Source: Asterias amurensis (taxonomy: Eukaryota; Echinodermata; Asteroidea; Forcipulatida; Asteriidae). From it: 64,000 nt of DNA. The notes under the pieces were generated by a model. The model ran no database searches. It had not been told where the DNA came from and saw only the letters and a list, made by a program, of their open reading frames with translations. Made by a program: the position numbers and the translations under genes. The stretch spans positions 14,506,501 through 14,570,500 of the forward strand of contig NC_092650.1 of assembly GCF_032118995.1 (NCBI RefSeq), written 5' to 3'. Of the stretch, positions 1-64,000 are shown in pieces; position 1 is the stretch's first letter, and every line of letters begins with the position of its first letter.

Positions 1-58
1 TTTCATGTTCAAAAGCAAATTTTGTTCCTTAGCAGCTCTTTGAAATTGGGCCCTGGTT
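1..58. repeat. End of a GGGCCCAATTTCAT foldback repeat (family P)
   Basis: The segment AGCAGCTCTTTGAAATTGGG at 33-52 followed by CCCTGG is the right terminus of the family P palindrome seen complete at 17569-17810, 48836-49087 and 63348-63591. The rest lies off the left edge. Confidence 0.6.
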
Positions 59-74
59 ATTGGGACAATCAACT

Positions 75-598
75 TCCTTTAATCTTTCTCAGCTCCTTCA
101 GGAGTACACAACCCCGGGCTGCCGTGTTGCTCCAAAGGTTTTTTTTCATACACAATATCAACCCCAACCATGTAGGTAACCATTTATACCCCTGGGTGAA
201 GAGAAGCAATCTATAGGGTGTGTTCGTTTAGCTTCCCTGGGTCATCTCCGGTCTGCCCCGGTGCGTTCGAATATAGCTTTTGACGTCATTCCAGGGGCTC
301 ACCCAGGTCAGCCCTCAGTGCCCTGCTTTTGGAGTGGGTCACTTGGGGTCTGGCCCCAGGTGAACGACGTCACTACGAGAGTGGTGAGTGGTCATTCGTT
401 TAGCTCTTGTCAGGGGCTCCCCGAGTGAGCACCGCAGGGTGGACCCAGGGAAACTAAAAGAACGCAGCCATTAGTATCTTGCTCAAAGACCCAAGTGTAA
501 TGACTGGTATTCGAACCAACACTATGATGACTGAACCACCCGAACTTGGATTTCGATGCTCTTAACCACTCAGCCATGACAGATGTGGAGCTACATGT
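75..598 (-). repeat. tRNA-headed SINE (family S), split by a foldback MITE
   Basis: Read on the minus strand, 598-478 is a Leu/Ser-tRNA-like head (TGGCTGAGTGGTTAAGAGCA, then GGTTCGAATACCAG). It continues into the body segment seen also at 22274-22595 and 24075-24330 (CCCAGGGGTATAAATGG-type motif, GAGCAAGATACT). The body is interrupted at 216-469 by a palindromic element and resumes at 210-75. The tRNA part cannot be a working tRNA gene, because its stems are degenerate and it is fused to the SINE body. Confidence 0.7.
216..469. mobile_element. Foldback MITE, family A (GTGCGTTCGTTTAGCTTCCC ends)
   Basis: Terminal inverted repeats begin GGGTGTGTTCGTTTAGCTTC and end in the diverged reverse complement. 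Related copies lie at 1038-1190, 34069-34218 and 38303-38673. This copy is inserted into the SINE at 75-598. No clean target-site duplication is seen. Confidence 0.75.
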
Positions 599-633
599 AT
601 GTTATAAAGTATGAGACCTATTCCTTTATGTAG

Positions 634-757
634 CAGCGTGTTACAAGATGCTGTGGCACAATATGCAGCCACTCAAACAGGAACACCAGGACAAGCCCCT
701 GCTCTTTTCGATAAGTTCTTTACGTGCATAACACAACAAATGGGACCTTTTGCTTGA
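634..757 (+). CDS. Possible terminal exon of an unrecognised plus-strand gene
   Basis: After a weak pyrimidine tract and a TAG acceptor (631-633) an open stretch runs to a TGA at 755-757. It would encode a C-terminus containing VLQDAVAQYAATQTGTPGQ and FDKFFTCITQQMGPFA. The composition looks coding and no repeat family explains it, but it is only about 41 codons. It lies within the span of AKTIP on the opposite strand. I do not recognise the family. It could be chance, or the last exon of a gene beginning left of the window. Confidence 0.25.
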
Positions 758-888
758 TACGTCCCATTCGAAAAGACGAAGCTAAAGTGGTGAAGTGTCT
801 TTCACTTGTCTGAAAAGTTCACCATCTTGGAACCAAGCTTGGAATGGGTTCCTTGTTAATATTCATTCAAAGAACTATTGCAACTTAC

Positions 889-2255
889 CGGGCTATCGCC
901 ATCTGGATAATTCTCTGGAATCAGCAGATCAAATTTGAAGATGCCTTCTTGGTAGAGACCCTGTCTGATGAACAGAACTCCAAACCAATCTGTCAAAGAA
1001 TCAGGAAAATTTAGGATAGTTCAGTTTAAATAATACAGGGTGCGTTCGTTTAGCTTCCCTGGGCCGACCCCCTGGTGTTTGGCGGGGTTTTTTCTAGGAC
1101 GAACATGGGTTATTATCTGCACACGTTCGTCCTGGGAAAAAAACCTGCCACACACCGAGGTCGACCTGGGAAAGCTAAACGAACGCACCCACAGTATCCA
1201 TAACAGCTTGAATTTCTGACTGTCAGGTTTGGTGTAGTGGTGTCTCGCAATTTAAGTTTTAGATGTGGGAGGAAAACCCCAGAAGAATTATTCCAGGGAA
1301 AACCCCTGCAGTCAAGCATGTCAAGTATATGGACTGGAAACCCATCCACATAGAGTGCCCCTGTTGGGATTCGAACCGGGGTCCCAGAGGTGGAAGGCGA
1401 GGCAAGACACCAACCTGACCGCCTGGCAATTTCCCCCACCCTCCCAAAAAAAAAAAAAAAAAAAAAAAGAAGAGCCATGGTAAGAATTTATAAGGTGTCA
1501 GAACTGAGCCGCATTTAGATTTTTTGACCCACTCAGTGCATGGGCTCCATTTGTATCGGTGAAACCATAGAGCAAGGAACTCTCTATGGTAAAACATATC
1601 TATTGCCTGTATGTAAACAGTGTATCTACTTACGTAAAGGGGATCTTGCTGATGGTATGACATAAACACCGGGCAACTTTTGTTTATGAAGTTGGTTACT
1701 GAAAGAAAAGAAGAACATTATTATACCAAAGGTAAACTGCAATACAATCAACGGTGCAACATTTGAAAAAGCATGAACATCAGGCCTGAAACTTCATGGA
1801 GGCATGGCAAAGGCGATTGCCTCCATGCCCCCTGGTCATTGCCTTGGTACCCTTGAAATGCTGTCCACAGTAGAAATTTTAAATTTCCTTCTACGGTGCC
1901 CTAACAACATGAACGAGGAGAAAATGCCTCAGTGCCCTTGCCCTTTCAAAAACGAGGTTTACAAGCCTGATTTTGACATGCCCAAAATAAAAAAAGGCAC
2001 TTACAATTCAGCCATTAAGGCGTATTCCAAGTAGAACTGTCCGTAGGCCGCGCTGGTTCCATTGGGGCTCATTGCAGAAGTACTACCGGGCCGGTCAGCT
2101 GACGCCGTTGACGAGGACCGATCAAGGACTCCTAACGGTCTGCCTGGACCCGTCGCCTCTTCCCTCTTATCATTGGGGACCTGTGGGAGTTGTTTCTTGA
2201 GGGCGGGGAGGGTGTTCCGTCGGACGATGAGTTGTCTCGGTTCGTTGTCGTCTTC
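889..2255 (-). CDS. AKTIP: AKT-interacting protein (FTS), N-terminal exons, partial
   Basis: Three minus-strand exons are visible: 2255-2005, 1698-1634 and 989-889. Each has GT donors and AG acceptors, and the phases match (2 nt carried, then 1 nt, then 0). The first encodes a polar, proline-rich leader with [10 protein letters not shown], then [20 protein letters not shown]. The second gives [17 protein letters not shown] and the third [19 protein letters not shown] followed by ENYPDGDSP. From memory, human AKTIP reads [39 protein letters not shown] and NYPDGDCP at the same places, so the orthology is clear. AKTIP is a ubiquitin-conjugating-enzyme variant lacking the catalytic cysteine, and a subunit of the FTS-Hook-FHIP complex that links vesicles to dynein. 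The remaining UBC fold (about 170 residues) would lie left of base 889 and is not found in the window. The start codon is not located. The acceptor at 2255 is the best of two (the other is near 2277). A MITE (216 family) and a tRNA-SINE lie in the introns. Confidence 0.85.
1038..1190. mobile_element. Foldback MITE, family A
   Basis: A 153-bp palindrome with ends GGGTGCGTTCGTTTAGCTTC and the matching complement. It lies in the AKTIP intron between exons 1634 and 989. Flanks share only ACA. Confidence 0.75.
1246..1447 (-). repeat. Short tRNA-headed SINE (family T)
   Basis: On the minus strand a tRNA-like B box (GGTTCGAATCCC-type, 1365-1385) is followed by a body ending GGTTTTCCTCCCACATC. A second copy is at 5388-5565. 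A poly(A) run on the plus strand (1445-1468) borders it. Inside the AKTIP intron. Confidence 0.6.
1781..1969 (+). repeat. Family D repeat (CAGGCCTG-bounded, GGTGCCCTTG motifs)
   Basis: About 190 bp bounded by near-CAGGCCTG ends and containing GCCTTGGTACCCTTGAAATG and later GTGCCCTTGCCCTTTC. At least eight relatives occur in the window (4906, 14440, 28785, 48248, 48398, 58220, 60721, 62466). It is not a simple palindrome. The transposition class is unknown. Confidence 0.6.
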
Positions 2256-2354
2256 CTGTGGAAGATTAATGATAGTTCTGGTAATCTTCGCGACAAATGA
2301 ATCTTTTGTGACAAAAAAACAATATAATAGCTTATAAAAGAACAAGGTCTCGGA

Positions 2355-3770
2355 ATGGAGGAAGGAAGAGAAGGAGCTCGAACAACCCGCAAAACCACAG
2401 AGTAACAAAAGAATACCCTGACAATGCCCTGTCTGACCAGTGGAAAAAGATAGGAGACCTCCAGCTGGACGGCCGATTAACGAGCGGGATTAGATCTCTT
2501 TGTACAGAACCCGTGGTACCGCCACTCTGCACTGTTGCCTTCGTGTAAAGTTGAATCATTGGAGACAAGAATTGTGAATACACACGTTTTCATTTACCGT
2601 TTGTGGTGTTTACATGGAAATACTATATAAGCATATTTTTACATTTTTTGCAACTTTCCTGTCACTAGCGATGGTTCAAAATGTGGGTACTAGCCACAGA
2701 CATAAAGAACCTATAGACGGACAGTAGGGGGCGCCAAACTGTAATTTTGTAATTTCTCAAACCGTGGGCGGAAGTTAACGCGCGACCCGCTGCATTTAGT
2801 ACACGTTTTGGTTTAACCTTGAGGCAGTGCCTGCACCGTCTTAAATATATTTTATAAATTTGCATTTTACATGATGACCCGATGCGGGATTGTAGCCTTA
2901 ATATGTAAGACAACACTTCATAAATAATCCATATGACTGTTTGCAAATGTTGGGCGTTGAGGTTGAGCGGTTAGATGTCATGTTTACAACTATTTTTCTG
3001 GGAAATCCAGTCTAAACTCTATTTGAAACGCAAGTTCATACTATGGCTCTCCGTGTTGCGTACGCTCTCGTCGAATGCACACCAAACAATCGCGTATCAG
3101 CAGCACGTAAGTCTATGCGGTACGCGTCATCAGCGCCCGGCGCAAAACACGCACCGATGCGCCTTTTGGTCGGAAAGTGTGTGACGAACATATTTATTAA
3201 TTTTTATAAAATTCTTCTACTTTCATCGTTTTGGAGAAAGTTCAGAAAGGGGAGGAGAAACGGCAAACAACTAACGGCAGAAAAGGTATCTAGCTAATGA
3301 TCTACATTGTTTCTTAGACTTTGGTGATTTGTTTACCCTAAAAACATTTTCTGTCGTCATCTCTTCACTCGCCCATTGCTTTACACGCGTTTTCGCGTGG
3401 TTTGGGTAAAGTCGTGTGCTGTTCAAATTACACTATCCAGACGTTGATTTCCATAGATGCTATCCATCTATAGGTTCTTTATGTCTGTGGTATTAGCACA
3501 CGAGGGTGGTTGTAATCAATTGTGTTTTTCAATTTGGTGGGCGAAAGTGTACACAAATTTCATCAGGTCTCAAAAAAGTTTTTTCATATTTTTGATTATA
3601 TCCATACGACAGTGAAGAACCAAGTGCGCACGCGCAAACTCATTACGCCAGGTCACCCATTGTTTGTATAAGGTATGTAGGTGATAACGAGGTGTCGTTA
3701 AACGACTGCGATACCACAGGTTCGACTTTTGGAGTCCCTTCGTTCGAGCTCCTTCTCTTCCTTCCTCCAT
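2355..3770. repeat. 29-bp perfect inverted repeat flanking a 1.4-kb segment
   Basis: Bases 2355-2383 and the reverse complement of 3742-3770 are identical over 29 bp (ATGGAGGAAGGAAGAGAAGG continuing AGCTCGAAC). Matching stops sharply on both sides. The MITE at 2694-3490 lies between them. In one frame both copies encode WRKEEKELE, so an exon duplication or rearrangement around the AKTIP 5' region is possible. Confidence 0.5.
2694..3490. mobile_element. Non-autonomous DNA transposon with ~33-bp TIRs (family M)
   Basis: The left end CCACAGACATAAAGAACCTA continues TAGACGGACAG. The right end is its complement with two mismatches (3458-3490). Flanks are TACTAG on the left and TATTAG on the right, a possible imperfect target duplication. 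The 730-bp interior is GC-richer than its surroundings, includes a GGGGGCGCC run, and has no convincing ORF. Confidence 0.6.
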
Positions 3771-4905
3771 GGTCTAGGTATCTGGCAAATCATGACATAC
3801 ATACATTAAAAAATTACACAAACAAACATCAGAATGTAAGACTCAAAGCAATTACATAGGCCTACATGTAGTTTTAGATGTACTTCAAATCAGGCAAGAA
3901 ATTCAATCACCAAGACAGGTGTAAGTTCAGACAAACACAGATGATAGTATTAGTAGAGATCTGACAGTCTGATGGGGAAAACAACGTTAGCTGCAATCAA
4001 TTATAATCCAGTCCAACTGCTATAAATGAGGACTATGATGTACGTAATTCACAAGGTACTGAATATGTGTACAAACTTGAAGTATGGTACAATGTACAAG
4101 ACCCAGATTGCCTCTTCAAAGATGGATGCTCCAATTAGACAAGAACTTTGTTCATTTCCAACTTGGCCAGTTGCCCATGCTATTAATTGAATATTTCTAA
4201 TCCATGCAGTAGAAAAATGTATCCTGTACATGTGTACCCGGCATAACATTTGCCCCTTCTTGGGAAAAAGGAAATAAAGTACAACTTCAATGGGCTGACA
4301 CTCTACATTTGGAATATATATATGCAGAATATGCAGTACAGAAAATCATGCCGAAAAAATACATATAAAAAGTCGTTGCATATCGTGGACTTTCAGATGC
4401 CGGAGAAAGGCTTCTCAGGCATCTTTTGAAAATAGCCTTGCCCTCTCGACGGAAAAATTCCTGGCCACCTGACATTCACTTAACGGTATAAAGTCCAATA
4501 TCTAGTTCAGAAGTGAAACTGACGTACTGTGACATGTATAGCCACAGTCAGACAGTGGAGCTGTAGACCCTATCATCATGATCATGTACAATGTACATTG
4601 TACATGTATGAGGGTAAACATTGCGGAAGTGGCCTTACAATGCTATAATTCATCAAACTATGACTAACACTAGCATCCAGTATTTTGCCTACATTCACTC
4701 AGTCAAGGACCACATTTATTTACTTTATCCTGCACCTCGTGAACTTGAACAGCAAAAGACAAATAGACACCAGTCATTAATCATACATTGTACGGGGCCG
4801 GTACATTTTGAGTTTTAAAACTGAGTCGACTTCAAACACACAAAAACAGATTACCAGTCCTGTCATCGCCTCAGGTGCATTTGCAAAAGGCTTCAATCAC
4901 AACAA

Positions 4906-5099
4906 GCAGGCCTGATACTTCACAGACAGACAGAGGCAATGAAGGTGTCTGCCTTGATATTGCCTTGGTGCCCTTGAAATGCTCGCGGGAGAAATTTATA
5001 ATTTCCTCATAACACGATGCGGTGCCCTTTACTAACAAAATAACTTTGGGCCTTGTTGCCCTTGCCCTTTCAAAAATGAAGCAGACATGTACAGGCCTG
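4906..5099 (+). repeat. Family D repeat
   Basis: Begins AGGCCTGATACTTCACAGA and ends GCAGACATGTACAGGCCTG, with internal CCTTGGTGCCCTTGAAATGC. Same orientation as the copy at 1781. Confidence 0.6.
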
Positions 5100-5387
5100 A
5101 ACAACAAGAGTCCATTTATTTTAGCATTAACCAAGAACTGATGGAGGAGTAACCCCTAAATCTAAACAAGTCTGGTAGTCTACTGTTAATATAAACAAAA
5201 TACAGCTTTTCAAACGTGTCCAAAGTACCTCTAAAAGTTTCCAGCAAAAAAAAAAAAAAACATTCAACTGGTCTATACTGGTCTTTTACATATCTTATAG
5301 ACAGTATTGCCAGTCCTCCCGTAGGATAAATATTCTCAACGCTACAATTAAAACCAAACTAGATTCTTCTTCTAGAAGATGATGAAG

Positions 5388-5565
5388 AAATTTCAGTTTT
5401 AGATGTCAGGAGGAAAACCCCAGAGAATATTTCCAGTGCAAACCCACGCAGTCAAGTATGGACTAAAAACCCACATTCGTATATTGCCCCCGGTGGGATT
5501 CGAACCAGTGTCCCAGAGGCAGAAGGTGAGGAAAGACACCACACCAACATGACCGACTTGAAGCA
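5388..5565 (-). repeat. Short tRNA-headed SINE (family T), second copy
   Basis: On the minus strand a tRNA-like GGTTCGAATCCCACC motif (about 5492-5508) precedes a body ending CCTCCTGACATCTAAAAC. About 180 bp, matching the copy at 1246-1447. Confidence 0.55.
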
Positions 5566-6836
5566 TCAAGTGTGTACAATACAATGTACATCATTCCAAA
5601 CCACAGTGGGTTGTAATATAATACATGATGTACCATCGAATAGATACACTAAACCTGTATTGAATGCTCAGAGAGACAATGGGAGCACTTGAGTTAAAAC
5701 AAAACTGAATTTAATACATTACCCTGATATTACCTGTAAAAAGTCCGCCCAAAGAGGCGATGGAAAAGTGTTCATATTTAGAGTATTGTGCAAACAAGTT
5801 TCAATTGGTGTACTTTAAAAATTTCTCTTCCAAGCCGCTACAGAATCCAGGGCCTACAGCCAACAGCAAATTTATCGTCAAGATCACAAAGCACAGACTG
5901 AGTAATTGTACCCAATGCATTTATTTTATTTCATAGAATTTATTGATTAAATAAAATGTTCACAGATTCGAAGCAGTGCACAGATGTTTTCAAGGTTACA
6001 CAAATAAAACACAATGTAAACAATTATGTTTATTCTATTAATTAAAGATGAAGTTTGTCTAACAATTATTTTTTACAAAACATGTACCCCAAACAGTTTA
6101 GGCAGTATGCCTAGAAGAAAAAGAAAAACACTGTCACACACTCTTTTTTTTCAGTTGAGTTGGAAAAATATCATATTATTCTGAGGATGCCTCATTCAAC
6201 ATACATGTACGTGTGCCTTTCACACTGGTTATTCTGTACTGTAACATGTTCAGTAGCCTACAGTGTCCATGGACAGTGTGGGTAAATTAATCTCAAGGCT
6301 GCTGATCAGTGATTGCAAAAGAAAACATCCCGTCTACAAAAAAATTAATCAGTTTGTGACATGCGTCATGATATTTACACAACGTTTTTGACCTTGGGGG
6401 GGGTGGAGGGGTTGATATGATAATTATTCATTATCTAAGCCACATAGGTTTCTTCCAAGACCAAAACAACTGTTCTAAAATTGTAGACCATTCAATTGAT
6501 TTCATGCCCTGCTTTTAATACAACAGAGATCAGAGCCTAATTTCAAAGCCTACGTACATGTATGAGCAAAGTAACTGCTACATAAGCACAGGTAAATCTT
6601 GCTTAATACACATGTAGATACTGGTTTCCAGCCAAAATTCAATGAAGTTGACATTGTTGCTAAAGTTCTACTGTTTCCCCACTAATTTGGCCCAGATAAA
6701 AGACCAATTAAGAAGAAAAAATCCTAAGCACAGAATTGCAAAGCAGAAACAGGTTACCAGCCAAACTTGCTGTGCTAAGCAGTTTTTTCTGCTTAACAGC
6801 TTTAAGAAACTATAGGCCCTGTGCTTGCAAAGCCCT

Positions 6837-7269
6837 TTAAAGGGTACATGTACTTTTTCCTAACAAAAAACACAATGCCAACAGTATACATTAAACTTAC
6901 ACAGTTTAAAGATTTATATGATAGTAGAAAGCTTCCCTTGAAATTCTACTTACTGAGGTGCTGTAGTCTTTGAGAAATGAGTAAAAGTAATAATATTCGT
7001 CTCAGTTTTAGCATGTAAAAACGTATAAACCAGTTATGCTATAGTTTTGGTATAATATCATTTAACTGGTTAAGAGGATTTTACATGCTAAAATAATTTT
7101 GGTCTCATGAGACCAAAACTTGTTTGTGAATTGTTTTACTCATTTCTCAAAAACTACACAACCTTAGTTAGTAATATTTGAAGGGAAGCTTTCCACTATC
7201 ATTATCTTCAAACCCTGTAAGTTTTATGTGAATCTGTGGCCATTTTGAAAAAGTACCTGAATCCTTTAA
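6837..7269. mobile_element. TTAA-flanked foldback MITE, family G
   Basis: Starts TTAAAGGGTACATGTACTTT and ends with CCTTTAA after a long imperfect inverted repeat. Shared inner motifs are GAAAGCTTCCCTTGAA and TTTGAGAAATGAGTAAA, with their complements on the right arm. A second, tighter copy is at 7711-8050. Confidence 0.65.
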
Positions 7270-7710
7270 AGCGTCCACGAGTGAGAAGCACCATGATACC
7301 ATGGGATGGGGCCAGATGGTCAAGAACACCATTGTGTCATACCCATAATAATAATATTTAATATTTAAGATTATAATAATAATATGGCATTGTGTAAATT
7401 CAGACAAAGGAAACCATGGAAACGCAGGCCAGTTATTTATGTTGCCCTGGATTTAACAACATGTGTTTCTGGAAGGGTTTATTTTAACTAGAAAGATGAT
7501 GATAAGGAACTTTTTTTTCAATACCAACTCTCCCCACAAAGGTTTCTGTCAGAAAAAAAGTGGATAGCATTTGATGTCCCCCACAATCACTTTTCCTACC
7601 ATGTATGATAATTGTCAGCAAATTAAATCATCTCCAAATTTATTGAAAATCTTTGTCAATGTTTTCACTAAAATTATACAAAATTTGATGAACTTTTTAC
7701 ATATATATGG

Positions 7711-8050
7711 TTAAAGGGTGTATGTAACTTTTGTATAGGACAAAAAACACAATGTCCACAGATTTACACTAAACTTACACAGTTTAAAGATAGTGATAGT
7801 AGAAAGCTTCCCTGAAAATACTACGCGCTGAGGTGCTGTAGTTTTGGGGAATTGAGTAAAACAATGTCATGAAAATTATTTTAAGCATGTATACAAACAT
7901 ATTTTCATGACATTGTTTTACTCATTTCTCAAAAACTACAGCACCTCAGCAAGTAATATTTGAAGGGAAGCGTTCCACTATCATTATCTTCAAACCCTGT
8001 AAGTTTAATGTAAATCTATGGACATTTTTAAAAGGTACCAAAATCCTTTA
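7711..8050. mobile_element. TTAA-flanked foldback MITE, family G
   Basis: A 340-bp palindrome from TTAAAGGGTGTATGTAACTT to ATCCTTTAA. The arms pair through GAAAGCTTCCCTGAAAATAC and its complement. TTAA at both borders suggests TTAA target choice as in the piggyBac superfamily. Confidence 0.7.
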
Positions 8051-8544
8051 AGGTGTGTTTGTTGAAAAAAGGGCAAAAGATGGATCCGATTTTTTTTTTA
8101 AGACATTTGAGGTTGTAAAATGTTGTGACTTTACAAATGATCCATTTAAAAAAAAATTCATTATCTTCTTCTGTTTCATGGGCGATTAACAAAAATGTTT
8201 AGTTGATGAAAAAAAAGACCTACGGACTTGTTCTGTCTTGAGTTTACTGGTCCGACACTGAACTCACTAGCCCAGGCCGGTGGTCCGATGTGAAATTCAA
8301 GCCCTGGATAGTATCAGCTTGGGGTCTTTGCTGAATCACATAATTTAAATTTTAGTAATTAAATTGACAGCAATACCTTGTTGGAGTTTATATCAGCCGA
8401 CATACTTCAAGACTCAAAAGCTATTTGTGTTAATTCTACATCAGGACGTCTTCATCGTTCCTCAAGAAGTTCTGTGGATCCCGATCTGCAGCCAAAACCA
8501 AAAATATGAAAAGTTTTCAGGTATTTAACTTTTTAAAGTAAATA

Positions 8545-8742
8545 GAGTATATTGAATATGACGTCACACGGCTCAAATATCTGACCTACAAGATGGCGTC
8601 TGTGCGTGTGCGTGCATGTGAAATCAAACCGGGAATGTTGCTTGCTGCGTGCTTCAATGATGTACGCATTTGGACATGCATACGGTTTGACCTACAAAAT
8701 GGCGACTTTTCATAGCAAAAAGGGGTTATTCAATACGGTCTA
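8545..8742. mobile_element. MITE, family F (ATTCAATACGGTCT ends)
   Basis: Right end TTATTCAATACGGTCTAT and a diverged left end. Interior contains GCCATCTTGT-like motifs and GTGACGTCA. It matches 24392-24548 in reversed orientation. Confidence 0.6.
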
Positions 8743-9015
8743 TAGATTAGCTGTTGCAACCTGCTTATCCCCCAAAGGAAACTAAATAATATCAATGGAA
8801 AAAAAAAATGGCCTAATGTTTTTAACTGCACACTCAGAATATATTGTGTAAATCTCTTCATGGAGTAATAATAATAATTAATAGTGGCTTCTTATAGCCC
8901 GCATATCTGTCACTCAGTGACGCCAAAGTTGCTTCAACATTCAGCATTTTTATTAGACCGTCACATTTCCAGTACTCATGAGTTCCAAAACAAAAACCCT
9001 CTGAACAAGGACAAT

Positions 9016-9229
9016 AGACCCTTCCCATGAAATATGTAAATTGCGTGCGCACTAACATTTTGATTGGCAAAATGAGGGAAAATCGCGCTGTTTTGTACAT
9101 GGCTAATGGCTGCGTGACACAGACGCGCTTGCGCGTCTGCTTAGTGCACAACTCTATGGCGTTTGCCAACCAATAGGGTCTGTACGCATGCGTAAATGTA
9201 ATTAGCATATTTCATGGGAAGGGTCCATT
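9016..9229. mobile_element. Foldback MITE, family E (GACCCTTCCCATGAAATATG ends)
   Basis: A 214-bp palindrome. The centre has GACGCGCTTGCGCGTC, and both arms carry CAAAATGAGGG / CTCTATGGCGTTTGCCAACC motifs. Other copies: 19824, 31403 and 57326. Confidence 0.7.
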
Positions 9230-10138
9230 GCATCATGTGTCATGATATGACATTAACTTGCCGGGTGTAGTCTACCATGAAATGTAGATCCTCCTTCCTT
9301 TTTGAGGAGAAAAACATTGAAAACAGGAAATGACTTGTAACTCTGTGAATGAGTATTGCTGTGGTACAATGCATGCAATGTACATCCTACCGATAACACA
9401 AAGTTTATTGTGAGTGTGGAATTTTCTGAATATCTGAAGGGAAAAAAATGTAGATTGTAAAATACTTAATTCCAATTTCCAATAACAATGGTGAGCTTTA
9501 TTTTTAAAGTGTACAATACCTGAGCATTCATGAAGAGAACAAATTGTGAACAAAGACATTTTAAAAGAGATGCAGGTCAATTAACTATTTTCTGCATTTA
9601 ATTGTTCCCATCTACTTAAAATGGTTGCTTTAAATAAAAGCTTGCTGCCACATTTGACAAAGTGTCTGTGATGACCGTTGGTTGAAGAAAATACGATTTT
9701 CAAACGATTTATCAAATCACCTTTGATCATCAGAAGTTACAATGTACAAACTTCTGAAGAAACTTCTGAACTGAAAACAATCCTACCATTACCAGTACCC
9801 AGTAGTTACTGAAATCTTACCAACAGCAAAGAAAAATGTAACAAAAGCTACAACAACTAAAAAGTACAAAATATACAATCGACAACAGAAAAACAACTAT
9901 TAACTAAGTAGTATAGTTTAGTATACCATAAAGTTAAACTAAAAAAAAACAGTTATTGTTATTATTTTAATATTTGATTAAACTAAAACTTAAAAGTACC
10001 CCCGTCCCAAACATCCCCCCCCCCCTTCTCAAACACTAACTGGACTGAACAACGGAACAAGTCACCTTCTCTCAGTCTCATATAAAAATCATGGAATTGG
10101 AAGTAGAAATAGAAGGACCTGCTGATCACACACCAGAC
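9230..10138. other. No gene or recognised repeat
   Basis: About 900 bp of AT-rich sequence with a C10-12 run near 10013-10024. No exon, RNA gene or shared repeat is recognised. Confidence 0.4.
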
Positions 10139-10183
10139 CTAGGCCCAGTAACTGGGGCGCTGTACTTTTTTCAAATTTTGACA

Positions 10184-10882
10184 TTTTCTGTCGTACCGGT
10201 GTCATGACAAAAACTGTCCGCTGGCAATAAGTGTCCGCTGAGCATGCGCAATAAACCCCGGACACTATTTGGCACGGATTACGTGACAAAAGTGTCTGCC
10301 TAACAAATAGTGTTATAGATTTTATTTAAAATCAAATACAACCTAGAAAGCGTTCAAGTAAATACAAGCCAAGTTAAAAAAATAGACGAACAGAACACTT
10401 ACTCTCAATCAAAAGTATGTAAAGATTTGTATTTTACTATGGTAAAACAGTGCAGGTTTAACAAGAACGGATTGAGCTAAATGTTACGAATTATTTATAA
10501 TAAAATACAACCAAGAATGCTTTCAAGCATACAATACAAGTCAGTTACAAAAAAGACAAACTTTGTCAAGATTCGTATTTTACTTAAGTAATTAAAAAGT
10601 CCAGGTTAACAAAATACGAATGAAAGTGCTAAATGATAAATATACGAATATTTATAATCAAATACAAGCAGGAAAGTGTTACAAAAATGTCAAACTAAAA
10701 TGTTAAAAATGAAGCAAGGCACGCAATGATGATGCACGCACGCTCACCGCGGACACTATTTAGCAAGCTTCCATAAACAATGTGACGTCATAGACGCTTG
10801 ACCAATCAGAACGCAATATGCTAATGAGCGGACACTTATTGGCAGCGGACAGTTTTTGTCATGACACCGGTACGACAGAAAA
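10184..10882. mobile_element. 699-bp TIR element with internal repeats
   Basis: Ends are 56-bp inverted repeats with one mismatch: TTTTCTGTCGTACCGGTGTC, then ATGACAAAAACTGTCCGCT and an AATAAGTGTCCGCT end. The interior carries three diverged direct repeats of about 150-180 bp (near 10315, 10495 and 10660) that contain AAATACAA and GTTACAAAAA motifs. No ORF of useful size, so it is non-autonomous. It appears to sit inside a CCCAGTAA-type element (10143-10892). Confidence 0.65.
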
Positions 10883-12960
10883 TTTACTGGGTCTACACAA
10901 GACCATGGGGTAGAATTACTACAAAAACCTCTAAGCTAAGCGGACGTTATATAATTGGTCAAAATAAATAGTGGCCAGCCCAGAGAGTTGCTACATCGTA
11001 CCCTTGCTCTATGATGATCGTACAATACAATTATTTTATACAATATATAACGGGAATGGGTCGGGGATTAACCGTACGCACCCAACCGTACTATACTACG
11101 GAACGGCACACACTACCGCAGTCAGTAAAAAAACTCAGATGAAAACAAAATCAACAGCTTAGTTCTGCAGCAGCAAACAGTTATAAACCGCAAAGTGATA
11201 GTCCTGCACACTCGGCACTTTGTTAAAGAGAAAGAAAACTTACGATTTATTTAGATGCACCGTTGTTCCAGTAATTTTTTCTCGCCAATACAAAATGCAC
11301 TGGGAACAGAAGCGTTTTATTTAATTAAAGGCGTACCTCTATTTTTGTACACAGCGCAACAACGCAAACAGATAGTGTATGGTACCCTGTTCAGATTACG
11401 TTTTGTCGTCTGTAGAAACAATACAGATACAGAGGCTCTGACTAAACAACTTAAAGCAGTTTGGTGTGATGGACGGTAGAGGGCGCTACAGCAAAATATT
11501 ATTACCCACAAAAAAAAAATGCTCTAGTCTTGACCCAAGACGTCAGTGATCGACATGAAGACTTCTGGAACTGGATCGATACTGCAATCAATCTCCCACT
11601 GTAGGAATGTAAATGGTTGCAGGTGTGGTGCTGGTGACTCTAATAATTATAATGCGCTCTACTTTTGATATTGAACAGGTTTAAGTTGTGTAGGTTTTTT
11701 TTTAATGTATCAGGTGAGAGAGCTTCTCTCACACCAGCTGGGAGGAGGTATCCTTCCATTCTGCCGTAGTTTTCGGTAGGAACGAGTGTTTGTAGCAATC
11801 CTTGTTTGCGGGTACTCTGATGAAGGATATTGCGATTTGGAATAAAAGGGAGAGCCGCGCCACCAAACTTATAGTTCCGATCCTGCGATAATTGTACCAG
11901 TGACCCCACTAAAAAATAAACTCCCATAGCACACAGTGCAAAAGATGGAAGAAGAATAAAAAGATTGCTGGCACTTAGAAGTATCAAAACTTGATACAGT
12001 AAAAAAGGAAAGTTTACTCTTTGATCGAACTTAAATCTACATGACGACGTGCTCCTCAATTTACTGGAGAGTCACCAGGGGGATGGGCCAGTCAAGTTAG
12101 GCCCCCTGCAAGCCAAAACACCCACTTTCAAATAAGTGTCAGAGCATCAATCTTGCAAAACAAATTCCTTACACCTCTCAGCAAATAGATCCTACTTGCT
12201 AGGGGGTACTATCCTAATCATCCTAGAAAACATCAAGGAAGTCTGACAACACCCACATGATGCACTTCTGTGCACAACTTTTTACACTGGAACCCTTTTT
12301 GGGACCGGGAAGCCGGGGGCGCGGGGCTCTCAAGTCTGTCTATAACAATAATAATAATAGTTTTATAATTCTTTTTAAAAGAATTACAAGAATAAAAGGT
12401 GATCCGCTTTGTGTCTTCGAGACGGCCACAAGAAGCATCACTTCAGAAGTTTCATAATGCCACACACACAACACAGGGACATAATAAAACTATGCCTGGA
12501 TGGGGTTAGCGAGAAGCAGTGCCTAATACGCGACAAGTTTTTTTTTTTAAATTAAAAGAAGTGCGAAAAAGAAGAAGAGAAAGTACCCAGCAGTAGCAGT
12601 GGCCCATTCAGACAACTTTACAGACGAGAGGCTAGGAATACACATCTGATGTTTGGAGACTGATCTCACGGTTCGGTTTGAGGCATTTGTTCTTCAGAGT
12701 ACGGTTGATCATCGATCGGGTGGGTTGGAAAAATAGTAAATGATCTGTCTTTCGCTCGGCCCAACCCAGCGGCCAGTCTATCCTTTGGTTAAAGTAAGGT
12801 GCTGGGGACGACGAGAGAAGATCTGTCTGTCAGTCAAGTTGGTTAAATCATGCCGTAAGAGGGCGCCCTATACAAATTACAAACTAGCTCTATTATATAA
12901 CAGATAATCACTAACGCCTTGGGTCAAGACTAATAATACTCTGCCTGCGTAAACAAACGG
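10883..12960. other. Gene-free stretch with a LINE scrap
   Basis: No exon is recognised. A degraded minus-strand stretch at 11650-11850 resembles the C-terminal tail of a LINE reverse transcriptase. The rest is AT-rich, apart from a moderately GC-rich stretch near 12640-12860 that precedes DCAF11 exon 1 and could be its promoter region. No TATA or CCAAT element is claimed. Confidence 0.4.
11650..11850 (-). repeat. Degraded LINE 3' coding fragment (tentative)
   Basis: On the minus strand the frames give HSFLPKTTAEWKDTSSQLV and nearby text like the tail of CR1/L2-type reverse transcriptases, where F-P-T-x-x-x-W-N-x-L-P is common. The expected N is changed and frames are broken. Too short for family assignment. 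Confidence 0.3.
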
Positions 12961-13061
12961 CAGACTCAAGTTACACAAGTTCCAGAGAATTATCTGAAGT
13001 CTCATCATCATCATCAACAGTTTTTCGATGATTATTCTCTGAGAGGTGTGGGCCAGCGATC

Positions 13062-16000
13062 ATGGGGTCTAGGCAGAGTGACGAAAGGAGCAGTTCATCG
13101 TCTTCTAGGCAGAGTAATACAGCTTCACCACCGAGCACAAGCAGGCAGAGTAATACAGCTTCACCACCGAGCACAAGCAGGCAGAGTAATACAGCTACAC
13201 CACCGAGCACAAGCAGGCGAGAGGAGGCTACCGAAAGAGAGCTCGATTACACTGAATTGCTGGCGTATTTGATGCGAAGGTTTGTGGTTAGGTTTGATTG
13301 TTGTACTCTTTCGTGCATTTTGTAAAGAAGAAGGGACCCCTATCTATGCCATAACAAGAGTTTGGTTACTCTCATGATAACCTCGATTTAGGAACACACA
13401 ACACAATATTTCATTTACGTTTCATGGTTTATTAAATGATAGACTGAGACTATTGCCAATAGTAGTAATAAAAATAGGCCTAGTAATTTTGGCAACCAGC
13501 ACCTAGCCTACATGTCGACCTAGCCCTGGTAGGACGTCAGTCCAACCTGGGCTAATGTAGACCCAGTAAACAGCAGCGGCGCAGGGGCGCTGTGTTCCTT
13601 TTTCAAAATGTTGACATATCGATCGGTCAAAATTTTTGAAAAAGGAATACTGCGCCCCATTAACTGGGTTTATAAATACCACCAGTAGTGTCATGTCAGT
13701 CAGCAGTGCGTCAGTCATGTCCTTAATTCTAATCCTCTGTTTATTATGAATATGAATATGATTGATGTTTATTATTTCAGTTTAATAACACTGGCACTTA
13801 CCAGCTTACTGCATATCAATAAAACCCACAAGGGAAACTGACTGGGAAAATTTTGAAATGGTTTTTGGGGTGGAACAAAGAATTGACTAGTAAGAGCGGG
13901 ATTCGAACCAACGACCTCCGGATTAACGTGGCGGCACTCTACCAACTGAGCTTTCTAGCCCTATACTGCATTTAGAGTAGATCATGGAGGAAGAAACAGT
14001 TGATGGTATTCACAGCAACAACAAGTGACGAGGCATGTTTGTCCAAATCCAAAGAATGTGCTCAAAAGTTAGAGAAGGCCCTATCGTCAAACTTATTTGT
14101 AGAAACATAATAATTATGTAACTTATTTTGTATTCTCTTTTTCAGTGGCCAGATTCGATTGGTGTCGTCCAACCCTGACTGGGCTCTTGGAGTTGAGGAC
14201 AGTGATGATGATACCACCATTGAGTGCTGTCCTGAGGGTAAGATTAAATAAATTCATTGATGATGAACCTTGCCTTTGACATCAGTTGGGTAGGGCGTCC
14301 TCAAGATCGGAATAATATGAATTTTCTATAGATTTTATATTTGATATGGTATTTGATGTGCTATTTTCCAAATTTTTATGACGTTTTTGTCCTTGTGCCC
14401 TTTTGTGCCTTAGTTATTTTTATTGTCTGGATCGCCTCTCAGGGCTGTATGCTTCGTTTTTGAAAGGACAAGGGCACCAAGGCAATTTCTCTCTGGAAAA
14501 GGGCACCCTATGAGGAAATTGTAAATTTCTACTGTAGCATTCCAAGGGCACCAAGGCAAAGACAAGGGGCAACGGAGGCAATTGCCTCCGTTGCCTCCGT
14601 GAAGTATCAGGCCTGGCCTCTAGATAGTGATTATTTTCGCTTTTTGGTTATCCGCAGGTTTGTTCTCTGTGTATAGTCTTATTTTTATTGCCTGTTCTTT
14701 GTATGTACTGTTTGCCCGGAAGTAAATAAATAAAATAAATAAATAAATAAAGGTCAAACGAAGGTCATTGGCCCATGAGGCCGTTCCTCTTTGTCTTGCT
14801 TGTAACCTAACACAAGTGCATTTTCCATTGTTTAACAATTGTTGTTTAATTGTTTTGACCTTTTATGAGATGGCAGCGTGATGACATCAATCAGATGTCT
14901 AAAATCTAAATTCTTACAGGGTCTACATTTGAGCAATTCCACGTCATGGACATTACGTTTTGAGACATTTTTAGAACTTTGTTGGTCAGTTAAACACACC
15001 AAGTAGCTTTGATTTATAGTTTTGTGTTTGATACTAGTATCTTGTGTCCTAGTAAGTCAAATGATACTATGTATTTGGAAAAGTTCAAATTAATTAAGGA
15101 GTCAGAGCATTGCTAACGAGCGTCATGGACATTACGAAAAACGGAAGTGGGTTTTGGGTATAACACACTCAAGTCCAAAACTCTGTGAAGTTAAAGTTCA
15201 AAATTTTTAGAATACCTTTTTATTTTCTAAACAGGGAAGTAGTAAACATGAACAGTGATAATATTTTAAAGAAAACCTGTCAACTTTCTTGTTACACATC
15301 TTAATAGAGCGTCATGGACATTACATTTTGGGTTATTTTTAGCGTCATGGACATTACGTCAAACTTGTATAATATGCATCATGCTTTTACCCTGAATTTG
15401 TAAACCTATGTGCTGCCTTGCTGTTAATATGTGTTTTAAACTATAATGAATGTCCCTATCTTAATGTTTAACCTCTTCCAAACATTTTTAAGAACCAAAA
15501 CTCCCCCAGAATCTCACTTAAACCCCGCCCCTCGGTAAGTCCCCTTTTTCACTTTCCGTCCACATCTAACCAGGCTGGCTTTTGCCTTGGGGTAGTTATG
15601 ATAGACCAAAGATGTAGGTATACATGAAGTAACCTTTCTTTTCTAATTATCTTTTACATAATTCCCTTTTATGTGTTTCTCACAAGGTGATTGTTCATTT
15701 TGAGTAATATACTGAACATCTTGCTTCAACATTTTATGACGACAGTAAATGGAAATTAAACATTAAAGGTTGCTGTAATTTTCAAAGTTGATCTGGATAC
15801 TGCTATGTTCAAGACTGGGTGAACAATTCTCAGAAGATCAGTTAAATTGAGTTGGGATGACTTCTTAGGAGGAACAGGCCAAATGTAGCTGCTTTCTTAG
15901 TTTTCCAAATACGAGACAGTCATTGAGGTCATCCTCTACACGTTCCACCTAGATTGACATGCAAAACAAGAACGGAGAACAACAAATGAGGGAAAGATTG

Positions 16001-19000
16001 GCTGCATGGGGCTTTGTTTATCACAATCATGGCTCCAGATTTTGTCTTGTTTTCTCTCTATACTTTTTTTGCCTCTTTACTCAAGTCTTAGCCATTCTGA
16101 AATTATGTAACAATAAAAAATAACTTTATGTATGACGTCTTTGTATCCAAGCTATCCGTAGATGTGTACAAATCTGCATTACGCCTAGGCCTTGAGAAGT
16201 CTTCTTTGATGATAAAGTGTGTTTATAATGTCCTACATTCATTTAAACATGTCTCACCAACAGTTCACATATATTTCAGTATGTAAAATGTCACTTGAAT
16301 GTTTTTAGTAAAGAACAGTTCCATGAGAAAACTCACCTGAAAATCTCGGATTTGGGCTGTCACTTTGTAGAATCTGTGCACGATGTTGCCACTAAACAAG
16401 CTGCTAAACATGAGCTTGAAACAAATTTCTGATGAGGTCTATGACAAATGTTCTCTTTGACTAGTTCAGGTTTACCTACAATAGGTCCAATTGATAAATT
16501 GTAGCATTTACCTTCAAAAAGGTAAGTGTCATGTGACATGTAATGTCCATGACGTAATGTCCATGACGCTAAATGTAATGTCCATGACGCTCGTTAGCAC
16601 AATTGTAATTAATTTTTTATTAATTTTCTTGCATTATAGGATTAGCCCCTAAAAACTAGCTTTGCGTATGAAGTCTCATGAAAATATCTCTTACTGGCTT
16701 TAAAATATAAAACTAAACACCATGCAATGTCATGGACATTACATTTCATAATTGGTAATTAAGGGCTAATTAAAACGAGTGGCAGCACCCTGTGAATAAA
16801 TTGACAATGAAGTTACTTTAAAATTGTGAATACCTACCACCAGTTATATGTTTTAAGCCAAGAATAATTAAAATATCATCTTAAATGTAACCAGGAGGGC
16901 ATAATAGACAATTGTGCCAAACTATTCCCCAAAATCATGAATTTGGCACCAAAAAAACTTTTTTAACAAATGATGAAAAACATGGAAAACCAAGAAAAAA
17001 AAATGAAACAAACATAGATTTGAAATCACTAGGTATCACTCTTTCTTGCTACTTTAAATTTAATTCCACAAATTTGACTTCAATTTTTTGGGGCGAGGAC
17101 ACTTTTTGGTGGAATTGCCCATTTAATAATTTAAGATTATTATTAGAGTGGAATTTTTTGGACACACCTGCACAGTGGACAACTCTAGGTGGCGTTTGCC
17201 AACCAAGAGTGAATTATACACAATGAAGAATGGTCTAATGTATTTTATTGGCTACAAAAAACCTAAATCATGATGGAATATTCAACATAATTTGTGATTT
17301 GTTTTATTAATTGCAGCTGATCTCAACCCAGACACAGAAGCCATAGATGTAAGTTTGATTGAACTTTACCATTTTATTTTTGATGGCAGCCATGAGCTGG
17401 AATATAATAGGGAGAATGTATACGGTACACAGTCAACCCTCCTACTATGTTGTCTGTTCAGTCAATGTGTTCCATATGCAGTTTTGAAACGGGGCAATGC
17501 CAGGGCATTGTATGGGGAGGGAGTGTTTAGTCGCATCACTTACAGTCCAGGAGCCAGCCTAAAGCCTGAGCCCAATTTCATGGAGCTGCTAAGCACACCA
17601 ATTTGCTAAGCGTGAAATTTCTTCCTTGATAAAAACAGGACTACCAACCAAATGTCCGTGTGATACTCAGGATAAGCAAACAACAGCTGAGTACCAGTAA
17701 CGAGCAATATGCAACAAATAGAAATTTGGTTGGTAATTCTGTTTTTATCAAAGAAGAAATTTCATGCTAAGCAAATTTGTGTGCTTAGCAGCTCTATGAA
17801 ATTGGGCCCTGGTTCATACTTAATGCGAATGCGAAGGGAATTTTGACGCCACGTGTCTGTTTTTTTAGCAGCAAATGTTTGACAGGAGTTGAACACAACT
17901 CAACTGGTGCGAAAAACTCATTGCGAATTTGTGACGTTGAAATTCGTATCGCATTCGCAGAAAGTATGAACCAGGCTTAAGGGACCCTGGTGGAGTTAGG
18001 GGTGAAGCCCTTAAAGGGGGGGTTGAGGGGCGTATCCCACAGAAACATTTTATTTTAGCATAGTTTATTTCCTGAAAGTGCTGTAAATACTCACACAACT
18101 TTGTTCTTTGAGCATTGTTTAGAACAAAGAAAACAGAACAGTTCTCTTTGTTTCACCCCCAAAACAGTAATTAAACTGTACCCAGTGTATTTCCCTTGTG
18201 GTGTTTTACTTTTAATAATTTAAGAGATTGAAATTTGCATGAGGCCATTAATATTAATTTTGATTTTACCCACACCGATGTGTGTCAGCACTGTACACTC
18301 AGTACTTTCACAGACATAAATAATAGCAGAGGTCGTGGTTTCAAATCCCACCCAAGTAATATGCCTGTGAGTTTTGTTCACAGAGCTCTGAAAGTATACA
18401 GTAGTGCTATATACACATTGGTGTACAGGTAAAACCAAAATGAATATTTTTATGATTTGTTGATTGTATTATTGTGCACCCACTACCAGGCGAGTGCATT
18501 GAAGCAGCAGATGCTATTCAGGGCCGGTATGAATCACAATAGTACCATACCCAAAGAGAGACCCGTCACTTATATGCTTCAAAAGGTCAGTGGAAAGAAT
18601 CTATATTTAATCAGTGTTGTAACTTGTCCAATTTTTAGTGGTGGGCTCTATAAACACTTAATCAAATTAAGTTCACCTTTAAAGACAGTGCACACTATTG
18701 GTGATTGTCCAAGACCAGTCTTCTCACTTGCTGTATCTCAACATATATGCATAAAATAACAAACCTGCGAAAAATTTAGCTTAATCGGTCATCAAAGTTG
18801 CAAGATAAAAATGAAAGAAAAAACACCCTTGTCACACAACGTTTTGTGCTTTCAGATGCTTGATTTCGAGACCTCAAGTTCTAAATCTGAGGTCTCGAAA
18901 TCAAATTCGTGGAAAATTAATCCTTTCTCGAAAAGTACTCCACTTCAGAGGGAGCTGTTTTTCACAATGTTTTATACTACCAACCTCTCCCCATTTCTCG

Positions 19001-22000
19001 TTCCAAGTACGGTTTTATGCTTAAATAATTAATTTTGAGTATTCATTGTTTTTTCGAACCGTTCGATTGTTCTATTCCTATATGATTTCTATACCCACAA
19101 TAAAACTACTGTGAAGGTTTCATTTCAGAAGGTGGTCTCATCTTTGAGATATTTCCCCCAAATCCGGGAATATCATATCAACGCGGGAAGAATAGGCCAA
19201 AATGGGAACATACAATCTCATAAATTTATCCTACCAGCTGCGATTGAAACTTAGGGAAAAGGCTTTGTGATTCAAAATCTTTTGGTGAACATGTGGTTGA
19301 ACAATTTTGCCAGAGAAGTCCAATTTTCAGATATCAGGTTGTAATATTTTACACTGAAGACCACTCTTCATGTCATGGTTGTTTTCTTTATAAATTTACA
19401 GAGAGCTATTGGCAGTTGTCTGAGGGGTAACTTTTCCAGAGGAGACCTTGCAATGGTTTCTGCAAGGTAACAATAGTTGAGCAACTCTTGCAGTGCCCAC
19501 TTTTCTTTTTCTGCATTTTGAACCAGTTTTTAACCTTTTTTAATGCCCAGCTTTTTTAGGTTTTATGAAAATATGTGAAATAAAATAAATATAACAATTT
19601 AATTCAATTCAATAAAATGCCATTCCATACTCTTGTAGAAAAAAACAACAATTGTGAGAATTAAACAATACATAGAAATTTAACGAATCTAAAGTGCACT
19701 AAATTATACAAAAACAATACCATTCTAGAGCAGATGCTTTACCACTGGACCACCAATCTTGCCAAAACAGACTAAATCAATGATGGTTAGAGAGAGAGAG
19801 AGTGCACGGGTCTTCCTGAGCAATGGACCCTTCCCATGAAATATGCTAATTACATTCAAGCATGCGTACAGACCCTGTTGGTTGGCAAACACCATAGAGT
19901 TATGCACTAAGCAGACGCGCAATCGCGTCTGCGCCACGTACCCATTAGCCGTGTACAAAACAGCGCGATGTTCCCTCATTTTGCCAACCAAAACGTTAGT
20001 GCGCACGCGCTATGTGCAATTTACATCTTTCATGGGAAGGGTCCATTCCCCTGGCTAGTTCTTTACTTGATGTTTTAGGTCTCTGTTAAAAACTCATTTG
20101 TTTGAAGAGCTGCTTATTTTTAATCTGCTTATTTTTAATCTGCTTATTTGTAATTGAAGGCCTATCTTTCGCTCATTGTATATTTTATTGTTTCTCTGTA
20201 TGCGCTTAGAGAGGCTATTTGCCCTTTACAAAATGTCTTTATTATTAGTATTTATGAGTAAGTACTTAAATTTCTTGAATGACCTCTGACCCACAGCTAT
20301 CTACCAAACTCAATGAGGTCTATCGCACAGTACAACACCAAGGCCTTCTGCGGGAACTACTCCAAAGACGGCTCTGTGTTTCTATCGGCGTGTCAGGATC
20401 AGGTTCTGAGGGTGTACGACACGACGAAGGGAAAGTTTGAGAAATTTAAAGAGATCCGAGCCAGAGATGTCGGCTGGAGTATCCTAGACACAGCTTTTAG
20501 GTTGGTCATCATAAAATTGAGTCCGCTAAATTTTTTACCATGTAAGGGTGCGCTCTCAATAATACTGTTTTCACTTCAGGGGGTTCGTCTGTACAGTTTT
20601 ATCATCGACGTTCTGGCACTTACTTCTTTCATGACTTTGCGCCGTAGTTTTAATTTGCTTTTGAGGTGGGTTATAAATGGCTCCTTTAAAAGTCTTATTG
20701 TCCAAGACGAATATGATGTCTGTGATGGTAGTGTGCTCCAGGCTTCATATAAAACCCCTAGATGTGGTGACAAAAGTGTTGAGAGTGTGCCCTCACATGG
20801 GCATAAGTACAGTGGATTCGTCAGACTAAAGACACAGTTTCAGAATAAGCTTTTGCGAAGTTCTATAACAGATGGCGAACACACTGAATGGTGTACAGCA
20901 CAACAGTGAATAATTGCCCTTATTTGTAGTAGAGCAACTTGCTACACAAAACCGATGTTGCTACTCAGTTTTCTATGATATTTTTTGTGTGAATTTAAAT
21001 GCCAAATTTAATTTTGTTTTATATTGGCAACTTTCCTCCCCCACAAAAAAATTAAAAGGGGGTTAAAAATGAGCATTTAAATAAAAATGTGCCGATGTGT
21101 TTTTTCAAAATAATTTTTTTGTTTCTGATTTTATTTCTTGGCAGTCCTGACGGTAACTACCTCATCTATTCTAGCTGGTCAGAATGCAGTAAGTCCAGTC
21201 AATCTTCTAAATTGGGGCAACATTAAGTAAATCTCTCACAGCTTTGTCCGTAAAACGAAATGGGGGCAGTTTGTTTGAGATAGCGTAGAAAATCTGGAGC
21301 GGTTCTGTCCACGCAGTTCTAAGGAATAATCTGTATTTGGAATAATCTGAGAAACGTATCCAACAGTAATACCGCTCACTCGCTCAGACTCAAATATTGG
21401 GGGAATAGAAACGATATCTTTCTTTCCTTATAACAACATTACTTCAAAGTGACTTGATTCTTAAAATACTTTCAGTATCGGAAGATCTTTTTGTTTTAAG
21501 TGCAAGCACTTTTTTTTTTTTCATACATATGCTCTCACAAAAAAAAGGAAGAAAAAAAAAAGACAAAACATTGAAAACATATCAAACTACAATTAAACCG
21601 TTAACTTCCACTTTGTGATAAATTGTACTAGGAAGATGTTGTACTTCTAACCAAGTACGTTTGTATTGAAAATAGTTTTAAGAATGATTACTAATGGCAT
21701 TCTCTTCCCTTTAAATTGATACAGTACACTTGTGCAATGTTCATGGAGAGTTTCAGACCCACAACTCAATGGATCTGGAGCCGACAGATCGACACTTCTG
21801 CCCTTTCTCCGTTCAGTTTTCCAGTAACAACAAAGAGATTCTAGCAGGGTAAGTTACCCTGGACAAAAAAAGACTTAAAGACAGTGGACGCTGTCCACTG
21901 CCTTTATGCCACTTAGATTTGAAAAATGTCTGGTTCAATGACTCATTATTCTTTATTTTAGTGCCAATGATGGCTTCCTGTATATCTACGACAGAGAGTT

Positions 22001-25000
22001 GAACAAAAGAACAACACGGGTAAGAGTCATTAATCCTTCACTTCTCCTTTTATGGGCATGCAATCTGCACTGGACTCAAGTTCTGTGCTCAATTTCATAG
22101 AGCTGCTTAAGCAAAAGATTTTGTTTGCTAAGCAGAACTGACAAATCCTGTTTCTGTTAAGCAATACTTTTCTGTGCTTAGCAAGTTTTTGTGCTTATAC
22201 ATGTTTTAGGCTTAATGGAAATTTGGCCCTGGGAAGAGGCAGCAGAGGGAGATAGATTGGTTTGTTAAAATCGTTGGGTTTTCTATACTCTGGTGTTTCT
22301 GTTCAGCAGAGTGTGGGTTCAAGTCCTGGTCGTGTAACCTGTGTCCATGAGCAAGACACTTACTATATAACTGCTTCTCACCACCCATTGGTCAATGGGT
22401 ACCTGTGAGGGCAGAGATAGTTCTTAAGGTTGATTTTTGTAGCACATATTTGTTGCACAGGCTGTGTACTCCCCCGGGAGCTCAGATGGTTTAAGGAATA
22501 AATTAAATGTCCTAGTGACTATTAGTAATGATTTGGAAGTGCTTTGAGACGCCCTCCGACATCCGAGTTTGAAAAGCGCCAACTGGTTATTGTTTGTTAC
22601 AATGCAGATAGACGCTCACGAAGACGACATCAATTCAGTGAAGTTTGCGGACGATTCCTCACAGATCCTCTTCTCGGGTGGTGACGATGGTATGTGTAAA
22701 GTATGGGACCGTAGGATGCTGAGTGATACAGCATGTGATCCTGTGGGAGTAATGGCCGGCCATACGGACGGAATCACATGTGTAGACTCAAAGGTAACAG
22801 TTTGTCAATTGTTTTTTTGAAAGGACGGTTTCACCCTTCCTTAACGTAGGCATATTCAGTTGACCAGTAGACCAATATCCCTCCCCCCTCCCCCCATAAA
22901 CACTCAATGGGGGACCTGCAGGACGCTTGGTTGCAGCATACTTACCAGGAAAAATTCATTGTTCTCTGTAATCTGCACATGCTCAGAACGTGACGTAAAA
23001 ATGACAATTTACCTGGTAAGTCTGCTGCCACCTAACATTCCAAAGTCTCCCATTAGCCAGAACACATTGCCCTTTTATTAGTTTGACTGTCACTAAAATT
23101 ATTGTATATTTCTAATAGAAAAACTTAGGATGTTTCATAACTGAACTCACAAGCCTGAGGAAACCTGTAAACATGGTGCTTGCCACATTTGAACCGGCCA
23201 CAAATTGTGCAGTGCAGCACGTTGTACACCACTACAGGGTGCTATGTAAATGGAGTAGGTTTCATAATTCAAACACAGTCCCCCATACCTTGCAGGAAAA
23301 TACTGTATGTTAAACCACTTTTAGTGTCACTGAGTGACGATCATGCGCACTATATAAGTGCCCTTCTGATGGTCATGAATTTCTTGGAGTATTTACTGAA
23401 TCCATGACCCAACCTTTTAACGCAGTGGACACTATTGGTATTTACTCAAAATAATCATTAGCATAAAACCTTACTTGGTAACGAGTAATGGGGAGCTGCT
23501 GATAGTATAAACCATTGTGAGAAACGGCTCCCTCTGAAGTATTAAAGTAGTTTTCGAGAAAGAAGTTATTTGCTACGAAATTGATTTCAAGACCTCAGAT
23601 TTGGAATTTGAGGTCTTGAAATCAAGCATCTGAAAGCACACAACCTTGTGTGACAAAAGGGCGTTTTTCTTTCATTATTATCTCACAACTTCGATGACCG
23701 ATTGAGCTCAAATTTTCAAAGGTTTGTAATTTTATGCATAGATACATGTACAGCAAGTGAGAACACTGGTCTTTGACAACTACCAATAGTGACCAGTGTC
23801 TTTAACATTCTAAATATATTTTTAATTATCAGGGAGATGGACGTCATCTCATCACCAACTCCAAGGATCAGAGCGTCAAACTCTGGGACCTCAGAGTCTT
23901 CTCCCCTAGCTCAGCTATCTCCAGCTGTAGAAAGGCTGTAGCTGGACAGACATGGGATTATCGCTGGCAACAGTTACCTAGAAGATGTAAGTGTGAATTA
24001 CATGGATATGTCAAAATAGTCTGGTACGTGTTGGGGGATAAACAAGTCAAAAAAGTAGTAATATTAACCAGTTTTTATATTAAGCGCTTTTGACACCCGA
24101 CAGGGGTTTCGAAGAGCTTCCAACATTTTTACCCCTGGTCACTGGGCCTTAATTCATTCCTTAAACAATCTCAGCTCCCGTTGGAGTACCGATATACAGC
24201 CGGTGCATCAAATGAGCGCTACTCGGCTAAATCAATCACAAGAACCATCTCTGCCCTTAAAGGTACCCATTTACTCCTGGGTGGAGAGAAGCAATTATAG
24301 TTAAAGTATCTTGCTCAAACATTGGTAGGAGACATTGATAGGCTGATGTTGTTGCTTACCATTATTTACTATTCTTTTTTGTTTGCCATTATAGACCGTA
24401 TTGAATAACCCCTTTTTGCTGTGAAAAGTCGCCATCTTGTAGGGCAAACCGTATACACGTCCAAAGGTGTACATCATCGAAGCACGCACAGACGCCATCT
24501 TGTAGGTCAGATATTTGAGCCGCGTGACGTCATATTCAATACGGTCTATTAATTATTCGTGTTGGTTTGCTTATCACAAACAGCAAAGAGGACGAATAAC
24601 GTAAAAGGCGATACGTCATTAATGACCTACAGAGGTCATGGAGTGCTTTATACATGTATCAGGTGTCACTTCTCACCGGCTTTCACTACTGATCAGGTTT
24701 GTCATCTTTTAGGATTGTCTAAAAGAATACTAGGGTCAAATTTCATGAAGCCTGCGTCCTACTATTTCAAATAGGGAACTTGACTCGTCCTACAAGTCCT
24801 AAGATGAATCCTAAGTTAGGAAGAGTTTTGTGAAATCGACGGCAGGTTTATATCTTCCTGTGAATGCAATACAAATTTTGGTGTCACAGCCATCTTTTCC
24901 TTGGGAACGTTTGACAGGAGTTGAGCACAACTCAACTGATGCAAATTATTCAGTGCAAGTTTGTGACATCAAAATTCAAAATTCGCAGGAAGTATGAACC

Positions 25001-27533
25001 AGGCTTAAAGGCAGTGGACACTATTGGTAATTGTCAAAGACTAGTCTTCACAGTTGGTGAATCTCAACATATATAACAAACCTGTGAAAATTTGAGTTCA
25101 ATCGGTCATCGAACTTGCGAGATAATAATGAAAGAAAAAACACCCTTGTCATCACACGAAGTTGTGTGTGTTTAGATGGTTGATTTCGAGACCTCAAGTT
25201 CTACATGTGAGGTCTCGAAATCAAATTCGTGGAAAATTACTTCTTTCTCGAAAACTATCGCACTTCAGAGGGAGCTGTTTCTCACAATGTTTTATACCAT
25301 TACTCATCGCCAAGAAAGGTTTTATGCTATAAATTATTTTGAGTAATTACCAATAGTGTCCACTGCCTTTAAGTCTCCTTATGGCAGATTTTTTATGCTT
25401 ACGAAATTGAAGTCAAGGGTTCGGGTGCATGGTTTAAATATAATGATGATAGAAGGTTTGGCTGAAAATAATACTAACTGAGGTAAAATAATACTAACTG
25501 ATTAAAATAATATAATATCGTCTCAGTGAGACAACATTTATTTTACCTTTTTGTACAACTGATTTTTCGTGACTCTGCTGAAAACATCCTTTAGTTTTCA
25601 CTTATTTTCTCAAAAATGTACATGTAGCTGAAAGTTCTACAGGTAAATCATATTATAAACATGTTCATTCACAGTGAGTAGGGATTCATGTCATGGCAAA
25701 CTTCTTTGTTAAGCAAAAAGTAAATGGGGCACCAGTTGCAATGATGTACACTTTAAGGAATTTTGACAGATAACTGTTTCTGTAAAGCAAGATTTTGTGT
25801 GCGCTGAGCAAGGTTTTATGCTTACAGGCTTTATTATATTGACTCCTGAAGAAGAAGTTCAGAGAATTGCAGAATGATAAAACAAGATCATGAAAACATG
25901 AAAGTAAAAGGAGAGGTACAAATCTACATGTATGAGGTCCAGGATTTTTGTGTTGAATTATGTCAATCTTTGTGTCTTTTTGTAGAAATATATCTACTGT
26001 GGATGTGCAACTGGAGGAATAATTAGTAAGTTTCCTTTCATTTCTGTAAGTTGATTTGACAACCCCCTCCCCCCTCCCCATTGAAACTATATGTGCAACT
26101 AATGTCAAAGTCACGACTATTAATTGCTTAGTCGAGTCACAGCTACCAAAAAAAATCGTGCCGCCATGATTACTACAACAAAAGTTAAGACTGCTGTCAA
26201 GTGTTGGTGTCACTTACAACTATTCATGACAACATAATATACTTATAAAACACAATCAGACATCAGTCACACAATCCTTCAATCCTTTCAGCACAGAGTT
26301 TACCATTTTGCGCCTAGGGCAAATAATAAGCCGCAATGCATCTTGAAATTTAATGATTAGTAGCAACCAGCAATAGTGTCAAAGTCGCAACTATTTGAGG
26401 CGTGTCTGGTCGAGTAGTAAATTTCAGGCTACGTAAGTCTCATTTGCTTAGTAATATTCTTTCTTTTTTATTCTCAGTTTATGATGTCCTGACGGGAAAG
26501 ATCGTGAGGAAACTGGACGGACACAGAGAGTGTGTCCGAGACGTCTCTTGGCATCCCTTTGAAAACAACATCATAAGCTCATCGGTAAGAAAGAAGGGAT
26601 TCTAGATTAAAGAATATTAGTTTAAGTTTTACCCTTATACCGTTGTGTGTGTAATCAGCACTGTATAATACTCAGTACTTTCCCGAGTCCTGTGGAAAAA
26701 TAATCATAGGCATATTCGTCGGGTGGGATTAAAACCAACGGCCTTTGCAATTCAAAACTGACTGACAAGTGAGCGTACTAACAATGATATTGCTGGTCCT
26801 GGTAAGAAACAAGGATTTCAGTCTAAAGAATTTTAAGTTTTAGTTACCAGTACACCGATATGTGTGTTAGCACTGAATACTAAGTACTTTCCCGAGTTCT
26901 GTGAAACAAAATAAATCACAGGCATATTACTCCGCTGTGATTCAAACCCACAACCTCAGCATTCAAATTCGACTGACAGTGAACTGACGAACTGTGATAG
27001 TGGTCCTGCTGCCCAAGCACGACAAGTGTGCTGAACTAAAAAAAAGAGAGAGCTCGAGTCCGATGTTCTATCCGCTCGTCCACAGCAGCCACTCCATGGA
27101 GTGTTTATTGATTTGATAGCTGGAGGATGGAAATAAGATTGTTTGCTTCCATAAAACATTGATGAAATAAACGTTTTCGTTTGCACTTTTGCCCTTTGTT
27201 TCTTTTTCCTAACCCCAGGTACAATTTGTTTAAATAAGTTAATTATTATTATTATTATTATTATTTTTTATGTGATTTATTTTGTAAATTTGGATGGAGT
27301 TCTTAATGAATCCAGACCCGATTATGGTTGCTCATAAAATAATAATAATAATCATTATTATTATTACTATCCTTGTTTACCAGTGGGACGGAAGCCACGG
27401 CATGTGGGAGTACAACCGTGACGGTAATGGAGAATGGGAAGATGATGATTCAGACGATTCGGACGACTCAGGAAACGACGATGATATCTTCCATAGATTA
27501 AGGAGACCCAGGAGACAACCACAGAGGCTCTAG
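13062..27533 (+). CDS. DCAF11: DDB1- and CUL4-associated factor 11 (WDR23), 15 exons
   Basis: Exons: 13062-13279, 14146-14237, 17317-17348, 18490-18585, 19402-19466, 20297-20500, 21145-21188, 21725-21848, 21962-22019, 22608-22793, 23833-23986, 24584-24696, 25986-26025, 26478-26584, 27384-27533. All introns are GT-AG, phases agree, and the total is 1683 nt (560 aa; human about 546). The start at 13062 gives MGSR as in human and has A at -3 and G at +4. Landmarks are LLAYLMRSGQIRLV, RGNFSRGDLAMVS, KAFCGNYSKDG, LFSGGDDGMCKVWDRR, LITNSKDQSVKLWDLR, SLMTYRGHGVLYT and CVRDVSWHPFENN. WD40 repeats begin near residue 175. Two WDxR motifs (W344, W391) are the DDB1-contact type. The C-terminus is an acidic Asp/Ser run followed by a basic tail. 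DCAF11 is a CRL4 substrate receptor; in animals WDR23 controls Nrf/SKN-1 and SLBP turnover. Exon 1 contains a 36-bp tandem repeat. No canonical AATAAA is seen in the first kilobase after the stop. Confidence 0.95.
13105..13222 (+). repeat. 36-bp coding minisatellite in DCAF11 exon 1
   Basis: About three in-frame units encode SRQSNTASPPST, SRQSNTASPPST and SRQSNTATPPST. Units are nearly identical at DNA level, so the array is young or homogenised. It lengthens the disordered N-terminus before the conserved ELDYTELLAYL segment. Confidence 0.85.
13561..13670. mobile_element. Small foldback MITE (ACCCAGTTAA ends, family K)
   Basis: A 110-bp palindrome from ACCCAGTAAACAGC to TTAACTGGGTT. Arms contain GGCGC...TTCCTTTTTCAAAA and its complement. 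Related arms occur at 10146-10180 and 57087-57227. In DCAF11 intron 1. Confidence 0.6.
13850..13968 (-). repeat. tRNA-derived SINE head (family U)
   Basis: Minus strand: GGGCTAGAAAGCTCAGTTGG, TAGAGTGCCG, then GGTTCGAATCCCGCTCTTAC. This is a Val/Ile-like tRNA head followed by an AACAAAG...CCCC body. A shorter copy is at 27570-27663. D-stem mismatches and the missing acceptor pairing argue against a functional tRNA. Confidence 0.55.
14440..14615 (-). repeat. Family D repeat
   Basis: Reverse orientation copy: GGCTGTATGCTTCGTTTTTG at the left and CGTGAAGTATCAGGCCTGG at the right, with two GGGCACCAAGGCAA motifs. Lies in DCAF11 intron 2. Confidence 0.6.
14650..14752 (+). repeat. LINE-like 3' tail ending in a TAAA repeat
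   Basis: TACTGTTTGCCCGGAAGTAA is followed by (AAATA/AATA)n to 14752. A similar GTAAATTTGCCCGAATAAAT tail is at 60410-60435. The pattern matches non-LTR elements that end in short tandem repeats. No coding part remains. Confidence 0.35.
14935..16750. repeat. Eight-copy GTCATGGACATTAC motif cluster
   Basis: The core GTCATGGACATTAC occurs forward near 14943, 15122, 15310, 15345 and 16729 (last copies with minor variation) and reversed (TAATGTCCATGACG) near 16540, 16555 and 16576. The longer segment GCTAACGAGCGTCATGGACA (from 15113) is mirrored by TGTCCATGACGCTCGTTAGC (to 16598), so 15113-16598 is bounded by an inverted repeat. The interior has no ORF that looks coding. It fills most of DCAF11 intron 2. 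Confidence 0.65.
17569..17810. mobile_element. Foldback MITE, family P (GAGCCCAATTTCAT ends)
   Basis: A 242-bp palindrome. Both arms carry GCTAAGC...GAAATTTCTTCCTTGATAA and ACCAACCAAAT motifs, and the right end is TATGAAATTGGGCCC. In DCAF11 intron 3. It abuts a second palindrome at 17811. Confidence 0.7.
17811..17982. mobile_element. Foldback MITE (GGTTCATACTT ends, family I)
   Basis: A palindrome from GGTTCATACTTAATGCGAAT to CAGAAAGTATGAACCAGGC. The right half recurs at 24905-25004 next to another MITE, so this family also landed twice in DCAF11. Confidence 0.6.
18262..18437. repeat. Palindromic repeat with tRNA-like core (family W)
   Basis: Outer arms TACCCACACCGATGTGTGTC and its diverged complement (near 18410-18437) flank a GGTTTCAAATCCCACCC core like a tRNA T arm. 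Relatives: 26625-26790, 26795-27000 and 61760-61860. Confidence 0.5.
18677..19037. mobile_element. TTAA-type foldback MITE, family B
   Basis: Left arm AAAGACAGTGCACACTATTG and the family core TTCGAGACCTCAAGTTCT mirrored by GAGGTCTCGAAATCAAATTC. The right terminus is decayed. In DCAF11 intron 4. Confidence 0.65.
19824..20047. mobile_element. Foldback MITE, family E
   Basis: AATGGACCCTTCCCATGAAA to TTCATGGGAAGGGTCCATT, near-perfect pairing through GCAGACGCGCAATCGCGTCTGC. DCAF11 intron 5. Confidence 0.75.
20055..20262 (+). repeat. LINE 3' end fragment (CR1/L2-like)
   Basis: The start reads as SLLKTHLFEELLIF, the usual C-terminal tail of CR1-group reverse transcriptases (FKSLLKTHLF). A 3' UTR with GCGCTTAGAGAGGCTATTTG then ends in TTATTATTAG repeats. 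Sits just before DCAF11 exon 6. Confidence 0.5.
22086..22230. repeat. Partial family P foldback
   Basis: GCTCAATTTCATAGAGCTGC start with AAGCAAAAGATTTTG motifs and a degraded right end AAATTTGGCCCTGG. DCAF11 intron 9. Confidence 0.5.
22274..22595 (+). repeat. tRNA-headed SINE (family S) abutting DCAF11 exon 10
   Basis: Head CAGCAGAGTGTGGGTTCAAG and TCCTGGTCGTG, body GAGCAAGACACTTACTATA, then CACCACCCATTGGTCAATGG, then GCTTTGAGACGCCCTCCGAC near the 3' end. The tail TTATTGTTTGTTACAATG runs directly into the AG acceptor at 22607, so the SINE end is at or inside the exon 10 pyrimidine tract. Confidence 0.65.
23414..23805. mobile_element. TTAA-type foldback MITE, family B
   Basis: TTAACGCAGTGGACACTATT to GTGACCAGTGTCTTTAA. 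The arms pair around TTGATTTCAAGACCTCAGAT. DCAF11 intron 10. Confidence 0.75.
24075..24330 (-). repeat. SINE family S body, reverse orientation
   Basis: Contains CCCATTTACTCCTGGGTGGA, GAGAAGCAATTATAG and GTATCTTGCTCAAA, matching the body at 75-490. The tRNA head is lost. DCAF11 intron 11. Confidence 0.55.
24392..24548. mobile_element. MITE, family F
   Basis: TAGACCGTATTGAATAACCC and CATATTCAATACGGTCTAT form 15-bp inverted ends. Interior CGCCATCTTGTAGG occurs twice in opposite halves. It ends about 35 bp before DCAF11 exon 12. Confidence 0.7.
25006..25372. mobile_element. TTAA-type foldback MITE, family B
   Basis: TTAAAGGCAGTGGACACTAT to AGTGTCCACTGCCTTTAA, a near-perfect 367-bp palindrome centred on ACCTCAAGTTCTACATGTGA. 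TTAA at both ends. Confidence 0.8.
26625..27000. repeat. Two tandem family W copies
   Basis: Two successive units share ACCGNTNTGTGTG, AGTACTTTCCCGAGT and a tRNA-like GGGATTAAAACCAACGGCC / GTGATTCAAACCCACAACC core. They lie in the last DCAF11 intron. Confidence 0.5.
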
Positions 27534-27569
27534 AGAAGTAGCTCCAACATTACAAACAAAGGTTCTAAT

Positions 27570-28001
27570 ATTTTGGATTTTGGGGGTTGAACACAGAATT
27601 GACTCGAGTGGGATTTGAACAAACGTGCCAGTGCTCTACCAACTGAGCTATCTAGCCCTATAGGCTGATAGGTGGTGTACCTATTTTGTCAATATCTTTG
27701 TTCGGGGGTGCTAGTCAGAAGCCATACAACCGTTAACTGCCGTGTAGCCAGGGATCACACCCAAATTACGATACAACCTGGGAAGCGGCAGCCAGGGGAT
27801 CACCTGAAGGGGATGCGAGTCCCCAGTTACACAAGGCCTGAAGGCCCATTCAAGGTGTGGGCTTCAAACCAGCTATTTTTTCCAGGGGCCGATGCTACCT
27901 ACTCCGTCGCTGAAACAGGGTTACCCCCTCTACTGTCCATATATATGTAGGTTTGGGTATTATCCTTTGGCTGGTAGAGCAGAAAGTACTACCTCCCAGA
28001 C
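27570..28001 (-). repeat. SINE remains: family U head and family V body
   Basis: 27570-27663 is a family U tRNA-like head with an internal deletion (AACTGAGCTATCTAGCCC). 27690-28001 is the reverse complement of the family V body seen at 43617-43935 (AAGGCCTGAAGGCCCATTCA, GGTAGAGCAGAAAGTACTAC). It stops where a family B MITE begins. The DCAF11 3' UTR must run into this. Confidence 0.55.
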
Positions 28002-28002
28002 T

Positions 28003-28376
28003 TAAAGGCAGTGGATACTATTGGTAATTACTCAAAATAGTTATTAGCATAAAACCTTACTTGGTGAAGAGTAATGGGGAGAGGTCATTGTGAGAAACGG
28101 CTCTCTCTGAAGTGACGTAGTTTTTTGAGAAAGAAGTAATTTTCCACGAATTTGATTTCGAGACCTCAGTTTTAGAACTTGAGGTCTCGAAATCAACCAT
28201 CTAAACACACGCCATTTCGTGTGACAAGGTTTTTTCTTTTTCCACTATTACCTCGCAACTTCAACGACCAATTGAGCTCAAGTTTTCACAGGTTTGTTAT
28301 TTTATGCATATATGTTGAGATTGACCAAGTATTAACACTGGTCTTTGACAATTACCAATAGTGTCCAGTGTCTTTA
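28003..28376. mobile_element. TTAA-type foldback MITE, family B
   Basis: TTAAAGGCAGTGGATACTAT to GTGTCCAGTGTCTTTAA with ACCTCAGTTTTAGAACTTGA at the hairpin tip. Confidence 0.75.
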
Positions 28377-28784
28377 ACTGGTGGCTTTGGTTCAAACTGT
28401 AGCTGTGATGTGTCTCTAACTGGTTAAACCTTGGGTTGGAAGCTTATATAGGTCCAGGTGCAATAATCCATAATCAATAACTGATCAATAGTATAGGGGC
28501 TTGCAATTGAGTTCTCCAGCTGTTGTGACAAATCAGCTCAGTACACAAGGAAGGGATTTGATTTTTGTTTCATGTGATAGTTGTTGCAGATCCGTGTGAT
28601 GTTTGTTGACACATTTTTTTTGAAAAACAAGTTCTTCCATTTCAAATGCAAACTCTCAATGTCAGAATTTCGGAAGTACTTTTTGATACAATGTTACTGC
28701 AACGAAAAAACTCGGATTAAACTTTCTGATTTGACCCCGAGTTTTGTATAATTATAAGACCCAGCTAGCATTTAATCTTTGAAT

Positions 28785-28940
28785 GTGTTGAAAGGGCAAG
28801 GCAAGTTTCATTTTGCAAAGGGCACTTCCATTGGAAAATCTTAAAGTCAATGGGAAACTTTTGAAGGGCACCAAGGCAAACACAAGGGGCAACAGATCGG
28901 AGGTCATGGCCCCCGTGGCGTGCGTGTAATTTAAGGCCTG
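28785..28940 (-). repeat. Family D repeat
   Basis: AAAGGGCAAGGCAAGTTTCA, GGGCACCAAGGCAAACACAA and GTGTAATTTAAGGCCTG. Left part decayed. Confidence 0.5.
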
Positions 28941-29051
28941 ATAACACGATTGCAGTTTGAAGTACACATGTACAGCACAGGAAAAAGCAGTCAATATTTG
29001 TTTTATAACAACCCATACTGTACATACATCATGTAGAAATCAAGGTACCAT

Positions 29052-30345
29052 AAAATACACTGGACACTATTGGTAATTGTCAAAGACTAGCCTTCACAGT
29101 TGGTGACATGTATCTCAACATATGCATAAAATAACAAACCTGTGAAAATTTAAGCTCAATCGGTCGTCAAAGTTGCGAGATATTAATGAAAGAAAAAACA
29201 CCCTTGACGCACCATTGTCACACGAAGAAGTTGTGTGCTTTCAGATGCTTGATTTCTAGTGACGTGCGTGCAAGGGGTCAATATTGAGATATATACCACT
29301 ATATAAGTCAAACATACAAATTGGTTTCAATTTAAAGTTGTTTTATTATTTAAGTACAGAGACAAACACAACGCAACAGCACCCTCAAACGAGAATCATT
29401 TTGAACATTGAGGAAATATAATAATGTTACACTCTTGAAAGATTAGATTTTAGACTGTCTGGTTTGTTTCACATTTTGATTTTCAATACAAATTAACAAA
29501 TGTTTTATTAACTTTAATAAATCTGCTTCCTCTTTGAAGTACATGTATATTGAAGTTTAAATATAGTTTATAAAATCTTCCCTGTATCTGGAGTAGCGAA
29601 AGGGCCAGTATTTACTATGACGTGATCAAAGATATTTATTTAGAAAAATCTCCTTGGACACTATTGGTAACTACTCAAAATAATTGTTCCTTACTTGGTA
29701 GCGAGCAATGGAGAGATGTTGATAATATGAAACATTGTGAGAAATAGCTCCCTTTGAAGTAAACGTATGGTTTTCGAGAAAGAATTAATTTTCCACAAAT
29801 TTGATTTCGATCCTCAGAATTAGCATCTGAAAGCGCACAACTTCGTGTGACAATTAAAGCCATTGGACACTTTCGGTAAACAGTGTTGTCCAAAGGCCCA
29901 CAATTCGTGTATCACAACTTATAATATTTAAAATAACAAACCTGTGAACATTTAAGCTCAATCGGTCATCGGAGTCGGGAGAAAATAACGGGGAAAACCC
30001 ACCCTTGTTTCCGCACAATTCGCCGTGTCATGTGTTTATTAAAATAAAATCCGTAATTCTCGATATCGAGAATTGATACACGTACGTAAGTGTTTTAATG
30101 TTTTCTCAAAAAGTAAAGCATTTCATTGAATAATATTTCAAGAGAAGTATTTCGCCATTACCTTCTGTAAACCCTGTTAGTTGTTGGTAAATATGTGAAC
30201 TTTTATATATTTTTTTTTCTGTTTCGAAAGTGTCCAATGGCTTTAAACGGTGTTTTTTTATCTGACGACCAATTGAGTTCAAATTTTCTCAGGTTTAATA
30301 TTCTGTGCACATGTTGAGATACACCAAGTGAGAAGACTGGTGTCC
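29052..30345. mobile_element. Family B pieces with a nested family C MITE
   Basis: 29052-29268 is a left half of family B. 29652-29854 and 30247-30345 are the two sides of another B copy, split by a complete family C element at 29855-30246. That element begins TTAAAGCCATTGGACACTTT, ends GTGTCCAATGGCTTTAA and carries the tip CTCGATATCGAGAA. TTAA borders the inner element on both sides. Confidence 0.7.
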
Positions 30346-31046
30346 AAATTCTAATAAAAAAAAACTTTTAGGTTAATGGAATGGACTGTTCTAGGATATC
30401 AATAAATTTGATACTTTTTAATAATAACTAGGGTTTTGTTTTGAATCTAGACTTATTTAAAGGGCAAGAAAGTTGTACATTTTTTAAAACACATAGCAAA
30501 TCGTGAAGGCAAAAAGGAAGGATAATTCTGACATCTATGTACTAAATGAATGAAGTAGCTATAAATGAGAATAAACTTTGTAACGATACATGTGATGGTG
30601 CGGCCGTTGAACCAAAAAAAGCTAATACCCGTTTCATCAGACAGAGGTGCCAGAGACTCACGGAACCAATTACGTTAGGAGCGACTCTAGGTCGACCTAA
30701 ATACATTTTTGTTTTAGACAGGCGAACTGAACATATCAAAATGTACATTGGCTCCGCTCATGAAAAGGGCCACATCTGAAACCAAGGTGCTCCAGGGTCG
30801 TTCCAAACGACTGCAACAGTCAATCTTTCGACTTCTCTAGTCCAGTCGCTCCCAACTGTTGCAGACGTCGAACTGTTCATGTACTTGATTCAGTATTTGG
30901 TTCGGCGCAAAAGTTCAATTCAACTTTACACATGGAACAGAACAATTGTGTCAAATCATGAGGCATTGGTTTTATGAAACTTAGTGAAAGCACGTGCACA
31001 ACATTGGTTACAGAAAGGATGTAAACGTGTTCTCAGATTTGCGCCT
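30346..31046. other. Intergenic; one dispersed repeat shared with 59.65 kb
   Basis: About 30673-30890 matches 59640-59800 in reverse orientation (GGTCGACCTAAATAC, AGACAGGCGAA, GCAGACGTCGAACTGTTCAT). No gene is recognised. Confidence 0.4.
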
Positions 31047-31613
31047 AAAGGGAAGGTACACGTTTGGTGTAATTAATCAAAACAAATATTAACTTAAAAA
31101 CTGACTTGGTATAACGAGCACTGGAGAGGTGTTAGTATAAAACATTGTTTGAAACGGCTCCCTCTGAGGTAGCATAGATTTTGAGAAAGAGGTTATTTCT
31201 CACTAAAATAATAAAAGACTTCTAGCCAGAAGTCTTGTATTCCTATCTGAAAGCACACCAAATTGTCCAACAAGGGTGCTTTTTTTCTCTCATCATTTTC
31301 TCGCAACTTCGATGACCTGCCAATTCACCTCAAATTTTCGCAGGCTTGTTATTTTATGCTTATGTTGGGGTACACCAAGTGAGAAGAATGGTCTTTGACA
31401 ACGGACTTCCCATGAAATATGCTAATCACATTCACGCATGCGTACAGACCCTGTTGGTTGGCAAACGCCATAGAGTTGTGCACCCATTAGCCGTGTACAA
31501 AACAGCGCGATGTTCCCTCATTTTGCCAACCAAAACGTTAGTGCGCACGCGCTATGTGCAATTTACATATTTCATGGGAAGGGTCTATTACCAAAGGTGT
31601 ACTTTCCCTTTAA
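31047..31613. mobile_element. Family B variant with a family E MITE inside
   Basis: Outer ends CTAAAGGGAAGGTACACGTT and GGTGTACTTTCCCTTTAA. The family E palindrome (31403-31588) interrupts its right arm after GGTCTTTGACAAC. E lacks part of its central loop here. Confidence 0.7.
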
Positions 31614-32099
31614 CTTACATGTACATGATAGAGGCGGTCATGGTACACAAACTTCCCTCAAATTATTTATTTGTTTGAAATTACTTTGACAGTATTTCAG
31701 AAGTAAGCCTAAATAATTCCCTTAGATTACTGGATCATTACTGGTCAAGTTTTTAACAATTGAGCTGTTTTTATAAATAAAGATATACATTTGATAATTA
31801 CAAGAAGTACTCCTTCGTTGTCTTTGGTTTACATGAAGTTGGTGAAACGGTATAGTCTAAAATTATTTATTTATACAAAATAAATAAGTAATTTAATGAA
31901 TGATTTACATCATCGAGCTTAAGAGAAAGACGCTACTTTAACCCTGCAAGGAACATTGATTGAAAGTTCCAACGACCTGACATCAAATTTTGATAGGAAA
32001 TATTTACATGCATTCTTGTTTATTTTAATACAGATGATTAATTTGCACTTGGATAAAACATAATTTTTTGTATCCACTCAATGATGTAATGATTTGAAC

Positions 32100-32264
32100 G
32101 GGGCCCCAAGAAAATATTGCTTAGCAAAATGTGGCTTCTTTATCGCAAATTGAGTCGGGTTAAAACTTGATAACGAATTTTGGCTGGTAATCAGGTTCTG
32201 GTGATCAAGATGTGCGTGTGCTAAGCAAGTTTTCATGCTTACAGGCTTTGTGAAATTGGGCCTA
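32100..32264. repeat. Degraded family P repeat
   Basis: GCTTAGCAAAATGTGGCTTC at the left and GCTTTGTGAAATTGGGCC at the right, with GCTGGTAATCAGG between. Confidence 0.45.
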
Positions 32265-32659
32265 CGTTTTGTGTGAAGGCACTGTTGACAATGGTCGACG
32301 TCATATTTATGCAAGCCATAATATGTTCTTGTTTTTGTTTGTTGAAAAAAATATATGATGTGCCACGATTATATTGTGATTTTATATTAAAACAAGAACA
32401 AATTGTTTGGGAAACAAAAGAAAGAAAAATAAATGGTTTACATTAAACCAAAGTAAAACATTTCCTATATTGGAATCGTTGTTTGTATAAAACTTGTTTT
32501 TCAACTCTGACAGAATTTCAGGCGGAAATGTTTCTCTGGAAAAAAAAATTGTAACTGTATGCATTTTTCATCTTCTGTGAGCCGTCGCGTCGGGGGAAAA
32601 ACACACAGTGAGGGAGCCAATTGTGTCCTGTACATGTACATGGTTAGGTGTTTTGCATA

Positions 32660-32756
32660 AGGACACGTGTGTCACGACTGGGACTCGAACCAACACTCTG
32701 CTGAAACACCGGACTTTGAATCCGCCTTAACCGCTACACCATGACACGCTTATAGA
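32660..32756 (-). repeat. tRNA-Leu-like SINE head
   Basis: Minus strand: GTGTCATGGTGTAGCGGTTA, AGGCGGATTCAAAGTCCGG, then GGTTCGAGTCCCAGTCGTGA. It corresponds to the head of the element at 43617, with no body. The A box is altered (GTGTAGCGG), so I treat it as a SINE relic. Confidence 0.5.
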
Positions 32757-32834
32757 GGATCTGAATGTGTCTTTATTCGCCGCATGGCTTTTACTGTTTT
32801 CTTTTGATAAAATTCCCCCGCTCAAAGTAATAGT

Positions 32835-35800
32835 TTAGAGGTTGGTTGCGGGTGTTTGAGCCGGTACTAGGTTTTCCGGACACGACACGTACGTTACAGA
32901 CTCCAAATTTGTTGATGAGGATGGGTTTGTTTCGTCCGCGGTCGCAACAGATTTACTCGTGTCCAACCTGTTTAGAAATTCCGTGATGTTGATTTTCTGG
33001 TAGTCCTTTGTGACGACGTTCGCCTCCATGTTCTGCAGATTGGTCGGGGCGAGGTTGGTATTCGAACAGGGAACCAATAAACTGAGATCATTCCGTGTGG
33101 CCGTGAAGCTCAGATGCTGATGGTTAAGACTCTGTTTTTGTCCGAGCTCGAGTCCGTGTGGTTTCCCCGCCTGTAGAGGTTTCAAGTAGACCCACACCTT
33201 ACGGGCACGGTAGCTCGCCTGGAGCGACTTTCCAGCGCAGTAGACAAACCACATGTTCAGCATCCCGAAGAAGACGATGTTCAGGAAATAACAGGCTATG
33301 ACAAGAATGTCCATATTGAATGGGGATGTGATGGTATAGGAATAGATTATGAAACCCAGCGGGAGTAGAAGTCTAAAGACAAGAGCTGTCAACCCGCTCA
33401 CGGCAAAACTACACCCGTAAGCTATGTGGTGCTCTTCCACGTGGAGCACTTTCAGAAAATCCAACATTTCGAAAAACGGCGTAGCACCCGCGAAGAGCAG
33501 CCCGACTGCACCGCCGAGTGCGTTCTGTCTGTACTCCAAGAAGACGAGGTACACGACGGCTGCTACCAAATGGTGAACGAATGTGATGTAGTAATTCGGA
33601 AGGTGGCGCTGCAAGATGGCGTCTTGTATGAGAAGGTACATGTAACAGCCGATGTTTATAGCGAAGCAGGTCCTGCCCGAAGTGCCGAGTCCGTGGAATG
33701 GTTGAGCGATCGCATCGCCTTGCAGTAGGAGGGAAAATCCAGCTAGGCATAGAACTGCAGACTGGACTACGATTACAATTCTGAAAATTGAAAACAAAAT
33801 CGAAGCGATATTGTTATATTTTTATGCTTTGTTAATCAAAGAGTGAGGACATAGCCTGCGTGGCCGTTAGCAGGCACTTATGAGATTAGACAAAAGTTAG
33901 TGTGTAAAAACAGTTGACAGTATTCGATATTATAAAAGACCATGTTAATATTAGGCCCCTTATGTAAAGTACTATTTTGAAACCACCAAAATCAAGAAGA
34001 GTCAAACGAACCCTATCATTATGAACTTTCACATGAACTTTTCACAGCTATCTTACAAAGTAAAGTGTGGGTGCGTTCGTTTAGCTTCCCTGGGTCGACC
34101 CCGGTGTGTGTCGGTTTTTGTTTCCAGGACGAACGTGGGTAATTATCTGCACACGTTCGTCCTGGAAAAAAAACGCCACACACCGGGGTCGACCCGGGGA
34201 AGCTAAACGAACGCACCCAATAATAGGGCTAAGGTTTGCGGTGACACCATGTACAAATCTCTTCTGTGAGTATAGTGGAGGCTTTGAAAAGAGCCGGTCT
34301 TCTGCTGAGCAGAAACCGGCTCTCGGCTCATGATCCACCACATCCTCACAAAGAAAATAAATGCTTTACATGGTGTCACCGCAAACCTTACTATTTTAGT
34401 ATTTCTCACCATAAACATGCAATATAGCCTTTGAAAGTGTTATCTTAAAGTCGCATATCTACTTTAGTTTCTGCCCTTGATGAAGAAAAAAACCACAAGG
34501 AAACTATATTATATAATGGTTCTTCCTCTTTGCGAAACCACGAAGGAAGAAACCACCATGGCGAGACCAACACACAGACCCATTGTATCCGCTAGGCCTA
34601 TAGGCTACAGTCTGGACAATAAAGCCCCTTTCACACGAGAGCAATATTTAGCAACGGTCCCTTGCTTAATTGTGGCATGGTTGTACATTATTTTGTAAAA
34701 AAAAGAGTACCTCGTGTGAGTGAACGGGAAAAAATGTTCTATATAGTTCAAGGTTCTTTGAATGTAAAATCTTGTCAAACATTGTTACATTTTACTAACG
34801 AGGGTCCCCTGCTAACTTGCTGTCGTGTGAACAGCGCTTCCACATTCCCTTCAGGAATCAGGACATCGAAGGTGAAATTCTAATTTGACTCACTTTCCAG
34901 GTAAAACAGTTTTAAAAAGTCCTCTGGTGGACACGGAAATGTTGCTTTATTGCACTCTAAATTGGAGAGGTTTAAAAGTTAATACAAAGGACTATATAGT
35001 ATGGAACACTCCATTTTTAGGTTTAAAAATTAGATCTTGAAGGTTTGAATTGTAAATGCTTGTTATTTGTTAGGGATTGGTCTCTCAAGACAATCCTTTG
35101 GGTTAACTTCTAAATCCCTCTCATTATGGATGGATACGTTTTTGAATACATATGGGGGGTCTATCTTTTTCGATGTATTTCCTTTTATTTGTATTGCATT
35201 ATTTGCTTTCAATAACATACTCTTGTTCAAGTTTGTTGCCCGTCTTAGCGATTGTTGACATGTTTGCCCCTTTTTTTTTTTTTTTTTTTTTGCTTTTGGG
35301 TACAGGATCTGCGTTACGTTTCCATCAATCTTAATGAAATATTTCTATTTCACTCGGTACGCAATTTTGTTTCTGTAGTATAGAATTGCCTTCCTTAAAA
35401 TCTTTCTTGCTTGCCTTTTTTTAAGGATTAACTTATTTCAAATCGATTTAGGAAAAAACAATCCTCGTTGAAAAGCACTTATAAGGGACGGTGGCAATTT
35501 TGATGTACAGAAAAGTGCTGCATGGCAGCTGTTTAAGCACAAACCTACAGCTAAATACACAGAAATTACCAACAGAAAAAAAGAAGTTACAAGCTAAAAT
35601 ACCATGTCACAACATAATGTGACTGATTTTCTGCTTATTTGTGCTTTACGAAAATAATTATGGTCGAGGAAGTATTTTCTGCCCGAGCAGCCAAAATAAA
35701 GGCCCAGTGTAAATAACACATTTTATGTAATTGGATTGTTACTTCAGTTTTTCCGAAATCGCGAAAACCCCTTTCCGCTTCCCGACCAATGCACCCTTTC

Positions 35801-37474
35801 AAATTGAAATCCTGTTCAAAACGAAAAGTATTTTTGGCATTGACATCAGTTCATTGCAGTTATTGCGCTGTATTTGTATTCTAACATCCTTTTCCTCATT
35901 GAATCGCGACAGGCGAACATTCTTCACACATTAACAAACAATTAAATATTATTCACCATCAAAATCGATTTCCTGAAATCGTGAGTGCCTCCTCCCCCTT
36001 TCCACTTCCCGACAATGCACCCTTTCAAATCGAAATCCTGTTCGGGCATAAGAACTATAACGTATTAGTGGCATTGACAAAAGTTCATTGCTGTCCGTTG
36101 GTTTTTTACCCAACATCCTTTTTCTCGTTAAATTGCGACAAAGAAAAAAACTTCGCAAAAGAGTTTGTAGTTTTCAAAAACCAACTTAAAATGACACCAT
36201 AAACATCGCTGTTCGAAGACAAATACCAACGATCTTGTTAAAAAAAAGGTGTTAAAAAGTGTATGTATTAGTTTCCTTTGACGTTAAGGTGTGTACCAAC
36301 TTCTATTCTAATATTTTATAATACTAAAATGATTTCAGATTCAAAAAACACAAAAACTCAAGACAATAATAATACGTTGATCCGATCCCACATGAAAACA
36401 AATCAATTAATTAATTAACAATTTTAAAGTTGAACTGTCTAAACCTATGGAGTAGGACGCAAAAATCAACTTAACATTTCGGTTTTGCTGTCATCAGTTA
36501 ATTTTTTTCTTCTTTTTCTTCAAACGTCTCTGTTGGACACCATGCAGCATGCATCATGCATCATGTCAACTCAGCTTCCCGTTTCTGATCGAGAAGCAAT
36601 GACGTCAACCAAAAGGCACATTGTGTTCGCCCACAAGCCTGCCAATATAATTTTCATCCATTATGTCAATCCATTGTCAAACCATACCGGACACACGGGT
36701 GTGTGGCTATTTAGAGTATCTACCAACTTGACATGATTTTTCTTTACATTACAAAATGCAGCATGAAATTATTGGTCGGGGCCAACATAATATTTAGGAC
36801 TTATTTGACGCGGTATTTAAAAATACAAGGTACGATATGTGGCAGATTCGACAAAAACATTAAGATTTAATTTCGAAATAGGTCTATCTATATTTCAAGA
36901 TTGAAGAAAGTTCAATGTTGTCAATAAAAGTATTGCATGAAAGTAAGTACAATCCGCATATGAGTTATGGTAAAGTTAACCAAAAACGATGTGCCCCAGG
37001 ACTCGACAACTTTGCATGCACGTTTCCAACAATTTTTGCACGTCAGTGGCATTATGCGATTTTATTTTGTATTTTTTTCGTTTCTAAACATCGCCATCTG
37101 TCAATTTCGTTCAGAAAACAAATTACTTAGCATAATAAGAAAAATAGTCTTTCCAACAACACAAACAAACAACAACAAAGCCCCCCCCCCCCCCCAAGAA
37201 AAAAAAAAATAAATAAATAAAAATAATAATAATAATATTATGAAGTCAACGATACAAAAAAAAAACTTAAAAGCAAAACTTACAATCTGGGAATAAACCA
37301 TGGTTTCTCATCTTGAAGAACGAAGAGTGATTTCCTCCAATGTCCAGAACGATCAGCAAACTGACCGGTCAACCAGCCAGCAACAGCCCGCCCGGCAAAG
37401 AACAGAGCCGTGCTCAGATTAATGGTTGCCGAAATCCAAAGTAGATCTAACGCTATCCCTGGCCCACTGTCCAT
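32835..37474 (-). CDS. TLC-domain multipass membrane protein, two exons
   Basis: Exon 1 is 37474-37284 (ends IPRL, phase 2, donor GTAAGT). Exon 2 is 33780-32835, after a TTTTCAATTTTCAG acceptor. Joined: 1137 nt, 378 aa. About seven hydrophobic segments: residues ~7-30, a helix IVIVVQSAVLCLAGFSLLL, then GRTCFAINIGCYMYLLIQDA, YYITFVHHLVAAVVYLVFLE, LGGAVGLLFAGATPFFEML, a CSFAVSGLTALVFRLLLPLG helix, and ILVIACYFLNIVFFGMLNMW. Paired histidines in TFVHHLVA and the FFEML-x(n)-LVFRLLLP pattern fit TRAM-LAG1-CLN8 (TLC) proteins of the TLCD group. The C-terminal ~120 residues are polar and probably cytosolic. TLCD proteins affect membrane lipid composition; no substrate can be assigned. An in-frame ATG also occurs at 37507, but 37474 is preferred as it starts next to the first helix. 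AATAAA on the minus strand at 32777-32772 is a possible poly(A) signal. Confidence 0.72.
34069..34218. mobile_element. Foldback MITE, family A
   Basis: A 150-bp near-perfect palindrome with ends GGGTGCGTTCGTTTAGCTTC / AAGCTAAACGAACGCACCC. In the intron of the TLC gene. Confidence 0.8.
34231..34389. mobile_element. Foldback MITE (AAGGTTTGCGGTGACACCAT ends)
   Basis: A 159-bp element with 23-bp inverted ends and a tip GCCGGTCTTCTGCTGAGCAG mirrored by AGAAACCGGC. It starts only 12 bp from the family A element to its left. Confidence 0.7.
34390..37283. other. Rest of the TLC-gene intron; a diverged tandem duplication
   Basis: 35725-35935 and 35960-36170 are two diverged direct copies of about 210 bp. 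They share TTTCCNCTTCCCGAC, AATGCACCCTTTCAAAT and ACATCCTTTTTC motifs. Elsewhere there are T- and C-homopolymer runs (35270-35291, 37181-37194) and no further exon; the flanking exons are phase-compatible without one. Confidence 0.5.
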
Positions 37475-38302
37475 GGTGTGTGACTGGTGTGTCTGACCAC
37501 CCCGCAAGAAATATACAGAGAGCCGTTATTAGAAGTCGCTGAAAATGCGTTTGTATGGAGTGTGCCGAATGAGTGTCTATAGCGAACTCGTGCTTCGGTT
37601 TTATTTACCCCCGTCGCAACCTTTTCAGAACAACCGGCCTTCCAGATGAAAAACAATGTTTTCCAAATAATATCACCAATCCCATAGCCTACCCCCGTCA
37701 TGAACGAAGCAACGATTTCGATTGGCTGGGGATTCCAACGTCAAAGTTGTTTTTATAAAAAAAATAAAGAAAAAAGATAATCACTGGGCATAAACATGAA
37801 AAACCCCTGACAGTACATTTACACAATGTATGATCAATTGATAAACACGCGCGCACTGCACACATAACACATTGTGTTTGTCGCAAGCCGGTAACCGAAC
37901 GGGAAATTCCCTTGCGCCGTCCAAATTAAGCAGATGATGGCTATGTCGGCATAAATAGTTTTATTTTTGGAAGAGGAAACCAAAGAAAAGGTTGGTGCTG
38001 TGCATAAGCATACTTCTTTAAACCCACTGAAGCGGATTTGTTCAGCCTTTTCTTGTTGTGACCGGGGAAAAAAAACAATCACCTCAAATTTACATTGGAA
38101 TGAAGAGTCATTATGGGCGGCAGGGTTGAATGAACCGGGGGGGGGTGAAAGGGGACTTCCCGATGTTCACCATTGATAACCGGTATATTGCGTAAAGAAC
38201 AGATGAGTGCGCGTGACTATTGGCTACTAGGAAAGTACAAACACAATGCAAGCCTAGTAATATATACGTCATGTGTTTGGAATGTGTAGAGCCACCCACA
38301 TT

Positions 38303-38673
38303 GGGTGCATTCGTTTAGCTTCCCTGGGTCGACCCCGATGTTGCGTATTTTATTTTTTCCCAGGACGAACGTGGGCACACAATTACCCCACGTTCGTCTT
38401 TGAACCAGAACAAAAACCCAGTCACATCACCACGTGAGCCCTCCTGTGGTGACGTCAGTGCACCTCGGGCCAGCCCCAAGTGACACAAGTGGGGCTCTTG
38501 GGGCTGGCCCGAGGTGCACTGACGTCACCACAGGAGGGCTCACGTGGTGACGTGTCTGGTTTTTTTCCTGGTTCGAGGACGAACGTGGGGTAATTGTGTG
38601 CCCACGTTCGTCCTGGAAAAAAATACAATACGCAACATCGGGGTCGACCCAGGGAAGCGAAACGAACGCAACC
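38303..38673. mobile_element. Family A foldback with 180-bp near-perfect arms
   Basis: Outer ends GGGTGCATTCGTTTAGCTTC / GAAGCGAAACGAACGCAACC. The inner half is GTGAGCCCTCCTGTGGTGAC, then CAGTGCACCTCGGGCCAGCC, mirrored almost exactly. The tip is AGTGACACAAGTGGGG. It is the longest and least diverged copy in the window. Confidence 0.8.
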
Positions 38674-38983
38674 ATAATCAGAACACAAATACAGAAAATT
38701 GTCTGTATACTTTGTCCGCTGATAATAAGAATTCTTCGAGAAATCTCAGGTATGATTACGTTTGTAGCATGCAGAACTTAGTCTGTTACTGGGAAGATAA
38801 AAAATACAATTTAGTTGGCTCTCGGGGGAAAAAGGGTGTTGTGTATTGTTTAGCCAAGTTTTGTTTGCAAATTGTATCAGACAGGTAACAGAAATCAGTG
38901 TGTAAAAAAAAGAAAGAAAAAGAAAAAAGCTTCTGGGCAACTTGATTGGGCTTCTTGCCTACCTCCATGCTGAGTGCATCCTT

Positions 38984-39545
38984 CAGGGCACTGGACACTA
39001 TAAGTTACTCAACATATTAAGTGTCGCATAAAAACTTACTTCGGGTAACGAGTGTAGAGCTGTTGATAGTATAAAACATTGTGAGAAACGGCTCCCTCTG
39101 AAGTGACTTTTGTTTGTGAGAAAGAAGTTACTTATCACTCAAATATTTAAAGACTTCAAGCCCGGACGCCTTTTTTTGACCTGAAAGCACACAAATTAGT
39201 ACAAGTGTGTGTTTTTTCTTTCATGATTCCCTTGCAACTTCGATGGCCAATTGAGTCAAAACTTGTAAATATTTGGTAATAAGGGAATCAATGTGCTGTA
39301 AAGAGGTTTTCAACTAGTGGTTTAATCCCAACGAGGCATGGGTCTTGATAGAACTTGTCTCATTTAGCATAGGCGCAAGCGTGCATGTCACGCCCATTTT
39401 ATAACACTTTTTACAGGTGTTATATCATCTGTTCAAGAGGCCTTCTCTACCAGTCAGAAAGGATAAACTGTCTTAGGTATTTATGACTTGTTATTTAAAG
39501 TTGGGATACACCAAGGAAGAGCACTGGTCTTTACAAAAAGTATAC
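38984..39545. mobile_element. Family B copy interrupted by another repeat
   Basis: B sequence runs 38984-39262 and resumes about 39485 (TTGGGATACACCAAGGAAGA). The insert (~39270-39480) contains TTTTCAACTAGTGGTTTAAT. The reverse complement of that segment lies at 63845-63925, so it is a dispersed repeat. Confidence 0.5.
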
Positions 39546-40242
39546 CAGAAGTACCTATAAGTTTTGGGTCTCATTAATCGGTCCAAACACGAAAGTAAAT
39601 CACGTTGCGTCGAGCATCATTAAGACAACGGGTGCAGGACGCATTGTAAGATACGAACAGAGATGGCAGCATTGTTATCAAAGACAATACAAAACCTTTT
39701 TGGTGTTTATTTTTAAGTAGGCCTAAACTACAATTTCCAAGAAATACAGATAAAAACTGAAAGTAATAATTGGATTTGGAAGGCCATGGATACGGTCGTA
39801 AAATTTATGTAAACTTTGTTTTTCATATTATGTCGGTAAATGGGAAAAAAGTGGGAACATTTCTTTTAGTTGTTTTAGCAGATGTGCATGGACGAGTAAA
39901 ACACGGTAAATTTTGTGGCCCAAATAACATTGTAAATTTACAATCAAAAACCAGAGTTTACAATTGAAACAATTTCTTCAAGGGTCCCATTGCACCATGG
40001 ATGGAGGAAGAATATATTTTCTTCCTCCATGATTACTGCACCAACGTCACTGCGCGCGGCTGCTCTACGCTCTCTTTTGTTTTTAACTCTCTTTTTTTTT
40101 GCAACAGCTCCCCTTGATTTTCTACATGATTGTTTTCCAACTGTAGATTTTTCCCCGAACCGTGGACCCTTTGTCTGCTGTTGTTATAGGTCCCCGGTTT
40201 GAATGTACACCTTAAACTTTTAAACGAGGACTTAAATCCATT
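39546..40242. other. No gene recognised
   Basis: A short inverted repeat at 39997-40028 (ATGGATGGAGGAAGAATATA / TTTTCTTCCTCCAT) and a T-rich run; no exon or shared repeat identified. Confidence 0.35.
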
Positions 40243-40977
40243 TTAAAGCCAAAAGGACACTTTCGGCAAACAGTATTGTCCAAAGGCCCACACTTCGTGT
40301 ATCACAACTTATATATAAAATGACAAACCTGTGAAAACCGAAAATTTAGGGTCAATCGGGCAACGGGTCGGGAGAAAAAAACGGGAAAACCCACCCTTGT
40401 TTCCGCACGTTAAAGCCATTGGACCCTTTCGGTAAACAGTGTTGTCCATGGCCCACACTTTGTGTACCACAACTTCTATATCAAATAACAAACCTGTGAA
40501 AATTTAGGCTCAATCGGTCATCGGAGTCGGGAGAAAACAACGGAAAAACCCACCCTTGTTTCCGCGCGTTTCGCCGTGTCATGACATGTGTTTAAAATAA
40601 ATCCGTAATTCTCGTTAACGAGAATTTATATTGTTTTGCTGTTTTCTCAAAAAGTCAAGCATTTCATGGAATAATATTTCAAGAGAAGTCTTTCACCATT
40701 GCCTTCTGTAAACCGTGTAAGTTATTTGTAAATTTTTGAACTTTTTATTTTTTTTTCTGAACCGAAAGGGTCCAATGGCTTTAAAACGAATCTGTAAATC
40801 TCGATATCGAGAATTGATAACTGTTTTAATGTTTTTCTCAAAAAGTAAAGCATTTCATGGAATATTTCAAGACAAGTCTTTAACCATTACCATCTGTAAA
40901 CCCTGTAAATTGTTTGTAAATCTTAAAACTTTAACTTTTTTTGTTCTGTTCCGAAAGACGGTTTACAAAGGCTTTAA
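40243..40977. mobile_element. Family C MITE inserted into another family C MITE
   Basis: An outer copy begins TTTTAAAGCCAAAAGGACAC and stops after TTGTTTCCGCACG at 40409. A complete inner copy spans 40410-40784 (TTAAAGCCATTGGACCC to GGGTCCAATGGCTTTAA). The outer copy then resumes with CTCGATATCGAGAATTGATA and ends GCTTTAA at 40977. TTAA flanks the inner element. Confidence 0.7.
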
Positions 40978-42351
40978 ACGAGCCAACCCAACGGACTCCA
41001 AAAATCCGGAGAAGAACAAGAGGGACCCAAAACAGAAGATGGAGAGATGAACAAGTCCATAAAAAGGGGGCACTCTTTGGCAGCAGACAGCGCAGGATAG
41101 ATTGAAATGGATAATTGGTGGAGAGGATTTCCTACTGCAGTGTGGAGTGGAATAGGCTAGAAAAGAAAGAAGATCCTGAAAGAGAAATTTATATTCGTCT
41201 CGTATGTACACTAATAATATTTTCATGTTTTCATTGTGAAGATTAATTATTCATATTTTCGCAAATTATTACTATTATCATCTTGAACTGTTTCACATAC
41301 TAACGAAAGTTCCACATTATTTAGATAATAATTTGTTTCTGTCATCTTTTCAGGTGTTCCTCTATATACGGGAATTATACCGATGTTTTTCTTGCACTTG
41401 TGCAGGAATTCGGGGGAAACACCTCGACATATAAATTTGTCTTTCATTCTTGACCAAATAGATTAAATAAATATTATAATTGTACACCACAATCGATCAA
41501 GGAAACACAAACAATAGAGTGGTGTTTCTGAACAAGCCGGACACAAGTTGTTTAGGTAATCGTTTGTTTTTTCATTAATTGCTTTATTAGGAGATATGAA
41601 GGGCACCACTATCTTTGGGTATATTGAACAAATATTTGTTAAGGGTTTGGAAACGCTTTGCACCAATCAAAACGTAAACTTATTTACATCAAACTCACAC
41701 GGTTTGAACAAAATAATTATGGCAGAAAGCTTCCCTTAAAACATTACTTTCCGAGGTGCTGTAGTTTTTGAGAAATGAGTCTTACAATTTGACAAAAATC
41801 ATTTTCGTTTTCAGTGAGACGAATATTAGTTTTATAGCATGTACAAAGGGATTTACAGTAAACGACTCCCCTAAAAACCTTACTCTCTGCGAGTTTCATA
41901 TTTTTCTCCTGAAAGACTTCACTACTCATGAAGCTGAAATTTCTACAGGTAAATTAAATGAAATACAATTTCACTCACAGTGGGGATATGTGTCATGGCC
42001 AACAACCCGCAAAATGTACCAAAACCCTTCAAAAGTAAATAAACTAATGAGTTTAACTTGTTGCTGTTAGACATTTTCAGTCATTGCAATTAAAGTCATC
42101 TGATAATAGATTTTTTTCTTCAAATATGAGAGTATATTTTTCTGAACAATAAACTATTTTTTTAGTAACTGTTTTAAACGATTTTATATGTTTAACAATT
42201 GTGTGGGGGTGACTCCCCTACCCCTTTTGTGACGTCAATCGAAGAAAACTTTGCCTCGATCGAATATCGACAGACTATGTGCAAGTACATTCAAGTCCTA
42301 GTCGTGAGTTTTTACGTTGTTTCGAAAAAGGTTTTTCTGGCATTTTACTGG

Positions 42352-42600
42352 CAATGTCGACCAGGTGTATTATTGCTGCTGGATGCAGCAAGACAACTAA
42401 GGATGGAGTCAGTTTGCAAAGTGGTCCGGCCCGACGTCTTTTCCAGCGCTGTGCAGCAAACACACACATTTTGACATGAAGAGAAAGGTTCTTTTCTTAA
42501 ACACGACGCCATCCCAACAATTTTTCCAGCAAGTGGGGAAGTCGAAGAAGGTACCTGAAGACGTAACGAACCTAAAGGAGCATTTGCCTAACGTGAACAA
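42352..42600 (+). pseudogene. Decayed THAP zinc-finger fragment
   Basis: MSTRCIIAAGCSKTTKDGVSL (42352 onward) has the start of a THAP domain (C-x5-C, then KDGVSL). After a frame change the sequence gives AKWSGPTSFPALCSKHTHFD, which resembles the W...LCSxHF half of the domain. About 20 residues expected between the halves are missing. Reading continues open to a possible donor at 42607 (CAG, GTATTG). THAP fingers occur in host transcription factors and in P-element-like transposases; which this came from cannot be said. Confidence 0.4.
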
Positions 42601-43616
42601 AATTCAGGTATTGTTTCAACTTTGAGGGCATGTTTTTAACTTGCGCCAAGCGTCACTATATTGTGTAAGCACTGCATGCGATTCATCACGCCTCGATTGA
42701 CGTCACGAACAGCGCCTTCTCAGGTCGGGCTTATTTTTAAATTTGTAAATAACATGGGAACTAATTTTGTTAAACCTTAGTTAATTGTTTATTCATATTC
42801 CACTCATCAAAACACATATTTTGGTGACAAAAGCTTTATTTTGACAAAACACCACTTCCAGGTGACTATAAGTCTTTTGCAAAAGAGCCAACTGGGGAAA
42901 GTGTGTGTTATACTTCTCATAAGGAAGTTTGAAAAGCCCAGTTTGAAGCATGTTTTATCATAAATGCATCTTTCTAATATATTAATGGTAGCAATCACAA
43001 TCAGTTAAAGGTCATATAATAAAGTCCCATTCACACACTCGACATTAACTGAACACATTTTGTACAATTATTTATCTGAAAAAAGCAGAACTATAAACAA
43101 GTAGGTTGCACAGTTTGTAGAAGCATTGGGTTGCATTTAGGGGATAAAGGGTTGTGTAACCCCCCCCCCCTCCAAAATATGTTTTTTTTTTATTCTTAGC
43201 CATTATTTGGTGGCTCCGATGGAAAACAAAGCCGGAAGAAAAATGGCACCAAGGCATACACCTAGGTCTTAAATGTTCTCTGACAAAATTAAACATTTGT
43301 CATTAAAAACACAAATTTTTAACAAGAAAAGAAAATAACTTCAAGGTAATGATATGTTGGGTTCATTTTCTTTACAATAAAATAGTTCCTGCTGGGCACA
43401 CTCGTAGTCTACATTGGTAGTAAGCAAACTGGCCAACTGGCTTCCTTTGCTGGTTAAATTGAAATCTTACAGAACAGCGTGAAGACAAAACAATGGAGAA
43501 TGGAGATCATCTACAAAAAATTTAAGGTCGTGAAAGAAATCACAGGCCTGGTAATGTTTTTACAAATTAAACAATTTGTACGTGGTGGATTTTCAAAATG
43601 ATAACACAATTTTGTG

Positions 43617-43935
43617 GCGTGTCATGGCCGAGCGGTTAAGAGCACCGGATTCAAGCTCTGCTGTTTAATCAGCAGAGTGTGGGTTCGCATCGTAGTCGTG
43701 ACACTTGCTACATACAATTGGGGAGGTAGTGCTTTCTGCTCTACCCGCCAGGCTTCAGACTGATGATACCCAAGCCTACATCCGTATGGACTGTAAAAGG
43801 AGTAACCCTATTTCAGCCCCAGGAGTAGGTGGCAACGGCCTCTGGACAAAAATACTTGTAGCCCACACCTTGAAGTGGCCTTCAGGCCTTGTGTGTCTGG
43901 CGACTTGCATAAAAAAATAAAAATAAAAAAACAAG
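43617..43935 (+). repeat. tRNA-Leu-derived SINE (family V), nearly complete
   Basis: The head GTCATGGCCGAGCGGTTAAG, AGCACCGGATTCAAG and GTGGGTTCGCATCGTAGTCG keeps recognisable A and B boxes. The body has TGGGGAGGTAGTGCTTTCTG and GGCCTTCAGGCCTTGTGTG. The tail is A-rich (AAAAAAATAAAAATAAAAA). A rearranged copy is at 27690-28001. Confidence 0.75.
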
Positions 43936-44257
43936 ATAAATATTAAAAATCTTACCTAGCAGCATTAAGGCAAATGGAGATCATCAAGAAAACTCCTAAG
44001 AAAGATCGTGAAGAAACCATGGGCCTAAGATGCTGGTAATCTTTTACAAATTAAAACCACTTGTATATATGGTGGATACTTCAAAATAAATCACATGATC
44101 TTTTTACTTCCACCTAAAAAAATGTCTTCTGTTACTCACTGTTTACTCTGGTTACCATGGTAACTCCCGAGTCAGGTAAGTTATTTCACTCTTCTTTGGT
44201 TACAACAGAGTACTTGTGAGTGTAGATTTTAGTTCATTGGCTGGACTTTTGTTTTTA

Positions 44258-47200
44258 TCAGCTCTCAGTTGAGGCTGTTTTGGAAGGGACGGCTGTTACG
44301 ATTCTAAGGCCATGCATCTGCTTTACTTCTTCAGCTAATGCCTGCAGACACAAAAAAAAACCAAATAAATAAAACAAATTATCAATATTTTCATAAATTT
44401 CTGATAACGGGTTTGGGCACCTTTTTGTAAGCTCACCTTAAAATATTACTTGCTGAGGTGCTGTAGTTTCTGAGAAATTAGTCAAACAAAAGGCCTAATG
44501 GTTTTTTGTTGACATTTCACAAAATCATATGTAAATCATTGTAACGAGAAAATAAAATTAGCTGTTGCAAACAACTTACCAACCAAATGGATCGATGGTA
44601 TAAATGCAAAAAATAGTTAATGGCCTGACGTTTCGACCCTAGCAGAGTCTTTCTCGAAGGCTCATGTTTGTTGTGTTGTCATTTAGCCTTTGAGAAAGAA
44701 TCTGCTAGGGTCGAAGCGTCAGTCCGTTAACTATTTTTTGCAAATCATTGTAAAAACGGATTTCTGAGTACAGCAGCATACTGGTGTTTACGAGACTCCC
44801 CTGAAAACATGGCTATGTGATTTTCACTCTTTGTTCTCAAAAACTTGACGTGACGACTACAGTACATAAACAACCCTAGTACATAAATTTGCCTTCCATG
44901 ATTAATTGAGCTTATCTGTGACACATGAAGTCATATTCTTCCGTCATGTTTACAGACAAAGAGCCAAAGTTTGACAGGTGTAGAAAAAAAAGGCCTGTCA
45001 AATAGTGCTTCATTATACTCCGACTGGCGTGCCAAATTCCATGCTAGGGTCATTCCGTGTCAAATCACCCAATGGGTTAAACCCTACTCTCTTCAAATTT
45101 GCTCAAATTTGGTTTATGGGGTAATCGTAGCTCAACAAGCTCAAATTTCAAATTTCAGCTCCATCCGATAAACAGTTTTCGCGCTACGGCATGTTCTTTC
45201 TTGTTGATTTCGGTCAAAATGCACCTGACCTCTGACATTCAAACGACCATAAATCGGTAACCTTTGGGTCAAACTGGTTGAAATTGGTGTCTTCGGAAAG
45301 GAAATTGTGTAAGCTTTCCAAATATGTCTTCTTCTTTTTTGTAGGAACATGTTTAGGTGTGATAACCTTTTGACCTCTACTTTGACCTTGAATTTGACCT
45401 TGTGGATCACGTGACCCGGCGACGAACTTCGGTAAAAATTTACCCTTATACGTTTTCTCCACAATATAGAAAAATTAGAAATACAATAGTTTTGACTTGC
45501 CTTCAGGCTCCACTCAAAGTTGCCCTACTTGCCTATTCCTATGCAAAGTACATGTACATATACATACCTGTTCATACGCATGTATATCAAGCAAGGCTAT
45601 GGTCCCCAAGCAAAATCATAACATACATACGTATGGACATGTATCAAATGTACATGTACTTTGTACAGGAAAAGTGAAGTAGGACAACTTTGAGTGGAGC
45701 TTGAAAGCAAGCCAAAAATATTATATCTCTAAATATTTGATATTGTGGAGAAAACATATAAGGGTAAATTTTCACCGAAGTTCGTTGCCGGGTCACATGA
45801 TCCACAAGGTCAAATTCAAGGTCAAAGTAAAGGTCAAAAGGTTATCATACCTAAACATGTTCCTACAAAAGAAATAAATACATATTTGGAAAGCTTACAC
45901 AATTTCCTTTCCAAAGACACCAATTTCAACCAATTTGACCCAAAGGTTATCGATTTATGGTCAGTTGAATGTCAGAGGTCAGGCGCATTTTGACCGAAAT
46001 CAACAAGAAAGAGCATGCCATAGCGCGAAAACCGTTTATCGGATGGAGCTGAAATTTGAAATTTGAGCTTGTTGAGCCACGATTACCCCATAAACCAAAT
46101 ATGAGCAAATTTGAAGAGGGTAGGGTTTAAAATTGCCTTTTTTGGGGGTGATTTGACACGGAATGACCCGCTAGTATCATCAAAGGCACAATTCATCCAA
46201 ATATTTCCCCAACCAAGATTTGTTATCATTATTTTCGTAACTTTCTGTTTTAACTAAATAAAAAAGATGCCTAAAAAACGAACTTCATCAGTGTAGCTTG
46301 CAAGCATGAGGAAACCTGTACACATTTTTTTTAAGTGAACCCAAAACATCGGAATTAACCCAACTCTTCCAACTCCTGTGCCCCCACTTAAACAGGGCTT
46401 GAATTTGGGTGAAAATCCACAAAACCACAGAGCTTGTGTAGCCAAAATCAGGCTTTATTAAGGGGGAAACGAGAACGATAGCAATTACGATCATGGTGCA
46501 CAGAGAAAGCATTGTAATGGTTGAACTGCTCCACGCAGAATACGCACTATGCTCATTCAACCGATAGAATGCGTTCTCTTTGCGTCGTTATCGTTCTCGT
46601 TCTCGTTATTGCTGCAGTGGGACAGGGCCTTTATAATGGTCAATTTGCTCCGCACAGAATACGCCCATGCTTATTCAACCAATCGAGGGGGTGTATTGAC
46701 AACGTTTACGTTTTCGTTATCGTTATCGAGGCCTGTGTGACTGGGCCTTAAACCTACATCATGGTGTACGCTTTAATAGACCTTTCAGACTTTTTACCCA
46801 TTCTTTTAATATCTTACCGAGGGCAGAATAATGAGAAAACAACCTCAAAGTACAAAAAAATAACATGCCTGATTTTTTTTTTTACATTGACCAGGATTGA
46901 AATAATTTATTTAAAGCCATTATACACTTTTGGTAAACAGTATTGTCCGAGTCCCACACTTCGTGTATCACAACTTATATATAAAATAACAAACCTGTGA
47001 AAATTTAGGCTCAATCCGTCATAGGAGTCGGGAGAAAATAACGGGAAAACCCACTCTTGTTTCCGCATGTTTCGCCGTGTCATGACATGTTTAAAATAAA
47101 TCCATAATTCTCGCTATCAAGAATTGATATTGTTTTACTGTTTTCTAAAAAAGTAAAGCATTTCATGGATAAACATTTCAAGAGAAGTCTTCCACCATTA

Positions 47201-50200
47201 CCTTCTGTAAGCCCTGTAAATTATTTGTAAATCTGTGAACTTTTTTTTTTTTTCTGTACCGAAAGTGTATAATGGCTTTAAAAAGCGCTACACACTTTAA
47301 CAAACTTGAACAAGCTTTAAAACCAAGAGAAGATTTATCTCATTTATGTAGGGAAGAGTCATTATCATGGAAACATATTTATCACATGACACTACAGTAA
47401 ACATTTGAACAACAACACCAGACAGCCTGACTTGTTCACTATGTTGATATTAAAGGCATGGCTACACCTTTGGTAATTGTCAAAGACTAGTGTCCTCACT
47501 TGGGGTATCCCAAGTATTGGTGTATCCCAACTTCAAGTCTGTGAAAACTTGGGCTCAGTAGGTCACCTAAGTTGCAAGAGAATAATGAACGAAATAACAC
47601 CATTGATGCACAAACTTATGTGCTTTGAGATGCCTATAAAGGCTTCAAAAACTGTTATTAATTGAGTGAGAAATTACCTCAACTCAAAAACTACGTTACT
47701 ACGGTAAATTTAATCATGGGAAATTGTCTTCCTCCATGTTTTAATATTGAGTGAGTTGTTACTTCTGTCTCAAAAACTACCTTATTTCAGCAGAGGGAGC
47801 CCTGTCTCGCAATGTTTTATAATAGTTATAAACATCTGTCCATTGCTCGAATACCAAGTAAGTTTTTGTGCCAACAATCATTTTGAGTAATTACCAATAG
47901 TGTCCTGTGCCTTTAATGGCCCAATCCTTCTATCAACAGGCCTCTGGCCTGCAGTCCATTGTAATATCCAGGCCCCTGCTATCATAAGTTTATTCACTCA
48001 AAGCCTGTATCAGCAGACTGGGAAATTGAGTCAACACCTGCTGTTGTATAATGAAGCTGCAGGGAAAATTTGGCGGAGAGATGAGGGAAATTCCCCTCCA
48101 TACACCTGTCTATGGTTTATTCAAGCGCACTGTTGCAATTGAGTTCTCTAAAGGGTGTAATTGATGTACAATGTACATTACGATTAATTTATGGTCGTGG
48201 CTGAGTGTCAAGTGCACCAGACTCACTAGGCCCAACTTCGTTAAGCCCAGGCCTGATACTTCACAGAGGCAACAAAGGCAATTGCCTCCTTCGTGCCCCA
48301 AGGTCGTTGCCTTGGTGCCCTTGAAATGCCCCAGTAGAAATTTACAATTTCCTCATAGGGTGCTCTTTACCAAGGAGAAATTGCCTTGGTGCCCTTGCAG
48401 GCCTGTATGCTTCATTTTTGAAAAGGCAAGGGCACCAAGGCATTTTCTCTTTGGCAAAGGGCACCCTATAAGGAAATTGTAAATTTCTACTAGAGCATTT
48501 CAAGGGCACCAAGGCAATGGCAAGGGGCAACGGAGGCAATCGCATCCGTTGCCTCCGTGAAGTATATCAGGCCTGCCTTGCCCTTTCAAAAACTGAGGAC
48601 ACAGGCCTGTAAGTCGATTAAGCAGGAAATACTGTTTAAAATATCCCTGCTTAGCAGTAATGAGCATGATACCAGTCACATGTTGTTTGTGTGTGGACAT
48701 GGTATTTTGGCTGGTAACTTTTGTTCTGGTGGTAAGCACACTTTTGTTGTACTTAGCTACTTGCTGTGCTTATATAAGCATTTCTTTGAAATTGGGCCCT
48801 GATATTTCTGGTCAGAATGTGTGGGCTTGAGTCCAGGGGCCAATTTCATAGAGCTGCTTAAGCAAAAAATTTGCTTAAGCACGAAAAATAGCTCGCTTAT
48901 TTTACACATGTTACTGGCCAAAATTTCATGCCACATACATTGCTTATGACTAGTATTTAGCTGTTGTTTACTTAGCATAACAATTGGGTAGAGTCTTGGC
49001 CGGTAATCTGATTTTACTAAGCAATTGATTTTTTGCTTTTTTTAAGCAAAATTTTGTGCTTAAGCAGCTCTATGAAATTGGGCCCTGGTGATGACACATG
49101 TGTCCTTAACAGACTGGACACTCAAAATAATTTTTAGCATTAAAACTTGGGACCAAGCAATGGAGAGCTGTTGATAGTAAAAAACATTGTGAGAAACGGC
49201 TCACTCTGAAATAACATGGTTTTTGAGAGGAACTTTCTCACTCAAATATGCCATGTTTAGATATCCAAAAAGCTCACATATTAATGCATCAAGGGTGTTT
49301 TTTCTCTCATTGTTCACTTGCAAATTTTGCGATGACCAATTGAGTCAAAATTTGCACAATTTTTTTATTTTATACATTGGGATACACCAAGTGAGAATAC
49401 TGGTATTTGACAATTTAAAGGCAGTGGCACTAATTGGTAACTACTTAAAATAATGTATATTAGCGTAAAACCTTACTTGGTAACGAGTAATGGGGAGAGG
49501 TTGATGGTGTTAAACATTTGTGAGAAACGGCTCCCTCTGAAATAACATAGTTTTCAAGAAAGAAGTAATTTTTCACAAATTTGATTTTGAGACCTCAGAA
49601 TTAGATTTTGAGGTCTCGAAATGAAGCATCTGAAAGCACACAACTTCGTGTGACAAGGGTAATTTTTCTTTCATTATTATCTCGCAACTTCAACGACCAA
49701 TTGAGCTCAAATTTTCATAGGGTTTTTATTTTATGCATGTGTTGAGCTACACCAAGTGAGAAGACCTGTCTTTAACAATTAACATTAGTTTCCAGTGTCT
49801 TTAAGCAACATTTTCCACGAAGCAGCTCTATAAAATTGGGTCCAGATGTAGAAATACTGTTACTACCTCTGTCATGGAGGGTGACATGATATGGGTATTG
49901 TGTCAGATTTTTTGCCCTAAACATTAAAAAATATATTTTTTTGAGTGAATGGTATTTCAAAGAGTATCACCTGCTTTAACAAAAAAAGTTTAACTTTTAC
50001 TTTTAATGGTCAGGAACCATGACAAAAATTTAAAACGTTTCTTATAAAACACATAAGAATTGGTCACGTGATATATCGTCAGATCCCAACAAAAACTAAT
50101 TTTGAGCACTTTATTTCACTGCTACTAATAATTGGCGGACTTTTTTGAGCAATGGCTCAAATAAAAGCTTGTAACTTTCTCGACCCCCTTCAAAATACCT

Positions 50201-53200
50201 ATTGAATTTTAAATCAAAATTTTGGGGTCAAATCGGCCAAAAATCTGACAAAGCATCTTTAAGGGGAAACACTCCATTTAAACATTTTGAAACACTTTGT
50301 GACTTACAAGGAAGTGCATAGAGAAAAAAAAACATAACTTAATTTAAATGGATCTATGTTTGTCTATTACATCACTACTTCAAAAGTACTTTGAGGAAAT
50401 AAAAAAAAAGTAAATAGATCGCCTGAAGCATTTCATAGTTTGTATAATTCCCAGGATGAGAAATTTCAGATATCTGTTTTTAGATTTTTTTTTTTATCAA
50501 AGCACATGTTCATGTGTATCTGCTTGACAGTGTCAGTTATTTTCTTTAGCTAAAAAGCGATTCTGCTCCTTGATTTGACTTCTCTAGTTCTGAGAATACT
50601 GCTTCCAAAAAGTTTCTTAGAATTTCTATTAAATATGGCATGTCCTTGACTCAAGGCTGTTGGCATAGTGTGCCCCGGCCTGATCGATGCAGCACGATTC
50701 GGCAGTCTCTGCATGCAGTGCATACACGAACATTGTATACATTGTATAGTACAGTACATTGTACAGCGAGAACAGTATAGCGAAGTCGTGAGTACGGTCG
50801 TGTCTTTCTACTTTCAACCTCGCACACGTGGCTCAAGCTACTTAGAAAGTACTCATGTAGAGTACGTGTACCGTGCAGATGGTACGCATGTACACAATAA
50901 TAATAATAACAATAATAACACTTTAAATGCGCACATATCCACCCTGCTGGGTGTTCGAGGCGCAGTAAAAAACAAAAACAAAACAAAAACAAAACAAAAA
51001 CAAAACAAAACACAACACAAAGAAAAACAGACACAACAAAATTAGTCATTGAAAAACCTGTGACATAAGATAAGTTTTTAGAAGAGACTTGAATTTTGCG
51101 GTACAAAGACAAGATCGAAGATTAAGTGGTAGAGAGTTCCAGATGCGTGGCGCGGCTGAAGAAAAAGACCTGTCACCCCATGAGTGTCGAGACTTGGGTT
51201 CAATTAGGAGAAGCACAGAACTTGATCGTAGATTCCTTGATGGAGTGTAAACTTGAAGCAGTTCAGAAATATAGTGGGGAGCCTTGCCATTAAGAGCTTT
51301 GTGGACAATGAGCATCAGCTTGAAGATGATTCGTTGAGAGATAGGGAGCCAGTGTAGTTGTTTCAGAATGGGGGTGATAGAACAGGATTTTCTAGACAGT
51401 GTCACAATGCGGGCAGCAGTATTTTGGAGCCGTTGAAGTCGGGAAATCTGGTTGTTTGGAAGACTGTAGAGAAGAGCATTGCCGTTGTCAAGACAAGAAG
51501 TAACAAATGCGTGAATGACCTTTTCAGTGGCACTTTTGCAGTATGTGTACATACATGTACGCTGTACACGTACATGTAATATGCATGCTTTGTGTTATGT
51601 ACATGGGGGCATGTGCGCTGGCGGAATTCAGTGGGGACTAGGATTTATGCAGGTCGCGGCTGGCAGGAGCGCCTTGATCAAGGCTAGGCATGTGTTGGCT
51701 GATTGGTCTTGTTCACTAGACCCAAGCTCTAGTCCCAACTAAATTGTGCTTTCCAAAACAAGGTTACCAGCTAAACTACCATATGTACCAAGTACAATTT
51801 GTGACTCACTGGTATACTGCTCATTTCTATATTTTAAGCAATATTTCCCCATAAAGTAGCTCTATAAGTGTACACTGCGTAGTATATTTCCAAAGAAATT
51901 ACTTTTTCCTGTAAGTTTGCAATGGGTTAGAAGTGTTCAAAGGTCAAATAAATTTTCACTGAAATTTCTAGTATACTGGAAAGGGGCTCATGTACACTGT
52001 AGCATTTTTAAGACCAAACCTCTTCCAGTTCCCCAAGTAGAAAAGGAATTTTATTTCCTAGAAAAAAAAAGGAACAAAAAATGCAGAGAAAAATGCCTTA
52101 CCTGTGTAACCATACGGTGTTGTTGGAGAGTGCGTTTACCGTCAAACTCCTCTGATTCAATGGTAACTTCATACATAGCTCCACAGCCCCCTGAGGAAGA
52201 AACAAACAGTGTGAGACAACATTCCACGGTCCAATGATAGAGCTGCTTTTAAGAAGCAGAAAACGTTGCTTAAAGACAGTGGACACTATTGGTAAATGTC
52301 CAATAGTCTTCACAGTTGGTGTATTTCAGATACATTTACTTCATGTCAACATCAAGTGTATCTCAACATATGCATAACATAAAATTTGAGCTCAATCGGT
52401 CATCAAAGTTGCAATATAATATTGAAAGAAAAAAAAACGCCCTTGTCACACGACTCAAAAGAATCAAAGTTTATAATTTCAACGTTTCTGTAAATTAGGT
52501 CCAACAAAATCATTTCCAATTTTAGAAACAACTTTATGAAGACCAATTTGCAGTTCCCACCTTGCCAATTAGAATGAGTTAAACCCCATTTCCAAAAGAT
52601 CACATACCTGACACGTCTTGTACTTGGACTGCCACTGCCTTAGGAAACTTATCCCGAAGAATACTCTTGAGTTTTTGTTCACCTTGAGTGAGCACCGTGC
52701 TATCAGATAAGCCCCTCCATCGTTGAGGGAGCTGGATAAAAAGAAACAAAGTTACACTTACAGGCAGTCCAAAGGATTTTGTTAGAAAATGTTCAATAAC
52801 AACCTGTGTTTTATTTGTTTGTGTTTGTCGCATTGGAAGAGGAAGGCTGAAAGCTAGATGGACTGCCACCATCACTTATTAGGTTTTTAAAAGAAGTACA
52901 TGTAGTATTCAAGTGCTAACGCGCATGAGTTATCGACAACAGCTCTGGACAGGGATGCAGAGGGTTCCGTTTGAAGGGATTTTGGTTCAACCACAGAGCA
53001 ACAGATGCCCTAATTGGCTCAAAGGCAGTGGACACTATTGGTAATTGTTAAGGACTAGCCTTCACAGTTGGTGTGTCTCAACATATGCATAAAATAACTA
53101 ACCTGTGAAAATTTGAGCTCAATCGGTCATCAAAGTTGCGAGATAATAATGAAAGAAAACACCCTTGTCACACCCTTGAAGTTGTGTGTGTTTAGATGGT

Positions 53201-56200
53201 TGATTTCGAGACCTCAAGTTCTAAACTCGAGGTCTCGAAATCAAATTCGTGGAAAATTACTTCTTTCTCGAAAACTATGGCACTTCAGAGGGAGCCGTTT
53301 CTCACAATGTTTTATACCATCAACTTCTCCCCATTACTTATCACCAAGAAAGGTTTTATGCCCAATTTTTTTTGGAGTAATTACCAATAGTGTCCTCTGC
53401 CTTTAATTTAGTAATTATTTTGTAATTTGTAATAACAGTTTTGTTTACTATTAGTTACTTTAGTAACTTTGGCTACTCATTTATGCATAAGCGGGAGAAT
53501 TTTTTTTATAGCAAAAATTAAATTTATTACTTATTAGCCAATACTTGGGCTACTGTACTGAGGAATATAGGCCCTATCCAGCGACTTTCTTTTATTTGGA
53601 AACAATTCAAAAACAAAACATCACTGACCCGAGCAAATATAAATAGCAATACTCTGAGCTCTGAGGACGAGGTTGGAGATTGCATGTTGTACATTTAATA
53701 TACACGTAATATGGTTATTACACTTTCTCTACTGGGCCAACTCCAACCAGCCAACAGAGGGCGCTGTTTGAACATACATTTGGATAACATGATGGTCTTG
53801 AAAGTTGAAATCCTTTTTCCAACAGACAAAACACTAGCCAGAATAGATTGATGAAGGAAATAAAAGTAATACATTTATAATCAATAATATGAATCTTACA
53901 CATGTATTTAACATGTTTAATGCTTTATTTATTTATGCTCAAACGCTGTTTTAAAACAATCCAGGTCATTGTGTCGGCAGTTGTCGTCAGTAGTTGTCGG
54001 CTTTTTAAAAAGAATGTTTAGTTTAGTTCGAACACTACTTCTAAACTTCTAGAAACTATAAGGCTCCCCCGTGAAGGAGCCTTATTATACAAATATTGAG
54101 TGGCTCAGAGTGGAATGGGAGGAATATTATCGCTCGGTAAAATTTGGACTGTTCCATTTCACGTGGCAAATTTTTATTGTGAAATTACACCCGTTTCTCT
54201 TTGAGTCGGCCTGTTGGATTCAACAGTCACGATGTGTGTTCTACAGCTATTTTGAGACACGCAGAAGCCGAATGCTAGTAATTTTACTAATAATAATGCC
54301 TTGCAGTAACACTGCTGCCTTACCAAAAGACGTGCGCACGCAGTGATGTTTTTACTCAGCTTTTTCGCTTCATCCGAAAAGTACCGTTGCACGCTGGCAG
54401 CATGCAATCGAAAGGCCAATGGTACTTTTCGGATGGAACGAAAAAGCACGGTGAGCGACTCAGCGTGCAATGGTAATTTTACTTGCTATCACGTGACGGA
54501 CAATCCTCCAATCAAATGATGGCAAGGATCTGCTTGAGTGTTATATAAGAGTTTCTACTCTAAGGTTTCTAGAACTAGAAGTATTCCTATTCGAACGAAT
54601 ACCGGACACTTCGGCACCTTGCAAAGTCGGCACCTGCAAAGTCGGCACCTTGTAAACTCGGCACCATGCACACTCGGCACCCACTCGGCACCAAGCATGT
54701 CGGCACCAAACAAACTCGGCAGTGCCGAGTTTGTTTCGGCACCGGCCTTTTTTTGACTAACAAACTCGGCACCAAGCGAAAAATTAATATCACCTCGAAG
54801 AGTCAAGTGGTTACCAATAGACTATACGTGCGTGTACTTACACAATAAAAAATGGTTTGGTAGTTTTAATAGTAGCTTTGTAAACAATGTAAAATCACTA
54901 ATTCTATGGTGATGAAAATTCCGAACTATCGAGAACATTAATTTGGGCCCCGGAAGTTTATCGTCCGGCCCGCATGTGCCGTGGTTTAGTCAACAAGTAG
55001 GCCGCATGTCGGTGAAAGTGCGGTGCCATTTTCTTATGATTTTGGCTCTGATTATATTTAATAAGGGTTTGTTTAGTTAGGTTAATAATTTTCAATGGAT
55101 TTTTGCCTCTTAACAGAGCGTGATTTAAAGGCACTGGCTGAATAATTTCCCGAGGGCACCGTTTTGTGCGTGATATGGATGGCACGCACACGCCTGATCG
55201 TTAGTGGTGTGCACACTCCTTCCAGTGCAATTGTTTTAGTTTGTTTTTTACGATAATCAAAAATCATATTCCAATAATATTTGCAAGGTTTTATAACAGA
55301 ATCAAGCTTTTTATGGGACTATGATCATGATGATGGTGGGACTGATATAATAAACACCACACAGTGTGAAAATCGAACTTTTTCAACTAGGTGCCGAGTT
55401 TGTATTTGTACATGTGCCGAGTTTGTGGGTGCCGAGTTTGCAAGGTGCCGAGGATGTGGGTGCCGAGTTTGCAAGGTGCCAACTTTGCAGGTGCCGAGTT
55501 TGCAAGGTGCCGAAGTGACCGGTACCCATTCGAAAACGAAACAGGTCAACTCGTACCCAAGTCAACTCGTACCCAAGTCAACTCGTACCCAAAATATTAT
55601 ACCCAAGTCAACTCGTACCCAAGTCAACTCGTACCCAAGTCAACTCGTATCCAAGTCAACTCGTATCCAGGTCAACTCGTACCCAAGTCAACTCGTACCG
55701 TATATAACGTACGTTGTATGCCGGTACGGAGAATCCGTGCGGCGTGATTTTATAAGCTACTCACTTTTATTAAAAATAATTTCTTCTCACGAATTTCGTT
55801 TTTAATAATGCTAGATGTTCATCTCTCTTCTGCTTTTTTTTTTCTTGATTCTTTTTTTTTTCGGGGGGAAGGGGGGTTTGATTTCTTTAAGATGTTTTAC
55901 GGTAGTATTCTTCTAACTAATGTTTTAAACAGTCCAGGCTGTAATTTCGTTTTTAATGTTTGGTGCTTATAAAGACATATGAGACATAAAAAGGGTTAAT
56001 TTTTGTTTAACGGTTCTTCTCTTTATTGCTTAAAAACAAACTCATTCAATATAAAAACATACAATGTATAGTACGCAAACGTTCCATGTTTTTCTTGTTA
56101 AAGGGTTCCCATTAGAAAATATCATGATAAAAATTCATTCTCATTCATCTGCGTATGTTCTGATTATCTTTTTACATGTATCTGCAACATGAAAAAAAGA

Positions 56201-56611
56201 AATCATTACAACAATGAATAAATAAATGTATGATTTACATAACAAAAATTAAATAAACCACAATATTTATCAGTCAGTACGACTACGAGTTGAAACTCCA
56301 ATATTTTGTAAAAATTTATTTGGGTACGAGTTGACTTGGGTACGAGTTGACTCGGGTACGAGTTGACTTGGGTACGAGTTGACTTGGGTACGAGTTGACT
56401 TGAGTACGAGATGACTTGGGTACGAGTTGACTTAGGTACGAGTTGACTTGGGTACGAGTTGACTTGGGTACGAGATGACCCAAACCGTCCCAAAGAAAAT
56501 TCTAACCCAACAAAACGTTCGTAAAAGTTTGTCAGTCACTGTCACTGTCAAGTGTCAGATAAGTCATGGCAGGATACCTACCAGGCGACTGCTAAAAATT
56601 CTCCGAAGCAT
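44258..56611 (-). CDS. BOLA3: BolA family member 3, mitochondrial, four exons
   Basis: Exons on the minus strand are 56611-56582 (MLRRIFSSRL), 52731-52608, 52190-52102 and 44341-44258. Donors are GTAGGT, GTATGT and GTAAGG; acceptors are all CAG. Phases 0, 1 and 0 match and the total is 327 nt (108 aa; human about 107). Conserved blocks: EQKLKSILRDKFPKAVAVQV, SGGCGAMYEVTIESEEF, KRTLQQHRMVTQAL and VKQMHGLRIVTAVPSK. BOLA3 works with GLRX5 and NFU1 to deliver [4Fe-4S] clusters to mitochondrial enzymes such as lipoate synthase. Cys54 and His91 sit at the known cluster-ligand positions of BOLA3. The basic, Arg-rich first 16 residues suit a matrix-targeting peptide. Exon 1 has only 30 coding bases, and the call rests on its phase, donor and targeting character. 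Introns are about 3.85 kb, 0.42 kb and 7.76 kb and are full of repeats. A short upstream ATG frame (56713-56678) may be a uORF. Confidence 0.9.
45044..46174. mobile_element. 1.13-kb foldback element with mirrored 82-codon ORFs
   Basis: The left end CTAGGGTCATTCCGTGTCAA is mirrored by TTGACACGGAATGACCCGCT. The arms are about 500 bp each and meet around a short AT-rich loop at 45553-45647, which itself has TACATGTACATATACATACC. GCTAG flanks both ends. Each arm has an 82-codon frame reading toward the ends: 45462-45214 on minus and 45745-45993 on plus. Both begin MEKTYKGKF, end CQRSGAF and differ at 10 residues. It lies in BOLA3 intron 3. Confidence 0.7.
46440..46752. repeat. Foldback/tandem repeat with GTTATCGTTCTCG motifs
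   Basis: AACGAGAACGATAGCAATTA at the left is mirrored by GTTATCGTTCTCGTTCTCG near 46590. CTCCNCGCAGAATACGC occurs twice (46530, 46650). The right end TGTGTGACTGGGCCTTA resembles a MITE terminus. No coding sense. Confidence 0.45.
46911..47281. mobile_element. TTAA-type foldback MITE, family C
   Basis: TTAAAGCCATTATACACTTT to AAGTGTATAATGGCTTTA, tip CTCGCTATCAAGAATTGATA. BOLA3 intron 3. Confidence 0.7.
47450..47915. mobile_element. Family B foldback, diverged
   Basis: TTAAAGGCATGGCTACACCT at the left and CCAATAGTGTCCTGTGCCTT at the right, TTAA at both ends. The centre is expanded (ATTGAGTGAGAAATTACCTC and similar twice). Confidence 0.6.
48248..48576. repeat. Two head-to-head family D repeats
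   Basis: 48248-48406 (forward) and 48398-48576 (reverse) overlap at a shared CAGGCCTG junction, and another D end (CCCTTTCAAAAACTGAGG) follows to 48613. The pair makes a 330-bp inverted repeat. Confidence 0.6.
48615..49087. mobile_element. Two family P foldback copies
   Basis: 48615-48800 is a diverged copy ending TTTGAAATTGGGCCCTG. 48836-49087 is a clearer palindrome from GGGGCCAATTTCATAGAGCT to CTATGAAATTGGGCCCTGG. Confidence 0.6.
49100..49843. mobile_element. Two adjacent family B copies and a family P end
   Basis: 49100-49412 is a diverged B copy; 49414-49804 is a fuller one (TTTAAAGGCAGTGGCACTAA to TCCAGTGTCTTTAAG) with tip ACCTCAGAATTAGATTTTGA. A family P end (GCAGCTCTATAAAATTGGG) follows at 49820-49840. 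Confidence 0.6.
49844..50892. other. BOLA3 intron 3, no recognised feature
   Basis: AT-rich unique-looking sequence with a run of TACATTGTA-type motifs near 50734-50765. No exon or family member recognised. Confidence 0.35.
50893..51585 (-). mobile_element. 5'-truncated LINE (CR1-group) reverse transcriptase tail
   Basis: The minus-strand frame from 51552 to 51046 encodes 168 aa without a stop. It includes LQRLQNTAARIVT, LHWLPISQRIIFKLMLIVHK, ALNGKAPHYISELL, GDRSFSSAAPRIWNSLPLNL and FKSLLKTYL. This is the conserved C-terminal part after the reverse transcriptase fingers and palm in CR1-group and related non-LTR elements. The 3' side has a TTTTG-repeat-rich stretch (50970-51015) and an ATTATTATTG tail (50898-50925). 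The 5' part is absent. The frame is intact, so insertion was fairly recent. BOLA3 intron 3, same strand as the gene. Confidence 0.75.
51586..52101. other. BOLA3 intron 3, right end
   Basis: Contains a weak family P relic at about 51738-51868 (AAGGTTACCAGCTAAAC, TAAGCAATATTTCC, AGTAGCTCTATAAGTG). No exon. Confidence 0.35.
52270..52460. repeat. Half of a family B MITE in BOLA3 intron 2
   Basis: TTAAAGACAGTGGACACTAT through TGAGCTCAATCGGTCATCAA to CTTGTCACACGACT; the other half is missing. It makes up nearly half of the 417-bp intron. Confidence 0.6.
53021..53405. mobile_element. TTAA-type foldback MITE, family B
   Basis: AAAGGCAGTGGACACTATTG to GTGTCCTCTGCCTTTAA, tip ACCTCAAGTTCTAAACTCGA. BOLA3 intron 1. 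Confidence 0.75.
54358..54455. repeat. Small palindrome (CATCCGAAAAGTACC arms)
   Basis: GCTTTTTCGCTTCATCCGAA with AAGTACCGTTGC is mirrored by AATGGTACTTTTCGGATGGA and ACGAAAAAGC around a GCATGCAATCG loop. BOLA3 intron 1. Confidence 0.55.
54584..55541. mobile_element. Foldback with tandem-repeat arms, unit ~16 bp (TU-like, copy 1)
   Basis: Outer border TTCGAACGAATACCGGACAC is mirrored by GTGACCGGTACCCATTCGAA. The arms are arrays of TCGGCACCTTGCAAAC-type units: plus orientation at about 54608-54780, complement (GGTGCCGAGTTTGCAA) at 55390-55520. The ~600-bp middle is AT-rich with no coding sense. Arms made of short direct repeats are described for foldback elements and sea-urchin TU elements. 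In BOLA3 intron 1. Confidence 0.65.
55542..56490. mobile_element. Foldback with tandem-repeat arms, 16-bp unit (TU-like, copy 2)
   Basis: Left array: about nine units of AGTCAACTCGTACCCA at 55544-55700. Right array: the reverse complement TGGGTACGAGTTGACT at about 56328-56475, also about nine units. Units are nearly identical within and between arms. The ~630-bp middle includes T- and G-runs (55836-55880) and no ORF of interest. Copy 2 starts directly where copy 1 ends. Confidence 0.65.
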
Positions 56612-56677
56612 GATAACACGTTCAGTAAAAGACTGGCCAATATTATAACCTAACTCAGCTGCACTCTGCAGTCAAAA

Positions 56678-56713
56678 TCACGAACTTTCTCGTGCAACTA
56701 TGGAGGTCGCCAT
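56678..56713 (-). promoter_or_regulatory. Possible uORF upstream of BOLA3
   Basis: A minus-strand ATG in AGATGGCG context (-3 A) opens an 11-codon frame (MATSIVARESS) that stops 66 bases before the BOLA3 ATG. The core AAGATGGCG resembles a YY1 site in that orientation, so it may instead be a promoter element. No transcript data. Confidence 0.25.
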
Positions 56714-57086
56714 CTTGCATGTCTTGTGTTTTGAACTTGTCTTCGCCTGCGCAAGAGAGGGCGCTATATGCAAATTACGGTGATTTATTGTTAACGTAAA
56801 CAAAACAATGAAAATGTGGCAATAAATCCGGAAGTCATTGAAGTAGGTTAGCAGTTTGCAATCGATCGTGCAGTTTGACACGTTTAACTTTCGTTCGTAC
56901 TAGATCTCCTACAGTCCTAGATCATTGTAGATACCAATAGATAGGTGGAAGTTGTTGAGTTGACTAGCTGGTGAGGAAGTTTGTGAGTATTTTTTACTCT
57001 ATTGACATATCTTGCTTGGTCTAGTAGTATACTATAGAGTAGACTATCTATAATTACTAGAGTAGAGACCCAGTGCAGTGGTGATG

Positions 57087-57228
57087 ACTGGGACGCTAGC
57101 TAGATTCCCTTTTTTCGAAATTTTGACATTATCGGTCATCTAGATGTATGATCTAGGGATTCTAGATAGATGACTGATAATCATAAATTAATGTCAAAAT
57201 TTCGAGAAAGGGAATCTAGCGCCCAGTC
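57087..57228. mobile_element. Foldback MITE, family K
   Basis: GACTGGGACGCTAGCTAGAT and TTCCC...TTCGAAATTTTGACAT are mirrored by ATGTCAAAATTTCGAGAAAG and GGAATCTAGCGCCCAGTC. Tip GATCTAGGGATTCTAGATAG. Confidence 0.6.
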
Positions 57229-58026
57229 TTCTCACTTGGTTTGGTGTATCTCAATTCTCATTCATAACAATTAAATAATATCAGTGAAGGCTTGAGCTCA
57301 AAATCAAATGGTCGTTGAATTGAGTAGACCCTTCCCATGAAATATGTAAATTGCACGTAGTGCGTGCGCACTAACGTTTTGGTTGGCAAAATGAGGGAAC
57401 ATTGCACTGTTTTTTGTACACGGCTAATAGGTGCGTGACGCAGACGCAATTGCGCGTCTGCTTAGTGCACAACTCTATGGTGTTTGCCAACCAACAGGGT
57501 CTGTACGCATGCGTGAATGTAATTAGCATATTTCATGGGAAGGTTCCATTGAAGTTGGGAGAGAATAATGGAAGAAAAAAAAAATTGTCAATGCTTGTTG
57601 CACAAGTTGTGTGATTTCAGGATGCTTGATTTCAACCCTCAGTCAAAATCAAATTCTAAGGTCACGAAATAAAATTCAAATATTTTAGTGAGAAATTACT
57701 TTGGAAAAATTTTACGACAAATTTTACGCCACCAACTTCCGGCCTGTTTTTTTCTCTTTTTTTTTTCTGGATGTATATATGCGGTAACCCTTCTTCTCAG
57801 GTAAGAAAAAAATTCAGTAGTTTTGGAGTTAATTAACGGCGGATAAATTGGTGGCGACGTCTGGAAGATTATCCATTACTTTGTTCTCAAAAACTACGTT
57901 ACTTCAGAGGGAGTGGTTTCTCACAATGTGTTATTCTATCAACAGCTCTCCATGACTCTTTATCAAGTAAGATTTTATGCTAATAATTATTTTGAGTAAT
58001 GACTGTACCAATGTCAAGTGCCTTTA
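57229..58026. mobile_element. Family B copy with a family E MITE inside
   Basis: B sequence (CTTCTCACTTGGTTTGGTGT, AAATCAAATGGTCGTTGAA) is broken at 57326-57549 by a full family E palindrome, then resumes (GAAGTTGGGAGAGAATAATG). It ends CAAGTGCCTTTAA. TTGAA lies on both sides of the insert. It occupies the space between BOLA3 and the JmjC gene. Confidence 0.65.
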
Positions 58027-58219
58027 ATTGTTAAACATTTTATATTATCATAAACAATGATAAATGCAGTGTACCGAGTGATTGTATGTGTTGGAAACTG
58101 AACGTACGCACATTGACTTGGGACTTGGACTAGTTTAGTTATGTCAGAATGTAATAAAAGGGACGTTGTTCCTCAATCAGGTAAAAGAAGAAGGTTCTAC
58201 TGCTCCAACATGCATGTGT

Positions 58220-58402
58220 ATGCCTGTATGCTTCGTTTTTTAAAAGGGCAAGGGCACCAAGGCATTTTCTCCTCATGTAAAGGGCACTCTATCAAGGAGA
58301 TTGTAACTTGAGTTTCTACTGAGTGCATTTCAAGGGCACCAAGGCAATGACCCGGGGCATTGGGGCAATCGCCTTCGTTGCCTCTGTGAGGTATCAGGCC
58401 TG
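58220..58402 (-). repeat. Family D repeat
   Basis: TGCCTGTATGCTTCGTTTTT, two GGGCACCAAGGCA motifs and GTGAGGTATCAGGCCTGC. About 300 bp before the JmjC start codon. Confidence 0.6.
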
Positions 58403-58707
58403 CATGTATTTCATAGGGTTGGAGTGAATAGTTTGTGTTTGTTGGTACCTGTGTACAAATGCCTACACTAACCACAGACAGAGCAGGGAGTGACAAAATA
58501 GGCCTACTGTACACGAAAAAAAAAAAAAAATGCTGTGAAAAAGACCTCTAATATTAGTGGTCAACTTATCTGAGGTATGCAGCTTTTTGCAGGAGATGTT
58601 GCTTTTTCATATATGGTGGTCCAAACTTGGTTGCAAGAACTTATTTTTTTCTTTTTTCTTACCCAAAACAAATAGGTCCACTACCAACTTGGTAGAGTTC
58701 CATATCC

Positions 58708-61700
58708 ATGATGTCGAATACAGAGGCAGAGAGCGATGTCCGGAAAAGATTCTCCGATATCCATCAGAGACTCAAGAAGCTCGGAGTCACGGACAAACAG
58801 ATCGCTGTCCTGCCGTCTTGTCAGAAACTTCACAGAATGATTGAAACGCAATCAAAGTCCAAAGTTGTCACTGTTGTTTGCACCATTGTCACAACTGTAC
58901 TACTCACAGCTCTGCTTCTGGGTGTTTTTATAATTCTTGGCACGGCTAGTCTACTCCCGGATTCGCCAAGGGTGACACGCCTACACAGGGACTTGAGTTC
59001 AGTCTGGATGGGAAGTATCATGAACCTAAACATCGACACTGAAGCCTGTTTGGTGGAAGCTCCTGAGGCGGTCCTGGACCTCTTCCGATCCCCTGTCAAC
59101 TGCACCATCTGCAGAGATGTAGTTGAGATCAAGAAGGTGACGGGCTTGACCCCTGAAGAATTTGAGAGCATCTATGCCTACTCGGCGAGACCGGTCGTTG
59201 TGATGGACGGCGCCAAGAATTGGACGGCACAGGAGCATCTCAGCTTTCAGTTTTTCCAAGACGTTTACGGCCCAAATAGCCCTGTGCTGGAGGGCACCTC
59301 TCCTGATTGTCAGTTCTTCCCATATAGATCCAGTTTTGACAGTCTACAAGAAGTGTTTGAAATGACACCAGAGCAAGCCAACCTGTCAGATGGGTCCAAA
59401 CCTTGGTATATTGGGTGGTAGGTACTTTTAGTCTAACTCTCTGAAGAAATGCTAGTCTTGGTGAAAGACGTTTTTGTTTTCCTTTACGCACAGCGCGGCC
59501 ACATCGACCACCTGTATACACTCACCTGACTTAGCCCACTCACCGCCCCGTGAGTCGGCTAAGTCAGATGTGTACGGGCGGTTGATGAGTTGGCCGCGCT
59601 GTCTGTGAAAGGAAAAGGCTTACTCCAAGACTAAAGAAATGCCTGAAGTACATGAAAAGTTTGACGTCTGAAACACTGGAGAGCCTTGGTTCAGACGCCG
59701 ATCTTGTCATGATCCGAGCCAATGTCATGTTAATTTTGCCTGTCTGAAACAAATTTTTTATTTGGGTCGACCTAGAGAGTTGCTCCTAATCTAGTTTGGT
59801 TTGGCACAACGCTGGAATGCTTGTCTGAAAAGAGTGTTAAAGCCTTAGCCAGACCTCACCCATAAAGGCAGTGGACACTATTGGTAATTGTCAAAGACTA
59901 GCCTTCACAGTTGGTGTATCTCAACATAAGCATAAAATAACAAACATGTGAAAATTTGATCTCAATCGGTCATCGAACTTGCAAGATAATAATGAAAGAA
60001 AAAATCACCCTTGTCACACGAAGTTGTGTGCTTTCAGATGGTTGATTTCAAGACCTCAAGTTGTAAATCTGAGGTCTCGAAATCAAATTTGTGGAAAATT
60101 ACTTCTTTCTCGAAAACTATGGCACTTCAGAGGGAGCCGTTTCTCACAATGTTTTATACCACCAACCTCTCCCCATTATATTACTCATCACCAAGAAAGG
60201 TTTTATGCCAAGAATTGTTTTGAGTAATTACCAATAGTGTCCACTGCCTTTAAAATTAAAAGTCTAGTAAAAACTGTCATGGGCTAGCTAGTACACACAT
60301 TTAAACTTTTAGGAGACATACACCTTTTGGCGATAGTTTTTTTACTTTTTACTTTTATGCTCTCCTGTTGTTTTACTTTGTTTTCTTAAACATTTTTAAT
60401 GTGTGTACATGTGCTTGTAAATTTGCCCGAATAAATATTATTATTGTTTGGTTTGGCACACCTGTCTGAAACGGGTGTTAAATACTCAACATCTTGACAA
60501 AGTAGCTTCAAATCCACTTAGTAGTATTCTGTCAGTTATGTGTTACTTTTTCAACCTGTCTCCAGGAGTAACTGTGATTCAGCAGCAGCTAACGTCCTAA
60601 GGCAGCATTACCGCAGACCGTACTTCCTGCCCCCAGAGTCTGAATCAAGCAAGACCGATTGGATCTTCATGGGTAGCCCGGGGTATGGAGCCCATATGCA
60701 TGTAAGTACAACACAATCAACGGGCCTGTATGCACTTTATTTTTGAAAGGGCAAGGGCACCAAGGCATTTTTTCCTTGGTATAGGGGACCCTTTCTGTAT
60801 GAAGAAAATTGTAAATTTCTACTGTGAGCATTTAAGGGCACCAAGGCAATGACCAAAATGGCATGGAGGAAATCGCTTGGGATTAGAGGCTTTTATGACC
60901 GCAGTTCAAACAAAAGTTTGTAAATGGCGAGGAAAGGCTTTAAAGCCATTATACACTTTTGGTACAGAAAAAAAAAAGTTCACAGATTTACACATGATTT
61001 ACATGGTTTACAGAAGGTAATGGTGAAAGACTTCTCTTGAAATATTATTCCATGAAATGCTTTACCTTTTGAGAAAACATTAAAATAATATCAGTTCTCG
61101 ATAGCGAGAATTACGGATTTATAGTAAACACATGTCATGACACGGCAAAACGTGCGGAAACAAGAGTGGGTTTTCCCGTTATTTTCTCCCGACTCCGATG
61201 ACCGACTGAGCCTAAATTTTCACAGGTTTGTTATTTTATATATAAGTTGTGATACACGAAGTGTGGGACTTGGACAATACTGTTTACCGAAAGTGTATAA
61301 TGGCTTTAACCTCAAAGTTATAAAAAGATTTTAAGATTTTCATATTCTGAACTGACAAAGAACAACCCTAAATGTGTGTAATTTGTTTGTATACAGATAG
61401 ACAATGTTGAGTTGCCATCCTGGCAAGCCCAGATCAAAGGTCACAAAAGATGGACGCTGGAACCCCCTCCCGAGTGTTACCTGGAATGTGGCAATATCTT
61501 AGAGGTCGAAGTTCACCCTGGTGAAATCAGTAAGTTTGTTGTGTATGTCTTATATGCAAACTAGAATCAACTCTTTCTTTGACATGTAAGACGTGTGGAT
61601 AAGTTGTTAATGGTCTGCCGTTGTGAGATAGTCGAGTCGTGGTGTGCGTAAAGCTCTCGCCTCTCATACCAGCCGAACAACAATGTTGTGACAGGTGCCC

Positions 61701-63177
61701 AACTCATTTTTTGCTCAGCAGAGAAATTTGTCAAGTAGCGGTTTCTGAATGTTCAGTTTGGTTTTTACCCATACAGTATTATTACACCGATGTGTGTTAG
61801 TTCTGTATACTCAGTGCTTTCCAGAGTTCTGTGAAAAACAACACAAGGCAAATTTTTTGCTTAAAGCCATTGGACACTTTCGGTAAACAGGATTATCCAA
61901 CTGTCCAAAAGCCCAAACTTTGTGTGTCACAACTTATAAAAAAAAAAAAACCTGCGAAAATTTAGGCTCAATCGGTCATCGGAGTCGGGAGAAAATAAAG
62001 GGAAAACCCACCCTTGTTTCTGCACGTTTCATGTGTTTACTATAAATCCGCAATTCTCGCTGACGAGAATTGATAATTGTTTTAATGTTTTCTCAAAAAG
62101 TAATGCATTTCATGGAATAATATTTCAAGAGAAGTCTTTCACCATTACTTTCTGCAAACCCTGTAAGTTATTCGTAAATCTGTGAACTTTTATTTTTTTC
62201 TCTGTTCCGAAAGTGTATAATGGCTTTAACAGCTATATGAAAGTGGGCCCAGCAGGTGGCAGCTCAGGGAGGGAGCAGGATCCCTAATTGCTTTGCTTTT
62301 GTTGCTGCAAGCCCATCTGGAAGTATTGTTGTGCAGTGTTTTGTATTGTTGTCGTGGCTGAATAAATAATAATAATATTACTGCTATTAATTAATAATAA
62401 TAATCCATGGGATGCTTCATATGTGGCAAATGGTGGTAGACCTTTCATGGTCAGAGGGCAGAAGGGCAGGTCTGTATGCTTCCAGAGCAAGGGCACCAAG
62501 GTGATGATTTCTCCTCTGTAAAGGGCACCCTATGAGGAAATAGTAAATTTCTACTGGGGCACTTCAAGGGCACCAAGGCAATGACCAGTGGGCATGGAGG
62601 CAATCGCATCCATTGCCTCTGTGAAGTATCAGGTCTGGAAGGGGGTTGTATACTTAAAAGGAAGGTTCACGTTTGGTAATTACTCAAAACAAATATTAAC
62701 TTAAAAACAGACTTGGTAACGAGTAGTGGAGAGCTGTTGATAGTATAAAACATTGTGGGAAACGACTCCCTCTGAAGTAACGTATTTTTTGAGAAAGAGG
62801 TATTTTCTCACTAAAATAATTAAAGACTTCTAGCGAGAAGTCTTTTATTCCTATCTGAAAGCACACAAATTCGTCCAACAAGGTTGTTTTTTCTTTCATC
62901 ATTTTCTCGCAACTTCAATGACCAATTGAGCCCAAATTGTCACAGGCTTGTTATTTTATGCTTATGATGGGATACACCAAGTGAGAATACTGGTCTTTGA
63001 CAATTATCATACATGTACAGTACCTTTAATGCATCGCACATTTATCTAACTGGTTTTTTATTCCCTTTTCTTTTCTCTATATTCCCTGCAGTTGTATTAG
63101 ACACCAATAAGTGGTTTCATCAGACACAGATCATTGGCAGTGAAATGAGCATTACTATCGGCTCCGAGTATGACTAA
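58708..63177 (+). CDS. Membrane-anchored JmjC (2OG-Fe(II)) oxygenase, four exons
   Basis: Exons: 58708-59417, 60566-60701, 61397-61529, 63092-63177. Donors are GTAGGT, GTAAGT and GTAAGT; acceptors are CAG, CAG and CAG. Phases agree; total 1065 nt, 354 aa. Residues 1-52 are polar and basic. A helix at about 53-81 (VVTVVCTIVTTVLLTALLLG core) should make a type II anchor. The rest is a JmjC/cupin_8 domain: RPVVVMDGAKNWTA, WIFMGSPGYGAHMHID, GHKRWTLEPPPEC and NKWFHQTQ. Metal ligands are His282, Asp284 and His336; Lys299 in GHKRW is placed like the 2-oxoglutarate lysine of JMJD6 (D+15). NCT, NWT and NLS sequons and many cysteines fit a lumenal or extracellular catalytic side. The substrate is unknown; protein hydroxylation is the likeliest reaction. 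M1 and M2 are both possible starts. Introns hold B, C, D and W repeats. Confidence 0.88.
59492..59602. mobile_element. Small foldback (CACAGCGCGGCCA ends)
   Basis: CACAGCGCGGCCACATCGAC is mirrored by GTTGATGAGTTGGCCGCGCT, with CTGACTTAGCC / GGCTAAGTCAG inside. JmjC intron 1. The following 59640-59800 is a dispersed repeat shared with 30.67-30.89 kb. Confidence 0.55.
59863..60253. mobile_element. TTAA-type foldback MITE, family B
   Basis: AAAGGCAGTGGACACTATTG to AGTGTCCACTGCCTTTAA, tip ACCTCAAGTTGTAAATCTGA; among the least diverged copies. The left border is ATAAAG instead of TTAAAG. Confidence 0.75.
60721..60879 (-). repeat. Family D repeat, right part decayed
   Basis: GGGCCTGTATGCACTTTATT, GGGCACCAAGGCATTTTTTC and GGGCACCAAGGCAATGACC. 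Starts 19 bp after JmjC exon 2. Confidence 0.5.
60940..61309. mobile_element. TTAA-type foldback MITE, family C
   Basis: TTAAAGCCATTATACACTTT to AAGTGTATAATGGCTTTAA, 370 bp, nearly perfect arms, tip GTTCTCGATAGCGAGAATTA. Ends 87 bp before JmjC exon 3. Confidence 0.8.
61760..61860. repeat. Family W fragment
   Basis: TTACACCGATGTGTGTTAGT and CAGTGCTTTCCAGAGTTCTG match one arm of the copies at 18262 and 26795. Confidence 0.45.
61861..62229. mobile_element. TTAA-type foldback MITE, family C
   Basis: TTAAAGCCATTGGACACTTT to AAGTGTATAATGGCTTTAA. One end has the GGACAC form and the other the ATACAC form seen in 60940. Tip CTCGCTGACGAGAATTGATA. Confidence 0.75.
62466..62637 (-). repeat. Family D repeat
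   Basis: CAGGTCTGTATGCTTCCAGA, GGGCACCAAGG twice, GTGAAGTATCAGGTCTGG. JmjC intron 3. Confidence 0.55.
62653..63029. mobile_element. Family B variant foldback
   Basis: TTAAAAGGAAGGTTCACGTT at left, GTACAGTACCTTTAA at right. Tip AGACTTCTAGCGAGAAGTCT is a perfect 20-bp palindrome. Same subtype as 31047-31613. Confidence 0.65.
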
Positions 63178-63347
63178 TTAGCTCATATACATGTACCACA
63201 AAACGGCTCCGATCGTGACTGGGCCGCTTCTATGGTGATTTATTTGATAATCATTGCATTCCAAGGTCAACATTTCAGTTGAACCTAGTTATTCTGAGGT
63301 CAACTGGTTCATCTGGATAAACTGTCCAATTTCCTTATAAAATCAAC

Positions 63348-63591
63348 TGGGCCCAATTTCATTGAGCTGCCTAGCATAAAAAATTTGCTAAGCATTAAAT
63401 TTTTGCCTTGATAAAAAAAAGGATTACCAACCAAATTTCCACGTGATTTTCAGGATAAGCACACAGCTGATTACCAGTAACAAGCAATATGCAACAAATG
63501 GAAATTTGGTTGGTAATCCTGTTTTTATCAAGGAAGAAATTTCATGCTAAGCAAAGTTTTGTGCTTAGCAGCTCTATGAAATTGGGCCCTG
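63348..63591. mobile_element. Foldback MITE, family P
   Basis: CTGGGCCCAATTTCATTGAG to CTATGAAATTGGGCCCTG. Arms pair through GGATTACCAACCAAATTTCC and its complement. Lies in the 3' flank of the JmjC gene, possibly in its 3' UTR. Confidence 0.75.
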
Positions 63592-64000
63592 GTTTGAACT
63601 GTGTTCAACTAGGTTATAAATTTTATTATCTTTGGGTTTAACTTGCCCCCAGGAAGTCAAGGCTACTTACAAAATGCTTCAAGTACGACTAGATGCTACT
63701 TCTATGTCGTTCTATTTTGCAGGCTTTTCATGTTGAGGTATTTTAATACCTCAACATGTATAATGGTTTGCGGTAATGCCATGTGTACATGTAGGTCTAA
63801 ATGTACGTGCATTAAACCTACATTCATAAATACCTCGGTACAATTATCAAGGTCCAGGCCTCGTTGGGTTTAAACCACTAGTTGAAAACCTCTTCACCAC
63901 ACATTGATTCCCTTATGTGTATGTACATGAAGTGTTGTGAAAGTACATCTGGCATGGTATATTGATTTTAATTATCTGCAAATGTTTTTTTCACAGCAAA
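63592..64000. other. Right edge; dispersed repeat, no gene
   Basis: 63736-63757 is a short palindrome (TTGAGGTATTTTAATACCTC). 63845-63925 matches 39285-39360 in reverse. No exon is recognised. Confidence 0.4.

Follow-up and report, generated by a model that had tools for sequence, protein, structure and literature searches.

The window analyzed here is a 64,000-nt stretch of the Asterias amurensis genome (NC_092650.1, positions 14,506,501 to 14,570,500). It contains two neighboring foldback elements, A and B, in each of which a middle of ∼600 bp lies between arms of short tandem units. The ends of both elements consist of a 7-bp motif, unlike at the two ends, then GGA or GGT, and then the repeats. 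The features are listed below by window position and strand (TSD, target-site duplication; TRF, Tandem Repeats Finder).

54589 to 54596, no strand: A left TSD, ATTCGAAC, 7/8 identical to the right copy (locus L001)
54597 to 55527, plus: element A, 931 bp
54597 to 54606, plus: A left terminal motif, GAATACC + GGA (opposite end, GGGTACC + GGT)
54611 to 54721, plus: A left arm, 15–16 bp units TCGGCACCTTGCAAAC, with partial units further inward to ∼54775
54776 to 55390, plus: A middle, limits approximate, repeated elsewhere in the genome
55391 to 55513, minus: A right arm, units of the left arm inverted (TRF and arm pairing)
55518 to 55527, minus: A right terminal motif, GGGTACC + GGT reading inward
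55528 to 55535, no strand: A right TSD, ATTCGAAA, overlapping the 8 bp that precede B
55529 to 55536, no strand: the 8 bp preceding B, TTCGAAAA, overlapping the A right TSD
55537 to 56487, plus: element B, ∼951 bp, with an altered right terminus
55537 to 55546, plus: B left terminal motif, CGAAACA + GGT
55545 to 55699, plus: B left arm, 9.8 units of GTCAACTCGTACCCAA (TRF)
55700 to 56319, plus: B middle, limits approximate, repeated elsewhere in the genome
56320 to 56479, minus: B right arm, 10.0 inverted units (TRF)
56478 to 56487, minus: B right terminus, altered to CGGTTTG from the GAATTCG of intact copies

By TRF, element A carries a 16-bp array at 54611–54721 and an inverted counterpart at 55414–55513, which is made of the same units but was detected with a period of 15/31 bp; the two arrays of B, also opposed, comprise 9.8 copies (55545–55699) and 10.0 copies with 93% matches (56320–56479). 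The arms pair over 82 nt with 89% complementarity in A and over ∼100 nt with 94% in B, and they stand 600 to 800 bp apart, bearing out a preliminary description of two foldbacks with mirrored arrays of ∼16-bp units. That description also had B starting where A ends; the two are indeed adjacent but do not abut exactly, as 9 bp separate A (54597–55527) from B (55537–56487). With its altered right end, the window copy of B would have a TSD matching at only 5/8 positions as judged by eye.

The pair represents two separate, dispersed foldback families. Compared directly, the middles of A and B give no match (best E 0.39), and each finds its own places in the genome: 63 matching stretches for A, the best other copy being 94% identical over the full query, and 66 for B, the best being 92% identical over nearly the full query. 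The architecture is common and the units differ, as first described, but the two are not copies of one element. The A-terminus pattern (≤2 mismatches) gave 298 matches genome-wide versus 6 for the reversed pattern, and the B right-end pattern (≤1 mismatch) gave 117 versus 0, some of the 117 being inner arm units rather than ends (e.g., C2:1716090). Searches with these patterns and with the middles therefore place the arrays at many loci, and elsewhere too they are not simply satellites of one orientation, though a 38-unit B-type array at L067 does run one way, an indication that arms can grow like satellites. A single composite element spanning both arrays was rejected, as A and B occur separately, each with its own TSDs. 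No transposase frame was recognized by eye among the open frames of at least 130 aa in the first 88 loci, few of which were among the seven open frames scanned with Pfam in all; no gene was recognized in either middle, and two of the longest frames in the A middle (from L003 and L012) had no Pfam match. An A-ended 6.3-kb element (L069; TSD GTAYAAAA, 7/8) was rejected as an autonomous copy, its long frames being those of a LINE with matches to reverse transcriptase (RVT_1, E 4e-14) and endonuclease (Exo_endo_phos, E 9e-9).

Mobility, which the preliminary description had raised as a possibility, is evident from the insertion scars. For A, the 8-bp TSDs were exact in 22 of 34 end pairs and within one mismatch in 26, compared with one exact match at 9 bp and none at 7 bp; shuffled pairs were never exact, and no more than one came within a single mismatch. 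For B, 17 of the 22 complete copies had exact 8-bp TSDs and 19 were within one mismatch (shuffled, 0). Counted copies that lack a clear TSD are L072, L020, L013, and L073 for A and L004, L043, and L087 for B. The 34 A pairs come from 33 loci, because L081, with two left ends and one right, was counted twice; L016 and L017, a segmental duplication, were both counted; redundant copies were removed by 28 flanking bases; and pairs >2600 bp apart (L069), copies with a single recognizable end, and the window copy of B were left out. The ends are regularly asymmetric: one GAA and one GGG end were found in 31 of the 34 A pairs (the other three being one-letter variants), and one end of each kind in all 22 B copies. 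Empty-site paralogues spanning the join were found for 14 of the 45 copies tested, about seven of them clean (L054, L057, L060, L061, L074, L075, and L080). At L049, B is inserted within a frame matching the Pfam reverse transcriptase (RVT_1, E 5.4e-10), and the joined flanks, FIDFRKAFDTIHRDKMM, give a single frame through the join. Because many genomic copies carry such clean 8-base scars, we conclude that A and B are mobile, non-autonomous DNA transposons of a known general kind; inverted ends with short tandem repeats and a constant 8-bp TSD at dispersed copies place them in the foldback structural class. In sea-urchin TU elements, too, the inverted repeats are long and carry short direct repeats in their outer domain, and the TSDs are 8 bp; the likeness is one of description. 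Our literature search on starfish foldbacks and TU elements yielded nothing of use except the mosquito Muta1 paper.

A third family, C, read in two copies with 8-bp TSDs, shares the terminal scheme of A and B but has different units; its step is AGA or GGA by eye, compared with GGA or GGT in A and B. The termini of the three families agree at 13 to 14 of 22 positions in fixed register, a level that shuffles reach in 0.015 to 0.12% of cases. A generic pattern derived from the ends of B and C (GAATBYVRGWCANYTCG) gave 190 matches versus 17 for the reversed control, so that 9% are expected by chance; the 21 matches seen as sequence included B and C as well as two other repeated types. The suggestion that unit sequences are rapidly replaced fits these common ends with different arms, but the A and B units alone are not significantly alike in their best alignment (9/16, P = 0.24), and homology by best rotation was rejected; P = 0.016 was reached only when the termini set the register of the alignment. 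No hybrid element was confirmed in which a single TSD encloses an A end and an end of another family.

Several insertions lie side by side. At L088 a complete B is followed by one copy of its TSD, GTTCATAC, and then by an A end; at L025 a complete A is followed by its TSD, AACCAGTA, and then by a B-like end; at L028, C adjoins A with overlapping TSDs; L033 and L065 have A or B close to a 19-bp array; and the window, with A and B 9 bp apart, is another such case. Five distinct A elements, among the 100 listed A ends, have a generic end within 10 kb. Counts of neighbor pairs are biased, since loci were partly hand-picked (L069–L088 from listed end positions, with L070 and L088 chosen for close A and B ends). 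It is a doubtful reading that all these families form one clade with a common end code (GAAT.., GGW, CANYTCG), in which repeated replacement of arm units would have given many families per genome and members would insert preferentially at one another's very edge, with an array-bound element recruiting a related one to its own 8-bp target.

The most satisfactory explanation takes A and B to be non-autonomous cut-and-paste transposons whose inverted ends are composite and which are probably moved in trans by a Mutator-like transposase. An autonomous relative would supply the enzyme, which would bind the tandem units, pair both ends, cut at the outer motif, and insert with an 8-bp stagger; unit number may shift by slippage or unequal exchange. 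The assignment to a Mutator-like enzyme of the Phantom/Muta/Tm1 type is the less secure step, and is suggested because published Mutator/Phantom foldbacks (Tm1 and Muta1) have this end layout and TSDs of 8 to 10 bp. A and B share with that group the 8-bp TSD and composite ends built of an asymmetric motif, a GGA step, and tandem units. In Tm1, a Mutator/Phantom foldback of root-knot nematodes, the outer motifs are described as 7 bp long and asymmetric and are followed by a GGA step of 3 bp and by ∼14-bp tandem units (13–15 bp) in variable number; its copies include non-autonomous, MITE-like ones, and its TSDs are 8–10 bp (PMC3169594). Tm1 differs from A and B in its units and motifs, in TSDs that are mostly 9 bp rather than 8, and in having a known transposase copy. 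Muta1 of Aedes aegypti, grouped with Phantom (PMC6446971), is reported to have a 10-bp terminal motif, 12-bp repeats with 3–4 bp spacers, and a TSD of 8 or 9 bp, and to move in yeast, and short subterminal repeats are given for 10/12 long-TIR families of Aedes MULEs (PMC5225508). These elements resemble A and B in terminal motif plus subterminal repeats, TSD length, and many non-autonomous derivatives; Muta1 differs in sequence and in its demonstrated activity (PMC5225508). The TSD range cited for the Mutator superfamily is 8–11 bp (PMC6446971); against the assignment, TSDs here are almost strictly 8 bp, and the published MULEs considered here more often have 9.

The genome contains 12 MULE domains. 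One (C9:13391887, open frame of 658 aa) has an inward-facing generic-pattern terminus, known by position and not in letters, 1.3 kb away; a listed inward end within 1.5 kb is expected 0.008 times by chance for the seven MULE hits on C1–C9, or ∼0.03 over the four transposase families compared. Within 60 kb of the other six of these seven, the end lists show no terminus that faces inward, and the remaining five hits fall on contigs that those lists cover scarcely or not at all. All such distances used listed ends (100 of the 298 A-terminus and 100 of the 190 generic-pattern matches). Among the loci read, none had both A-, B-, or C-type ends together with a transposase.

The 8-bp TSD is not by itself diagnostic of a superfamily, and hAT (18) and Merlin (6) domains also occur in the genome. 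That hAT, Merlin, KDZ, or an undescribed superfamily with 8-bp TSDs supplies the transposase is nevertheless unlikely: none of the 10/18 hAT and 4/6 Merlin hits on C1–C9 is within 20 kb of an inward-facing end in the partial lists, and the termini of A, B, and C lack the CAG with which hAT termini start. The KDZ search found no match, its control being equally silent.

We regard as quite unlikely a P-superfamily (THAP) transposase, of the sort that moves the Drosophila foldback-like element Galileo. P elements likewise make 8-bp TSDs, 23 P domain matches are present, and at L089 a P transposase (THAP, E 9.6e-12; RNaseH_N, E 1.8e-42) is separated by 5.1 kb from an A-type end with its arm, a proximity that also counts against a Mutator-like enzyme. 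Other copies of this P sequence, however, align only from about position 1225, past the A piece (40 of 5632 candidates scored, so that a weaker left-part match could be missed). The intervening 814–1227 weakly resembles the family C middle (E 8e-6 and 2e-4 for two short matches in collinear order, against 0.42 for the best shuffle), which makes the A piece look like a neighbor, and no A-type right end was found up to the end of the locus at 9801. L089 was thus not upheld as a P-type autonomous copy. On C1–C9, one of nine P hits is near a listed end, with 0.037 expected within 5.5 kb. Galileo resembles A and B in its long, internally repetitive inverted ends, and its tandem TIR repeats contain transposase binding sites bound by its THAP domain, but its TIRs are longer (over 1 kb) and its transposase is of the THAP/P type (PMC3688188). 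The Drosophila virilis foldback Tetris is similar in having TIRs with internal tandem repeats, 8–10 bp TSDs, and, in that account, no autonomous copy found, but its repeat unit is ∼220 bp (PMC4079207).

That the arrays are ordinary minisatellites inverted by chance, as the one-way array at L067 might suggest, is refuted by the TSD statistics and is scarcely credible given the empty sites, fixed ends, and ∼300 A-type terminus matches.

A and B are thus further foldback families of an already known type. They are well bounded, their TSDs are clean, and their ends follow the layout of published Mutator/Phantom elements, so that asking what moves such foldbacks in this genome is reduced to reading a limited amount of sequence. 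Their shared end motifs and different units form a natural series for following joint change in transposase binding sites and transposases, and the same families are useful for asking how arms can seed satellite arrays.

Two foldback elements, A and B, each with inverted arms of ∼16-bp tandem units around a ∼600-bp middle, are adjacent in the window, which also holds several copies of a shorter repeat.

54597-55527: element A; left end GAATACC-GGA-CACTTCGGCACC, right end (read inward) GGGTACC-GGT-CACTTCGGCACC, arm units TCGGCACCTTGCAAAC, flanks ATTCGAAC and ATTCGAAA
55537-56487: element B, right end altered; left end CGAAACA-GGT-CAACTCGTACCC, arm units GTCAACTCGTACCCAA
53021-53398, 59862-60245, 49434-49803, 18680-19041, 25006-25364, 28010-28376 and 23424-23804: copies of the ∼370-bp repeat

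The middles of A and B do not match each other. No Pfam match was obtained for two open frames taken from copies of the A middle, and no long frame in the B middle was recognized by eye as a gene. TU elements may resemble elements of this type. Just upstream of A lies an imperfect 31-bp hairpin (54359-54447, 90% complementary). The ∼370-bp repeat has inverted ends (AAAGGCAGTGGACACTATTGGTAATT at 53021) and at least seven near-full copies in the window, counted at ≥80% identity to the copy at locus L089.

A search of the genome (491.5 Mb, 23 contigs) with the whole stretch, in which 40 of the 667 candidates were scored, gave at least 146 matches, and the places matched by A differed from those matched by B. 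The A and B middles alone matched 63 and 66 pieces, respectively. A-type ends with up to two mismatches were matched 166 + 132 times, versus 4 + 2 for the reversed control, and the B right-end pattern with up to one mismatch 69 + 48 times, a count that takes in some inner arm units, versus 0 + 0.

Target-site duplications (TSDs) were scored in totals that include copies without a clear TSD. Among 34 A end pairs in the loci examined, an exact 8-bp TSD was present in 22, and in 26 when one mismatch was allowed; 500 shuffles of the pairs yielded no exact duplication and at most one with up to one mismatch. A length of 9 bp fitted one A pair and 7 bp none. The corresponding values for 22 complete B copies were 17 and 19, with none in 1000 shuffles. 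For the empty-site test, the flanks were joined minus the element and one TSD and aligned to other copies of the surrounding repeat. Of 45 copies, 14 gave an alignment across the join, and about half of these, some seven, are clean; several of the remainder were short or gapped, and the one at L088 cannot be relied on, as an A end lies within its flank. At L049, a B copy splits a reverse-transcriptase frame (RVT_1, Pfam) that continues across the join once B is removed.

Individual loci showed further arrangements. A 30-bp satellite array (L074:1-2301) holds an inserted A copy whose TSD, GTATGGTT, is part of the satellite unit. A B copy with exact TSD TTTTTAGG (L086:1395-2000, minus strand) lies at the edge of an open frame matching DUF3987 (Pfam, E 2.4e-6), with a Walker-A-like motif noted by eye. 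Two same-orientation A ends (L082:546-1233) have reverse-complementary flanking 8-mers (AGTAAAAC / GTTTTACT), an arrangement that a small inversion through the element would leave. The A copy at L012, some 15 kb short of the end of contig C9, is truncated by GGGTTA-type repeats.

The outer motif differs between the two ends of a copy in both families: 31 of 34 A pairs combined a GAA end with a GGG end and the remaining three differed from this by a single letter, and all 22 B copies had one end of each kind. Family C, the third, has a 17-bp unit (CCGTCGAGTTGTCCGAA) and was recognized by eye in the flanking DNA at L028 and L055, where its TSDs are ACTAGACT and ATGCAGTT. In fixed register, the ends of A, B, and C have 13 to 14 of 22 positions in common, a level reached by 0.015 to 0.12% of shuffles. 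The generic pattern GAATBYVRGWCANYTCG, built from B and C ends with A excluded, had 97 + 93 genome matches versus 8 + 9 for its reverse; 21 shown in letters comprised seven B or variants, six C, four GAATGCCAGTCA(A/T)CTCG, two GAATGTCGGTCACTTCG, and two single sequences. So the ends keep one scheme while the arm units differ. Alignment of the A unit with the B unit alone was no better than shuffles (P 0.24), and comparison in fixed register gave P 0.016. A one-orientation B-type array of 37.9 units (L067:878-1483), beside a D-type unit (GGGGGCGACTTTG), is seemingly an arm grown into a small satellite.

The gap between A and B in the window is 9 bp. An A end at L088 directly follows a complete B that is flanked by GTTCATAC on either side, and a B-like end at L025 directly follows a complete A that is flanked by AACCAGTA on either side; C adjoins A at L028, and A or B lies near a 19-bp array at L033 and L065. 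In the DNA flanking 131 distinct ends, the first 100 bp hold the starts of 12 array clusters and each further 100 bp those of 0 to 4; the 12 represent six loci, some scored twice or from both sides. Because the window and L088 were selected for closeness, these neighbor counts are a lead rather than a test. An A element of 161 bp whose TSD is perfect has a further mirrored 16-bp array pair (ACAATGTCGCCCCCTA type, L071:706-1088) that starts no more than about 100 bp away.

Genome matches to transposase domains numbered 12 for MULE (Mutator-like), 23 for P, 6 for Merlin, and 18 for hAT; KDZ gave none, and its control was silent too. These domains were compared with 200 listed end positions (100 A-type and 100 generic), nearly all on contigs C1 to C9. 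Among the matches listed, two inward-facing ends lay within 20 kb of a transposase domain. One, of the generic type, is separated by 1.3 kb from the MULE match at C9:13391887, and the other, an A end, by 5.1 kb from a P gene at C4:7198403. That gene (L089:1740-8443, G000 C4) is a P-superfamily transposase gene with THAP and P domains, including a THAP exon, and is split at about 6122-7464 by an abundant 1.34-kb repeat (>30 copies at ≥95% identity among the matches listed). With 40 of 5632 candidates scored, the P sequence recurred on C5, C13, and C17; the C5 and C13 copies start at L089 position 1225-1238 approximately, beyond the A piece, and that on C17 starts later. The A piece was considered as the end of the P element and is treated instead as its neighbor, because no A-type right end occurs in L089 up to 9801, the other P copies among the 40 candidates scored begin past the A piece, and 814-1227 weakly resembles the family C middle.

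Published elements offer a structural comparison. In Tm1 of root-knot nematodes, assigned to Mutator's Phantom subclass, the ends carry asymmetric outer motifs of 7 bp, a GGA step, and tandem units of 13 to 15 bp; TSDs of 8 to 10 bp, most commonly 9, were present in 45 of 53 elements (PMC3169594). Muta1 of Aedes, which transposes in yeast, has 12-bp subterminal repeats with 3- to 4-bp spacers and a TSD of 8 or 9 bp (PMC5225508), and the MULE range is 8 to 11 bp (PMC6446971). Galileo demonstrates that repeats of this sort are able to bind a transposase, of P type in that case (PMC3688188). A and B share with Tm1 and Muta1 the layout of an end motif followed by short repeats and a TSD within the 8- to 11-bp range. 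On the strength of this shared layout, we place A and B, by structure and as candidate members, with the Mutator/Phantom foldbacks.
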